The notes under the pieces: model-generated | What the model saw: only the letters and a program-made list of their open reading frames with translations | Told to the model about the DNA's origin: nothing | Databases searched by the model: none | Shown: piece by piece, positions 1 to 64,000 of the stretch | Numbering within the stretch: position 1 is the first letter of the stretch | How the letters are laid out: every line of letters begins with the position of its first letter | Position numbers and translations under genes: made by a program | Origin: Antedon mediterranea | Lineage: Eukaryota > Echinodermata > Crinoidea > Comatulida > Antedonidae | Direction: 5' to 3' | Length of the DNA: 64,000 nt | NCBI RefSeq assembly: GCF_964355755.1 | Contig: NC_092677.1 | Span: forward strand, 9,694,601-9,758,600

Positions 1-203
1 CCTAGCTAGGCTAGGCCTAAGACCGTCCACGAGAGGTCGATCGCCGCGAGCTACTTAGGTAGTGCATTGTTTCTCACTTTTTATCATAATTTACCATAAA
101 ACGTACATTTAAGACAAGGAATGACATGGTTTAATGTTTTTAAAGTGATATATATGTATTATTTTCCAAAAAACGTCCAAAATTGCAGGGAAGGGGTCTT
201 TAA
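1..203. mobile_element. Right end of a TTAA-flanked piggyBac-like MITE, cut by the window edge
   Basis: These 203 bases match 9174-9376 at the same length with one difference that I found (A/G near position 22). The right end is GGGAAGGGGTCT followed by TTAA at 200-203. The full copy at 8743-9376 shows the left terminus, so this is the truncated right third of a second, nearly identical copy. A TTAA target is typical of piggyBac-type transposases; no transposase is encoded. The near identity implies recent movement. Confidence 0.75.
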
Positions 204-3200
204 CTCTATTGATTGAATAATGCTAGATAAATATTTCATTAACAAATCAAAAATATTATAGTATCAATATTATCTCTTGATAAGTATAACAGTTCCCACG
301 CCCTTTTCTGAAAATTTTCTTTTAATATAATGATATTGGCTCACCTCACTGTTTTCGAAGTTTGTTTGTGAAGAAAAATGTCGATTAATTTGGAAATTTT
401 CAATTAAGTAATTATATTAAGTAATATTAAGTACTATATTAAGTATTAATTTAAGTATTATATTAAGTATTATATTAAGTATTATATTATCATAGAAAAT
501 TACAATAGCAATAGAAGCTACCACAGGTCAAGAGGTCATTTAGAGAAAAAACAACTTTTAGTTCCACGCCTTTTTAAACATTATTATTTGAGATTGAATT
601 ATTGGGAAATAAAAGTACCGTATTTAAATATTTCCGATTTATTGCCACATCTTTTTTGCCTTTACCGTCATTTATTATATGAAAACACATTATTTTATAT
701 TCTCTAGTCAAAATACTCCCGGCTTCTGTGAAGAAATTGCCATTATGCATTTATATGTAATATACTGTAGTTTCATTAATGTTAGTACTAGCAGTAGCTG
801 ATCGAATTTATTTGTGTCTTGAAATTCGTATAATAATTTATTTTTTTAACATCATTAACATTGGCAATTATGTTTAATTGAAACGCATTTCAAATTTAAA
901 GTTTAATTAAAAGGCTTGATAGCTGCATTTGACAATATACAGAGTGTAATTAGGTAGCAGTGTCTATGCTTAACGAGTAACAGTTACAGCATCAATTTAT
1001 ATTCAAGAATGTCTAGGGGATCCAATGTGTGAAATTATAAGGCAGCTGATTTCTTGCAAAAAAACTAATATATCTTTGAATATATAGACAATGTGTCTTC
1101 TTTAAGAAGAGGAAAAATAATGGTTATTTTGCTGTATCACAGATGTAACTCATTTTTATTTTTTTTAAAGTTGATGTTCAGGTACAAACAGTATTTTAGT
1201 TCTGTGGCCAGTAAAAGTAGTGGAGGATCAGTAGAAATTGTACTGGTCCTCTAATTGTCTAGTTAAAAAACCCTTAACAACAGAGACCCCAGATCAGGAT
1301 GGCCTTTCAATCCTATTTTCAGTTTAAGTTCATTCATTTTTTTGCATTCTCAATCTGGGAGTAAATTATAATATTGCTGTGTAGCATAGGTTTACTGTGA
1401 ATACATAGTTGTTTACGCCTGTTAAATGGTGAATAGAAAAATTATAAATAATTCTTTTATGGTTATACTGCCTGTACAGTATTGTTCTTTGTCAGATGAA
1501 TTATTTATTAATTATCATAACCTATTATTTGTACTATCATCTGCAAAGATTAAATTATTAAACAAAGATTACCATCAAACAGTAAGTAAGTAATCATCTG
1601 TTCCTTATACGAACTAAATTTGCCCAAGATTTTATTTCAATCCAAGCTTAAATAGTCTGTTCTTTACAATAAATTACATCATTTCTAAAATTAGAATAGA
1701 TTTTATTTATTTTTAGGTATGATTATAAAGGCAACTTACAGTGTGTGTACCTGCAGTGATTCTTTAGTTTATTTTTTATTCAAATAATATAATAGTAAAT
1801 CACCTTCTTTATTATAATGAAGTGAATACCATCAGTGAAAAAAAAATGATGATTCATCGTAGAGAGCTAAACTCTACCTGCCACATAGATAACCAAATTG
1901 ATCACTAATTTGTGCACTCTCAATGAGATGCTATGATTTATTCACTTCGTGCTTTCCAGGGAAATGCAGCGTAGAACGAGCTATTAGCATCGTTTTATCG
2001 CAGTAGCGAGAATTTATGATTTCAGGTTTCACTGTAGTTTCCTATTTTGATTAACATTTTATGTCTTGCTGTTAATCTTACTGCTGAATACAAATTAGAA
2101 AATATTTAATCACGTCTTTATTGAAGGCCCGCTTTCAGGACCAGGCTTAAAGTAATTTGAAAAATGGCCTCTAGATTACTGGGGGTTTTTTAATTTAGGT
2201 GTCTGTCAATATCATTGGTTTGAAACTGATATTCCTAATTATTCTATTTTGTCCAACTGTACTTGCTAGCATCTCATACATAAAAGAACATGTCCCTTGG
2301 GCATTCCTGACCAATCACTCGTTGCAACACTTCTGTGTGCAACTTTTTGCATATTATTCTAATCAGAATGTTTTCTTCTTGCTTATAATATAGTAGGATT
2401 ACTTTAGATTTTATATTAAAATGTAATAAAGCATCAAAAATTTATTCCAAATATATTAAAATACAATGTGAACCATACATATCTGTAGCGGTCCCAACTT
2501 AGAAAAATGAAATATCAGGAATTTTGAAAGCATTTCCATTGTCCAATAAGGGTTTTTTCTTTTAAAAAAAATCTTGCATCGTCATCTACAATGCCAGGCA
2601 CTTCCCAAACATGGGAAAGGTTGGAAAATGCATTTGTAGCTTTAGTAGTAGAGATAAATTTATACATTATCGGGATGGTATTGTTTTCTGTATATAATTT
2701 TTAAAAAATCAGGCTGAATGTGAAAATGAGAATGAAGAAAACTCCAACTAAGACTTTTTATACAAATGAATAATTAAGGTATACTATTATAAATTGTATG
2801 ATCCATCAGCATTAACTAGACAGCTAGATAAATGTAATAATTTATTTTCTGCACAGGTACATTATTTCCTTACATATTTTAATCTAAATTCACTGGCTTG
2901 CAGTGTGCACTCAGCTGCATATTATGATAATAGCATTCTGCAGAATATTGATTGTGATAAAGAACGGTAATCTTCATTCCAAAACGAGTCTATCTTGTTA
3001 ATTCTTGTCTTTGTCGCTTCTACCTTAATCATGTTTGTAATCAATTATGTAAATTATACTCATCATCTTGGTTCCAATTTTGTTAATTCCAATTATAAAC
3101 AAAATTAAGTTATGGTAGAATGATTTAGTAATAATGAAAGTTAGATATTGGTATTACTACAGTATTTGGTAAGGTAATATTAGTTTTGTAAGAGAATATG

Positions 3201-5584
3201 AGATGATATGTAGCTTCGTAACGACGTGTAGACACATTTTTATAGGATGCTGTTTGGGTGTGGAAAACTACAGAATTTCTTTTAATTAGAAATTGAAATT
3301 GGTTGACGTAAATTCTCTACCATTTAATAATGACCAATACGGCCACCAATAATTTCCTCAATTAATGAAATATGTATTTGGAACAGATTTTGTGCAAGAT
3401 AACTCCTGAAATAATAACATACACTAATGTATAGGAACATTGTTTCTAATGCTATAGTTAGTACATAGTACAGTACTGTACTACCCCTCCTTTGGGACAT
3501 CCCATTTCAAGGGATATTTTCCGTAAAACAAACAAAGGGTAACATATGTTTTAACACTAAAACCTATTTAGGGACACCCCAATTTTGGTGTCCTTTCTTA
3601 ATAAGGGTTCCACTGTTAACTATACATTGAGCATATATCATTTTATTTTCCATTTTCTACTCTGTTACATTGAATACATTGATTTTATCAATAATGTTAA
3701 TCATTAATGTACTATACTAGCAAACATTATCTCATCCCAATGTTAAAAAGGGATCTTGGGAATGTCTATAAAAAATGTTTTTGATGGAGAGCCGAACATT
3801 GTGAATTAGAGTCTTGAATTAGAAATCCAGGTACGCAACAACTCATTTCTGTTATATTATATAAGTACTTTTCTTCGTCACAAACAATTAATATCCGTTG
3901 ATAAGGAACTATATTTTTCCGGCGTAGCACTACTCCTTTTTACTACCCTTTTGATGACTGTGCTTTCAACCAATAGGCATTCAGACAATGGTCTAAACCA
4001 CATGCGAGGGATCGCCTCAAAAAGTCACTCATGCCTACAAAAATATTTGAGGGATTTACTTTAATTTTTGGGTGTGAATTATTTTTTCTCTTCATATCAG
4101 CTGATGTAAATTTACTTTGAGTCGATCCCACAAATGTTTTTTCCCTATGAATGATAAGATGAAATGTGAATGTTTAATTTAAAATCGACCTTTGTTCTCA
4201 CTTTAAACATGCTTTAAATGATAATTTTTAATATGTAATTGATTTCTCCTGATCACACCATATAACAATAACATTTGTTTGTTTTTTAATTATTGTGATT
4301 TGAATAGTTAATTGTTATTTTATACTATATTAATTATACTAGAACATCTATTATGGGACAATTTTGGGACCCAACAACATTTTGTATCCCCTAGATAGCG
4401 TTAGTAATAGTAGTAGTGTCCTTAATAATAGGGGCGTGTCCCAAACGAGGGGTTCTACAAGCAATAAATAATAAATATAAAACACAAGTATATAAATACA
4501 GCTTCACAGGGTGTTTATTGTTCTTTTCATTGCTAATTTATTATTTTTATTTGTTTTTCATAATTGTTCACTCAGTATCGGCTAACACCAGCAGTGTCGA
4601 CTTTACTATCTAATAGAAATGTTTTCTCACTATTTAATAATTAAAACCCAGTAATGTATAAATTCTAAAGAATTTATAATTGTTCATCTGTGTTATACAA
4701 TAACCTTGTAATACAAATCAAATATTTGAAGCTCTTCTTTTAAATAATAGGGTATTTAAATTCTTTATACCATGCATAAAAAATTCATTCTAGTCAAACG
4801 CACATGAAAAGGTTAAATTTTGTAAAAACAAATCTAAACCATGGATCTATGCGGCAAGGTTAAAAATGCTTTGTTTGTTACGTACACAACAAATTCGGTG
4901 AAGATTTTTTTAATCACAGATGGAAAGGTAGACCCTTGATTTACGTGTGCCGAGGAGCGATCGATGGAGCCATTTCGCATGAATGCACAATCAAATTATT
5001 GTGGATAGATGCTGAAAATTTATGATGAATTTGAACTAGTCTGCTAACACTATGATAACTATTGGTTGTAGAGTATAGCAGATCTATGTTTTAATTTTTA
5101 GATGAGCAGAATGTTGTTATTTAATATTACCCCTCCCCCTCCCCCCCCCCCAACCTCAAAAGGGAGAAAAGATGTGTACCTCATGGATTAAGCAACCTTT
5201 CTCTCCCCCACAAGATTTGAACAGTATGCAATATTTATCTATCATCAATAGAACTGTATCTACTTTCCTATACTCCATTTCTGTACAATTCTTTCAACTG
5301 TATAATGATTTTATTTTCAGTATGTATTAGTCATTTCCTGCATAACTCCATCTATTTGTCAACGAGTACATCATTAAGTACAACCTCATCATCTTCATTC
5401 CTATCTTTATTGTCATCTTATTTATGATGAGATTTCCCATATGGATTTTTCTGAAGACTTTTCTTGAGTAAATATTGAACCTGCTACAGACTTACCATTT
5501 AATTAACTGTTGACTACATTTTGTATTTACTTTTGATTTAATGACATTTGTACTTTAAGTTGTTCTTATTTGCATTCTTCTCAG
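204..5584 (+). other. Non-coding stretch, probably a DEF8 intron
   Basis: No exon could be recognised here. The first DEF8 exon in the window begins at 5585 in the middle of the C1 zinc finger, so upstream coding exons must exist and I could not find them here. The stretch is AT-rich, with a tandem ATTAAGTATTAT-like array at about 417-490 and a C-run at about 5131-5151. A short coding exon could be missed by eye. Confidence 0.5.
417..490. repeat. AT-rich tandem repeat (about 12-13 bp unit)
   Basis: Repeated units of the form ATTAAGTATTAT run through this segment. It is a simple expansion with no coding potential. Confidence 0.7.
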
Positions 5585-11332
<5,748 letters not shown>

Positions 11333-11857
11333 CAGAAAGATCAGTCTCAAGGTCATGAGATTAATGCGTATCAAAAGATGATACAATAATCATAGAGGGC
11401 ACACTTGATGAATAAAGCAATTGAGTCATTCCAGATGGCAAACTGCAATATATTGAACTCACGTTTATTAAGACTTAAGGTCAAAGTTTATATAAACAAT
11501 AAAATACCATTATTCAAGCGATACAATATCAATAATTGAGTGTCAAATGATTTTACCCGACAATTACAACTTCTTTTGTCGTAATATTTGAAAATAAACT
11601 TAATTTTGGTCAAGTGGTATGATTCTAGATCTGTAGGTCATAGGTCAATTTCCACCTGCAAACATACAGTATTCACACTAATATGGATTGAATATTTTAT
11701 ACCAATTTGGACAAATGTACAAATAGATTTATCTGAGTACTCGCAAGAAAATTCATTCAGTATTGGACTATAATCATTTTTTCCAGGATGACTTACAAAT
11801 TTCTTTTTACAGTGTGTGTTTCTTTTTTAGCGAAGTTAATGAATACATATGGGAGCG

Positions 11858-11970
11858 CAGTGGCGGATCTAGGATTTTGAAAGGGCCTAAACATAATGAA
11901 CGGTGTTAAACTTTACCTATCTTAGCCTGTCCTATCTTTTGCATTGCAATTTTCAAAATTTAGGATTTTG
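11858..11970. mobile_element. MITE with CAGTGGCGGATC terminus (left end clear, right end lost)
   Basis: It starts CAGTGGCGGATCTAGGATTT, the same terminus as the intact copy at 54917-55034, and contains the shared CTATCTTTTGCATTGCAATTT-like interior. The right inverted end cannot be placed. Confidence 0.5.
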
Positions 11971-12942
11971 ATTTGCCTGTGATGGTGGTAAACATAGTAA
12001 TACTGATGCAAAAAAATCATCAAAATCAATAAAAGCAAGTTTTTCATGTCATATTTGGTCATTTATAGTATTCAAATATGAAAATGTGTATTTTTTCAAA
12101 CGGATTAACTGGAATCATGAATTATATAATTTTGATATTTTTTTTTTCTACTTGAATCTGTAATTGGTCCTTCATCTCTTTTTTAAAACTCTAATGTTGA
12201 TATTGTTATGAATTGTTTATAAATCACTTGATAATTACATATTTATTCAAAAACACTCAAATAATATTTTTATCTTTAAATACATATTTTATTTTTTACA
12301 TGTGTTTTATACTAAAGAATTAAAAACATATTGTGTAGTTTAATTTTTTTTTTTTTCATAATTCATACAGTACTCACGTACATGATGTTATCTCTGTGCG
12401 TTGTATATAATATTTTAGTTTAAATAATGAAATTTTATATAAATCAACATATTTTGTTTGTTTTTTTATTAAGAATATCATATATAAAGCTTATAATAAT
12501 TATTTAGTTTTGTTGGGTTCTTGATTTGTAAAAGAACAGAACTAGAACTCTGAATATAAGGAATGGATCGATAATGTATTGATCAATATATCGATTATAT
12601 ATTGATTTTAGATCAATGTATTGATTAATCGATTAATTAGTTATCTAGATTTATGATTAGTTCAAGTATTAGTTGATTTATCAAATCATTGATGGTTTAT
12701 GGACCAAATAATGGATGGTTATTTTTATTTAGCTTGGTTTTTCGATTGAATACTTGATTGAATTAAGTATAATTAATTTGATGTGCAATATATAAATATT
12801 TAATTTAGATTGATAAAAAAAAAACCTCTAATCTTATTTTTAAAACGTTGGTCAACCATAATATCTAATTATTCTATTTTTGTTACTATTCTCAACTATT
12901 ATTTTTATTGAACCGTTTGGTTAAACTATTGAAGTTCACATT

Positions 12943-13101
12943 AAGCTCTGTCTACACTATCAAACTAGTTTGACAAAAAGAATGTGATGTGCCCAAGTAT
13001 GGTAGTGATATACCAAAATATGGTAGTGATATGACATCGTGTCCATATATGGGCACATCACATTTTTTGTCACATAAAGTCTGATAGTGTAGACAGAGCT
13101 T
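12943..13101 (+). mobile_element. MITE family 1, copy 2
   Basis: Both terminal repeats are present (AAGCTCTGTCTACACTATC and inverse) with TA next to each end. The interior carries two tandem ATGGTAGTGATAT-type motifs and the CATATATGGGCACATCA segment. Confidence 0.85.
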
Positions 13102-13310
13102 TAGAAGATTATTTAGACATGCATTATACTAAATGAATATTCTAAACCACCACATTAGTAATTGTAGGTATATTTCCAACTGTTTTATATTCAATGTCTG
13201 GGTTGAGGCCGCGGAATTTACGAATTTTATTTCGTTGATATGTACTTGGATGCGCTATGATTAATAAATTTATATACAAGAATGGATTGGAGCCTGACTG
13301 TAATTTTTAT

Positions 13311-13430
13311 AAGTGGGGAGATGTTCAGAGGACACATCTATTAAGGGACACTTTGTTGGGTATCGAACGCGAGGACACATCTATTAAGGGACACTTTGTT
13401 GGGTATCGAACGCGTCTTTAATAGATGTGC
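13311..13430. repeat. Tandem duplication of a 52-bp unit
   Basis: GAGGACACATCTATTAAGGG...GGTATCGAACGC occurs twice in direct succession, followed by an inverted short piece (TTTAATAGATGTG). Similar 'rungs' of GGGACAC text occur at about 3560-3610 and 25245-25310. Confidence 0.7.
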
Positions 13431-13794
13431 TACTGTATACTTGGTGCAAGATCGTAGTCGTGTTTTTTTTAGCTCGGGAAAAGCAAACTATAAATGAATA
13501 ATTTGTGCTTCAATTCAAATAGTTTATTTCCACTCTGTTTAAAACAGTAAAATGATTCAATTAAATTTATAATCGGTGCAAGTTACAATGTAACTAACAC
13601 CACGTTTAACCCAATGGGTATTTTTATAGTGTTAGTGTGGCCTAAATGCATTGTTATTACGTAATAATAAAATAATGCAAATTAATTTTATATAGTTTGA
13701 AACCCGACAGAGGTGAAATCAAACATCAGTCTCTTTATCAGTTTCTTCACAGTCTAAAATATATTCTTGAATGTCACCAATGCCGTTTGTTGCT

Positions 13795-15206
13795 TCAGGT
13801 GTTGTACACTTTATTATCATGATTCAAAATGCATAGAGCGTACGCGGAAGATGTCGTCACCACGGCATCTGGATGATCACCAGGTTGTCGTGGATAGTCT
13901 GCTGTAATTTCCTCTTTTATGGATGTGCTGTCGTCCGTATTTATTGATTCTAATGCCATACTTAAAGGCCGACTGAGAGGTGAAGCAGCGGACGTTGGTG
14001 TTAGCAAGGTACTAGTGGTATGAGAAGGAGACAACAGTGGCTCGTTCTCCTTCAGACTATCTGGAGATGTATCTGGAGAACGTTGTATTTCAGAGTCTAT
14101 ACCACGCCTTACTTGTAGTTCAATATCTCTTTCTGGCTGTGACATCGTTTTATTTGCTGACCCATTCTTATAACTAGGTGCACAACCATTTATTTCTGCT
14201 TGTACAATAAATTTATGTTTTTCTAAATTTGTTTCTTTTGCATAAGTTTTTATTTTATCTGCTTCCGTTATTCCTGCAGCAGGTATTACAATGAATAAAT
14301 TATCCAGTTCTTTTTTTGTGCATTCCTCATTATTGTTCAAATGAGAAGACAATGTTTTTGTAGCATCAGTGTTTGTATGTGGCATTCTCTTTGAATCGGT
14401 AACTGCTTGGTCGGTTTCTCGGTCGTACCGAACAGATGGCATATTGTCAGGATTAACGTCCGTTTCTGAAACTCCTTGTAATGTCTCATCCGGGACACCG
14501 ATTGTGTGGTCCACTTGCTCCAACCATTCTTGAACGGTCTTTTGGTAATCCGGTCTTCCATATGGTATCCCATCGACTGGTTTTGGGTATTGGCGCCGAT
14601 ACGATGATTTAGCTTCTGTTTCGCTACACTTAGACATCGGATTGACAGTTCTTCTGTACCGTCTGCAACACAAGGCAGTATTTGTGGCGGAACACGTGCC
14701 ATGGTGATCACATTGATCTGGGCAGAGCAACTTAATGGCAACGGACAGAGCGTAACTAAATATTGCCGCAAAAACGGTAATGAGGATAGTAGAAGCTGCC
14801 GGTGGAATATCATAAAAGAAGTGTTGGCTAGAAGTGTCATCATCAGATGTCTTGACCGTCGCTGGTGGTGAGGTTGTAACCACAGTAGTTACCTGTACAC
14901 TAACGCTAATGATGGTTGGTGCTGTAAAGAAATATAAACTGTTAATACTTTGACATCAAATAGATCCTTTGTTAAAACGACCTACTAATATTAGGTATAG
15001 TCCCGTGTTGAATTATTTATTATTATTTATTATATTTTTTTAATTAACAGTATCCTTCTTTCGTACATTAATGCAAGACACGGTCTTTCTTTCTTTCACC
15101 TACCTGCCCTAACTGTCCGGATCTGTAATAATAACATCGATAGGACAAAGCACAGTGTCCGTACAGTTAACTGATGTTTTAAGGATGGCACGGCGTTGTC
15201 TTGCAT
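13795..15206 (-). CDS. Unrecognised single-pass membrane protein, 409 aa, two coding exons
   Basis: Exon 1 runs 15206-15104 (donor GTAGGT) and exon 2 runs 14921-13795 (acceptor TTTACAG, stop TGA). I start at 15206 because this ATG joins in phase and gives a signal peptide: polar N-terminus, core LCFVLSMLLLQI, likely cleavage after TVRA (about residue 34). A short Ser/Thr-rich ectodomain follows (residues 35-75), then one membrane segment (about 76-98, STILITVFAAIFSYALSVAI), a Cys-rich juxtamembrane stretch (CPDQCDHHGTC...LCCRRYRR) and a polar tail of about 290 residues with no domain I know. The topology would be type I. An acceptor-like TTTTTTAG just above 15283 suggests a spliced 5' UTR. 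Candidate AATAAA on the minus strand at 13528-13523. No function is assigned. Confidence 0.7.
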
Positions 15207-18200
15207 CGATACACCAGACTTCTAATTGATATCTGCAGGTGCATCCTCTGCAGCACCGTAGCAAGTTATGACCACACTTGTATTCTAAAAAAAGTAAAAT
15301 TTAATTTGCATATAAAGGTGTATGAGAAAATAGCGATTTCTAGTGTGCCTGCATTTCGAGTTGACTTGCCTTGTATTGTTTGACTATGGACTTGACCATG
15401 GACCTATAAGTTATAGGTTTAATACAATGTAGGAATCAATTAATCGAATTTTATGAAGCTATAATATGATCTATATAATATTCTTCTATGAAAATAACCC
15501 TACAACGTGGAAAATTAGTTGGGGACTGCTATCGTGGAAATACGAAGGACTGTACATTTTTGTTGTTTAGACGAGTTGCCCATGATGAACAGGGTAAGTA
15601 AAGTTTATATTTGTAAAGCGACAACAGCCTATAGCAGACATTGTATTTTAAACTGTTATTCATATGAAACAGGACCTTCTTATATTATACATACTCAATA
15701 AATTAAATATGCCTATATAGACGCCAGTGTGTTGATGATGATTATGGATCGACAAATATGATTACCAATCTTTAATTATATCACGATGTCGTGTATTTAT
15801 TTGAATGCTTAGAGCATGGAGAAATGGGTACTAGCCTCCATGCTTAAATTGATTGACTTTTTAAAGTTAGTTCATGAAACTCGGTTTCATGAAAAGCCAG
15901 CAAATCACGGTACTTTTTTTCTATTCTTACCTGTTGGTCTAAGTTGGTTTACATCACATCTCAGAACTTAAATAATCGCAATGAATCGTTTATTACATAA
16001 TGTAGGCCTGTAACAAATCTCCATCAAATATTCGTAGGCCTAAAATTACAGGTACCCAATTCACAGCAGCGGTTCACCTAAGTTTGCATAGTTACTTTGT
16101 TTTGCCCTCTACTAAAACAGCTCCTTTGAGACGTAAATTAAATTTGCATGACAGTCGCAAGGGTCGAACCAAGAAGGCTTTTGTAATGTCTGTTAATCCT
16201 TGAAATACATGAAAGGATGTTTTGACAGTCTATTATGCAGTGAACATTCTGAATTGATTCCGTAAGTCCCATCACTATGGTATGAAAAGAGTATTGTAAA
16301 TAAGATAAGATAAGATAAGATAACTTTTATTGATCCTCAAAAAGGAAATTCATTATTAAATTATATTTACCGTGAATTTTTGTGGTCATACACGCCTCTT
16401 CATTCCAATTAAAGACCAGGATATTAATTATTATGCGGATCAACAAAAAGGTGCGGGCCGAACCGGCTCCCCTGTTAAAGATTATGAAAAGAAAACGAAA
16501 AGTTTTATCTGGAGGAAAACCCCTTAAAAAGTCCTGGTTATAGGCATACTTTCTACTATTTCTATTAAATATATGTTCGTTTTGGTCATCAACTAAAGTA
16601 TATTACTTTTGTAACTATTACCTCCAATTATGGACAATTTGAACATCATTATTATTATTACTACTATACTACATAACATCATTACATTACACGGACTTTA
16701 ACTGAAAGATGTCCCATCCTCCAACCAAGTGTACATAAGTGGGACCCCTCATGAAACGTCACAAAATAAACATAACTTTCCTCTCTGTCCGTCCGTCCGT
16801 CTGTCTGTTTGAAACCCTCAATATTTTGTCCGAGGGCATCCATATCAACATCAATATGTTTCTTGCGCTAATGTTATATAATATTCCTATTAAATTAGAT
16901 AAAGTCATCTTCCAAAAGAAATGCAAATGTATTTGTGAAGGAATAATTAATATTTGGTAACTCTTTTATATTTTTGAAGTATTGTGAAGGAATAATTAAT
17001 TTTTTTCACTATTATTAGGTCAATAATGTTTATTACGAATTAAAAGACGTTTACTATATAATTTCAATATAAAATTTAATGACAAAAAGAAAGATCGACG
17101 TTTCGGTACCATCATAGAACCATTTTCAAGATCAAGTGAATACAAAACAATAATAATTATGTGCACTAAGCACCAAAGTTGGTGACAGGAAATGCTAATT
17201 TGGGACTAATTAAGTAATTAGCTCCTCCTACTGAGTTAGATAAACAATTTAGCTTTGATGGAATCCGATTGAGTGTAGGTTTTATCTCTTTGATCCACAA
17301 CATCTCCTTAATTAGGCAATCAAACTTATTGTTACATTTAGATAAGACTCATAAAGTATTCTGAGATATCACCAGTTATGCCATGTTGTTTTAGGTGATC
17401 ACCTATAATAAATAAACATTTTTGTTTATTTTTCTAAAACATTTCTTGAGAAGAAAAATTACACATAACATATATAAAATAATTCATAAATATAATTTGT
17501 ATTGTTTTATTTTTATTTTCTTTATGTTCTCATACATAATATTTCCGCTTAATTTAACTAACAAACATATGTATATAAAGTTGATAACTTAACAATCATC
17601 ATTAGCTTAATTCAAATTAAGAAATTATCGCGATACTTTATCATAAATAACATATGGATATTTGTAACGAGATGATCATTTGTTTAAGTTTAAGTTATGG
17701 CCATACAATACAACCCTTCGTTTAGAGAACTACACTGTAAAAACGAGGGTGGAGCAATAAACGGTAAGTTTTACCACTATTGTCAATCCCTATTCAGGGG
17801 TCATTCCTATTAAGAGGATATTGTTAATTAGCCCAAAGTTATTCCTTTATAGGGGCAATTAGATATGTTTTTTAATGATTACCCATAACATACAATTTTA
17901 ACTTGTTCTTGGAATCAGTTTCTCCACATTATGATTGTAACATAACTGAATACCACATTTAAATTGATAACAATAAATTATTCCCATCCCATAATTGTAT
18001 CAAAGTAGTAAAAAACAATTTTCGTAGAAATTAAATGAATTAAAAAAAATAGCTATCTACTTACAAAGTATTTTACTGTATTATTATATTATTATTAATT
18101 TAAAATACAAGTAAATCTGGTAAATTATTGAAATTAAATTATCTGAACGAAAATGATGTTACAATTTAGCTGAGTTAAGCTGAAGCAATTTTTGCAGAAA

Positions 18201-18352
18201 TTAAATGAATTTGAAAAATTAACTATGTACATAAAACTGTACTGTATTTATATTTGTATAAACTTATTTAATAACTTAAAATACATACAGTAAATCTTAT
18301 GAATGATTGAAATTAAATTATCTGAATTTAGCAACACTCTAGTTGAGTTAAG
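15207..18352. other. Intergenic: no gene seen; repeat fragments
   Basis: It contains the probable 5' UTR and promoter side of the minus-strand membrane-protein gene, a GATAA microsatellite with a retroelement-like 3' end (16296-16350), a fragment near 17080-17130 (GACGTTTCGGTACCATCATA) resembling Penelope-type element ends, and the 3' UTR of the LUBAC-subunit gene. Short open frames at 15519-15701 and 16739-16960 have no recognisable content. Confidence 0.5.
16294..16352 (-). mobile_element. Probable 3' end of a non-LTR retroelement
   Basis: On the minus strand it reads GGATCAATAAAAGTTATC followed by repeated TTATC units. A conserved 3' stem ending in a short tandem repeat, as in some RTE-like LINEs, looks like this. 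Only the end is left. Confidence 0.4.
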
Positions 18353-21300
18353 CTAATGACAGTTCTGGCAATTTGGCCGACAAAGACGGCCATTTTCTCT
18401 ACAATGACATCCTCCTGATTTGTCTCCCCTGCCCTAAAAATAAAAATATAACATACAATTATCAATGCTGTTTGGAAGTTTTATATTTTTATTGATTTTT
18501 ATATACAGTACTTGTAATCTACACACAATTCAATTTTTATTGCAAAGAGTGCGAATTAAAAGCTATATAATAGAAGTAGAAGTTATTGTTGGTTAGTAAT
18601 TAGTGAACAATCTGTATGTTTTGGTAAAGAGAAAACAAATGTACTAAAGAGTGCACATGTCTTTTGTACAACTGGTTAAATATCAACCTGATAGGCTTGG
18701 CTCATTGGTAGTAAGAAAACCTGCATTGTCCCAACATTTTTCAAGAACATACATATGGTGTGCTACTTGGCCACTGACATATTAACTTAGCTATAATGAA
18801 TGCATAGTGTCCACTCACATTTGGACCCCATCTTGGTCCCTTAGTGACCCAGCATATTTCAGTCTTGCACATGGTACATCTCACCCAATCACAACCGTCC
18901 TTCTTCTGTACAATGATCTTACATTTTGGACAGTGCATGGCGTCTCCATTTCTAACCATTTCCTAAAAATCAAAACATACAATTTTAAATTTGATTTTTT
19001 TCATCAGTAATTTGATCTGTCTTGTACAGGGAAGTAGTGGAGGATCCAAAATGTTATAAAGAAGGAGCCCAGGCCCAACAATGGTACAATGACGTGATTA
19101 ACTAAACCTAATGTTCTATCTTCTGTATTGCAGATTTCAATATTTAGTGGGTCCCTGGCCAGCTTTTTTCCCTCTTTGGATCTGCCTATAGGAGATGACA
19201 CCAAGGAGTTGAACAAAAAATGTTTGGTAACAATAGCTACACTTACTACTATACTTTAACAATCATTTAGGAAAATGTAAACTCACACTGTACAAATAGT
19301 AATCATTGTATTTTTGTCAAGCACCATCATAGAAGGGAAGGGGGGGGGGGGGAGGAGCGGTGGTACACAAGCAGATACCATACCATGGTGTTATTGTAGG
19401 ATATCATGGACAGGTTTACATATTTGATTTCACTGTGTGGTTTGAATAGACCTCCCTCTCACTGTTTGATTTGAGCAGCAACTTGCAACTTACATCCAGC
19501 ATCAATTGTGTTTGCTTAGCTGCTTTATCATTCATAGCATTTATTTGCAACGAATCCTGATATTCTTTACAGTTCATTCCTTCGTGAATGGCTTTACACG
19601 TCAAACAGTTGCTCTTTCCGCAGATCGGGCAAGGGAAGAAGTTGACGTCGTCTTCGTATATGCACCAGCCATGACAGTCCACGGTCTTACAATGGAAACT
19701 GTTGCCTGCTTGAGTCTCGGCAGTTGCGAGGCAACGCTGCAGGTGTTTTTGATATTGCTCATTGTCAACAAGCTGAAAAAAGTAAGTAATTCTGTATCAT
19801 TCTAAGATCACACAGAATAATAATACACATGTCTTATATAAGTCAAAGATGCTCTTCAGGTGGATGCCATCCTCAAATCAGTAGTAGTAATTAATACAAT
19901 TGTTTGTTTTTTTTATTAATGTATACGTTTACTTGTTATGGCCCAGAGATCCCGAAATAAAAGATTAAATAAATAAATATATATCTGTTTCATTTGTATT
20001 TTTAATATTTCCACTTACTGCTCTGATTTCGCGGTCTTGGATTAAAGCTTCGCAAGAAAATTCATTGTCCTGAAATGGACACTTGATTTCAGGTTCTTCA
20101 CAGACAGAAATATGTCCTGTTAGACAGTCTCTAAAAATGTAATCAAATTAAACAATGAATAAAATAAATAAATTAATAGTTTGCCAGTCATTTCATTCAC
20201 TACTGTATATACATTTATTTATCACCCCTAATTTAGGAAATCTAAGTGGTCCTCCAACGCTGGAGGCCTCTGCCATTCTTAGCCATAGCCTCAAGGGCCT
20301 CATAAGCTCTGGGGCCCTGTGTTTAACCATGGAGTAATAATTATTACTCAATGATTTAACCATTGAGCGCTCATAACCATTATGCCACTGGTTGTTAATG
20401 ATAACTATAAGTGAATTCATTAATTATCCTTCTTGAAATTGTCAACCCTTTTCATAGAACAACTATTAATACAATATAGAGAGTACTCAACACATATAAA
20501 ATCTAGTCTTTGTGAGTGGAGTGGTTTTTCATGAGAAATGATTCCGAAATCCAACCGACTTTGAACCCAGGACATTGGGATCAAAACCAATCATATTAAC
20601 CACAAAACTTTTAACTTCTGTAATCTTACTTGCAAAACGAGTGTAGGCATTCCCGCAGAGTGATGCCTTCTCCAGCGTCAAAGTCATCGTAACATATCAA
20701 GCACGTAAAAGCTTCGTTATTTGGTATTACGTCCAACTGGTCGTATTCTTGCAGACGCTCAAAATTTAAGACAGCTGCCTGTCGATCGGCTTCCTTTATC
20801 TATTTTTCAAAATATTTTACATCAATATAAATTATTTTTTAAATCAAATTTCTGTCCCTTCAATCTCAAAATATACAGCAGACAAGATGATTTAATTTTA
20901 CATTAAAAAAACAGGCAAAAAAAAAATACACTATGTAAACTACACAATTTCATTTGCTTTTAAAGTTATTTTTTATTTTTGCTGTTTTGTTTTTGTCTAA
21001 TAAACTGCTTCATACAACAAACGCATAATCATGCACCGTATTACAATAATGTGGTATTTATATTATTATCTAATTTTACAACTACACTTTCAATGATTTT
21101 TTTTTTCTTAATGGAATGTTAATTCTCCCAAATTTGATAAAATATCAACAACTTAATCAAGTATCATTTATTATCATTTTAATATTAATATTTAATATTA
21201 ATATTTAATATTAATTTTACAGGAATAGAAGAAATTCTAACCCATGGGCAGATCCACCTTAAATTTCGCAAAATCGTAATGCAAAAGACAGGACATCAAA

Positions 21301-24300
21301 TTAAGCCCAGCCCTTCATTTGACTATTTTTAGGCCCTGGATCCACCACTGTAACCCACCTAGTTATATAGAAAGTATATACAGTATTATATAGGGCATAG
21401 AAAAAGACCGAGATGCATGCTACAGGTTGGACATTAAAAGCCGGGTACAAATTTGTCATTCTAAGCATGTTACATTACTATTACTGCACTGTATAACAAA
21501 CTCTCAAACAAAAAGTTTAAAGAACGTTTTATTTATAATAATATTAACCGATACATAACTTTACAATAATGTTATTTATACAACATACACTAAATGATCT
21601 GGCAAAAAAAGTACCGCTTGTTGTAAACCTAATTTTAGATTAATGATGACACAAAATAAATAAAAACTGCAGCCCCATAAAGCTGTAACACCTTATCGAC
21701 TCATTTACGAAATATATACATGCGCAATTTGTAATTTCTCTAACTTTGCTGTAATATAGTTTTGTTTCACTTTTGTGTTACTTTTTTAAAACTTGTTGTC
21801 AATATTTTTATTTAAAAGTTATTTTCTTCCTCTTGGAACGATATAAGTGGTTGAGGTTCAAACACCAGCCCGTCTCCTCCTCCCACTAGTAACCCAGACC
21901 CTTGCAGATCATCCTAAAAATAAAAAAATAATTTAGTTCTAATTTTGAAATTTGTATTTTATTTAGTTTTGATATTAGAGGATAAAGGGTGTAGGAGGAG
22001 GACGGACTGAGCATTTAAACCAACTAGAAGAGAAGAAACACCTAAATTTGAGCTTACTCTTTATTACCAGAAAGTTACTTCAATAGTTCTCAGCAATTTG
22101 ATAAATAGCTTTAGCAATTCATCGAAGTTTGACACAAAGCGCGCAGTAAGCTGAATAGTGATACTTTGTTAGCCGGTTTGAGATCCTCTACTAAAGAATG
22201 ATCTTACAATTTTGACCATAAAGATATTTTAATTTTTTAGGCACTTACCTGTTTTATAACATCTTCATGTTGTTTTTCTTCTTCTATTAGCCGTTTCTCT
22301 ACCGCATCCAACTCGTACGAACCAATCGGCGGTAGCACATAGTTATCCGGTCTCGGGTTTGTACACATGTGACAGCTTGGTCTACGAGGAGCATTTACCA
22401 TCGTACAGACTTCACAGTGCCAGCCGACCTGACAAGAGAAAGTTACATTACTAGAGATGTGTCAATGTATGTAATATTGTTAATGTAAGTACAAGTAGAA
22501 AGAGTGCCCTCGATAAATTCCATTTTGTCAGACACTATAGGCTGGATATACTGTACAGTGTACTCCACAGTCAGTAATGGCGATATTCCAAGAACGATAG
22601 TTAGATCATGCGTATATGGAGGTAATGATGCAGGTATATATACTATCATTTTGAATAAGAGAGAGGATGGCCATTGAAATAATGAGATAGATTTGAAAGA
22701 CCTTCCAAATAGTACTTACATCCAATGCAGATTTCTTCCCTAAAGCAGAGGGCAAGACTGGCTCTTTATTTTGCATAACATCTCTGACAACTTTCTGAAC
22801 ATTTTCAAAGGGAACATGTTGTCTGCGTGGTTGAAAACCAGGCCTGGGAGCAGGCTTAGGCCGAACACTAGCCAAACTAGAAGCAACTTGTATTGAATCA
22901 TCTATCAAGTTTTCGGCTACTTCTGTGTAAGAAAAATATAGTAATTTTATAATATTCTACACAATAGTTGTTGAGACATCCATAAGAAAAAGTTGAGAGC
23001 AATTTATTCATTTTCCAATTCTTATTCATTAAATACTAACCAGGATTTTGAATAGCGTTTCTTGGTGCTTCTTCTTTTTGTGTTAAATAAAGAAAGACCA
23101 TGTATCCTGATTGGTCAATGCTTAACGCTTGTAACGTTTCATCATCCCTCACAATTCGATGGCCCACAATCCATCTTTGAACTTCTGGTGGAAAATTGTA
23201 ATCTGTATGCATCTGTAAAAAAAATAGTACAGTAGTTAGAGAGAGATTGTCAATGGAAGATATTGCTGTTATCTATGTATGCACCACATAGGTGCTTGAT
23301 ACCCGTAAACTGTTGATTTACAGTAGCTGCACTTGGGTAGTTGAGTGGTTTGGTGGTTTGCCTCCAATCCCAAGGTCCAGTGTCCAATACTAGGGTTTTA
23401 ACTTTATGGCTACAAACACAAATGTGTTTATTCATCACATTATATAACCAACTGTTTCTACTCCACTCACTAAACATCAAATTAGACTTTATTTTATAAA
23501 CATTATACAGTTTATCCATGTTGTAACTGGTATAATGTGTATGAAATAAAAAATGGGACAGAGGTAAAGTAATTAAACTAGTTGATTACTTTACTACTAT
23601 GGGTTGATATATCTATTTCTTTATACAGCCTATTGACTACTAAGTGACTGTTTGTTTTGTTTGTTTCTACCATTCACCCTCAGTTGATGAAATTCAAATT
23701 AAGATTCTCCACCGACCCACTGCATAAATAGTGTCCGTCAACAATGAGCAACAGGGGCTAAGTAGTAAGATGGAACAGGGATAATACTCTTCTGAAAGAT
23801 GCTTGGGTTCTTTATTAATTTATAGTGCATACGAGCCAGACATGTACTCTGAAGTTTTAAGTTCACTTGAACAACCAGAACCATTAAACCATACTGTTTA
23901 TATTTTTTATTTTACTGTGCTTTTTGTACAATGTGTTTTTGTTTATGTTGTCAATTTGATATAGGCCTATATATTATTTCTGCAACTCTTTGTGCTGCTA
24001 TAGTCATAATATTTGTTTTAATTTATTTATGTTGAAATATATATACTTGCCTTTTCTTTTAATGACTTAATTGATATTGATGGCTTAACCTTCAAAGTTA
24101 TTTTTATTGATGATTTAAAACGATCTTCAACTGAAATCCTAAGACTGAAAAAAGAAGCAATTGGAAGTGGATGTTTAACATTAATATCAATAAAGTAAAT
24201 TGTATTATGGCCTGCCTGTATGTTTTTTTTTTCCTTTTTCCATGTTGGTGAAGTGCTTTTCTTTATTCACGATCTGCACATTTTGATCAGGATGTGATTT

Positions 24301-27300
24301 TGTTTAAGAGTATTAAAGAGTTCTGTTTGATTCAGAATTCAAACTAAAGCTCTGTCTACACTATCAAAAAAAGTGTTATGTGCCCAAATGTAGAATTGAT
24401 ATGCCCAAATATGGTAGTGATATGACATCAGCACATCCATATAGGCACTTCACATTTTGTTGTCACATACAATTTGATAGTGTAGTCAGAGCCTATTGTA
24501 CTTGTTTTATGAGGAACAACTTTTCTTCACAAATATCCAATTTATGGGAATTTAACATTGAAAAAGGTTAGTAAACTAACTTGATCCTATTATCAGTCTT
24601 TGTGATGTTTGTTGTATTTGCAGATTGGCTAACAGCTAAACAAGCCTTTTCTTGTGCTAGTCTCTTTGCAATTTCTCCAGCCTTTTGTTGATCACCTTCA
24701 TTAATGCTGACCATCAATTCCTTTGCAAGAGAGTCTGTAACATTTAAAGAAAGAAATTCATTAAAAAAAAATTAGGGTTGATAAAGCATTGATCCTTAAA
24801 CAAGGAACCAGTTATTAAAATCTACTGTAGGGACCACTGACTTATTTACTGTTACCATACAAAGGCAATGAAAAGTCATAATACAAATTGGTCAGTTTAA
24901 CATATCTATTCTGGATTATTTACCCACAGCATTGTCATTTTTTTTCAGTAATTTGCCTTTTGATTTATAAAAATATTAATGTTTTAAATTAAAATATTAA
25001 GAATTTTCTTTATTTTGTGGCGAAAAAAAATCTCTAAACTATTCAACTAGAGTAGGAAATTAAAGTTACACAGTATAATATTTTTTCATACCTAATAGTT
25101 CGCCTTTCCCCGATGACGAGTCTCCACCACTGATGTGCCGCTGTGCAGCCATCTCGACGTGACTCCTCTCAAAAGCTATAAATAAGGTTGTAGTAATCAG
25201 ATTTAATGTACAATCATTAAATTACAGTACATTAGAGTAGAATTCCTATTAAGGGGACACCTTTGGGACCTATCAAACTTTCCTTTTAAAAGGTGGGTGT
25301 CCCCTGTATAGGGTCGTAGTATTTGACCGAGAATAATCCCATGCCCAAGTATAATCCCACCCCTAATCACTATGTCTCTATGTCCTACAAACTTTAGGTT
25401 TATTGGGTAAATCTATGCAATCCACCCAAATATAATCCCACCCAAAGTTCATATCCAGGCCCCCTGGGACTATATTCGGTCATGTACAGTTTGTGCTCTA
25501 CAGTAATGAACATGAACAGAATCATACAATGTACACAGTAGGCCAATTTTAGTATTAACAATTACGGTATAAATCAGGATAATACTGTATTAACATAATT
25601 GATACAATACTATGATATGAACTGCAACTACCTCTTAAATAAAATTGGACAAACCTGAATTTAAAATACTAAAAACTTTTGGACACCAGGGTTGAATTTA
25701 CTTAACAAAACTCAACATAACTGTGAATCCTTCACTGTCTTTCAACCAAATGCTATGATTAGAATCGATATACAAATTTACATTGTTGGAAATTCCCTAT
25801 TTTAATTCTGGACTTTCCCTTCAAAGTAACTGAATATGTTATTAGCATAACAATGAGAATGCCCCACCAGTATTCGATTGCTAAGAATCAATCAATTTCT
25901 TTTGTGCTGTTATGATATGAAATATATTTCCTTCCTGGTATGTCTGACATAATTTTACTATAAAAATGGGTTGAATTTGTCAAATGACTTGATACCACAC
26001 ATGACATTTTGCAATTTGGTGACTAAGTTTTATTCCAGTCTCATGACAGGAACTAAATTGGGCAGGATATACGTAGGGAATCACCTACTCTTCAAAAATG
26101 CTATTGTGTATTTAACTATTTAAAAGTCCTTTTGAATAAATTGTAACATTCATGCAGATATAACTTATTTCAAGTTAGCCCAAGAGAGATTCAGAATTTA
26201 GAAAACAAGGGGAAGATATGTTGTACAGTAACTCCCTAACCCTAAACTCACTTCAACCTGTAATGTGATATACAATGAGGGTTCATAGATCATATGTAAC
26301 TAAAAGTTAAAGATGCATTGTCCCGCTGAAAAAATAGCTTAAAAAATAATTTGTTGAATATGTCATTTCAATATCAAATAATAGTTATCCACTAAGACTA
26401 AAATTGGATATAAACAAAATTATTTACCTGCAAATATAGTCAAATTGTCTACCAGCCAATGGGTTTTTGGTTGAATTTAACCATATATTTTTTCATTTTA
26501 TAAGTGAAAACATTTTTTGTTAAAGTGATTAAATTTATTAAAACTACAAAATAAGCTATTAAAAATCTGATTTAATTAATCTTCATTTTTCATATTTTTG
26601 GGGGACAATACATCTTGCTATGCTCTACCTGATTTCCTCTGTTCATGCGTCGCATTGCCAAGCAATGTTCCAAAGTTTGAGGCGTCCGTAACTTTCTCAT
26701 ATTCCATTTGATATTGCTTCTTATCAGGTAATATAAATTCATGAACGGAGCCACTAACCACCTTGAAACTTAGGCTAGACATGGGTGAGTAAAGAAGTAC
26801 CTGAAATGCAATATTCATTTTATTCTATCTGAATTATTTCAAAATTTACGATATTTTTTTCCAAGATGAAAAACAATGATTTAAATCACCACGAATACCA
26901 GTCTATGGTTATTGAAAATAAAATAAATAAAATCTTTGTAAATAAAAGATTTACAATTTAGCATACAAGGATCACGTTATTGCATTATTATGCTAGACAC
27001 GCTGCCACACAGGTGTAGTGGCAGGTGACCGAGTAGGCGCGGGCATGATTTGAAACTGTCATATCTTATTGGCTGAAGTGTTGCAGGCATGTCTCTGCTC
27101 CCTCTCTATTTTTTAATGCTTTAATACTAATTGGAGTAAACACAATTACTATTATTATAACAATTACATTTTTTAAAACTGTACTAACACTTTTGTCATG
27201 TACTGCTTTCAGTACAAAGCCTTTTGATACATCTAGAAACTGTAATACACATGGTGCAATTCGGATCCACCCTTTTGCATCATGATTAAGATAAAGCACA

Positions 27301-27350
27301 CCAGGAGCAGATCCGAGAACACTATATTCTTCATCAAGCATTGTAAAAGT
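18353..27350 (-). CDS. RBCK1: SHARPIN/HOIL-1 pro-orthologue: PH-like, UBL, NZF and RBR E3 ligase (LUBAC subunit), 672 aa
   Basis: Coding exons on the minus strand: 27341-27168 (exon from 27350), 26800-26629, 25175-25092, 24734-24581, 24144-24051, 23212-23041, 22922-22720, 22428-22249, 20799-20630, 20130-20019, 19772-19494, 18962-18819, 18433-18353 (TAG). All phases agree: 673 codons. Residues 1-115 match the SHARPIN PH-like fold ([20 protein letters not shown]). About 142-190 is the LUBAC-tethering helix region, 196-275 the UBL ([13 protein letters not shown]), 352-380 the NZF (WHCEVC...CHMC), 444-470 RING1 ([15 protein letters not shown]), 530-575 the IBR, 607-672 RING2. Cys622 in [10 protein letters not shown] corresponds to HOIL-1 catalytic Cys460. 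In vertebrates HOIL-1 and SHARPIN bind HOIP through their UBLs to form the linear-ubiquitin ligase; HOIL-1 makes ester-linked ubiquitin. The 24051 junction uses a GC donor. The ATG at 27341 is the first in its exon; further 5' UTR exons are likely. Confidence 0.9.
19030..19195. mobile_element. Degraded MITE with GTGGAGGATCC-type ends (probable)
   Basis: One end reads AGTGGAGGATCCAAAATG and the other GGATCTGCCTATAG in inverse sense, resembling the CAGTGGCGGATCCAG family (intact copy 54917-55034). It lies in the intron between RING2 exon 18962-18819 and exon 19772-19494. Confidence 0.35.
20225..20400 (-). mobile_element. Possible tRNA-derived SINE fragment
   Basis: The minus strand reads GTGGCATAATGGTTATGAGC and then ATGGTTAAATC, loosely like A and B boxes, followed by a body without similarity to the other SINEs here. 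It lies in the intron between exons 20799-20630 and 20130-20019. An open frame across it is not a gene. Confidence 0.3.
20515..20612 (-). mobile_element. Possible tRNA-like SINE head
   Basis: The minus strand has TTTGTGGTTAATATGATTGG (A-box-like) and, about 30 bp on, TGGGTTCAAAGTC (B-box-like). The body is short or lost. It sits 18 bp past the RING1-exon donor. Confidence 0.35.
21181..21216. repeat. AATATT-rich short tandem repeat
   Basis: A 12-bp palindromic unit (AATATTAATATT) is repeated about three times. Confidence 0.7.
21243..21350 (-). mobile_element. CAGTGG-type MITE copy
   Basis: On the minus strand it begins CAGTGGTGGATCCAGGGCC and ends GGTGGATCTGCCC, the same ends as 54917-55034, with a shared interior (CTTAATTTGATG, TTGCATTACGATTT). 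It lies downstream of the alternative last exon, within the long intron of the full-length transcript. Confidence 0.6.
21812..21913 (-). CDS. Alternative last coding exon giving a SHARPIN-like PH-UBL-NZF isoform (444 aa)
   Basis: It lies between the NZF exon (22428-22249) and the RING1 exon (20799-20630). A strong acceptor (TTATTTTTAG) precedes 21913, and the reading frame continues in phase 0 from the NZF exon for 33 codons ([20 protein letters not shown] then an acidic end) to TAA at 21814-21812. AATAAA overlaps the stop (minus strand 21812-21807). I saw no usable donor in it. With the eight upstream exons it would encode 444 aa: PH-like, tethering region, UBL and NZF, without RBR. That is the domain order of SHARPIN. 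Whether it is used in cells cannot be told from sequence; it could also be a poison exon. Confidence 0.6.
   Translation of the reverse strand, partial: DDLQGSGLLVGGGDGLVFEPQPLISFQEEENNF
23319..23551 (+). mobile_element. tRNA-derived SINE, family 1, copy b
   Basis: Same body and tail as 7772-7981 (AAACATCAAATTAGACTTTA, GTGTATGAAATAAA), with a 28-bp insertion in the middle and eroded box B. It lies in the intron between UBL exons 24144-24051 and 23212-23041. Confidence 0.65.
24347..24494 (+). mobile_element. MITE family 1, copy 3
   Basis: Left end AAGCTCTGTCTACACTATC, right end GATAGTGTAGTCAGAGCC, with the standard core. It lies in the intron between exons 24734-24581 and 24144-24051. Confidence 0.8.
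26307..26615. mobile_element. TTAA-MITE family 2, copy b, abutting a splice donor
   Basis: Left end TTAAAGATGCATTGTCCCGC, right end GGGGGACAATACATCT, with the standard 300-bp body. On the minus strand the donor of the second PH exon (exon end 26629) lies only 13 bases from the element, so the intron starts almost inside it. Confidence 0.75.
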
Positions 27351-29008
27351 CTGAGAGAATAAAAATGAAATTATGATTAGCAATGCATATTGAATATAAA
27401 AAGATATAGTCGAAGTCGTGTTCAAATGGAAAAGTTAAAATATGAGTTTGTAGAAAAGTAATAATTTAAAAAAATTAGGAACATACTGTATAAATGTAAA
27501 TATTTGTCAACTTTAACTCGACTTCACCATACAAATAAATTGACGTTTAAACAATTTATGTACTTGAAGTTTACTGTTCTACCAAGGTATAATATCAGAA
27601 ATGCATTACAATTATCGGCCAAAGAATATGAGACTCTGAACTGAATATAAATTAATGGACGGGTTCGTTTATATTATAAACATCCCGTGTTGTAGCTACA
27701 TATTTACCCACCAGAGCAGAATGTCTGATCTAACTAATACACTGATCTACTACTGATCTCCACTGGCACTGTATATCTAGGCCTGCTTATACTCGTATAT
27801 AATGTATAGGTAAAACAGTAGATAAAATAGGAAGGAAGGAAAAACCATTTGGTAGCTAGTCCAACCAACCAACTGACAGAAACAAGTGGCTACAGAACAG
27901 TACAGATAATAGAATAGTTAGTTAGAATTAGAGTAGAAGGAAGACACACACATGATGAAAATACAAAAAGTAAATTACAATTATTAGACGAGTCTGCTAC
28001 ACATAAATTGGACTAGCCTACATATAAAGTCTGTGTAGTCGAATATGTTATCAGAATCAAGGGAGGTTACCTAAAAAAAGTAGTAGTGTCATCAAACGTA
28101 AACAAAAAATAGAGTATGGATTTTCCCCATTTTTAATTTATGTACTTTGTGTGTGGCACGTGACCTGATGACTCTTCGTAATTATTTATAGAGGGGGTTG
28201 TTTACATAGACTTACCTTATTCTCAAATAGTATTTTAATCAAACTTCCCATAATTTTATCAATTTGAATAATAAAAAATATATAATGAATTACATAATTA
28301 ACTTTCTTTTAGTTAAAATTATTATACTTTATGTTACTTTATATATATAATTATAAAATACTTATATATGGCAATAGATTTATGTGAAATAATCGTTTAA
28401 AAATGGACTTCAAAACTAAGGTAAATGTCAACATTTCAGCTGTAATTTTCCAAAACGTAAAAGCTTTTTTTTCTTGGGAAAGTTTAGAAAATAGTCGTGT
28501 TTATGCATAAGTTATCAACGGATTTCCGTAGTTTTAATTAGATCAACACAAACCGAAAAATCTTATGTAAGGTTTGAGTCGTTTTACTTGTATTTTCAAG
28601 AAAGTCTATACATTTTTGTTGTATATTTTTACCAGGCTCGTAGGCCAGTCAACAAGGTCGTTTCCTGGTATTTGTCCCTCGGTTCTCCCGCACACAAAGA
28701 GGCTTTTGATTCGATGGCGCTTGTTATGCTCTGGTTGTCTCAACAACAAAAGGACAGCTTAGCTTCAAGTTTATTTAAACAAAACAATTCTGAAATGGTG
28801 TATAGTTGTTTTTCAACAATATCGAACATTGTCATTAGTAATTTTTGTTAATATTAAATTCCACACAATTTTTCTGTAAAGAATTTGAACGAAATTTAAT
28901 CGAAAATAATCTGAATTTACTGTATGTGTATAAAAACATAATAAATTCACGGTGAGTTAGTGATCCAACAACTAAATACAGATAAAAAGAAGAGAGAGAA
29001 GAATCAAG
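27351..29008. promoter_or_regulatory. Divergent promoter region between the LUBAC-subunit gene (-) and MAF1 (+)
   Basis: The two coding starts (27341 minus, 29009 plus) are 1.67 kb apart and point away from each other, so both promoters and any 5' UTR exons must lie here. I saw no strong TATA or GC-rich core. An ATG-less open frame at 28588-28851 (containing ARRPVNKVVSWYLSLGSPAH) follows an acceptor-like TTTTTACCAG; it could be 5' UTR of MAF1 or chance. Confidence 0.55.
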
Positions 29009-32000
29009 ATGAAGCTTTTAGACAATTCAAAACTTGAAGCAATCAGTGAAGCATTGACAGTGGAGACTGGTGATTGTAAAATTTCTGGAAAGTATGTACA
29101 TTTCTGTATTCTATAAATTTCTTAATAATACAATAATCAATTATATATTTTTAACCTTAAAACTACAGTCAGTATATTGAGTAACCTAATTTGTAATTCC
29201 ATTTCCATCTATACTATTTTTCTTCCTTTGGCATTGTACACTGTTGCAGTGACAATACTGAATGCCTATCCATCATAATGTAAATTTTTAAAGCTAAATT
29301 TAAGTTTTTATTATAAAGAATTGTTATTAAATATTATAAATTTGATATAATTAGAAATATGAATTTCTTAATTGAAGTATTTTTAATTTTGCAGAGTGGA
29401 AAGCTATTCCTGTAAGATGGCCGGTAACGATAAGCGTTTATACAAGATGATAAGCAGTGAGAACGGTCAGTCACCAAACGATTTGCAGGCGTTGTCACCT
29501 CCTCAGTCAGGCTTTCATCTCGGCCCAGGTCAAATTTTAAGCACCAGCAGTAGCAGCGGAGGAGAGGAAACAGGCCCACTGTGTCACACCTGTAGTCGTA
29601 GAATGATATACTACCTCATAGCAACGCTAAATGCTTCCTTTCATCCCGACTATGATTTCAGGTGTGTTGCTGTGCCTACTGGTATAATTTTTTGTGTTAA
29701 AATTGGAATGTCGTTTGTATAACTTTAATAGTTTGCATTGTGCTAAACACTAAATTCTGGAAATGTATAAAATAAATAAATTCTTGTATCACCTTTAGCA
29801 AAGGTGATACAAGAATGTTGGTGATACAACTTCAATTATCACTTTCTGATCGGTTTAACCATAGAGATATTATATAGCACTATAATATCTCTATGGTTTA
29901 ATCATAGAGATATTATATAGCACTATATCTCTATGGTTTAATCATAGAGATATTATATAGCACTATATCTCTATGGTTTAATCATAGAGATATTATATAG
30001 CACTATAATATCTCTATGGTTTAATCATAGATATATTATATAGCACTATAATATCTCTATGGTTTAATCATAGAGATATTATATAGCACTATATCTCTAT
30101 GGTTTAATCATAGAGATATTATATAGCACTATATCTCTATGGTTTAATCATAGAGATATTATATAGCACTATAATATCTCTATGGTTTAATCATAGAGAT
30201 ATTATATAGCACTATAATATCTCTATGGTTTAATTTTGAAACGATTGTTTTCATAGTATAAAATAGAAAATGAAAAATTTGATTTTTTTTATCTAGTGAT
30301 GCGAAAAGCAGTGAATTCAGCAAAGAGCCAAGCTCAAACTGGATAATGAATGCAGTTGACAGTAATCTATATTCTGTCCTTGGTGATATGTATGCTGGGC
30401 TTAAAACCAAGCTATGGTCTGCCATTAATGATGAGATTGTTCTCAATGAATGCGAGATATACAGGTAATTATTGTTTATTAAGGTTAAAGTGGTTAACAA
30501 GAAAATAAAAAAAAAATTTAAGAGGAAACCGCAGAACATTTTCTTTGCAATATATTTTCACCTACAGTATCACCCACCCTACAGAAGGATTGAAAAGCCT
30601 CTATATAATAACCAAACAGTACTGTAAAACCATGGACCTATAAATTTATAGGTACATGGTAAAACAATCTTCCTACCCACACCCATACTCTTCACAATAC
30701 ATAATATTCAAATTAACAACTTTATTAATTATGAATGCCATAGACATTTAAAATCTATTGTATGATGTTCACACTTGTCAATTTTAGATAAAGAAATAAT
30801 TGTAAAGTACAACTCAACTCAATCATTTTTAAGTTTTCTATATTATAGTGTTTTGATTCTGGGTTGTCATGAATTATATTTAACTAATTTTGACTTTTTT
30901 TCTTGCATGTTTAGTTACAACACAGATCTTGAATCGGATCCATTTGGTGAAGAGGGTGTTCTCTGGTCGTTTAATTACTTCTTCTACAACAAGAAGCTGA
31001 AGCGGATTTTATTTGTTACATGTAGAGCCACCAGGTATCCATTTTAATACCCATTGTGTTTTGTGTCCATTGTTGTGTGTAAACTTCCATTTGTGTTGCT
31101 TAACTTTGATATTTAATAGATGCTTTGTTGTTTTGGTCCTGTATTTTAAAACAACAATGACCATAGTACATTTATAGGATAGTCGATTTAATTTTAACTA
31201 ACTAAATTATTTATTTTTAATTATTTACTGCTAGTCAAAGTTCTTACTGCAACTAGCCGTTGTCCCTATATTTATTTCCTTTGTTTTATATGCTTGTACA
31301 TGTTAGCTTAATGAAAGAATGTAATAGAATTTTAAAATTTATTTTTGAGTCTGAATAAAAAATAAAATATGCCTACTAAAACTTCAATATAATGCAGAAA
31401 TATTATTGTATTGTACACAAATTCATTAATTCAATAATAATAATAATAATGGCCGTTTATATGCATAAGATATATAATATATGTATAGTTAAACAACTTG
31501 GGACAACGGTGTTATTGTAAATAGTGCAAATATAATCTTAGCATAGTATATTTTAGTAATGACTTGATGGTAAATTGTCTGTACTGTACATGATACTTCT
31601 CCATACGACTGGCACCTTGGCGAGGTGGAGAAGCTTGTGAATCTCAATGATCTGTAGAGCTATGCCGGCGGTAGCCTAGCAAGCTACTGGTAGGGTCACC
31701 CATGCCGGACAGGTCGCACAGTTAGAGGTCAGACAAAGTCCAGTCTTAAGAGGTCTTCACAAAATGATCTGTAGAGCTGTGTTGGGACTACTGTAGCTTT
31801 AAGTAAGGTACTGGGGTCACCCATGTGAGATTGGTTTTTTTTCTAAAGCTCTGTCTACACTATCAAACTAGACAAAAAAGTGTGATGTGCCTAAATATGG
31901 TATTGATATTGCCATACTGTACATGGTAGTGATACATCATGTTCATATGTATGGGCACATAACATTTTTCACATCTAATTTTATAGTGTAGACAAGGCTT

Positions 32001-32610
32001 AAATAAAATTGCCTTATATTGTGTAAAACTGATTCATTATTATATGTTTGTATCTTGTCTTTGTAGCAAATCTGCCATTGCGAGTGGTGATTCTGGGATT
32101 GGATTTGACCTGCAAACAGACATAGATTATGATGATATTTACATGGAGGAAACCGAGGATTATGATGGTTACAATCTGAGACAAAGGTAACTTATTATTT
32201 ATATATTATTATTTATTATATATTAATACAGTATTTGCTTAAATTTAGTTATTGTTCAAGATGATAATATATAATTAATTGAAATAATAATGATATAATT
32301 ATATTCCCAAGTGTTGTCTGTGTCTAACAAGTAACATTAATATATTTTTTTCTACACAAAATTTAAATGAAATCTGTATTAATTTTATATTATTTGTTTT
32401 CTTACATTCAAAAGACTTTCTTTCTATTTGTTGGTTACTAAATGTTTGCTCGAATTAAAGTTCTGGTTAAAAATATAAAATAAACAAACAAAATTCAACA
32501 TACTAGATATTCAAGGTATGTTGAATTTTGTGCTGTAAGGTTGTTTAAAAAACATTTATGAATGAAAAGAAATGTTTTATTTTTCTGTTAGATCGACGCC
32601 TGTCAATTAG
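29009..32610 (+). CDS. MAF1: MAF1, repressor of RNA polymerase III transcription, 258 aa
   Basis: Six coding exons: 29009-29091, 29395-29661, 30297-30464, 30915-31034, 32067-32186, 32592-32610 (TAG), giving 259 codons with agreeing phases. The start [12 protein letters not shown] is the conserved MAF1 N-terminus. Conserved blocks follow: [53 protein letters not shown] and [18 protein letters not shown]1 is the TOR-responsive protein that binds Pol III and blocks its recruitment; the Ser/Pro-rich stretch between the A and B boxes (about residues 52-75) is where kinases act in other animals. Length matches human (256). All five introns interrupt codons after the second base. It is head-to-head with the SHARPIN/HOIL-1 gene. 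Candidate AATAAA at 33808-33813. Confidence 0.96.
29780..29816. repeat. Perfect 17-bp inverted repeat with 3-bp loop
   Basis: ATTCTTGTATCACCTTT, a 3-base spacer, then its exact complement. It lies in MAF1 intron 2, just before the hairpin array at 29853. Confidence 0.95.
29853..30234. repeat. Tandem array of hairpin-forming 39-43-bp units
   Basis: About nine head-to-tail units in MAF1 intron 2 (29662-30296). Each is itself a near-perfect palindrome: CCATAGAGATATTATA, spacer TAGCAC, then TATAATATCTCTATGG. Some units lack four bases of one arm. Because units are palindromic, neighbouring arms can also pair. Open frames running into it are spurious. Confidence 0.9.
31600..31830. mobile_element. 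Interspersed repeat fragment, class unknown
   Basis: It contains GGCGAGGTGGAGAAGC, GCCGGCGGTAGCCTAGCAAG, and two copies of GGGTCACCCATG with GATCTGTAGAGCT repeated. This higher-GC text differs from the surrounding intron (MAF1 intron 5) and resembles LINE-type 5' regions seen in other marine genomes; I could not confirm the class. Confidence 0.4.
31846..32000 (+). mobile_element. MITE family 1, copy 4
   Basis: Left end AAGCTCTGTCTACACTATC, right end GTGTAGACAAGGCTT. It lies in MAF1 intron 5, 66 bases before the exon at 32067. Confidence 0.8.
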
Positions 32611-34053
32611 TATGGATTACAGCAAACAGCAGTGAGCTACCAATAAGGACACTTCACTCAAATTGTCAGAAATTAGATGGAATGAAGAAATTACGTTTAA
32701 AATAGGTTTTAAAACCTACCTGTATTTATTTTTGTAAATCAGCTATATGTATTATACAGTAGATTTTAATAGCATTTAAGCAAGAATATGGTTCAAAACT
32801 GAAAAGAACTGTTTAAACAAAAATAGTGATAGTGATTGTTTCTGATTCTGAACTTGAAACTGGCCTAAAGAAAGGCCTATTTTGACCAAACAATGAGTGT
32901 GATGTGCCCAAATATGGTAGTGATATGGTCAAATATGGTAGTGATATGGTCAAATATGGTAGTGATCTGACATCATCATTTCCATATATGAGCACATCAT
33001 ATTTTTTTGTCCCATAAAGTTTGATAACGTAGACAGAGCTTGACTAACAATTGCAGTGTAGATATTATATATCACCATGCAATATATTGCTTATCAGGCT
33101 TTTAAACTAAGTATTTATTAACTGTTGTGTTAACTATTGTGAATGCTATATACATTTGTAATATTTCATTACAATCTTAAAAGCTTCAGCATTTTACACT
33201 ACAATACACTTGTACATACTGCATCCAGTTGTAAGTTTGTATTTATTGGCATTGGGTTGCCCACACATTGCTTATAAGTTATAATGGCCTAGTTGGCCAA
33301 AATTTGTTTACGGTTGTTAGATATTCAGAAACTTATGTACATATTGTAAATAAGACAGTATGAAATTGTGACAGGTATGTTAGAATAAGTTTATATCTTG
33401 GTGTTGTATGCCATTCTGTTTTGCGCCAGAATTATTTTAAAAAGGTTGATTTTTGCTTCCGAAGTCTATGAATGTATGGCTACTAGTTGTGAATGTACAA
33501 AACTGTATGTATTACTGCCTTTTTAGTGCAATAATGCATGGTTCTGCTTTACAAGTAATAGCACTGCAATAGTTCTAATGTTTGGGGGAGGTTTCGACTT
33601 CACCCCACTCGTGCACATTTTATTATTGTTGTGCTATAGTACATTACCGTAGGGTACAACATTGATGTGACAGTCAAATTAAAGTAAATGAGTTTTTTTA
33701 CAAGACATTACTATACTAACAAGTTTTAAAAGTTGACTAGTTTTATAGTTTTACTTGCATTTTATTTAGATATAGCACATGCTAATAAATTTGAATTTTT
33801 TATGCTGAATAAAATGTTTCTCATCACCAAAAATAAGGTAGTTATTGGTTTATTGAGGTAAACGCAATTAATTGTACACAATATATGCTAATAAAGCACA
33901 GAAAAGGTCTAATGAAATTGTTGTGTGCTATACTAGCTGGTTGCAAAACAAATTAATATACTGCCCTCTATCATCATTATGTATTTTTTACGCTCGAGAT
34001 TCATCGTGTCTGGCACACTTCGCTAAAAAATTCACATAATTTACTTGAAAAAG
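32611..34053. other. MAF1 3' UTR and MAF1-TMEM70 spacer
   Basis: The stretch after the MAF1 stop has candidate AATAAA at 33808-33813, which would make a 1.2-kb 3' UTR that includes MITE family 1 copy 5. The TMEM70 start follows at 34054. No other gene is visible. Confidence 0.5.
32881..33041 (+). mobile_element. MITE family 1, copy 5, left end lost, internal motif tripled
   Basis: The right terminus is intact (TTTGATAACGTAGACAGAGCTT). The internal unit ATGGTAGTGATATGGTCAAAT is present three times in tandem. It probably falls in the MAF1 3' UTR. Confidence 0.75.
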
Positions 34054-35244
34054 ATGATAAATATTTGTCAGTCATCCTTTCGTAGGTCAATTCCAATTAT
34101 GTCTGCCGCCTTGCTGCGTTTTGGCTGTATAAAAAAAGTAAGTACTGCACTATTATATGTTGTATTGTGCCTAGGTAGGGCCCTAGCTAGGCTAGCCCTC
34201 GTCGCTCAGGCTGTTCATGATACAGTCAGTGTGTCAAAATGAGTCCGACACCGCAGGAGATTGCCAATACATACACATTGATTGATATGCCTAGGGCCTA
34301 GATCATATGGATAATACTACTGTCAGTGTCATTGAGTGGGTTCTGTTTGTTTTGTGAGGCTTTCTTTCCTTTCAAATGTAAACGTTAAAATTGATTAAAT
34401 ATTAAAATAATATATTATAGGCCTAAATAATGCCAGAGCAGAGGGATGTCATAATTAATATGATAATAAAACCCTAGTAGGCCTACACTACCTGCCTCTC
34501 TTTATCTCTACTATCTAATTGATTGATAATTGATCTGTTATTACTAATAAGAACGTCATATTAATAATAATAAACTGTCATGTTTGTTTTTTACAGAATA
34601 TATCTATTGCTTCAGTAAGAAAGTTTAATACAATTCACCGAAAAATCGTTAATCAACCATTCGTAGTGATACAAAATGGTCAACAGATCATCCGTCCAAT
34701 CAGCACAAGTTACCGTTGCTCATGCATACCAATGTCTGAACGTGAACTTAAGCAAGGAGCCCAAATCTATGATGGCCAAATTACAAAACGAGTTAGATTT
34801 GTCAAGTTTTTCTCGATTTCAACAAGCCTTTGCAGCTTAGCAATTTTTCCAACGCTGTTACTAAATGACGACACTGGAGGATTTGGAATTCTCGGTTTAG
34901 TCGCAGGATCAGTGGCCTCTGTTATGTTCTTCACGCCTCTTTTCTTGCACTACTTTACAAAAAGATATGTAACGAGAATGTATTTGAACTACGATACCGA
35001 TATTTACACGGCGTACACGATCAATTTTATTTTACAGGACGTTAAGCATGTATTTCACCAGAAGGACATTCTCGTACCTAGTGTGGCAAATATATTCACA
35101 ACGTTTAAAGCAAACGGTAGATCATTTATGGTGGATGTTGAAAGTTTTAGTAATCCAAATGACTATGCTCATTTAATGGGGTATGATAAAATGCCAATTA
35201 CTATTCAAGACATCTCAGATGAAATCAATGATAAAGAAAAATAA
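34054..35244 (+). CDS. TMEM70: TMEM70 homologue, mitochondrial ATP-synthase assembly factor, 243 aa
   Basis: Two exons: 34054-34137 (donor AAA|GTAAGT) and 34597-35244 (acceptor TTTTACAG, stop TAA), joined in phase 0, 244 codons. The N-terminus (MINICQSSFRRSIPIMSAAL) is basic and hydroxylated, as expected of a mitochondrial targeting sequence. The TMEM70 core shows two membrane segments (about 97-117 and 123-146) joined by a short Asn/Asp/Gly turn, then the family signature LLHYFTKRYVTRMYL-like text, DTDIYTAYT, VFHQKDILVP, IFTTFKANGR and a C-terminal LMGYDKMP. The first of these reads FLHYFTKRYVTRMYL here. TMEM70 sits in the inner membrane and helps incorporate subunit c into complex V. AATAAA lies at 35354-35359. 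Confidence 0.92.
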
Positions 35245-36364
35245 ATTATCATAATATTGAGTTATAATTGTGCATTTTTGTGTAACTTAATGGATTGAGA
35301 ATGATGTGTCATAGCTGTTTTATGCAAATGATATAATAACTGGAATTGAATTGAATAAACTAACATAAAAACATAGCTAAATGTGTATAAAAAAAAAAGA
35401 AATCAAATAAAAGCAGGCGTTCAATGAAAATTAAATTATGCACTGTCAAATGGTGACACTACAGTACATACACATTCCTAAATAATTTTTGTAAATGTTT
35501 AAAGATGTATTGTCCCCCTGAAAAAATTATTATTATAAAAATTTCTGTTGATTATGCCATTTTAATATCACATAATAGTTATCCACTTTGATCTGATTTG
35601 ATTAATCTTTATTTTTCATGTTTTTGGGGACAATACATCTTTAAATTGCGTATACTGTAGCACCCACACGCATGGGGGCGTGATGTGTATTATGTTCTTT
35701 CTCAGTTATAGAGGGCTCACTATATCTTTTTCGTCTTGTTGACGTCGTGTATGCAGCGCTAGAAGTATACGTACGTACGTAACTGCTAGCTGGGCCTACT
35801 CTACTAGGTATTTCTTTAATTTTGCAATAATTAACCAGCCTTCTTTCAATGATTGACAAATTGATAAATTAAATAGCAAGTGTATTCTTACAGATATTGT
35901 TAATTTTGACTTTGTTGCCCTTCCTGTTTCTGTTTACCGGTCAGTAGGCTAGCATTTAATACTAGCCTATTATATACTGTCCTAGACCAGCAGAGCAGGC
36001 TCACAGGCCAGGGAAGGCCGACGATCGAAGGTACGCAAGCCTAGTGTGGGCGTACCAAATTCCCCTCCTTAGGCCTAGCTATTGTAGGCAAGGCTACAGG
36101 CTGAGCCGAGTCCCTGAACGTCATTCTTGGGTACCAATCGTACATCCTATCGCTAACCTAATAAAAAAACAGGCTAGGCTAGGCTCTCACTTTTATTTTC
36201 TAATGATACATAGGCCTACATATTTTAAATTTGCAGTCTTTTTATTATGTTTATAGAGAAAACTCTAGGCCTAGACGATGTTAATTGTTTTTTTAAAATT
36301 AAGTAACTAAAAAAATATGTTCTACAGAAGCTTTCTTTTGAAATATTTGTAGGCAATTAAAATC
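35245..36364. other. TMEM70-ANO10 spacer
   Basis: It holds the TMEM70 3' UTR (AATAAA 35354-35359), an internally deleted TTAA-MITE (35499-35644), and CTAGGC-rich sequence at 35930-36190 that probably includes the ANO10 promoter or 5' UTR. An acceptor-like GTAG at about 36350-36353, shortly before the ATG at 36365, suggests a spliced 5' leader. Confidence 0.5.
35499..35644. mobile_element. TTAA-MITE family 2, copy c, internally deleted (146 bp)
   Basis: TTAA at both ends (35499-35502, 35641-35644) with inverted termini AGATGTATTGTCCCC and GGGGACAATACATCT. The middle of the family body is missing after AGTTATCCACTTTGA. This copy shows the termini of the family most clearly. Confidence 0.85.
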
Positions 36365-39300
36365 ATGAACAACGAAAAAGCAAAGCATCACAAAAACAAT
36401 AGCTTGAATGACAATGAAGAAGAAACCACAAAACTCATTCATGGGAGGCGGTTTTCCTTGCAAATTCCTTTTGCGGAACTTTGTGTACTAGAATTTAGCT
36501 CCGGCATTAAAAAGGAAACAAAAGAATGGGTATTGAACAAGCTTGCTCTACTGCCGAGCCAAAATGGTGCTGGGGTAAACGTTCGAGTAACACAGACCGA
36601 AAAGAAGAAAGACATTATAGTCTACGTAGGCGTCACAAAAGAACGAATGCTTGAAGGAGCTGAGAAAGCGTGCTTAAAGAAAAGATGTAAAGATGGCACT
36701 CTTGCGGACTTCACAATCAAACACAAGGATCAATTCGACCAAGAAGGTAAGAATTGTGTCGGGTCGTTCCAATAACATAATCGCTCGAGCATAAGACTAA
36801 CCCATTGACCACTAAATTTTGTCATGATAAGGGACTGAACTGCTTTGATTATGTGTGAAAAAAAAGGTATGCCTTATCTGCTATATTGGGAGATGCCACA
36901 AACTTTGTGCGCAGAATCTCCTTCAATGCCTTCTTAATAACACAAGCTGTCTTATCGGTTGACAATTTCAACAAAAGATTATTAAAGCATAAAAACAACG
37001 CCGTGGTTAGGATTCCGGCACCGGAACTCAACTGCCCAGCGTTAGGGATTCCGACACGCTATTGCGCATGCCCAGAGCGAGGTAATCGGCGACTCTATAC
37101 TTACCAACAGCGATGGATTATTTCATAGCTGCGCCACACGGCGAACTAGCCTAGATGCCTTCTAATATGGGATCCACTATTCTAGGCTAGGGCTACCAGT
37201 TAGACTACGTGACCAGTGGGCCTATAGTATTTATTTTGTAATTAAAAAGTGGTTGCTTCATTCATATATAAAATTCATATCATTATGAATTATATAATTA
37301 CATGACTAGTTTTATGATTTTTCATAACGCATTATACTGTACATATACAACATGCAATCACAAGTTGATTTGTTGACGGCAGCCACCGCGTGGATGTGAA
37401 AAAACTGTTCGGGAAGTCAGTGTCGCAACGCTAAAAACAGCATTACGATTCTTATTCATTAGATAGATACTGATACTTATTAATATCATTATAATTATTT
37501 TAACGCGTGGCGTAGTCATATTTTAATTATTAATTCATGTATGGCATAGGCCAAGTTTCATCCATCGCTCTCTCGCTCGCGCAACGACTATCTAGGCTAC
37601 AGTAAATCCCTATAACACTCCGACTCTCCGTGGTGTGGCACTATTATTAGTGCAAGCTATAATTCACTTCCCAGAGCTCTGGGCATGCGCAATAGCGTGT
37701 CGGATTCCTTAACGGTGGGCAGTTGAGTTCCGGTGCCGGAATCCTAACCACAGCGTAAAAACAAATTGCTAAAATTTAATGTATAAAACATTTTTTTTAT
37801 TAATAAAATAGTATTCTCTTTAAAAAACAGCAAGTGGTAATTCAAATATGATAATAAAATATTTTATGTTTAATTTATTATAATAAGTTTGTTTTCTCAT
37901 TGGCAGAAGCTGAATTTCTAAGTACGGCAGAACAGCAGAGAATAATAAGTTACATCATCTGCAACCTGGTGTCACATGATGATGAGGTCATACCAGGAAC
38001 GAAAGAGAAAGTGTACAGGTCTGAGAAAACCAGTGAGTTCAGGAACACCCTAAAGCTCTGTATAAAACTAGCAAAAAATGTTATGTTCCTAAATATGGTC
38101 GTGATATGCCAAAATATGAAGTGATATGCCCAAATATGGTAGTGATATGCCCAAATGTGGTAGTGATATGACATCACCTCCATATATCATGGGCACATCA
38201 CATTTTGTTGTCACATAAAGTTTGATAGTGTAGACAAGGCTTTAGAGTTTCTTTCTACAACTGAATTGTTGTACATATATAGTTGACTTCTAGGATTTAA
38301 ATTAGGTAAAAATTCCCAACTTGAAAATAATGAAAATGAAATATTTGAATATCTTGAAAAACATGGTACTATTTTTGCTTATAATGCATCAACCATATAG
38401 TGTGAGATTTACAACCTTTGGCACATTTGTCGGCCATTTTCCAGAGAGAAAATTTTCTTTTTCACCTCATCTCAATGTTTCGACCTTTCACAAAAAGTGG
38501 AAGTATGAAATGTCTGAGTAAAAACTTTATTATCGGGATAGTTAGGAGGTCTGATGTGATTGTGATTTTTATAGTGTACATTTGGGTAAACCACTAATTC
38601 AGATGAATTAATCCAAGGTTACTCAGTGAAGAGCTTAAAGAAATTTCTTACAGGAAGTGACCTGCTGACCTTTTAGATTCTTTATTTGATATCAAACTTT
38701 GATATTGTGTTTTTTGTTGCATTTTTCAGTTATCAAGTGTATGAGTTTAGGAATTGTAAGCCGACTGTACCCATTACATCAGCTGGGTGAACTAGATGAA
38801 CTCAGTCAAGCATGGTATCAAAGTTTAAAGAATATCGTCAAACAACCACATGGTAAATTGCGTCAATTGCGCCCTCTACATTACATTTTTTTTTAGCAAA
38901 GATCATACAAAAATCTGTGACACGCTATGTACAATTATTAATATTGATTGATAGATAATCTGTTCTTAGTTTTTTTCAATTTAAAAAAATTGTTATCACA
39001 GATATGATTCGTCGCTACTTTGGAGAGACAGTTGCAATATACTTCAAGTTCCTTGGCTTCTACACGAGAATGCTCGTATTTCCTGCCGTCTTCGGCATCA
39101 TTTACTACTTCTTTGGAGGTCAAAGACGGGCCAGCCACAGTTACGGACTCTTTGCCATATTCAACCTCGTCTGGACCACATGTTTTCTAGAGATATGGAA
39201 ACGTAAAAGTGCAGAAACAGCATTTCGTTGGGGCACGTATGGGATGGTTAAGTTTGAGGAAGCCCGTCCTTCATACACCGGTGAGGTCTGGATCAACCCG

Positions 39301-42300
39301 GTGACAAAACGTGAGGAACCGCATTATCCAAAATGGAAGAGATCATTAAAAAAATACGCTGTTTCTTGTCCTATTATAATTCTATGTCTTGTGGGTGCGT
39401 TTTGGATGATGTTGATGTCGTTTCATTTTGAGAAGGTGGTGTTAAAACATTACGACATAACCACTACTGAAGGCAAGGTTATGATTCAAGTTCCAAGTAT
39501 TGTCTATTCAATCTTGATCGTCATCTGCAACAAACTTTATCGCAAGTTGGCACGGTTCTTGAACGACTGGGGTAAGTTATGATGAAAAATGCAAAACTCT
39601 TCTTTTGAATCAGTTTGGAGAAAAGTTGATTTTCTACTACTTTAAAAAAAAGAACAAATTTGTCCCATTGTCAACCAAATTCTGCTTCTCTAAAGCTCTG
39701 TCTACACTAAAAAACTTTATGCAAGAAATAAATATGATGTGCCCATATATGGACATGATATTTCATATCACTACCATATTTGAGCATATCGCAACCATAT
39801 TTTGGCACATCAAACTAGGTTGATAGTGTAGACAGAGCTTAAGAATTAGGTGGCTATTTATATTAGTAACTTTGTTTTTTCTTTGTAGAGAACCATCGTT
39901 TAGAATCATCCTATGCAAACAATCTTATCTTGAAACTTGTTGTGGTATGCTGTGATTTTGTTTTTGCTTTTTGCATGTGTTCAGTAATCAAACAATTCAT
40001 TCATTCACCATTAGCTTTCACTCATTTATATTTCAATCCTTTATATATCAATCCTTTATATTTCAATCCTATATATTTCAATCCTTTATAATCAATCCAT
40101 TATATATCAATCATTTATATTTCAATCCAACATTTAATATATTTTCCAGTCTTTTATTCAGTTTAACTATATTATCCAATCATTCAAACAGTTATTAATG
40201 CTATCATTCAATCTATTTCATTTCAATCTTTCAGTCTTTTAATCAATCTTTCACTTTCAATCTTTCAGTCTTTCAATCTCTCAGTCTTTCAATCAATCTG
40301 TCACTTTCAGTCTTTTAATCAATCTTTCACTTTCAATCTTCCAATCAATTCACTCTATTTGTCAATCCATCCACTAAATCTAACATTGCTTGTGTTCCAA
40401 ACTGACTAACCTTAACTAACACATTATTAGATGTTATTGCATTCCTCCTCCTAAGTAAATTATTGACTTTTTTCAGTTTGAATTCTGCAACTGTTTCATG
40501 TCATTGTTCTATGTTGCATTTTACATCAGGGATATGAAGTTACTTAGACAGGTATGTCAGTTGTTAATATCATTACACATAAATATTTTATACGCATCCA
40601 ACAGCGAGCACAAACTCGCCAATTACAGAATGGATAAACTATTTTATAATTTATCGTGCTTATAAACTAAGTCTCATTTGAAGCTTAGGGTTGAAAGAGT
40701 CGTGAGTTACAACCCTGTCACTAGATCAGGATTGAACCAGGATCTTGGGATTGGAAGGCAAGCACGTTAACCACCAAGCTACAGCTTCACTACCATTTTC
40801 ATTGTAGATAATTGATTTCCAAAATTCCAACATTTCAATTAAATTATTGTATTGTGAGAGTTATGAGTAAAAGAAAGAAAAAAACGAAATGAATAAATAA
40901 ACTAGAAAGCCGCTCCGAGAGTGCATACCTCCGCCTACTGTAAAATTCTCCTACATCAGATTTCTCCGGTAAAAAAAAAAATATATATTTGTGTGTGTCT
41001 TAATGCTGTTTGTGATTTACGCTAATTTCACTAAAAGCATGTGTATGCGAGTTTGGTGTAATGGTTATGTAACAAGCCTTTCAATTAACATTAGCTTCAG
41101 TTGAATAACAATAGAACAGCAACGCGAAAATCAAAATGAAGTTTTTTGGACAAGTAGTTCTCGAGAAAATTCAATTTGAGTTTACTTGTTACTTTAAGAC
41201 TGCTCGCCGGCTTTTGAAAAATTCTGTCCTATCTTTTTAACACTAGCAGGTCTGGAAAGTATACTAAAAAGTGGTCCAGAATTGGGACCGTGTTCCGAAA
41301 TGGTCCCAAAATTTAATGGAATGGTCCATGACCACATATCTATCTGTACATTCATTTTGGTAAAGACCTTGTAATTACTTTTTGAGTAATCCTGCTAACA
41401 AACAGACAGACAAACAAACACACGCGATCGATTACATATACCTCCTTGGCGGAGGTAAATAAGTGTATAAATGAATATGACATGAAATGAGACAAACCAA
41501 GATAATTTGTTCTTCTTTTTGTAGTATGTAGCAAGTTTGTTGATTGTCTCTCAAGTGATCGATCAAATGATCGAAACAGTTATCCCGTACTTGGTGCTTC
41601 GATTCATTAGGAAGGGTGCTCTACCGGATTCCCACGACAAGTCTGAAGAGCATCCAGCTCTAAGAGAGAGTAAAATGGACGAATATGAGGTTGGTAGAAT
41701 AGTAATTACTTGTGCCATGTTGCATAGGCCATCAACTACACACCTCAATCTTGAGCGGTTTTTGGCGATTCCTCTGTCCAAGTGGTAACCAGTATTCTTC
41801 ATATTCTTGCCAAGTTCTCTCCTTTGTGTTTTTAGCTTCCTTGTTGCTTTCACTATCTTTTCTAAAAAATGTTTTATTTCATTCGCATCCAACATCAAGC
41901 CTAACCAATTACAGAATGGATAAACTATTTTATAATTTATCGTACTTATAAACTAAGTCTCATTTTAGGCTTAGAGAGTGGAGTTGAAAGAGTCGTGAGT
42001 TACAACCATGGCACTAGGTTAGGATTGAACCCTGGACCTTGGGATTGGAATGCAAGCATGTTAACCACCAAGCTACAGCTCTACTCATACTGCCACAAAT
42101 TCAGGGTTTGGTTTTCTGTAATCCAATTCAAACAATGAGCAGGGTATTGGCCTACTCATCATGGGTTACTTTCGGAGGTTCCCCTTCTCTAGCCATTTTT
42201 TTGTAAGTTGATATGATATGCCCAAATATGGTAGTGAAATAATCATATTCATTATGGGCACATCACATTTATTTTGTTGTATAAAGTTTGTTAGAGTAGA

Positions 42301-44987
42301 CAGAGCTTTACACCATTGGTAACATAGCATTATTCCTCAATAAAGACCATTCCAATTTAGACCACTTGGCAGAGAGATTAGAGCTTAGATTTGTAATTAA
42401 AAATAATTTTTTTTACAGGGTACATTTGATGATTATTTAGAATTATTTCTACAATTTGGTTACATTTCATTATTCTCCGCTGTCTATCCTCTTGCGGCCT
42501 GCTTCGCCTTAGCAAACAACTTGATTGAGATTCGATCAGATGCGTTCAAGTTTTGCCGAGTTTTACAACGTCCATTCTCCAGGCCAGCGGGAGACATTGG
42601 CACTTGGTTGGTAAGTTAAATCTGTATTATGGACAACAGTGACCTTTTAGACTGACCGGTCCTTTTCTCAATACAGTAATGAGTAAAACATATACATTAG
42701 AGCTTCTCATTTGGGACACATATATTAAAAATGTCCCCCCTGAAAAAATAATTCTTAAAAAAATTGTTGTTGAATATTCCATTTTATTGTAACATAATAG
42801 TTTTCCACTTTAACCAAAAATTGATTTTTAAAAAAATGGAGTTACCTGAAAAAATGTAATTTAAAGCAAAAAATGTCTAAAATTGACTGCCAGATGGGTT
42901 TTGGTTGAATTTAACCATTTTTTATGAAAACATTATTTTTTGGGGGTTTTTTTTTCTATGGAAGTGATTAACTTTATTAAAACTACAAAATAAAATATTC
43001 AAAGGCTGATTTAATTAATCTTCATTTTTCATGTTTTTGGGGGACAATACATCTTTAAGGGAACACTTTCCCATTAGATTGCAATTATATAATGATAGTT
43101 ATGTTTTTTACCATCATTTCAGATAGTTTTTGAGATAATGAGTGTGTTGGCTGTAGTTACTAACTGTGCCTTGATTGGTATGTCACCAGAGATCCAAGAG
43201 CTGTTGCCGCAAATATCGCTCATTAAGCAAGTGCTTATATTTGTAGCTGTTGAAGTAAGTGCAAGGTTGTCATAAAGTTCTGTCTACAATATCAAACTTT
43301 ATGCGACAACAAAATGTGGTGTGCCCATATATGGACATGATGATGTCATATCACTACCATATTTGGGCATGTCACTACCATATTTGGGCATGTCACTGCC
43401 ATATTTGGGCATGTCACTGCCATATTTGGGCATGTCACTACCATATTTGGGCATGTCACTGCCATATTTGGGCACATCACTCTATTTTTGACTAGTTTGA
43501 GTTTTGCTTAGCAATGTGAAAGGCTGGGCCAATATGTTGCTCCTTGTTTGTTTGTTTCTACTACTACTACTAGACCTTACTACCATACGATCACGAGGTC
43601 TTCATTTAAAATCCTTAACAACCTGATACAATCGTTCATATGCTAAACATGTGACAGACTGTATTTATAGCTTTAAAACATTGTTTCTCTACAGCATCTA
43701 TTTCTTGGAGCCAAAGCAGCGATTGCAATATTAATTCCAGATCTACCAGAATGGCTTGAGATAGAGTTAGCCAAAGAGGAGTTTCAATCAAAACAGGCAC
43801 TTTTACAAAAGGTAACATATAACTTCAAAAATGCTTTACAAATTCTGATGCATTTTATTTATTTAGGGACAAGGCCTTATTTTTTTTTAGTTTAGGGGTG
43901 AGATAAGCAAAGTAAAATGTTATTTTGGATGAAAGCGATATGGTGCAATAGACTAGCATTTGAGAGGCATGGGTTCAAAAATTGTCTGTGTTTTTTTGCT
44001 TGTATCATTAAGTAAGATGCTTTACTCTCATTACCTCATCCATTGGATGGGACATAAAGCCGTTGCTCCTGGTGTGCATAAAATGCTTATGTCCGAAAAG
44101 AGAAGGTAATCGTCTCCCAGTCTGCTGATCATGACTTGGTTTATTGGCAAAATAAAATAAAACCAAGCATAAATTAAAATCATCAAATTATAAAAAATGG
44201 CAATATGAGCCAAACATTTCTCTTGTAAAGTTTTACCCACTTTTAATCTTTTACGATGAGATTTAAAAACTGCTAACCCTCCTTGTTAGAAGTGATCAAT
44301 TAAAGTCGCATTGTCCTTTCTACAAACACTCTCTTCACGTTGAGACTGTTTACTACACACAACCTGTGAATGCTGCTGTATGGTGTTTGTCCTCTGACCT
44401 TGTTTAAGTCAAGTTTAATGTGAATTCCATTATTACTACTTCTATTGATGATCACAGTGTAAATTTGTAGAATACTATGTATACGGCTTCTGTTGAAATC
44501 TGCAGATTTGGTATTTACTGTGTGAACACAGGCTTATTTTTTTGCACTAGGTTGCATTCGCACACAACAAGGTCAAGCTTTATGTTGTAAATATTAATAA
44601 ATATACAGGTGTGGTATTTACTGTGTGAACACATACTTATGTTGTCCTTGCATTATGTTGAATTCACACACAAGAATTATGTAATAAGGTCAACTTAATT
44701 ACATTGTAAATATCAATCAGTGTGCAAATTTAGTATTTACTATGTGAACACATACTTATGATGTCATTGCACTGTGTTGAATTTACACACAAGAATTGTG
44801 TAATAAGGTCAACTTAATTACGTTGTAAACATCAATCAGTGTGCAAATTTAGTATTTACTGTGTGAACACATACTTATGATGTCCTTGCACTGTGTTGAA
44901 TTTACACACAAGAATGATATATACATTGCTACATAATTTTATTTTTTTTTTATACAGAAAGCAGAAGCTATGAAAAAAACGGATTGA
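36365..44987 (+). CDS. ANO10: Anoctamin-10 (TMEM16K) homologue, 655 aa, 11 coding exons
   Basis: Exons: 36365-36746, 37907-38032, 38730-38852, 39002-39571, 39889-39944, 40477-40551, 41525-41689, 42419-42610, 43123-43254, 43695-43811, 44958-44987 (TGA); 656 codons, phases 1,1,1,1,0,0,0,0,0,0. The cytosolic N-terminus has [12 protein letters not shown]; then come [100 protein letters not shown] and [11 protein letters not shown], all in the order of ANO10. Length fits human ANO10 (660). TMEM16K is a Ca2+-regulated lipid scramblase of the ER; human loss causes a spinocerebellar ataxia. The acidic residues of transmembrane helices 7-8 ([18 protein letters not shown]) are kept. The C-terminus is short and Lys-rich. 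AATAAA at 45781-45786. Confidence 0.95.
37003..37751. mobile_element. 749-bp foldback element with about 75-bp inverted ends
   Basis: The left arm (37003-37078) and the right arm (37676-37751, inverted) agree except for about two bases, starting GTGGTTAGGATTCCGGCACC on both. The centre is unique, with CTCTCGCTCGCGC near 37570. There is no coding capacity. It fills much of ANO10 intron 1 (36747-37906). I could not establish a target-site duplication. Confidence 0.85.
38052..38242 (+). mobile_element. MITE family 1, copy 6, with expanded core
   Basis: Left AAGCTCTGTATAAAACTAGC (eroded), right GATAGTGTAGACAAGGCTT. The ATATGCCCAAATATGGTAGTG-type unit is repeated about four times. It starts 20 bases after the ANO10 exon-2 donor. 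Confidence 0.8.
39692..39840 (-). mobile_element. MITE family 1, copy 7
   Basis: Both ends are well kept (AAGCTCTGTCTACACT and GATAGTGTAGACAGAGCTT). The core is in the opposite orientation to copies 1-6. It lies in ANO10 intron 4. Confidence 0.85.
40005..40380. repeat. Low-complexity TTTATATTTCAATCC and TTTCAATCTTTCAGTC repeats
   Basis: Two related pyrimidine-rich arrays with units of 13-16 bp run through ANO10 intron 5. They have drifted and are not coding; open frames across them reflect the repeat. Confidence 0.75.
40595..40790 (-). mobile_element. tRNA-derived SINE, family 1, copy c
   Basis: On the minus strand: GTAGCTTGGTGGTTAACGTG (A box), GGTTCAATCC (B box), then the family body to the GAGCACAAACTCGCC complement. 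It lies in ANO10 intron 6, in the same orientation as copy d at 41872-42085 in intron 7. Confidence 0.75.
40918..41458. mobile_element. Interspersed repeat with GGCGGAGGTA-type ends
   Basis: It begins GCATACCTCCGCC and ends CCTCCTTGGCGGAGGTAA, with CAAACAGACAGACAAACAAA before the end. This pattern is common at the ends of repeats in marine invertebrate genomes. There is no long ORF. Its class is uncertain (LINE remnant or non-autonomous element). In ANO10 intron 6. Confidence 0.5.
41872..42085 (-). mobile_element. tRNA-derived SINE, family 1, copy d
   Basis: On the minus strand: GTAGCTTGGTGGTTAACATG, GGTTCAATCC, then the same body and AT-rich end as copies a and c. It lies in ANO10 intron 7. 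Confidence 0.75.
42208..42308 (+). mobile_element. MITE family 1, copy 8, truncated on the left
   Basis: Core GATATGCCCAAATATGGTAG and right end GTTAGAGTAGACAGAGCTT remain; the left terminus is missing. Confidence 0.7.
42724..43058. mobile_element. TTAA-MITE family 2, copy d
   Basis: Right end GGGGGACAATACATCTTTAA with TTAA at 43055-43058; left end ATTAAAAATGTCCCCCC. The full body is present. It lies in ANO10 intron 8, ending 64 bases before the next exon. Confidence 0.8.
43274..43502 (-). mobile_element. MITE family 1, copy 9, with a seven-fold internal 21-bp array
   Basis: Left terminus AAGTTCTGTCTACAATATC, then CATATATGGACATGATGATG, then about seven tandem units CACTACCATATTTGGGCATGT (alternating CACTACC and CACTGCC). 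The right terminus is mostly lost (GACTAGTTTGAG). It lies in ANO10 intron 9. Confidence 0.8.
43935..44125 (+). mobile_element. tRNA-derived SINE, third type (probable)
   Basis: ATATGGTGCAATAGACTAGC (A-box-like) and ATGGGTTCAAAAATTG (B-box-like) are followed by AGTAAGATGCTTTACTCTCA and a TTGGATGGGACATAAAGCCG segment. Tail unclear. In ANO10 intron 10. Confidence 0.5.
44508..44922. repeat. About 123-bp tandem repeat, 3-4 copies
   Basis: Each unit begins TTTGGTATTTACTGTGTGAA or a close variant, passes through ACATACTTATG, TGCACTGTGTTGAATT and CACACAAGAAT, and ends with AATCAGTGTGCAAA. The last two units are nearly identical; the first is diverged. In the last ANO10 intron. Confidence 0.85.
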
Positions 44988-47852
44988 AAAGTTAAGGAAA
45001 CAAGTAAGATTGGATTTTATTTTCAATGTCTTTGCCGTATTCTGATACTTTTAATTGCATTGTTCTTCTGCAACAAGCATAGAGACTGTTTAATGTTTGT
45101 TTATAACGGTGAAACTTCCTGCTGTTTCATAAGCTGTTCCTAATCAGTGAAACCTCTGGACCAATCATGAAGGTGTTTTCTTAGCTGTTTTTAATCGGTG
45201 AAACTTTTAGACCAATCATAGAAGTTGTTTCATAAGCTTTTCTCAATCAGTGAAACTTCTGTACCAATCACATTGACTGTTTTATAAGCTTATCCTGTGA
45301 AACTTATTTGGACCAATCATAGAATTTGTTTCCTAAGCTATTTTCAATTGGCGAAAATGTCTCGACTGTTCTCTAAACATTTTTAGTTGGTAAATCGTAG
45401 TTGCCAATACATCCAGTTATCCAATGGCAGAGGCTGTTTCAAAGCAGGATATCCAGTAACAAGAAGCTAAACCAATCGAGAAGCTTGTTATATGCTACAT
45501 CATTCCTTGTGACATTAGACCAGTGAAATACCTTGTTTTATATCTTCCGATATCTTTTATTCAATTGAACAATTTATTGTAACAGGCTGTAGTACAAGTT
45601 TATCATAGTTTTTGAATAATCTATGAACAATTCTGGACAAATCATAGAGACTGTTATACAATGTGTTTGTCAGAACATTTTCAAATTAGACCAATCACTG
45701 ATTGTTAAATACTACAGTCCACCTACTATTCCATTTTAAAATGTGTAATTTTGTCTCATTTTTGGGAAACCAAGTCTGAAAATAAATACTTATTCATCTG
45801 TTGAACATTATAGTAATAGGGCATTGCAATTGTTCTGTATTGCAATTATACAACCAAACTATTAAAACAACCAGAAATCCTCATATTAAACAGAGTATAT
45901 TCTAGTACAAGTAAATATATATATTTTTATAAATGCTGATTCTTTTCTATATACAACTCTATTTTTATACTTACTTTCTTATATAATATTATACCAATCT
46001 CACCTTTTAGGCTTCTGTTAACATTTTTTATAAACAATATTTCCATATGTTTTACATACATTCTATTATAATATTTGTTTATTATTATTGTTAATTCAGA
46101 GATTTTTTATTAGATATTTTTTTTAATAGTTCTACTGTAGACGTAGGCCTACAGTTGGTTCCGTTTTCAGAATTAATATATTATTTTATTTAATTCAATT
46201 ATATTATTTTAAAAGTACTTTATTATTAGCTTAGTTGTTTCATCAATATATTATTTTTGGGATTTCTAATTTATAAATAAGTTTTAATTTAATTAAGTTT
46301 TTTTCCTAATACAGGTCTACCCTTGAGTTAACTCCTCAAATTAGGTAACTCACCCCCACCCAATTTAGAAAACATGCTCTTTAGTTAGATACTGCACATC
46401 AATTAGTTTGAGACAACACTCTCTAAATCCAGATAACGCACTCAAATTAGAGACCACACACTCTAAATAGATATCGTTCTCTTTGGCAAGAGAATACTTA
46501 CTCTCTAAGTGAGAGATGACAATATATAATAAGATACTACTCTCCCTCTCCATTAAGTGCTCTCCAATTAGAGGCTATGCTCAGCTCTCCAATTAGAGGC
46601 CATGCTCTCCAATTAGAGGCCATGCTCTCCAATTTAGAGGCCATGCTCTCCAATTAGAGGCCATGCTCTCCAATTTAGAGGCCATGCTCTCCAATTTAGA
46701 GGCCATTCTCTCCAATTTGAGCCCATTCTCTCCAATTTAGAGGCTATGCACAGCTCTCCAATTAAGAATCCATACTCTCCAATTAGAGGCTATGCTCAGC
46801 TCTCCAATTAGAGGCTATGCTCAGCTCTCCAATTAGAGGCTATGCTCAGCTCTCCAATTAGAGGCTATGCTCAGCTCTCCAATTAGAGGCTATGCTCAGC
46901 TCTCCAATTAGAGGCTATGCTTAGCTCTCCAATTAGAGTCTATACTCTCCGATTAAGAGGCTATACCCTCCAATTTAGAAGCTATGCTTTCCAATTAGGG
47001 GCCGTACTCTTTAGACTTCACACTTACTCTCCAGGTAATTGGTTAATAAAACCATCACTTAGTAAATAAAACATAATAATGTTACTGTTTTAGTGTTTAT
47101 CGTTTTTTTATTCAGGTTTGCAGGTGTAGAATTCATATATATATATATACAGTTTATAAAAGATGATGAATATTCAATAACTTTTGTATTCAAAATATTA
47201 ATTAATAATTGCTCTATAGTTTATTTAGTTACGCAATAAAAATATTGTAAAGTTTCTTAAATTTCAAATATTTTGTTGTCTTGTGTGAAATTATTATGCT
47301 ACCGTGGAGCATGGATTAGGCCTACGTGGAGGAAATGCAATTTTATTTGTACCTCTATCGATGTTTGATGTACTGATGACGCAAATCGCGTTTACTTATC
47401 ATTTTTTAGGTGTACTGTAACGCATTATTGGCTCGTGTTTTGTCGCAATTGCGTGTCGCGAAAGTTAAAATACAACACCGGTGTAAAAGTGACAGGTATA
47501 GAATTCAAAGCCTGTGTAAACCCAAACGTTGTAAGTAAACATTAAAACTTGTAGTAAACATTGATTTTAATCCCTAGGCCAATGATTTCTACCCTGTCTA
47601 TTGACGTCGGTGAAGAAAGGCCTACACTGCAGATGGCCCATGAGTGACACTCCTTATATTGTATTCCACGTGTTATTGACTGATGTTTTGGTATCGTTAG
47701 GTGTCGTCGGGTTCCAAAGAAAACACAACCTCCCCTGAGGAAAATAATAGTAACGTAAATTAATTTTTAACTCAATATTTTTGTTTATTCAGAGTTTGTG
47801 GTTTATTAATGGTACTAGATTTGGCTTAATATAATGTAGTTGTATGACTCAC
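44988..47852. other. ANO10 3' flank: diverged repeats and a minisatellite, no gene
   Basis: After the ANO10 stop come degenerate about 60-bp repeats of the TCAGTGAAAC...GACCAATCA type (about 45090-45360, in the probable 3' UTR), AATAAA at 45781-45786, AT-rich DNA, the 46556-46935 minisatellite and a short AT microsatellite near 47136-47150. No coding exon was recognised. Confidence 0.6.
46556..46935. repeat. Minisatellite, 20- and 25-bp units (CTCTCCAATTAGAGG...)
   Basis: The first half has about 20-bp units CTCTCCAATTAGAGGCCATG; the second half has six or more 25-bp units in which CTATGCTCAG follows AGAGG. Degenerate CTCTCCAATT-like units extend upstream to about 46370 and downstream to about 47035. 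Confidence 0.9.
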
Positions 47853-48145
47853 TGTGTTTGCATACGGCATTCCATAGGAGAACTCCACGTGCATACAGGG
47901 CAGCAGGGTCTTGATTCCTGGATACCAACATTTTTTAATTTTCCTCGTGAATATTTTTTTAATAGCCACCTACACCGTAACATCATTCCTGTAGAGTTTT
48001 GAAAGATTTGTTTCAAAGAAAAACACATGAGAGGAAACAATTTCGCGGTTTTCCATTGATTTTCACACATTTTAGAAAATAAGAAACCTTCCATTATAAC
48101 CACAGAGAAAACTCTATAAACACTCAACCAATCAGAAACGTCCAA
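47853..48145 (-). other. Candidate minus-strand first exon (uncertain)
   Basis: An ATG-initiated open frame of 98 codons runs from 48145 to a point where its TGA overlaps a good splice donor (ACACA|GTGAGT, exon end 47853). Upstream on the same strand lie two inverted CCAAT boxes and a CRE. The translation (MDVSDWLSVYRVFSVVIMEG at its start) resembles nothing I know, and no downstream minus-strand coding exon is visible down to 45 kb. It may be a non-coding transcript or chance. Confidence 0.25.
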
Positions 48146-48210
48146 TCATTTTTCTCAAGACGTGACGTCATTTTCGGAAACTGTCACTCATATATGACAT
48201 ACGTCATTCA
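48127..48210 (-). promoter_or_regulatory. CCAAT-CRE cluster, possible promoter
   Basis: TGACGTCA, the full CREB/ATF consensus, is at 48163-48170. A second TGACGTATGTCA-type site is at about 48200-48210, and CCAAT (inverted on the minus strand) at about 48129-48133 and 48142-48146. The spacing resembles a TATA-less promoter for the minus strand. Confidence 0.35.
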
Positions 48211-50267
48211 AACGGGGGTCGCACGAGGATATTTAAGTCGTGTATAACACGTTTAACTCACAAAAAGTAAGCCTTTAATTGGCATATGTCGAAATATTTG
48301 CTAAGCGCGGATGATACCATAAGGACCCCCCGGAACATGTATTAAATATATATAGCAAACCGGAACTCTTGAATTAATTTAGCCTTAAGTATCCGTAATT
48401 ATACCTTAAGGATCCGTAATTATAGCCTTAGAAATGTAAGCCTTAGTATCCGTGGTAATTCCTTTAACTGTAGTAAATCAAATAATAGCGAGACCAAGAG
48501 ATCATTTGATATTGGAAATTGTTGACATTTTACTTAATACGAAGGGTTGAGTTAGACAGTAATGCACTTTCCCCTGCCCAATGTTATTATATGTTACGTT
48601 GTATCTTATTGTATTAATATTATAGTCGAATAAATAAACAAAATGAAATTATCGAAGTATATGATCACAATTTTCTAATATATCTTTAAAAGAACTTGGC
48701 AACTTTTGAAAAAAAGCACCATTAACTTAAATAGGCACATAGGATATGTCCTTGACGATTTTTCCCTAACCGAAAATACTACTGTACGCAATTATTATTT
48801 ATTTATTAAAATGTAATTGTGGCAATCGACTTAAAGACAACGTATTGGAATAGAAAAATAGAGAATGCCCCAATAAGTGGATTTTTCAGAGACCGTTTTT
48901 GCTCCGTCGTCGATGTGTGGATGGGAGTTCACTGTATCGTACTTTTTCTAATGTTGTTCACACTCAAGAATTGATACAAAGAGTGTGAAAGGCAAACCAA
49001 CGAGTGTGTGTATTGCCTTGGTTGTTTCGGAATGTCTAACATTGTTGGGGAACATCGTACTGGGAATTAACAAACATCCGTTTTGAAATGTGAAAATAGG
49101 CCTATATTTTAAAAATACTATAAAAACGTTTGTATTACCATTTTCCATTTGAATGTTCTTTATTCTTACTTATTCTATTGTCCTTTTCAAATTGTTTTCG
49201 TAGTCGTACATTTTATAGTTAGTGTTCTTAACAACAATAAAAAAAACTTTTTAGTTCATGGTTTGCGTCAACTTTTTAAAGTAAGAAAGTTTGATATTAT
49301 GTTCTTTAGGTTATGTTCGCGTCAACTCTAAGAAGCAGTAACGCGTTTCTCGGGTGTTCTGCGACATGATGATTTCGTTGTATATTATTATATTACGTCA
49401 TCGTTTTTTGACTATAAAATGGGAAAATTCCCTATTCTCAGTTGTAAGTCCGATGAATAGGTCAAGTTAGTGTTAAAGTGTCAGACAGTATGATAATTAC
49501 GCAATGAAAATAATATAATCTGTTTCTTTACGGACTACCGAAGGACACCACCTACGAATATCTATTCAAAATTGTAACTTACAACAATAAAAACAACTTG
49601 TTTGTCATATTTTCCATCCAATTATTATATATTTCAATAATACCTTGTCACGAATGACTTTATTGGCGTGTGGTAGTGTTGATGTTTTGTTCTGGATGGT
49701 TGCGTTTCTACTAGAAAGTAAAGTGTATACATTGTTGGTCTGTTCTTTCCCACGCCGCCTCTGTTTTTAAGGCCCCATTCGGAGTCTGGATCGATACTCA
49801 TAAAAAAAAATAGTGCAAATATATAACACCATCCTACTATTAAAGAAAACAATTATTAGGTATAAGAGTCTCTAAATTACGTACACCACTATCTTTCAAT
49901 TAAAATGAAACTGAGGAAGTTCGTAATTCAGCAGCATTCACAGTAGAACTCCTCATTTCCAGTCGAAGAAGAAATGCAATATATTTTAACACTCCACCAA
50001 CCTCTATTAAGAGGACACTTTGTTGTTCCTGAAGGTATCACCACCTTAATTGGTTTTCTATACTACAACCAATACTTAATAAGATTTCTATTAAATTTGA
50101 CATCCCTCTACTCTGCCTTGTATTGTACATGATATACGAAATTAAGTCACCAAAAACGGTCGAGCAAAATTTTAATGTATACGAATTTTCTGAGAGCAAT
50201 AAAAAGTTACCGTGAAAGCTACTATCGTGCTAAAGATATAGTTACTAAGTTACTAATGTAGAACCGT

Positions 50268-50411
50268 AAGCTCTGTCTACACTATCAAACTTGTTTGACA
50301 GTAAAACTGCGATGTACCCAAATATGGTAGTGATATGACATCATCATGTCCATATTTAGGCACATCCAATTTTTTTGTCACATAAAGTTTGATATTGTAT
50401 AAACAGAGCTT
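50268..50411 (+). mobile_element. MITE family 1, copy 10
   Basis: Ends AAGCTCTGTCTACACTATC and GATATTGTATAAACAGAGCTT, standard core with TACCCAAATATGGTAGTGAT. Confidence 0.85.
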
Positions 50412-50508
50412 GATTATGTGTTAACAAGATGAGTAAATACTAACTTTGAGTGGAGGTTTTTTGGTACGTGCAATAGTATCCCACTTTCCACTTGTGCGTT
50501 GTAGGTGA

Positions 50509-50527
50509 GGGGGGGGGGGGGGGGGGT
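50509..50527. repeat. G-run of about 18 bases
   Basis: A homopolymer of G, also a place where assembly length may be wrong. Confidence 0.8.
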
Positions 50528-51734
50528 AATCGGCTTTTATATTTGATTGCATTTTTACAAGACGAGATTTTCGTTGGCTCTAGTGTAAGATCATGCGGGA
50601 AAAAAACCCAGAATCTTTATTATTATTATTAAACAATTACCTCGATCAAAAGCTACTCAAATCTCAGACACAACAACAAAATCCTTACATCAATCTCAAA
50701 ATAGATGCAGGCTTATATATAACTGTCAATGTAAATAATATGCTAGTCGTAATAGTCCACGGTGGACTGCTTCAGTAAGTGTTCTGTAAACTATCCATTT
50801 AAAGTCAGTAAACAAATCGAATGGAAATTTTCGTTAACATTACGCTCAATTTAGTAGACAACAGGGTAATAAGCAGCCATGGCTAATTCGGCGACTCGGA
50901 GACCTGGGAACTGCCCTTAACACCATGTTGTTCGTTAGTGACGGTGCAGTATTAACTGGGCTACAGTTCGGCGGCGGCGCGAATGGCGCGTTAAGTTGGA
51001 CAATAATGATGCTCTTCTTTACTGAAATAATGTTTTTTTTTTTAAATAATTCGTTGCTTTATAAATGTATTAGTGCGTGTGTAGGTCTAAGGACGATAGG
51101 CCTACTTACAGTAGGAAAGTATGGTTGGGTGCTTAGCATTAAAGAAATCATTGATGACGTAGGGGATCCCCACACCTATGTGCTACACGTAAAAATAAAA
51201 ATAAAATAGAAATTGATAAACAAGGAAGATGAGAGGAAATATATGATAATGAGAAAAGGTCTGAAGCCGAGATTCAAACCCGCTTGCTTGGTATACAGGT
51301 ATCGTAACATTTGATACTGGGGCTTTCATTTTATAGTTTATTATCTGAAAAATGTCTAACACAGGACTCTGAGAAGGTCACATAGAATATGAAAATAGAA
51401 GACCGGAATAGTAGGCTCAGTCAACTCAAAACCACACAGTTAAAACTAGATTATAAAAACTCACTTACTTCCGGAAAATTCAATGAATGAGATTATCATT
51501 TTAATTTTAGTCAACCAATAAAACAGAGTTATGCGAGGTAGGCCACAAAAATGTCGCCGTTTTAACGGACTCGGATGCCGTTGGTACACGCTCTTATTTT
51601 GTTGGTAATCTTGTCGGTTTTCAAACTCTTTAACCATATGGTACACTTGCTAAATATTCCTAAACGTGGGTGTTTTGAAAAATAAAGTTTTATTGTATAG
51701 CTTTAAAGATTAACACCTGATTCTAAATAAAAAT

Positions 51735-52087
51735 TTAAGATTTATTGTTCCTGAATAATAATTTTTTTTTAATATTTTTGTTGAATATGCCACTTTAATG
51801 TCACATAATAGTTATCCACTTTGACCAAAAATTGAATCGAAAAAAAAAATTATTTACCTGAAAAAACTGTAATTTAAAGCAAAATATGGTCAAATTGGCT
51901 GCCAGCCAATGGATTTTTGGTTGGATTTTACCATTTATGATGTTATTTTATAAGTTAAAATATTGGTGATTTTTTTTTTTTTTTCTACGGAAGTGATTAA
52001 CTTTATTAAAACTACAAAATAACATATTCAAAGTCTGTTTTAATTAATCTTCATATTTTCATGTTTTTGGGGGACAATACATCTTAA
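51735..52087. mobile_element. TTAA-MITE family 2, copy e
   Basis: TTAA at 51735-51738 and 52084-52087; termini AGATTTATTGTTCC and GGGGGACAATACATC; full body. Confidence 0.8.
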
Positions 52088-52239
52088 ACAAAATTGTGCC
52101 GTCAGGACCATTAAAAATGTAAATTGATTGTTGTAAGCACAAGGTCCGACGATAAATATCTCACCAAACCGCATATTGTATTGTCGCACAAACTGATGCA
52201 CATTTAATTATATATCATTACACACGTGTTGCTGATACG

Positions 52240-52640
52240 TCACGTTATAGCATACATCTTACGTGCGTATACATACGTACTGCAGTAATGTTTGTTGTCA
52301 ATCTTGACATGGATGATACGTCACGTTACGTTATAGCATACATCTTACGTGCGTATATATACGTACTGCAGTCATATATGTTACGTGCGTATATATACGT
52401 ACTGCAGTAATGTTTGTTGTCAATCTTGACATGGATGATACCTCACGTTATAGCATACATCTTACGTGCGTATATATACGTACTGCAGTCATGTATGTTA
52501 CGTGCGTATATATACGTACTGCAGTAATGTTTGTTGTCAATCTTGACATGGATGATACGTCACGTTATAGCATACATCTTACGTGCGTATACATACGTAC
52601 TGCAGTAACGTATGTTGTCAATCTTGACATTGATGCGTCA
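52240..52640. repeat. Compound tandem array with palindromic TACGTGCGTATATATACGTA modules
   Basis: About four higher-order units of 80 or 121 bp each contain ACGTCACGTTATAGC, CATCTTACGTGCGTATATATACG-type text, TACTGCAGTAATG and GTTGTCAATCTTGACATGG. Longer units carry the TACGTGCGTATATATACGTA module twice. Inverted TTGTCAATCTTGACA is also a small palindrome. An 89-codon open frame crosses it by chance. Confidence 0.85.
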
Positions 52641-53417
52641 TCCTGTATGCCACTCATAACCCTAATGTACAGCACATGATATCCCTAACTTGAGCACAAT
52701 GTCAATGTTATATAACTCGCCAATTGATGGATGGCAGTGTGTACTCAGGTGGTACTAGACTTGTGGGTTAAATAATGTTCACTGCTAAGTCCTAATATGT
52801 TTGCGAAAGTAGGTCTATAGTTCTATAATGTTTTAAAGGTACTTTTCCGGCAGCTACAGTATGTTATCTAACATTATCATGTGAGAATTTTAAATGTATT
52901 TGGACCGTACAAATGAAGACAGGAGATTACTTGCTGGTTATATTAAAAGTTAGTGTTAGGATTAGTGTTGTTTTTCTATGAGCATGCTGTCTTCACTTGA
53001 TGGTCCTGATATAGTTCGTAGACTGTTTACTTATTAGCTGAAGTAGGCCTAGTAAGCTGTGGAAAACCGTCGCGCTGTGTTAAACCAAGCCTACCATAAT
53101 GCGCATGTCCCGTAATGTTGTAAAGGCATTTATTGTCCTAAGAGGCAAAAAGTAAATATTGTAGCATACACTATACTATAAAACAAATAACCCGAATCAT
53201 AAGGCCTAAGGCTGCATTCCTTAATTGCTATAATGACGTTTGAACAGTACGATAACAATCGATATATCAGTCTGGCTTCTCTACTCAAAAGGGTTAATTC
53301 TACTTTGTTATATTTTTCATTAGAGATTTTAGCTGTTATTATAACAAAATGGCTATAGCCTATATGGCTTTCATTTTGAATGGAAATAATGGTCACTCAG
53401 TGTGAGATAATAACGAT

Positions 53418-53452
53418 GCAGTACCACATCGTCACAACCATTCGGTACCACG
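53418..53452 (-). repeat. Inverted outlier of the 24-bp array, perfect 35-bp complement of 53677-53711
   Basis: The 35 bases here are the exact reverse complement of 53677-53711 inside the array, with about 224 bases between the arms. The rest of the intervening DNA is not array-like up to about 53600. Confidence 0.9.
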
Positions 53453-53640
53453 AATGAAAGAAAACGAAATAAAATAAACATCATTCGAGTACCGTGTGAT
53501 GGTGATTATGTTGTCAATTTAGCACCGTAGGTGACGATGAGGTCATTTGGGCACCATATACTGGGGTAGGCCTACTAGGTGGTGATGAAGTGGTTTTCAG
53601 TACCCGATATTGTGACCATGTGTTTATTTGGATATTGCAT

Positions 53641-54321
53641 ATATGGTGACAATGTGGTTCCGCATGGTTGTGACGACGTGGTACCGAATGGTTGTGACGA
53701 TGTGGTACTGCATGGTTGTGACGATGGGGCATCGCATAGTTTTGACGATGTGGTACCGCATGGTTGTGACGATGTGGTACCGCATGGTTGTGACGACGTG
53801 ACGCTGCATAGTTGTAACGATCTGGTACCGTATAGTTGTGACGATCTGGTACCGAATGGTTGTACCAATATCATACCACATGGTTGTAACAATATAGTAT
53901 CACATGGTTGTGGCAATGTGGTTCCGCATGGTTGTGACGATTTGGTACCGCATAGTGGTGACGATGTGACACCGCATGATTGTGACGATGTGGTACCGTA
54001 TAGTTGTGACGATGTGATACCGAATGGTTGTACCAATGTCGTACCACATGGTTGTACCAATATCGTACCACATGGTGGTGACGATGTGACACCGCATGAT
54101 GGTGACGATGTGGTACCGCATAGTGGTAACGATGTGGTACCGACGACATGGTACTGCATGGTGGTGACGATGTGACACCGCATGATGGTGACGATGTGGT
54201 ACAATATAGTTGTGACGATGTGATACCGAATGGTTGTACCAATGTCGTATCACATGGTTGTACCAATATCGTACCACATGGTTGCGACGATGTGGCACCG
54301 CAAGGTTGTGACGATGTGGCT
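53641..54321 (+). repeat. 24-bp minisatellite (GGTACCGCATGGTTGTGACGATGT type), about 28 units
   Basis: The unit is a multiple of three, so several frames on both strands stay open for 130-209 codons. Units vary at fixed positions (CGCATGG, CGAATGG, CGTATAG; GTTGTGACGAT, GTTGTACCAAT, GTGGTGACGAT), and longer higher-order blocks are repeated. There is no start context, splice site or composition suggesting a true protein. Confidence 0.9.
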
Positions 54322-54916
54322 CCACTACCAAGTTTGGTGGCGGGAGTATTAAATACATCGTGATGTAATACTATTGACTAACGATCAAAACAGTAGTATT
54401 TTTATTGTAGTAAATTCATCCAACATTGAACAAAAGTGTGATGTCAATAACTAACAAACCTGATTGATAGACAAAGATATTTATCAGATTCAATTATAAA
54501 TTTCGTATGATACAAAGGTCACATCTTGTATAAACACTAAAGACCAGAGGCCAATATAATTCATTGTGCGAACCAATATTTACACTTAGGTTTTGCAGTC
54601 GGATGTTGGAACAAATTAGTCTGGTATAATATGCTTATATGATTGTGGTGTCATTTTGGATACATGAATCAATTAATAGATTAGAGCAGTTATGTAATAC
54701 ATTCATTCTGTATTCTTATTTATAATGTAGGCCGGCAAGGACAGAGGTGAATGACCTGTAGGGTGAAATCGATGTGTTTGGTTTTATATAGGCTAACTGT
54801 AGCGAGCGTTCGGTTTGATAATTCGGGCAACTGAGAACTCGCCTGATCGAGCGTCGTTGTCTCCCAAAGACCTGTTATGGTGGAACTCGTCTTATACCTG
54901 TATGCGCGGTGAGAAT

Positions 54917-55034
54917 CAGTGGCGGATCCAGAATTTTAAAATAGGCGAAAATGGTGAAATGAAGGACTGAGCTTAATTTGCATTACAATTTGTAAAAAAA
55001 TCCCCCCCCCCTCCCCTTCCTGGATCCGCCCCTG
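54917..55034. mobile_element. Intact 118-bp MITE with CAGTGGCGGATCCAG ends and 5-bp target duplication
   Basis: Left terminus CAGTGGCGGATCCAG, right terminus complement CAGGGGCGGATCCAG. AGAAT flanks both sides directly. Relatives at 21243-21350, 11858-11970 and perhaps 19030-19195. The termini resemble widespread CACTG-like animal MITEs. Confidence 0.8.
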
Positions 55035-57354
55035 AGAATTGTGTTTGTTGAAAACAGCATTTGATGGATGCCTATTAACGGCAATCTATTCTCAGACACT
55101 CATAACCATTTATTTCACATTAGTTACTGATTGTATTGACCCAGCTAAAGGATTTAATTTTTCAACAGATAAATAATCTGATAAATTCTAGAACCAGGTG
55201 GGCATAACCTTTGATTCACCGACACGTTATATATTTACCTGATATTCCAATATGTTTATAGTAACTGATAAATACCCAATTTAACCTGTGCGTGACCAAT
55301 TGACCAATTAACGTCATTTCTATTATACGCAGCTGTGTTTGGGCTTAGGTTGTAGCTTCAGTCAATACCCGTCTGCTGATAAACTTTCCCGCGTTTTTTA
55401 TATTTTTGCCATTTGAAGCTCTTGGACGCTATAACAGATTGTAATGAGCGGATGGGATTTGTAAATTGAGTAGGCCTGAGTGATTTATGCATCCTTTACA
55501 TTTGATTGGTTAGTTTCGTATCACGTGCCGTTCAGCAGTAGTTCTATTGCACGGTGTAAAGTCCTATTGTACGTTCAGCTTTTTGTCTATAACTTTTATA
55601 TATGCGCGCCTTCGTTCCTTCATTGTATTAACGTTTGCTTTATAAAAGTAGGTATGTTATTAAACAAATAATGAATGATTTTTAGTCTAATTGGAAAAAT
55701 ATTTTCACTAGTTTTAAAGATTGAAAAAACTAAATTAATTATTTGTATGTACTAATGATAACCGATACCGATTTGTCATGACTTAATTTCACAATATGTC
55801 ACTTATTTAAATGTTCCATTTAGGCTATGTAACTATTATTGAGACACGAGGATGTTTGTTCGTTGAAATTAATCAGAGCAAAAAGATCTCTATAAAGATT
55901 ATACTATAGATTATACTTGAAATAAAAAATGAATCGTTTGCTAAAATTCGTCTGGAAATTCCCTTTGCAAAACAAATCTGATATAATTTAAAAAAATAAC
56001 ACTATAGTTAGAAAATAAAAAGGGCAATCAAAACAAAATTTAGCGAACAATATCCCATGAATTGGTACGCAGACTACAATTTGTAAAGTTATGTTTTTTA
56101 TTGTGTTTAATCGGATCAATTGAGATTATATATCGGCCAGTCCTTTCACAGTACCGGCAAGTATCCTTGATAAATTGAGTAATTTTTAGACAAATTTGAT
56201 TTGCACTTTTTATTGTCTAAAAAGTACGTGTAAAATATTTTCCAATAATTATTTAGATTGGAATTTTATTTTTTAAATTAAAAACGTTTCTAAAAATAAT
56301 TATTTATTTTGATTGCTTTTTTATCTTTAGAAAGTGGAAAATATTTGTGAGTTTTTCAACAATGATTATTTTAATTTTTCACCGTAGTTATATAAACTAT
56401 ACGTAATAGTGCATTCACTTTTTTTCTTTTTTTATGTTATGCTAACCTAAAAAATGGTAATTACGTTCATATAAAGAAAAACCTGAATTTCTTGTAAAAT
56501 TCTGATTGGATAAGCTGATTAGTGTTTCTATATGTTCATAAAGTGTCAGACTTTTTATCAAAATTTTTTTTTGCAAAATGCAAACGTTGCTAAGAAAAAT
56601 TATGTGTTTTTAAACAATGTATTCAGTCGTTATTTCCATCAGAAGACTGTTCAAACTGGAATGGTTATCCGTTCATTCGGTGATTTTGGTTTACCATAGC
56701 TAAAATAGTAAAATGTTTCGTTATTAGCCTACTTTAGATTACTAACTTTGAGATCGACAAGAAAAGATGACGCAGCAGTTTAATAAAATTAGGTATTCTA
56801 GATATTAAGAATTCGTTATAGGTAGGCCTAAAGCATATTGCGTCATTTGTGAGAAATAGCCCAGATTTGTATTTGTCATCACATTGATAATTAGTCATGT
56901 CGATAATTTGTCAGTAATCATTTGTCATAATGATAAAATGATATTGATAATTGTTCCGTTGTCCATCACAAGCAATGCTAAAAAAAAAACGCACGAGACG
57001 TCGTGCCGCGTGGTTGTGTCTCATGTCGGATATGAAAGGCGGTTTCTTATTGGTCGGAATTGACACCATTCAGGCGGTTTTTGATTATCATAGTCAATCA
57101 GATTGTATGAATCGTATCTGGATATATTGACAACACACACGACCTGATCAAACTACTACTACTACAACAACCATTTACAACTAACACGCAAGAGTAACTT
57201 CTCATAGTATTGTGGCTTTACTGAATGCTTCCGGCCGTCACATTTGGATGGTTAAAATAAACCGGTACAGGTCGCGTGTACTTACGGTTAGACAGATAAA
57301 TCGCTGAAATATTTGAGTTTCTTGTCTGCCACCGAATTTGCGCCAAATTGAAGA

Positions 57355-57755
57355 GTGTTAATTAACGCTGAAATCGTTCGTGCACACTCAATAGCCTACG
57401 TACGTTTAACTATTCTATTGACACCAGCCAGTCGCGTTTGTTTAATCCTCCGACACGTTGTCTCACCTGTACACAGCACCCTAACCATCGTACGTATAAC
57501 TCACCGTGATATCACTTTGTGCCGAATTTACGCTTACGCAAATCTTTCCTACAAAACCGGTGTGAGAGACTGGTTACTGAATTTACCGATTTAAACCGGT
57601 AAATTTTCATTTTATCTTGACCGTTTTCATTCGGTATTTTTCGTCAGATTTTGTACGGATATACCGTTTCTGTTGAACATTTGATCTTATTAGCTTGGAT
57701 TTTATTTATTCACCACCAATTTTGGAATTATTTTTGGGAGCCAAAGTATATAAAA
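57355..57755 (+). other. Candidate first exon or promoter (weak)
   Basis: A GC-richer block with CGTACG-type words and a 79-codon open frame without an ATG start ends near AAAA|GTAAGT (57755/57756). The same place reads TATATAAAAG, so a TATA box is an equal alternative. No homology was recognised. Confidence 0.2.
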
Positions 57756-57804
57756 GTAAGTTTAATATTCTTAATTACATTTTATATATTAATTATCTTG
57801 TATT

Positions 57805-58075
57805 TTTTCTCCTCTCTTTTCTCTTTTCTCTTCTCTTTTCTCTTCTCTTTTCTTTTCTCTTATCGTTTCTCTTCTCTTTTCTCTTTTCTCTTCTCTTTTT
57901 TCTTCTCTCTTTTCTCTTCTCTTTTCTCTTTTCTTTTCTTTTCTCTTCTCTCTTCTCTTTTCTCTTTTCTCTTCTCTTTTTTCTTCTCTCTTTTCTCTTC
58001 TCTTTTCTCTTTTTTTTCTTTTCTCTTCTCTTCTCTCTTCTCTTTTCTCTTTTCTCTTCTCTTTTCTCTCTCTCT
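57805..58075. repeat. TTTTCTCTTCTC polypyrimidine microsatellite
   Basis: Some 270 bases of CTCTTTTCTCTTCTC-like text on one strand. It keeps several frames open (Phe/Leu/Ser-only translations up to 152 codons), which are artefacts. Confidence 0.95.
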
Positions 58076-59759
58076 TGTATATTATTCTATTTTTTGCAAA
58101 GGTGAGTAATGAGGTGGAATAAAGAGGAGGATCCTCAATCTGTTTGATTTATATAAATCATATACACTGTGCATACAACAACATAAGCATATACAGTTTA
58201 ATTGTAAAAACGAATAAAATAAACCTAAATTATTTTGGGAGATATTGCTGAAAAGTTAAAAAGTATGTTTGTTAGAATAACTGTATCAATAAGTATATAT
58301 GCATACAAATAGCTTTGACTGTATCAATTTGTCATGCATTTATTTGTAAAATAAATTCTTACATTTCTTACTTAATTCTTAATTCTTTTTCTTACTTCTT
58401 AAAAATGAATTAGAAATAGGTAAATCCAAGGACGTCATTACATTCGTAGGCCTACAGTGGTGCATTTAACCAATTACAGCGACAGTATAACATAAAGCAA
58501 ATTAACCTCACTGTTATTCATTAGGCCATGTGAAATGGATCCAAATGATAGGCCTACATGACGTTCTTTTTTGTTAATCCCAAAAACGCAAAAAGAAATC
58601 ATAGACCTTACGATAGTTTGCGAAACGTAGTTGGGAGTATTACTTACTACTCACTTTATTAACACCGTCACTGTATTGGGCAAAAATTAATATTTACTAT
58701 TTTTGATAATTTCATAATATTCTTCAATGTAATTAATAAAACCATGTGGTATATGCAAAAGGGTGCTCGTACCCTCCGCTTTTTTTAGTTGATGAAAAAT
58801 GATGTAGAGTATACCATTTTAAAATGTTAAAGCGACGGGCCCTCTCCCTTATCGTTCAAACTTCGATACCAAGCCATCAAGATATTCACTGCGGTTTCAC
58901 TTCACACCCCTGTAAACGCACGTAGGTACCATGCTGCAGTTATCCTGATGGATATATTCTATTACATATAACGTAAAAATAGTTTGATATCCAAACATAT
59001 TATCTCTTTGATTGATTATAGTTTTTAGTATCAGGTGTCAAATTGATAATGTTAGTTTTCTTTTCAAGTGCTTGTTAAACTACCGTACTTCTACTGAAGA
59101 TGAGCTGGTAGATTGTGACTTGTAAGGCTAGCGGCAGGGCAATCTTTTGTCACGGATTTCGTGCTCATAAGCCTGCTTGCTTTATAGAGTACTGTCCCTT
59201 AAGTAAAGTTTGTTGGCTGATAGAACACACTTCGAACTCTCCGATATCGTCATTTTATATAACTCAGGCATACATGCTTCTAGGGTATTAGTAGTTATAT
59301 TTGGTAGTTTTGTTAATGTTTAATCACATTTTCAGAGAATTTTTTGCCAGTGTAACATTGCTAAATGCTACTCAATACCACCCTGTTAAAACGCAATATA
59401 AACTTTGTTCCCTTTCCTATTCCGAATTATGATTGGTCATCAGTGAGAGTGATGTTGCTTTTCAAAATGTTTACCCGTATAGTTATAGTAGTAAACATAT
59501 TCCACATTTACTCACATAGATTCATTCAGAACTTTCACAACGTTATTCAATTTCCAATTTTTTTTTTTGAATTTATTTTTATGCAAAAACAAAATCATTA
59601 ACAAAAAGTGCTATTTCTTCAAATTGATTGGGAGCAGCTACCAACACTGCACTATTTATAAGTTTGTTATATTTACACACAACTTTAGATCAAGGTCTTC
59701 AAGTTAGAAAACAAAGTACGAACAAAACAAAACGTGCCAAACTAAACAGTACCCTAACT

Positions 59760-60165
59760 GATAAAACTATATTCACTGTTATTGATGTACTAAACTGGAA
59801 TTTCAATCAGTAATTACACTGGTGGAGTGAAAGTCAATCTTACTTTGAAGAACTGTAACTGATAACAATTTAACTAGTCACTATTGATGTTCTATTACTG
59901 AAATTTCAATCTGAAGTTAAATCAGTTTACACTCATCAATCTTACTTGGAACTATATTCACTATCTATGTTCTATAACTGAAATTTCAATCTGAAGTTAA
60001 ATAAGTTTACACTCATGATAGAGTAACTAAAATTTCAATCTGAAGTTAAATTGATGTACACTCATGGTGGACTGAAAGTCAATCTTACTTTGAACTATAT
60101 TCACTATTTGTGTTTTATAACTGAAATTTCAATCTGAATTAAACTGGTATAGAGTAAAAAGTCAG
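59760..60165. repeat. Diverged about 60-110-bp tandem repeat, about four copies
   Basis: Repeated blocks contain TATTCACTAT, TATAACTGAAATTTCAATCT, GAAGTTAAAT and TTTACACTCAT. Spacing varies because parts of units are missing. Confidence 0.75.
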
Positions 60166-62074
60166 TTTCGACTGAACTAGATATTGCAATGTTATGCAAG
60201 TCTTCCTTCTTAATTCTAAAAACAATGTTTATAAAGATCTCAATCTTTCGAATTTACACAAATTCTGGCTGATGTTCCTGCTTGCCCCTGGTATCATCCC
60301 CAAACAAACATAGCTATAAACCTTCGGAGAAGACGAAACACGTAGAAAACATTATGTGGGCCTATTTTATAAAGTTTTTCTCTGGTGAGATGGATTTACA
60401 AAATGTATTAGGTATACAATAATCAGAGTTTTAAAACTAATTTTTCTGACGCAAATCAGTTGGTATTACTGCATTTTGCCTACACTTTTTGCGTCCCTGT
60501 GTTAAAAATCTTGAGAAAACATGAGGTTTCAGATTTTCCTCAGAGAGAGGTGTCTGTAAGCCAATCTGTATTCTTAGACATTTTCTGATACTAATATCAG
60601 GTTTTTACTGCAAATGTGTAGTGTAACCTAGCAAACATGTAACATAGTCTTTGTATTTTAATAGAAAGCATCCACCCATAGAATTAGAATCCCTTTATTC
60701 ACTTTGATTTTCTTTTAATATGGGTTTTCTAAGGTTTTATTTTTATGGACTATCTCCCACGTTGGAATCGTTTTGTTTTTCATTTGCATAGGCTTATTGT
60801 GGTGCGATTTATTGAGGGATGTCGATCGCGTTATCGAAAGTAGGCTACAGAAGATAAAGTTAATATCTAGATCCGAACAATTTATGTAGGTCTTGGTGTC
60901 ATTAGTTATTAAAAGCTCAAGAATTAACAATAATACAGAACAAAACCTAAACTATTCAAAGAGTAAAAGAACAATATTTGAGGTCCTTTAAGTTAATTAT
61001 AGATAGATAGATATGTAAGTCAATTTTATCTTCAAACTATAATATGTATTATAATATATTATATTATGACTATTCATTAGTACTTTTCAAAAATGATAAA
61101 CATAATACATTATTGTATTACATTGGCATTTTAATTGTTAAAATTTAATTTATAAATAAAATGTATTTTTATAGTGTGACATTAAAATAAATTTATAGAA
61201 TTTTGTTTCACTACGGTACCTTATTGAATGAATGTATATGAATTGGATTTTAAATTAATGAATTGTTTCTGAATAATGTTTATTGTTTATTTTTCTTTTT
61301 GTATTGTTTAGTTAATAGAAGAAAATAAATTAAAAAATTGTCGGGAAAAAAGGAAGGGAATATAAGTTACTGTTTTACCATAAACAGCTTAAAATTGATG
61401 ACAAATAATTATGATTTACTTAATGTAATTCTCTTCTGAAAAGACAAACCTATAGGGCCTATAAGCGCCAATCACACTTTTTCAGAGAAAATCCTTTTGA
61501 ATTTACATAATAGTAATGTATATGTACCACCCTGTTCTACAGTCAGAATATGACTGTAGGCATGTTGGCTCTTACTTCACACTCTTATTGACTTCTGGTT
61601 TATATTGGCCCACCTCCAATACCAATTAAGTTTGCGTTTAATAAGACATATTTTGAGTTAATATGAAAATATTGTGGTTTTAATTCATGGTGGCCTCAAT
61701 ACTTGATAATCTCATGGGAAGTAAACGCACTCCAAAATGTATTCTGGCACCGGTAAACTTACATACACGGGCTTAAACTCGCATTAAGAAAATTATTATC
61801 AATAATTGTATGGTTTTAAAGATCCATTACGGTTAATATTAACTACATTTTTTTATCCAAAAGAAATTCAAAATTATACTAAATTTAACATTGACCATAA
61901 GAAATTTGTTTTTTTGGCAAGAATAGTAAAATTAAGTCTTATCTAGGTAAAACAAAGTGTACGGATAGCCTATGTATGATTTATGTTCTGTAATATATTT
62001 TATTTGTATTAAACTTAAAATCAGACAAAATAAGTTTGTATTATTATAAATAATATTAATAGTTGACAATGTCT

Positions 62075-62221
62075 TAAGCTCTGTCTATACTATCAAGTTT
62101 GACAAAAAGTGCCCAAATATGGTAGTGATATGCCCAATTATGGTAGATATTACATCATCATGTCCATTATGGGTACATCACATTTGTTGTCACATAAATT
62201 TTGATAGTGTAGATAGAGCTT
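62075..62221 (+). mobile_element. MITE family 1, copy 11
   Basis: Ends AAGCTCTGTCTATACTATC and GATAGTGTAGATAGAGCTT with TA next to both; core with two GCCCAAATATGGTAG-type motifs. Confidence 0.85.
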
Positions 62222-62520
62222 TATATATAAATAAGTCAAAGATGCAGATGAAATGGCATTCTGAGATGAGAGTGCGTCATAATGGTAATTACTATTACTA
62301 TAATACTAACTATTATTAGTCACTCCTACTTTAAATGTTGGTTAATGTATACGTAATATGTTATTATCCATGGACCAGAGATTATAAAATAAAAGTTTGA
62401 ATCGATTGAATTAATTAGTATGTTGCTTTATTATTTTATCATTATTTTATGTTATTTATTATTAAGTAATTTAGCTAGTCTGATGGAGATAATGGAGATA
62501 GGGCAAGCATTATTTGAATA

Positions 62521-62732
62521 GAAATCTTACAAAAACATATAAAATAATAAAAAAAACATCAATAATTTAAGATATACCGTAATAATTATATAATAATAAA
62601 AACAAAACATCAGAAAATGATCTGGATAGCAATCTTACAATAACACATAAAATAATATGATTAAAAAACATCAGTAATTTAAGATATTAATTATATAATA
62701 ATAAAAACAAAACATCAGAAAATGATTTGTGA
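62521..62732. repeat. Tandem duplication of an about 110-bp AT-rich unit
   Basis: Both units contain ATCTTACA, CATCAATAATTTAAGATAT (or CAGTAATTTAAGATAT), AATTATATAATAATAAAAAC and AAAACATCAGAAAATGAT. Confidence 0.8.
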
Positions 62733-63353
62733 ACACCTAACAATAAATACACCGTAATTATAAAATAATAATAATGATGATAATTTAAAAACTTCATATT
62801 TTTTTAGGACACGTAACATCTTCTTCAACACCCTATTATCTCAATTTCCGTGACTGTCGAATTACTTAAAAGTTACCGTTACGGTGTATTAATAGAAATC
62901 ACTTTCAGAAATAATTTATGAAATATGACATAAGGGGTCAATGACATGTGAAATGTGACGTTTATCAATTTGACATGTGACTCATTAAGTCACTTTCAAA
63001 AAGAGTGCACAAAAGGTTCATAATTGTCGTTAAAGTGGTAATTAATTAGTTACGTCATCGCTCTGATTGATTGACTATTTACTACACTTTCATTCACGGC
63101 GAGAGAAAGCCAAACAAGTAAGGAGAACGAAGATATGATTGGATAATGAACTCAGTGTCGAAATTTTCTTGGCAAGGGGATCTAAATGAACTTGGCATTG
63201 GCTCCAGAGTTAACAAATCGAGCTGAACCGTCAATACTGAAGCCACTTTTGCGTAAGTAACCGCCCCCACGGCGCTCCTCTTCCACGGTATATAGTAATA
63301 ATTCGTGTGGTTTAATATTTCTATGTTCATCACGGCCTAGCCGAGTCAAAGTA

Positions 63354-63469
63354 GTGAAGAGTCTTTTCGTTTTTAGAGATCTGCGAGTAAAAAAAGTGAA
63401 CTGTTTAAATCGAACGAAGGGAATTTTGTACTCACTATTGCGATATTATTATAGTTGAAATATAACAAG
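63354..63469 (+). other. Candidate 5' UTR exon near the right edge (weak)
   Basis: The sequence before a consensus donor (CAAG|GTAAGT, exon end 63469) is non-repetitive. About 300 bp upstream are TTACGTCATCG (CRE-like, about 63050) and ATTGATTG near 63070. It could be the non-coding first exon of a plus-strand gene beyond the window. Confidence 0.25.
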
Positions 63470-64000
63470 GTAAGTACATTGTGTTTATATCATTCATTGG
63501 TGTTGTTTAATTAACATAGGCCTACAGTAAATTGAAAAGGTGTGTTCAATTTATTTTGGCACGTCCATCAACGTACCATAATAATTACCTTTTTGCGAAT
63601 GTTTCTACAATTTGTATACGTGATTGTAGCGTATACCAGTATCCACATTATCGTCTTTAAATGCTGTTTTATTGAGATGAACGAATTCAATTGCTGTTCA
63701 TATTTGTACAGATTCCGATATTCAAAACACTTTGATTATCGGACATAACAAAGCATGTACACATGAAGTGTGTCTACGGACTTCTTATATTCAACCATGT
63801 TGATTCAACATATAGATTAAACCCGTCATGAAAACTTAAGTAAACGAGGGTTGCTTGATGCGCACGAGGCGAATTTGACCCTTTTTTAAAATTACATATA
63901 AGTTCACATTATTATCATTGTATAGCAGGGTATAGCAATGAGTTTTATTTTGATCGTTCTATGCCCGGCCGTCACCCATAGTAAAACTGGTGTCTAAACG

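Follow-up and report, generated by a model that had tools for sequence, protein, structure and literature searches.

A HOIL-1 gene with a SHARPIN-like N-terminal segment, head-to-head with MAF1 in Antedon mediterranea, as the probable unduplicated form of two LUBAC subunits

Among the subunits of the linear-ubiquitin ligase LUBAC, SHARPIN and HOIL-1 are encoded by two genes in vertebrates. RBCK2, which we take to lack the RBR, is a HOIL-1-gene transcript without the catalytic part, like the short form predicted here, but differs from it in having no PH domain. It arises by alternative splicing of mammalian RBCK1 (cited in PMC6044281). In mouse LUBAC, UBA1 binds the UBL of SHARPIN and UBA2 that of HOIL-1, and the two LUBAC-tethering motifs (LTMs) co-fold through contact residues that include L15 and V19 of HOIL-1 and L176 and I180 of SHARPIN (PMC6044281). 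The function of the SHARPIN PH domain has been called enigmatic (PMC9884707).

The closest invertebrate case is that of Aplysia californica, where a single gene, LOC101863809, appears under both HOIL1 and SHARPIN because, of its four isoforms, one is devoid of the RBR; this isoform, XP_035825204.1, is called SHARPIN-like (PMC9334734). The Aplysia gene resembles the one described here in serving for both subunits and in having one RBR-less isoform, but it is known from domain annotation only, and the text does not report a PH domain for it and describes neither the anatomy of the locus nor MAF1 synteny (PMC9334734). Since this one-gene case is already in print, the novelty of our finding is lowered; in the papers searched we found neither the complete PH-LTM-UBL-NZF-RBR architecture nor the MAF1 link described.

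Gene structure and the HOIL-1 part

The window analyzed is a stretch of 64,000 nucleotides from contig C8 (9694601-9758600) of A. mediterranea, and the genome searched is that of the animal (354 Mb in 18 contigs). Thirteen exons on the minus strand of the window (27350-18353) join without a stop into a reading frame of 672 amino acids that starts at ATG 27341 and closes with the stop at 18353, with GT-AG boundaries and a single GC-AG intron, after exon 5 (E5). E1 ends in phase 0, E2 ends in phase 1, and E3 starts in phase 1 at 25175. The original prediction, which had read a SHARPIN-like PH segment and the whole of HOIL-1 as one gene, was thus right in its coordinates, splice phases and product length.

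E1, 27168..27350, minus strand: first coding exon, with ATG 27341-27339; N-terminal half of the PH-like segment
E2, 26629..26800, minus strand: C-terminal half of the PH-like segment (Sharpin_PH 12.3-12.7 bits, co-linear)
E3, 25092..25175, minus strand: linker; has ATG 25152 (residue M124), a possible alternative HOIL-1-like start
E4, 24581..24734, minus strand: LTM, residues 146-180 (PF25393)
E5, 24051..24144, minus strand: first part of the UBL; GC donor
E6, 23041..23212, minus strand: remainder of the UBL (ubiquitin match 8.4e-8, residues 209-271)
E7, 22720..22922, minus strand: UBL-NZF linker
E8, 22249..22428, minus strand: NZF zinc finger; donor CAG/GTAAGT, the top score of the gene
E9, 20630..20799, minus strand: start of the RBR (RING1); weak acceptor
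E10, 20019..20130, minus strand: second part of RING1
E11, 19494..19772, minus strand: IBR region
E12, 18819..18962, minus strand: RING2, with the catalytic Cys in KKDGCDW (position 618; C622)
E13, 18353..18433, minus strand: HOIL-1 C-terminus ending in CQNCH, then the stop
28216..28251, minus strand: end of a candidate upstream exon; its donor, after 28216, is the best between E1 and MAF1

Judged from its sequence, the stretch from residue 144 to 672 is certainly HOIL-1, with LTM, UBL, NZF and an RBR carrying the catalytic Cys. The human HOIL-1 structure 8eaz matches residues 405-672 (E=1e-99) and 7yui (HOIL-1 NZF-RBR) matches residues 352-586 (E=2e-65), while residues 144-272 match the LTM-UBL of HOIL-1 with 3.3e-20 and that of SHARPIN with 2.5e-14. 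The RING2 catalytic cysteine is C622, and the HOIL-1-type ending, CQNCH, is present. The LTM model PF25393 scores 22.1 bits, under its cut-off of 27.5, and this is its sole match in the genome; L15/V19 of HOIL-1 and L176/I180 of SHARPIN, the LTM contact residues, align with L150/I154 here, and the conserved LTM glycine (SHARPIN G186) aligns with G157. In the comparison with HOIL-1, the NZF shows 50% identity. An NCBIfam search gave no match. Thus, LTM, UBL, NZF, RBR with its catalytic Cys and the characteristic C-terminus are common to this protein and HOIL-1/RBCK1; unlike vertebrate HOIL-1, the Antedon gene adds an N-terminal PH-like segment, adjoins MAF1 and has a candidate RBR-less last exon.

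At the 5' end, E1 starts at an acceptor, and an upstream exon is therefore expected; the candidate at 28216..28251 would add an in-frame ATG (28251) upstream of ATG 27341. The acceptors of E1 and E2 lie in the 97th and 95th percentiles of AG sites in the window and the E1 donor in the 95th; the donor of E2 (65th) and the acceptor of E3 (72nd) are mediocre. Runs of 57-61 codons free of stops are found at 2.4-2.8% of the intronic positions in the window. E1 shows no coding bias by codon usage, a test that does not discriminate for E1, E2 or the alternative last exon considered below (E9alt) and fails even on certain exons.

The functional HOIL-1 transcript could instead start within E3, at ATG 25152, and encode a HOIL-1 of the vertebrate type, devoid of the PH-like segment, with E1 and E2 belonging to a different or minor transcript. 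E3 is indeed GC-rich (0.55) with locally raised CpG and a weak acceptor, and ATG 25152 is followed by G and stands just 20 residues ahead of the LTM, similar to human HOIL-1; nevertheless, E1 and E2 have good acceptors and continue in phase into E3, the codons ahead of ATG 25152 are open and in frame, no alternative 3' partner for the two exons is evident, and they lie between MAF1 and the LTM like the PH exons of SHARPIN. We thus regard a start in E3 as unlikely, and favor the transcript that includes E1 and E2. Mild rises in the CpG profile, at E3 and at 28.4-28.7 kb, are suggestive of promoters but not decisive.

We note that a 21-bp unit, with a consensus close to AAATATGGTAGTGATATGCCC, forms short tandem arrays at six scattered places in the window, one of them within an intron of this gene:

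10904-10952, 12984-13032, 24371-24424, 32909-32966, 38091-38170, 43347-43481: arrays of the 21-bp unit

The N-terminal segment and the MAF1 neighborhood

When residues 1-127 were compared with 24,736 Pfam models, the sole match was Sharpin_PH, at 12.3 bits (library E=0.15), far under the cut-off of 27 bits. A hand-scrambled control drew an unrelated Pfam family at E=0.027, a better library E-value than that of the Sharpin_PH match, and the library-wide value therefore proves nothing alone. Taken as one model, Sharpin_PH, a family that had been named before any search, gives E values of about 4e-6 to 6e-6, and its alignment is co-linear within three residues (residues 55-114 on model positions 58-119 of 121). 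E2 alone holds the entire match (12.7 bits), and E1 alone has no match in Pfam; the grounds for assigning it to the PH are contiguity and position, sequence giving none. Local alignment with the SHARPIN PH sequence of PDB 4EMO gave Z values of 3.2-3.4, which 26-36 of 3000 shuffles equaled, and phmmer found no match to the PH segment in the PDB. The SHARPIN PH dimer-interface residue Val114 aligns with Thr103 here.

On sequence alone, PH identity would be no more than likely. The segment might also be an unrelated or disordered extension with no PH domain: AlphaFold models calculated without an alignment for residues 1-127 and 8-112 were unusable (pLDDT 42 and 35), and Foldseek, run with the first of these, returned nothing but fibronectin, immunoglobulin and cupin-like folds, all with E >= 0.1 and meaningless, so that neither gives support for the fold; to this are added the sub-threshold Sharpin_PH score and the unmatched E1. 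We consider this reading improbable in view of the co-linear alignment with the single model that was anticipated beforehand, the strand-rich pattern of the segment and the synteny with the SHARPIN locus. The likeness to the SHARPIN N-terminal domain claimed in the original prediction is borne out for E2, by a weak but co-linear match; E1 resembles nothing by sequence, and the PH fold is a putative one.

Position provides the strongest new support for a link to SHARPIN. The neighboring gene is MAF1, with which the PH/HOIL-1 gene lies head-to-head, the coding starts being 1.67 kb apart:

MAF1, 29010..32190, plus strand: ATG 29010; PF09174 2.3e-20 on the second exon, and further exons near 29395, 30298, 30915 and 32066

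We take human SHARPIN and MAF1 to be divergently oriented, and human RBCK1 to be located elsewhere, at 20p13. The variant rs34173062 is p.Ser17Phe in codon 17 of SHARPIN (PMC9884707) and is also classed as a MAF1 2-kb-upstream variant (PMC12173599), which places the first codons of human SHARPIN just upstream of MAF1; the human locus is written MAF1/SHARPIN, 8q24.3 (PMC7160128). Being head-to-head with MAF1 as in human, this HOIL-1 gene therefore occupies the SHARPIN locus, and its PH-like exons are at the MAF1 end, where those of SHARPIN lie. The PH-like segment, LTM, UBL and NZF follow one another in the same order as in SHARPIN; the differences are that the long form here carries on into a complete RBR, absent from SHARPIN, and that the PH similarity is weak.

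Other features of the window were also recorded. Beyond MAF1 are a TMEM70 family gene (34594-35241, plus strand; PF06979 4.8e-30), whose human counterpart is presumably at 8q21, and anoctamin exons (38959-41785, plus strand; PF04547 2.3e-55). A MAF1 intron contains a 43-bp tandem repeat in nine copies (29852-30234), each with an inverted repeat, and a 24-bp minisatellite of about 20 copies at 53646-54319 can be read through in several frames on either strand. A 386-codon open frame at 13798-14955 (minus strand), with a likely transmembrane segment, has no Pfam match.

A candidate alternative last exon

Directly past the NZF exon, a second potential continuation of the gene was found:

E9alt, 21812..21913, minus strand: alternative last exon (proposed), joining E8 in phase 0

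Its acceptor, at 21913, ranks 3rd among the 6503 AG sites of the window and was absent from the training set, as compared to rank 417 of 6503 for the acceptor of the first RBR exon, E9. E9alt offers 33 open codons followed by a stop, with AATAAA at 21812 and again at 21533, where a GT-rich stretch follows. The predicted product, PH-LTM-UBL-NZF plus a 33-residue tail, would be 444 amino acids long counted from ATG 27341. E9alt would thus likely give a SHARPIN-shaped isoform without the RBR; SHARPIN itself ends shortly past the NZF, as this isoform would.

It is doubtful, though quite conceivable, that E9alt is no exon and that the 672-residue protein is the sole product. About 10% of intronic positions give 33 open codons by chance, AATAAA is common in the AT-rich sequence of this region, and the E9alt peptide has no known relative. 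These points are to be set against an untrained acceptor of such high rank beside a weak RBR acceptor, the in-phase junction after the NZF, a GC content of 0.45 versus 0.33, and the similar isoform annotated in Aplysia. The view that the 672-residue product has everything holds for the full architecture, but with E9alt as a candidate this product is probably one of two.

A transcript joining E1-E8 to E9-E13 would encode PH-LTM-UBL-NZF-RBR, a predicted HOIL-1 ligase with the N-terminal domain of SHARPIN, while a second one ending in E9alt would encode the SHARPIN-shaped PH-LTM-UBL-NZF form. With the candidate isoform, what was read as a gene with everything may be a single gene serving two subunits. 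The evidence tilts, slightly, towards a single MAF1-facing locus that would supply both LUBAC accessory subunits by choice of the last exon, a choice that vertebrates would have fixed as two genes, with SHARPIN descending from an RBR-less HOIL-1 isoform.

Relation to the vertebrate pair and assembly of LUBAC

In order to place the gene relative to the vertebrate duplication, we compared three sequences, the window protein, human HOIL-1 and human SHARPIN, which yield three-way distances and not a tree; the human LTM-UBL sequences used are identical to PDB entries in their UBL stretches and close to mouse entries in their LTMs. Over the LTM-UBL region, human HOIL-1 and SHARPIN are 50% identical, and identity of the window protein is 34% with HOIL-1 and 30% with SHARPIN. 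HMMER scores agree, with 103-106 bits between the paralogues and 76 (HOIL-1) and 57 (SHARPIN) from the window protein. The vertebrate paralogues are mutually closer than either is to the window protein, and the gene therefore branches before their duplication; for a gene orthologous only to HOIL-1, one would expect a greater closeness to HOIL-1 than SHARPIN shows. A lineage that evolves fast could give the appearance of such an outgroup position.

Genome searches found no second LTM or RBCK1-like locus, although a diverged gene could escape them. The Sharpin_PH profile gave no match over the whole genome, and is unable to count copies since it missed even the PH/HOIL-1 locus. The fused architecture and its pre-duplication reading, both part of the original prediction, are nonetheless supported by MAF1 synteny, by the mutual closeness of the vertebrate pair and by the single LTM gene found; for the interpretation, synteny and distances weigh more than the motifs first invoked.

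We thus consider it probable that this gene represents the unduplicated SHARPIN/HOIL-1 form, with a predicted long PH-LTM-UBL-NZF-RBR product and probably a short one, and that this form would later have been split into two genes. In the vertebrate line, the gene would have been duplicated; the copy staying beside MAF1 would have dropped the RBR and become SHARPIN, and the other would have dropped the PH exons and become RBCK1/HOIL-1. That the fusion is instead derived, HOIL-1 having gained a PH-like segment in this lineage independently of the PH of vertebrate SHARPIN, is very unlikely: it would agree with the weak similarity of the segment, and one genome was examined, but the MAF1 neighbor, its orientation and the PH-LTM-UBL-NZF order would all need to arise twice, and the LTM-UBL distances put the gene outside the vertebrate pair.

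The genome also encodes HOIP. Of two HOIP-like genes, at C2:18976000-18985990 and C8:27713200-27723190, the copy on C8 has the UBA modules: its exons (27.713-27.723 Mb) match B-box, the two halves of UBA_HOIP, UBA_RNF31, IBR_1 and LDD, the UBA_HOIP halves scoring 15.6 and 18.6 bits, each under the cut-off of 22.4. In the C2 copy, tblastn detected no UBA (E 0.01); this copy has its RING1 exon twice and the start of its IBR twice, and a reverse-transcriptase open frame lies upstream. With two HOIP UBA modules and one UBL gene, that gene would have to contribute two molecules. LUBAC would here consist of HOIP and two molecules from one gene, both of the long form or one of each form; LTM pairing, and perhaps PH self-association as well, would hold the complex together.

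If the unduplicated reading is correct, it would explain the origin of SHARPIN and why the two LUBAC accessory subunits share an LTM-UBL-NZF core, as these subunits would once have been one gene, and possibly once two isoforms. The PH domain would then once have formed part of the HOIL-1 ligase polypeptide, and a one-gene LUBAC would lend itself, as a simple system, to dissecting the roles of the PH domain, of LTM pairing and of the HOIL-1 ligase.

Follow-up and report, generated by a model that had tools for sequence, protein, structure and literature searches.

The HOIL-1/SHARPIN gene of Antedon mediterranea, a comatulid crinoid (feather star), probably has two alternative 3' ends. Directly behind its NZF exon lies an open frame of 33 codons which, on the sequence, we take with a probability of about 0.6 to be a genuine alternative last exon; its short product would be a ligase-less accessory subunit of LUBAC, and the gene would stand for vertebrate HOIL-1 and SHARPIN together. 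Splicing of the NZF exon to 21913, with a transcript end near 21510, would yield a protein that keeps PH, LTM, UBL and NZF, breaks off midway through the NZF-RING1 helix and ends in a 33-residue tail instead of the RBR ligase; skipping of the 33-codon exon would yield the ligase form. Transcription, translation and all functions of the short form we infer from the phase, signals and domains described below. Positions are those of the window, the whole stretch of 64,000 nucleotides that was analysed, and the features of the gene are as follows, each with the evidence that defines it.

27189 to 27341, minus strand: coding exon 1, start codon and first part of PH (donor of the NCBI model; donor 27168 would add 7 residues)
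26629 to 26800, minus strand: exon 2, second part of PH (exon translation, NCBI model, structure model)
25092 to 25175, minus strand: exon 3 (exon translation, NCBI model)
24581 to 24734, minus strand: exon 4, LTM, the LUBAC-tethering motif (Pfam, genome LTM match)
24051 to 24144, minus strand: exon 5, first part of UBL, GC-AG donor (Pfam, donor check)
23041 to 23212, minus strand: exon 6, second part of UBL (Pfam)
22720 to 22922, minus strand: exon 7, linker with a NAGNAG acceptor; in the NCBI X2 form it begins 3 nt later (NCBI model)
22249 to 22428, minus strand: exon 8, NZF with the N-terminal half of the NZF-RING1 helix; its donor, CAG/GTAAGT, is in phase 0 (Pfam, structure model)
21812 to 21913, minus strand: 33 codons followed by TAA, proposed as an alternative last exon (acceptor, frame, coding score, copy number)
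21807 to 21812, minus strand: AATAAA sharing one base with the stop, poor downstream element (poly(A) signal scoring)
21528 to 21533, minus strand: AATAAA with the top downstream score of 29, probably the better candidate for the short form's poly(A) signal (ad hoc score)
20630 to 20799, minus strand: exon 9, C-terminal half of the helix, then part of RING1 (Pfam)
20019 to 20130, minus strand: exon 10, end of RING1 (Pfam)
19494 to 19772, minus strand: exon 11, IBR (PDB-chain matches)
18819 to 18962, minus strand: exon 12, RING2 (PDB-chain matches)
18353 to 18433, minus strand: exon 13, end of RING2 and stop (PDB-chain matches)

The nearest match of the exon translation is an NCBI Antedon mediterranea model of 664 aa (98% over 93% of the query). 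By eye, only two splice choices set them apart: the NCBI model ends exon 1 at donor 27189 and takes the later side of the NAGNAG acceptor of exon 7. With this donor and the later side of the NAGNAG the isoforms come to about 664-665 aa (long) and 436-437 aa (short), which replaces the 672 and 444 aa first proposed. The NAGNAG acceptor, at 22920-22925 on the minus strand, adds or removes one Glu, absent from the NCBI X2 protein. Exon 5 ends in a GC-AG intron boundary, AAG/GCAAGT, that agrees with the NCBI protein.

The proposed exon lies in intron 8, on the minus strand at 21913-21812, and its 33 codons and TAA continue the frame of the NZF exon (22428-22249) in phase 0, as the original prediction had stated and as translation bears out. 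Splicing past it, from the NZF exon to 20799-20630, is also in phase 0 and leads to the RBR protein, so that the predicted effect of skipping holds as well. Acceptor, in-phase frame and stop are thus all present. The acceptor, aattatttttttatttttag/G, had been called strong, and is: in a small model built from the gene's 12 known acceptors it scores 8.2, above all of these (-0.3 to 7.6), and ranks first of the 319 intronic AGs tested, a set that begins 40 bases into each intron and omits the true acceptors. Across both strands of the window, five AGs in 6509 score at least as high, 21913 itself included. Both this test and the coding test with the gene's own exons placed the end of exon 1 at 27186 and not at 27189, a shift that affects nothing but intron 1 and the codons of exon 1. 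The matching phase and the place right after exon 8 also speak against a nested same-strand transcript that owns the 33 codons and makes no join to the NZF exon. Nothing direct favours such a transcript beyond the point that phase and position are all that link the exon to the HOIL-1/SHARPIN gene, and we consider it very improbable.

A frame of this length is common in itself: in-phase frames of at least 33 codons follow 31 of the 319 intronic AGs. An acceptor-like tract with a random open frame, decayed or accidental, could therefore lie here and be spliced in never or only as noise. Against this reading stands, besides the best acceptor tested in the gene, the codon content. In the model from the gene's own exons, the 33 codons score above every one of the overlapping stop-free intronic windows (540/540 sense, 493/493 antisense) and none of the 1035 windows in a second null set reaches them. 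An independent model of 2608 codons, trained on two related helicase-RBR open frames elsewhere in the Antedon mediterranea genome, puts them near the median of true exons (55% of 58 true windows score no higher), and their score is matched by 7 of the 1035 null windows, at 2 of 81 places. These two models place the 33 codons beyond nearly all null windows. The smallest model, whose 423 codons come from portions of three further genes of the window, does not separate the 33 codons clearly from the null windows, 213 of 1035 being as high, a point on the side of chance; pooled with the 2608-codon source it leaves 6/1035, and all three sources together leave 4/1035. The two helicase-RBR frames lie on one contig, span 1264 and 1344 codons within the fetched stretches, and by eye begin like a DEAH helicase and end like an RBR.

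We found one copy of the 33-codon stretch in the genome, with a search that skips very common words, and for that reason rejected a repeat or transposon origin. Compared with the whole window, 21500-21950 matched, apart from its own place, only stretches of 15-30 bases (E 0.023 or weaker), and Rfam over 17000-29000 gave no match. Protein searches speak weakly against the exon: no protein with the 33-residue tail was found among 5.8 billion proteins (nine candidates, all with E above 1), which also suits a chance frame, and the listed cluster representatives (two matches) include no short isoform. These absences weigh little, as the protein cluster of the NCBI model shows only ncbi and uniref as sources and one contig, and gives its three members as a group. 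Acceptor, codon score and single copy together make a chance open frame unlikely and the exon a credible candidate.

The AATAAA overlapping the stop was correctly predicted: it begins at 21812 and shares one base with the TAA. Its downstream region, scored by an ad hoc count of GU- and U-rich triplets that reflects consensus only, reaches a score of 4 (G+T 0.30). By the same count the AATAAA at 21533, 279 nt past the stop, scores 14 (G+T 0.68), the best of 29 in 17000-27341; the runner-up, at 20977, scores 13. Because its downstream element is better, a poly(A) site near 21510 is likelier for the short form than one at 21780-21800, where the original prediction had put it.

A different fate for the same exon would be that of a poison cassette, in which a weak donor joins the stop-containing exon to exon 9, and dosage is tuned as nonsense-mediated decay removes the mRNA. 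A donor model built from the gene's 11 GT donors (range 1.1 to 8.6) gives a best score of 1.97 within 21913-21500, at 21745, which lies within the real range, and a further donor at 21359 scores 2.75. The donors before 21500 are nevertheless weak, and a poison cassette needs neither a codon-like score nor the poly(A) context at 21533. Because the donors after the exon are weak, we do not favour this explanation and hold it to be improbable.

The full-length crinoid protein has the order PH-LTM-UBL-NZF-RBR. Pfam found the LTM, UBL, NZF and RING/IBR parts, NZF and IBR slightly under their cut-offs, and HOIL-1 chains in the PDB match UBL, NZF and RBR in order, in agreement with the alignment. The LTM (PF25393) matches with E 1.4e-4 and 22.1 bits, short of the curated cut-off of 27.5. 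At the N-terminus, Pfam Sharpin_PH gave no match to the crinoid protein at E<=1. Profile comparison with hhalign matched the crinoid N-terminus to a profile of two hemichordate Sharpin_PH sequences and one from amphioxus (E 3.4e-5, probability 72%). The match was weaker to a mixed profile that also contained vertebrates (E 6.7e-4, 27%), against which three shuffles gave E 0.26-0.88, and vertebrates alone gave no match (E 0.12). The N-termini of three starfish matched neither the crinoid one (E 0.29) nor vertebrates (E 0.34), and gave E 0.012 against the mixed profile. AlphaFold predicts seven strands and a helix here, with pLDDT 92-97 over residues 11-100; the overall pTM of 0.33 makes single domains of the model usable and their arrangement not. 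Superposed on the predicted domain, the SHARPIN PH crystal structure 4emo_D reaches a TM of 0.77 relative to the target, with rmsd 3.0 and 19% identity; domains of the EVH1 and Ran-binding type, which share the superfold, do as well or better. The model thus supports a PH-superfold domain at the crinoid N-terminus. It also predicts a helix at residues 385-424 that crosses the junction of exons 8 and 9 at about residue 403, so use of the 33-codon exon would cut the NZF-RING1 helix. The end of exon 8 corresponds approximately to human HOIL-1 residue 248, by hand count on the alignment with a 5-residue tag assumed.

A single locus in place of the two vertebrate genes, as had been proposed, agrees with the genome and the tree. 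The Antedon mediterranea assembly (18 contigs, 354 Mb) gave one RBCK1-like locus, to which 13 of 15 matches belong (the remaining two are the helicase-RBR frames), and one LTM match at E<=1, under the cut-off; a far-diverged second gene could escape these searches. A search with the NZF-RBR region retrieved 635 proteins at E<=1e-20, and no mammalian row is among the best 120 of the 635. Sharpin_PH matches 34 of 48 aligned relatives, which is no frequency because the rows were hand-chosen, most of them for carrying PF16764. Among the matches listed, bird, lizard and frog proteins that bear the name sharpin combine Sharpin_PH with the full NZF-RBR region; a swan "sharpin" matches PH (1.5e-30), LTM, NZF and RING/IBR. 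Three aligned sharpins of the bird, frog and lizard type keep KKDGCDW or KKGGCDW in RING2. Amphioxus and hemichordate proteins likewise have both PH and RBR. These proteins share the architecture of the full-length crinoid protein, whose N-terminus differs in being missed by the Pfam Sharpin_PH model.

A quick tree of 35 rows, hand-chosen from the best 120 of 635 and rooted at the midpoint, joins the vertebrate PH-bearing proteins in one group (support 99) adjoined by the PH-less RBCK1 of Polypterus, Callorhinchus and Petromyzon, and on this root amphioxus, hemichordates and echinoderms fall outside the vertebrate HOIL-1 and SHARPIN proteins. The RBCK1 rows that lack PH fail to group as a single clade, and the two crinoids are drawn apart from the other echinoderms. 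Because the tree places vertebrate HOIL-1 and SHARPIN together and apart from the crinoid gene, that gene most likely predates their split. Given this and the sharpins with both PH and RBR, the lack of an RBR in mammalian SHARPIN would be a later loss, on a comparison made up of rows other than mammalian ones.

The original prediction was that loss of the RBR turns a HOIL-1-type into a SHARPIN-type protein, which fits mammalian SHARPIN but not the sharpins of the other vertebrates compared here. The short form would have the PH superfold, LTM, UBL and NZF, in keeping with mammalian SHARPIN, which passages of PMC9084887 describe with PH, UBL and NZF and passages of PMC6044281 with an LTM. The sharpins of birds, lizards and frogs, however, carry PH and RBR, so RBR loss finds no support as the mark of a SHARPIN-type protein, and since their architecture is also that of the full-length crinoid protein, the latter is already SHARPIN-type in this wider sense. 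The passages drawn from PMC6044281, PMC5090701, PMC9084887, PMC12778051 (which uses RNF31 of the echinoderm Acanthaster planci) and the papers named below contain no statement that non-mammalian sharpin keeps an RBR; with the literature covered limited to these, we claim no priority for the observation. Mammalian SHARPIN has the domain order of the proposed crinoid short isoform and is encoded by its own gene, in contrast to the one RBCK1-like locus and one LTM match of the crinoid genome.

A C-terminally truncated splice form of HOIL-1 is not in itself new. According to passages of PMC6044281, mouse HOIL-N is a HOIL-1 splice form of about 30 kDa that lacks the C-terminus and occurs in small amount in fibroblasts, both wild type and from the older HOIL-1L knock-out. 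The same passages report that HOIP and SHARPIN are barely detectable in null cells without HOIL-N, unlike in the older knock-out, and that null cells given a HOIL-1L fragment, 1-140, had raised levels of both, from which the authors conclude that functional LUBAC may be formed with HOIL-N (PMC6044281). In passages of PMC8245127, PMC10511788, PMC4659944, PMC6341214, PMC9590148 and PMC6966713, RBCK2 occurs in the reference lists. The crinoid short form may credibly be seen as a variant of this known isoform: both would be splice forms, in the same gene family, with the N-terminal UBL part. Reportedly, in papers of 1998 and 2008 on RBCK2, HOIL-N/RBCK2 lacks the RBR and has a short unique tail after the NZF. 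The two differ in that mammalian HOIL-1 is not known to have a PH domain, and in that the crinoid form is a prediction from sequence.

If it behaves like mouse HOIL-N, the short form would still bind HOIP through its UBL and a partner through its LTM. Because it would keep the parts corresponding to HOIL-N and to HOIL-1L 1-140, we expect it to serve as a scaffold, stabilising LUBAC without HOIL-1 ligase activity, and it could lower that activity per complex. Mammalian LUBAC has two LTM-bearing accessory subunits, and an animal with one gene must use either a homodimer or two forms. If the short form is real, a ligase-less isoform is a way for a single-gene LUBAC to keep the scaffold without this ligase activity, and splicing in an invertebrate offers a counterpart to mammalian SHARPIN's lack of an RBR. 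It is a much bolder step, and a doubtful one, to suppose that one crinoid gene supplies both LTM partners by 3'-end choice, the ligase and ligase-less forms being paired through their LTMs, and that mammals reached the same state by gene duplication, with HOIL-1 losing its PH and SHARPIN its RBR. Pairing of the long and short isoforms, rather than a homodimer, is speculative.

Elsewhere in the window, the minus strand has a 386-codon open frame at 13795-14955, with no Pfam match at E<=0.001, and the plus strand has coding stretches of a TMEM70-family protein (34534-35241), an anoctamin (38959-39579) and Maf1 (29387-29719). A 21-bp tandem unit (like CAAATATGGTAGTGATATGCC) forms short arrays at 10904-10952, 12984-13032, 24371-24424, 32909-32966, 38091-38170 and 43347-43481, one of which sits inside an intron of the HOIL-1/SHARPIN gene.
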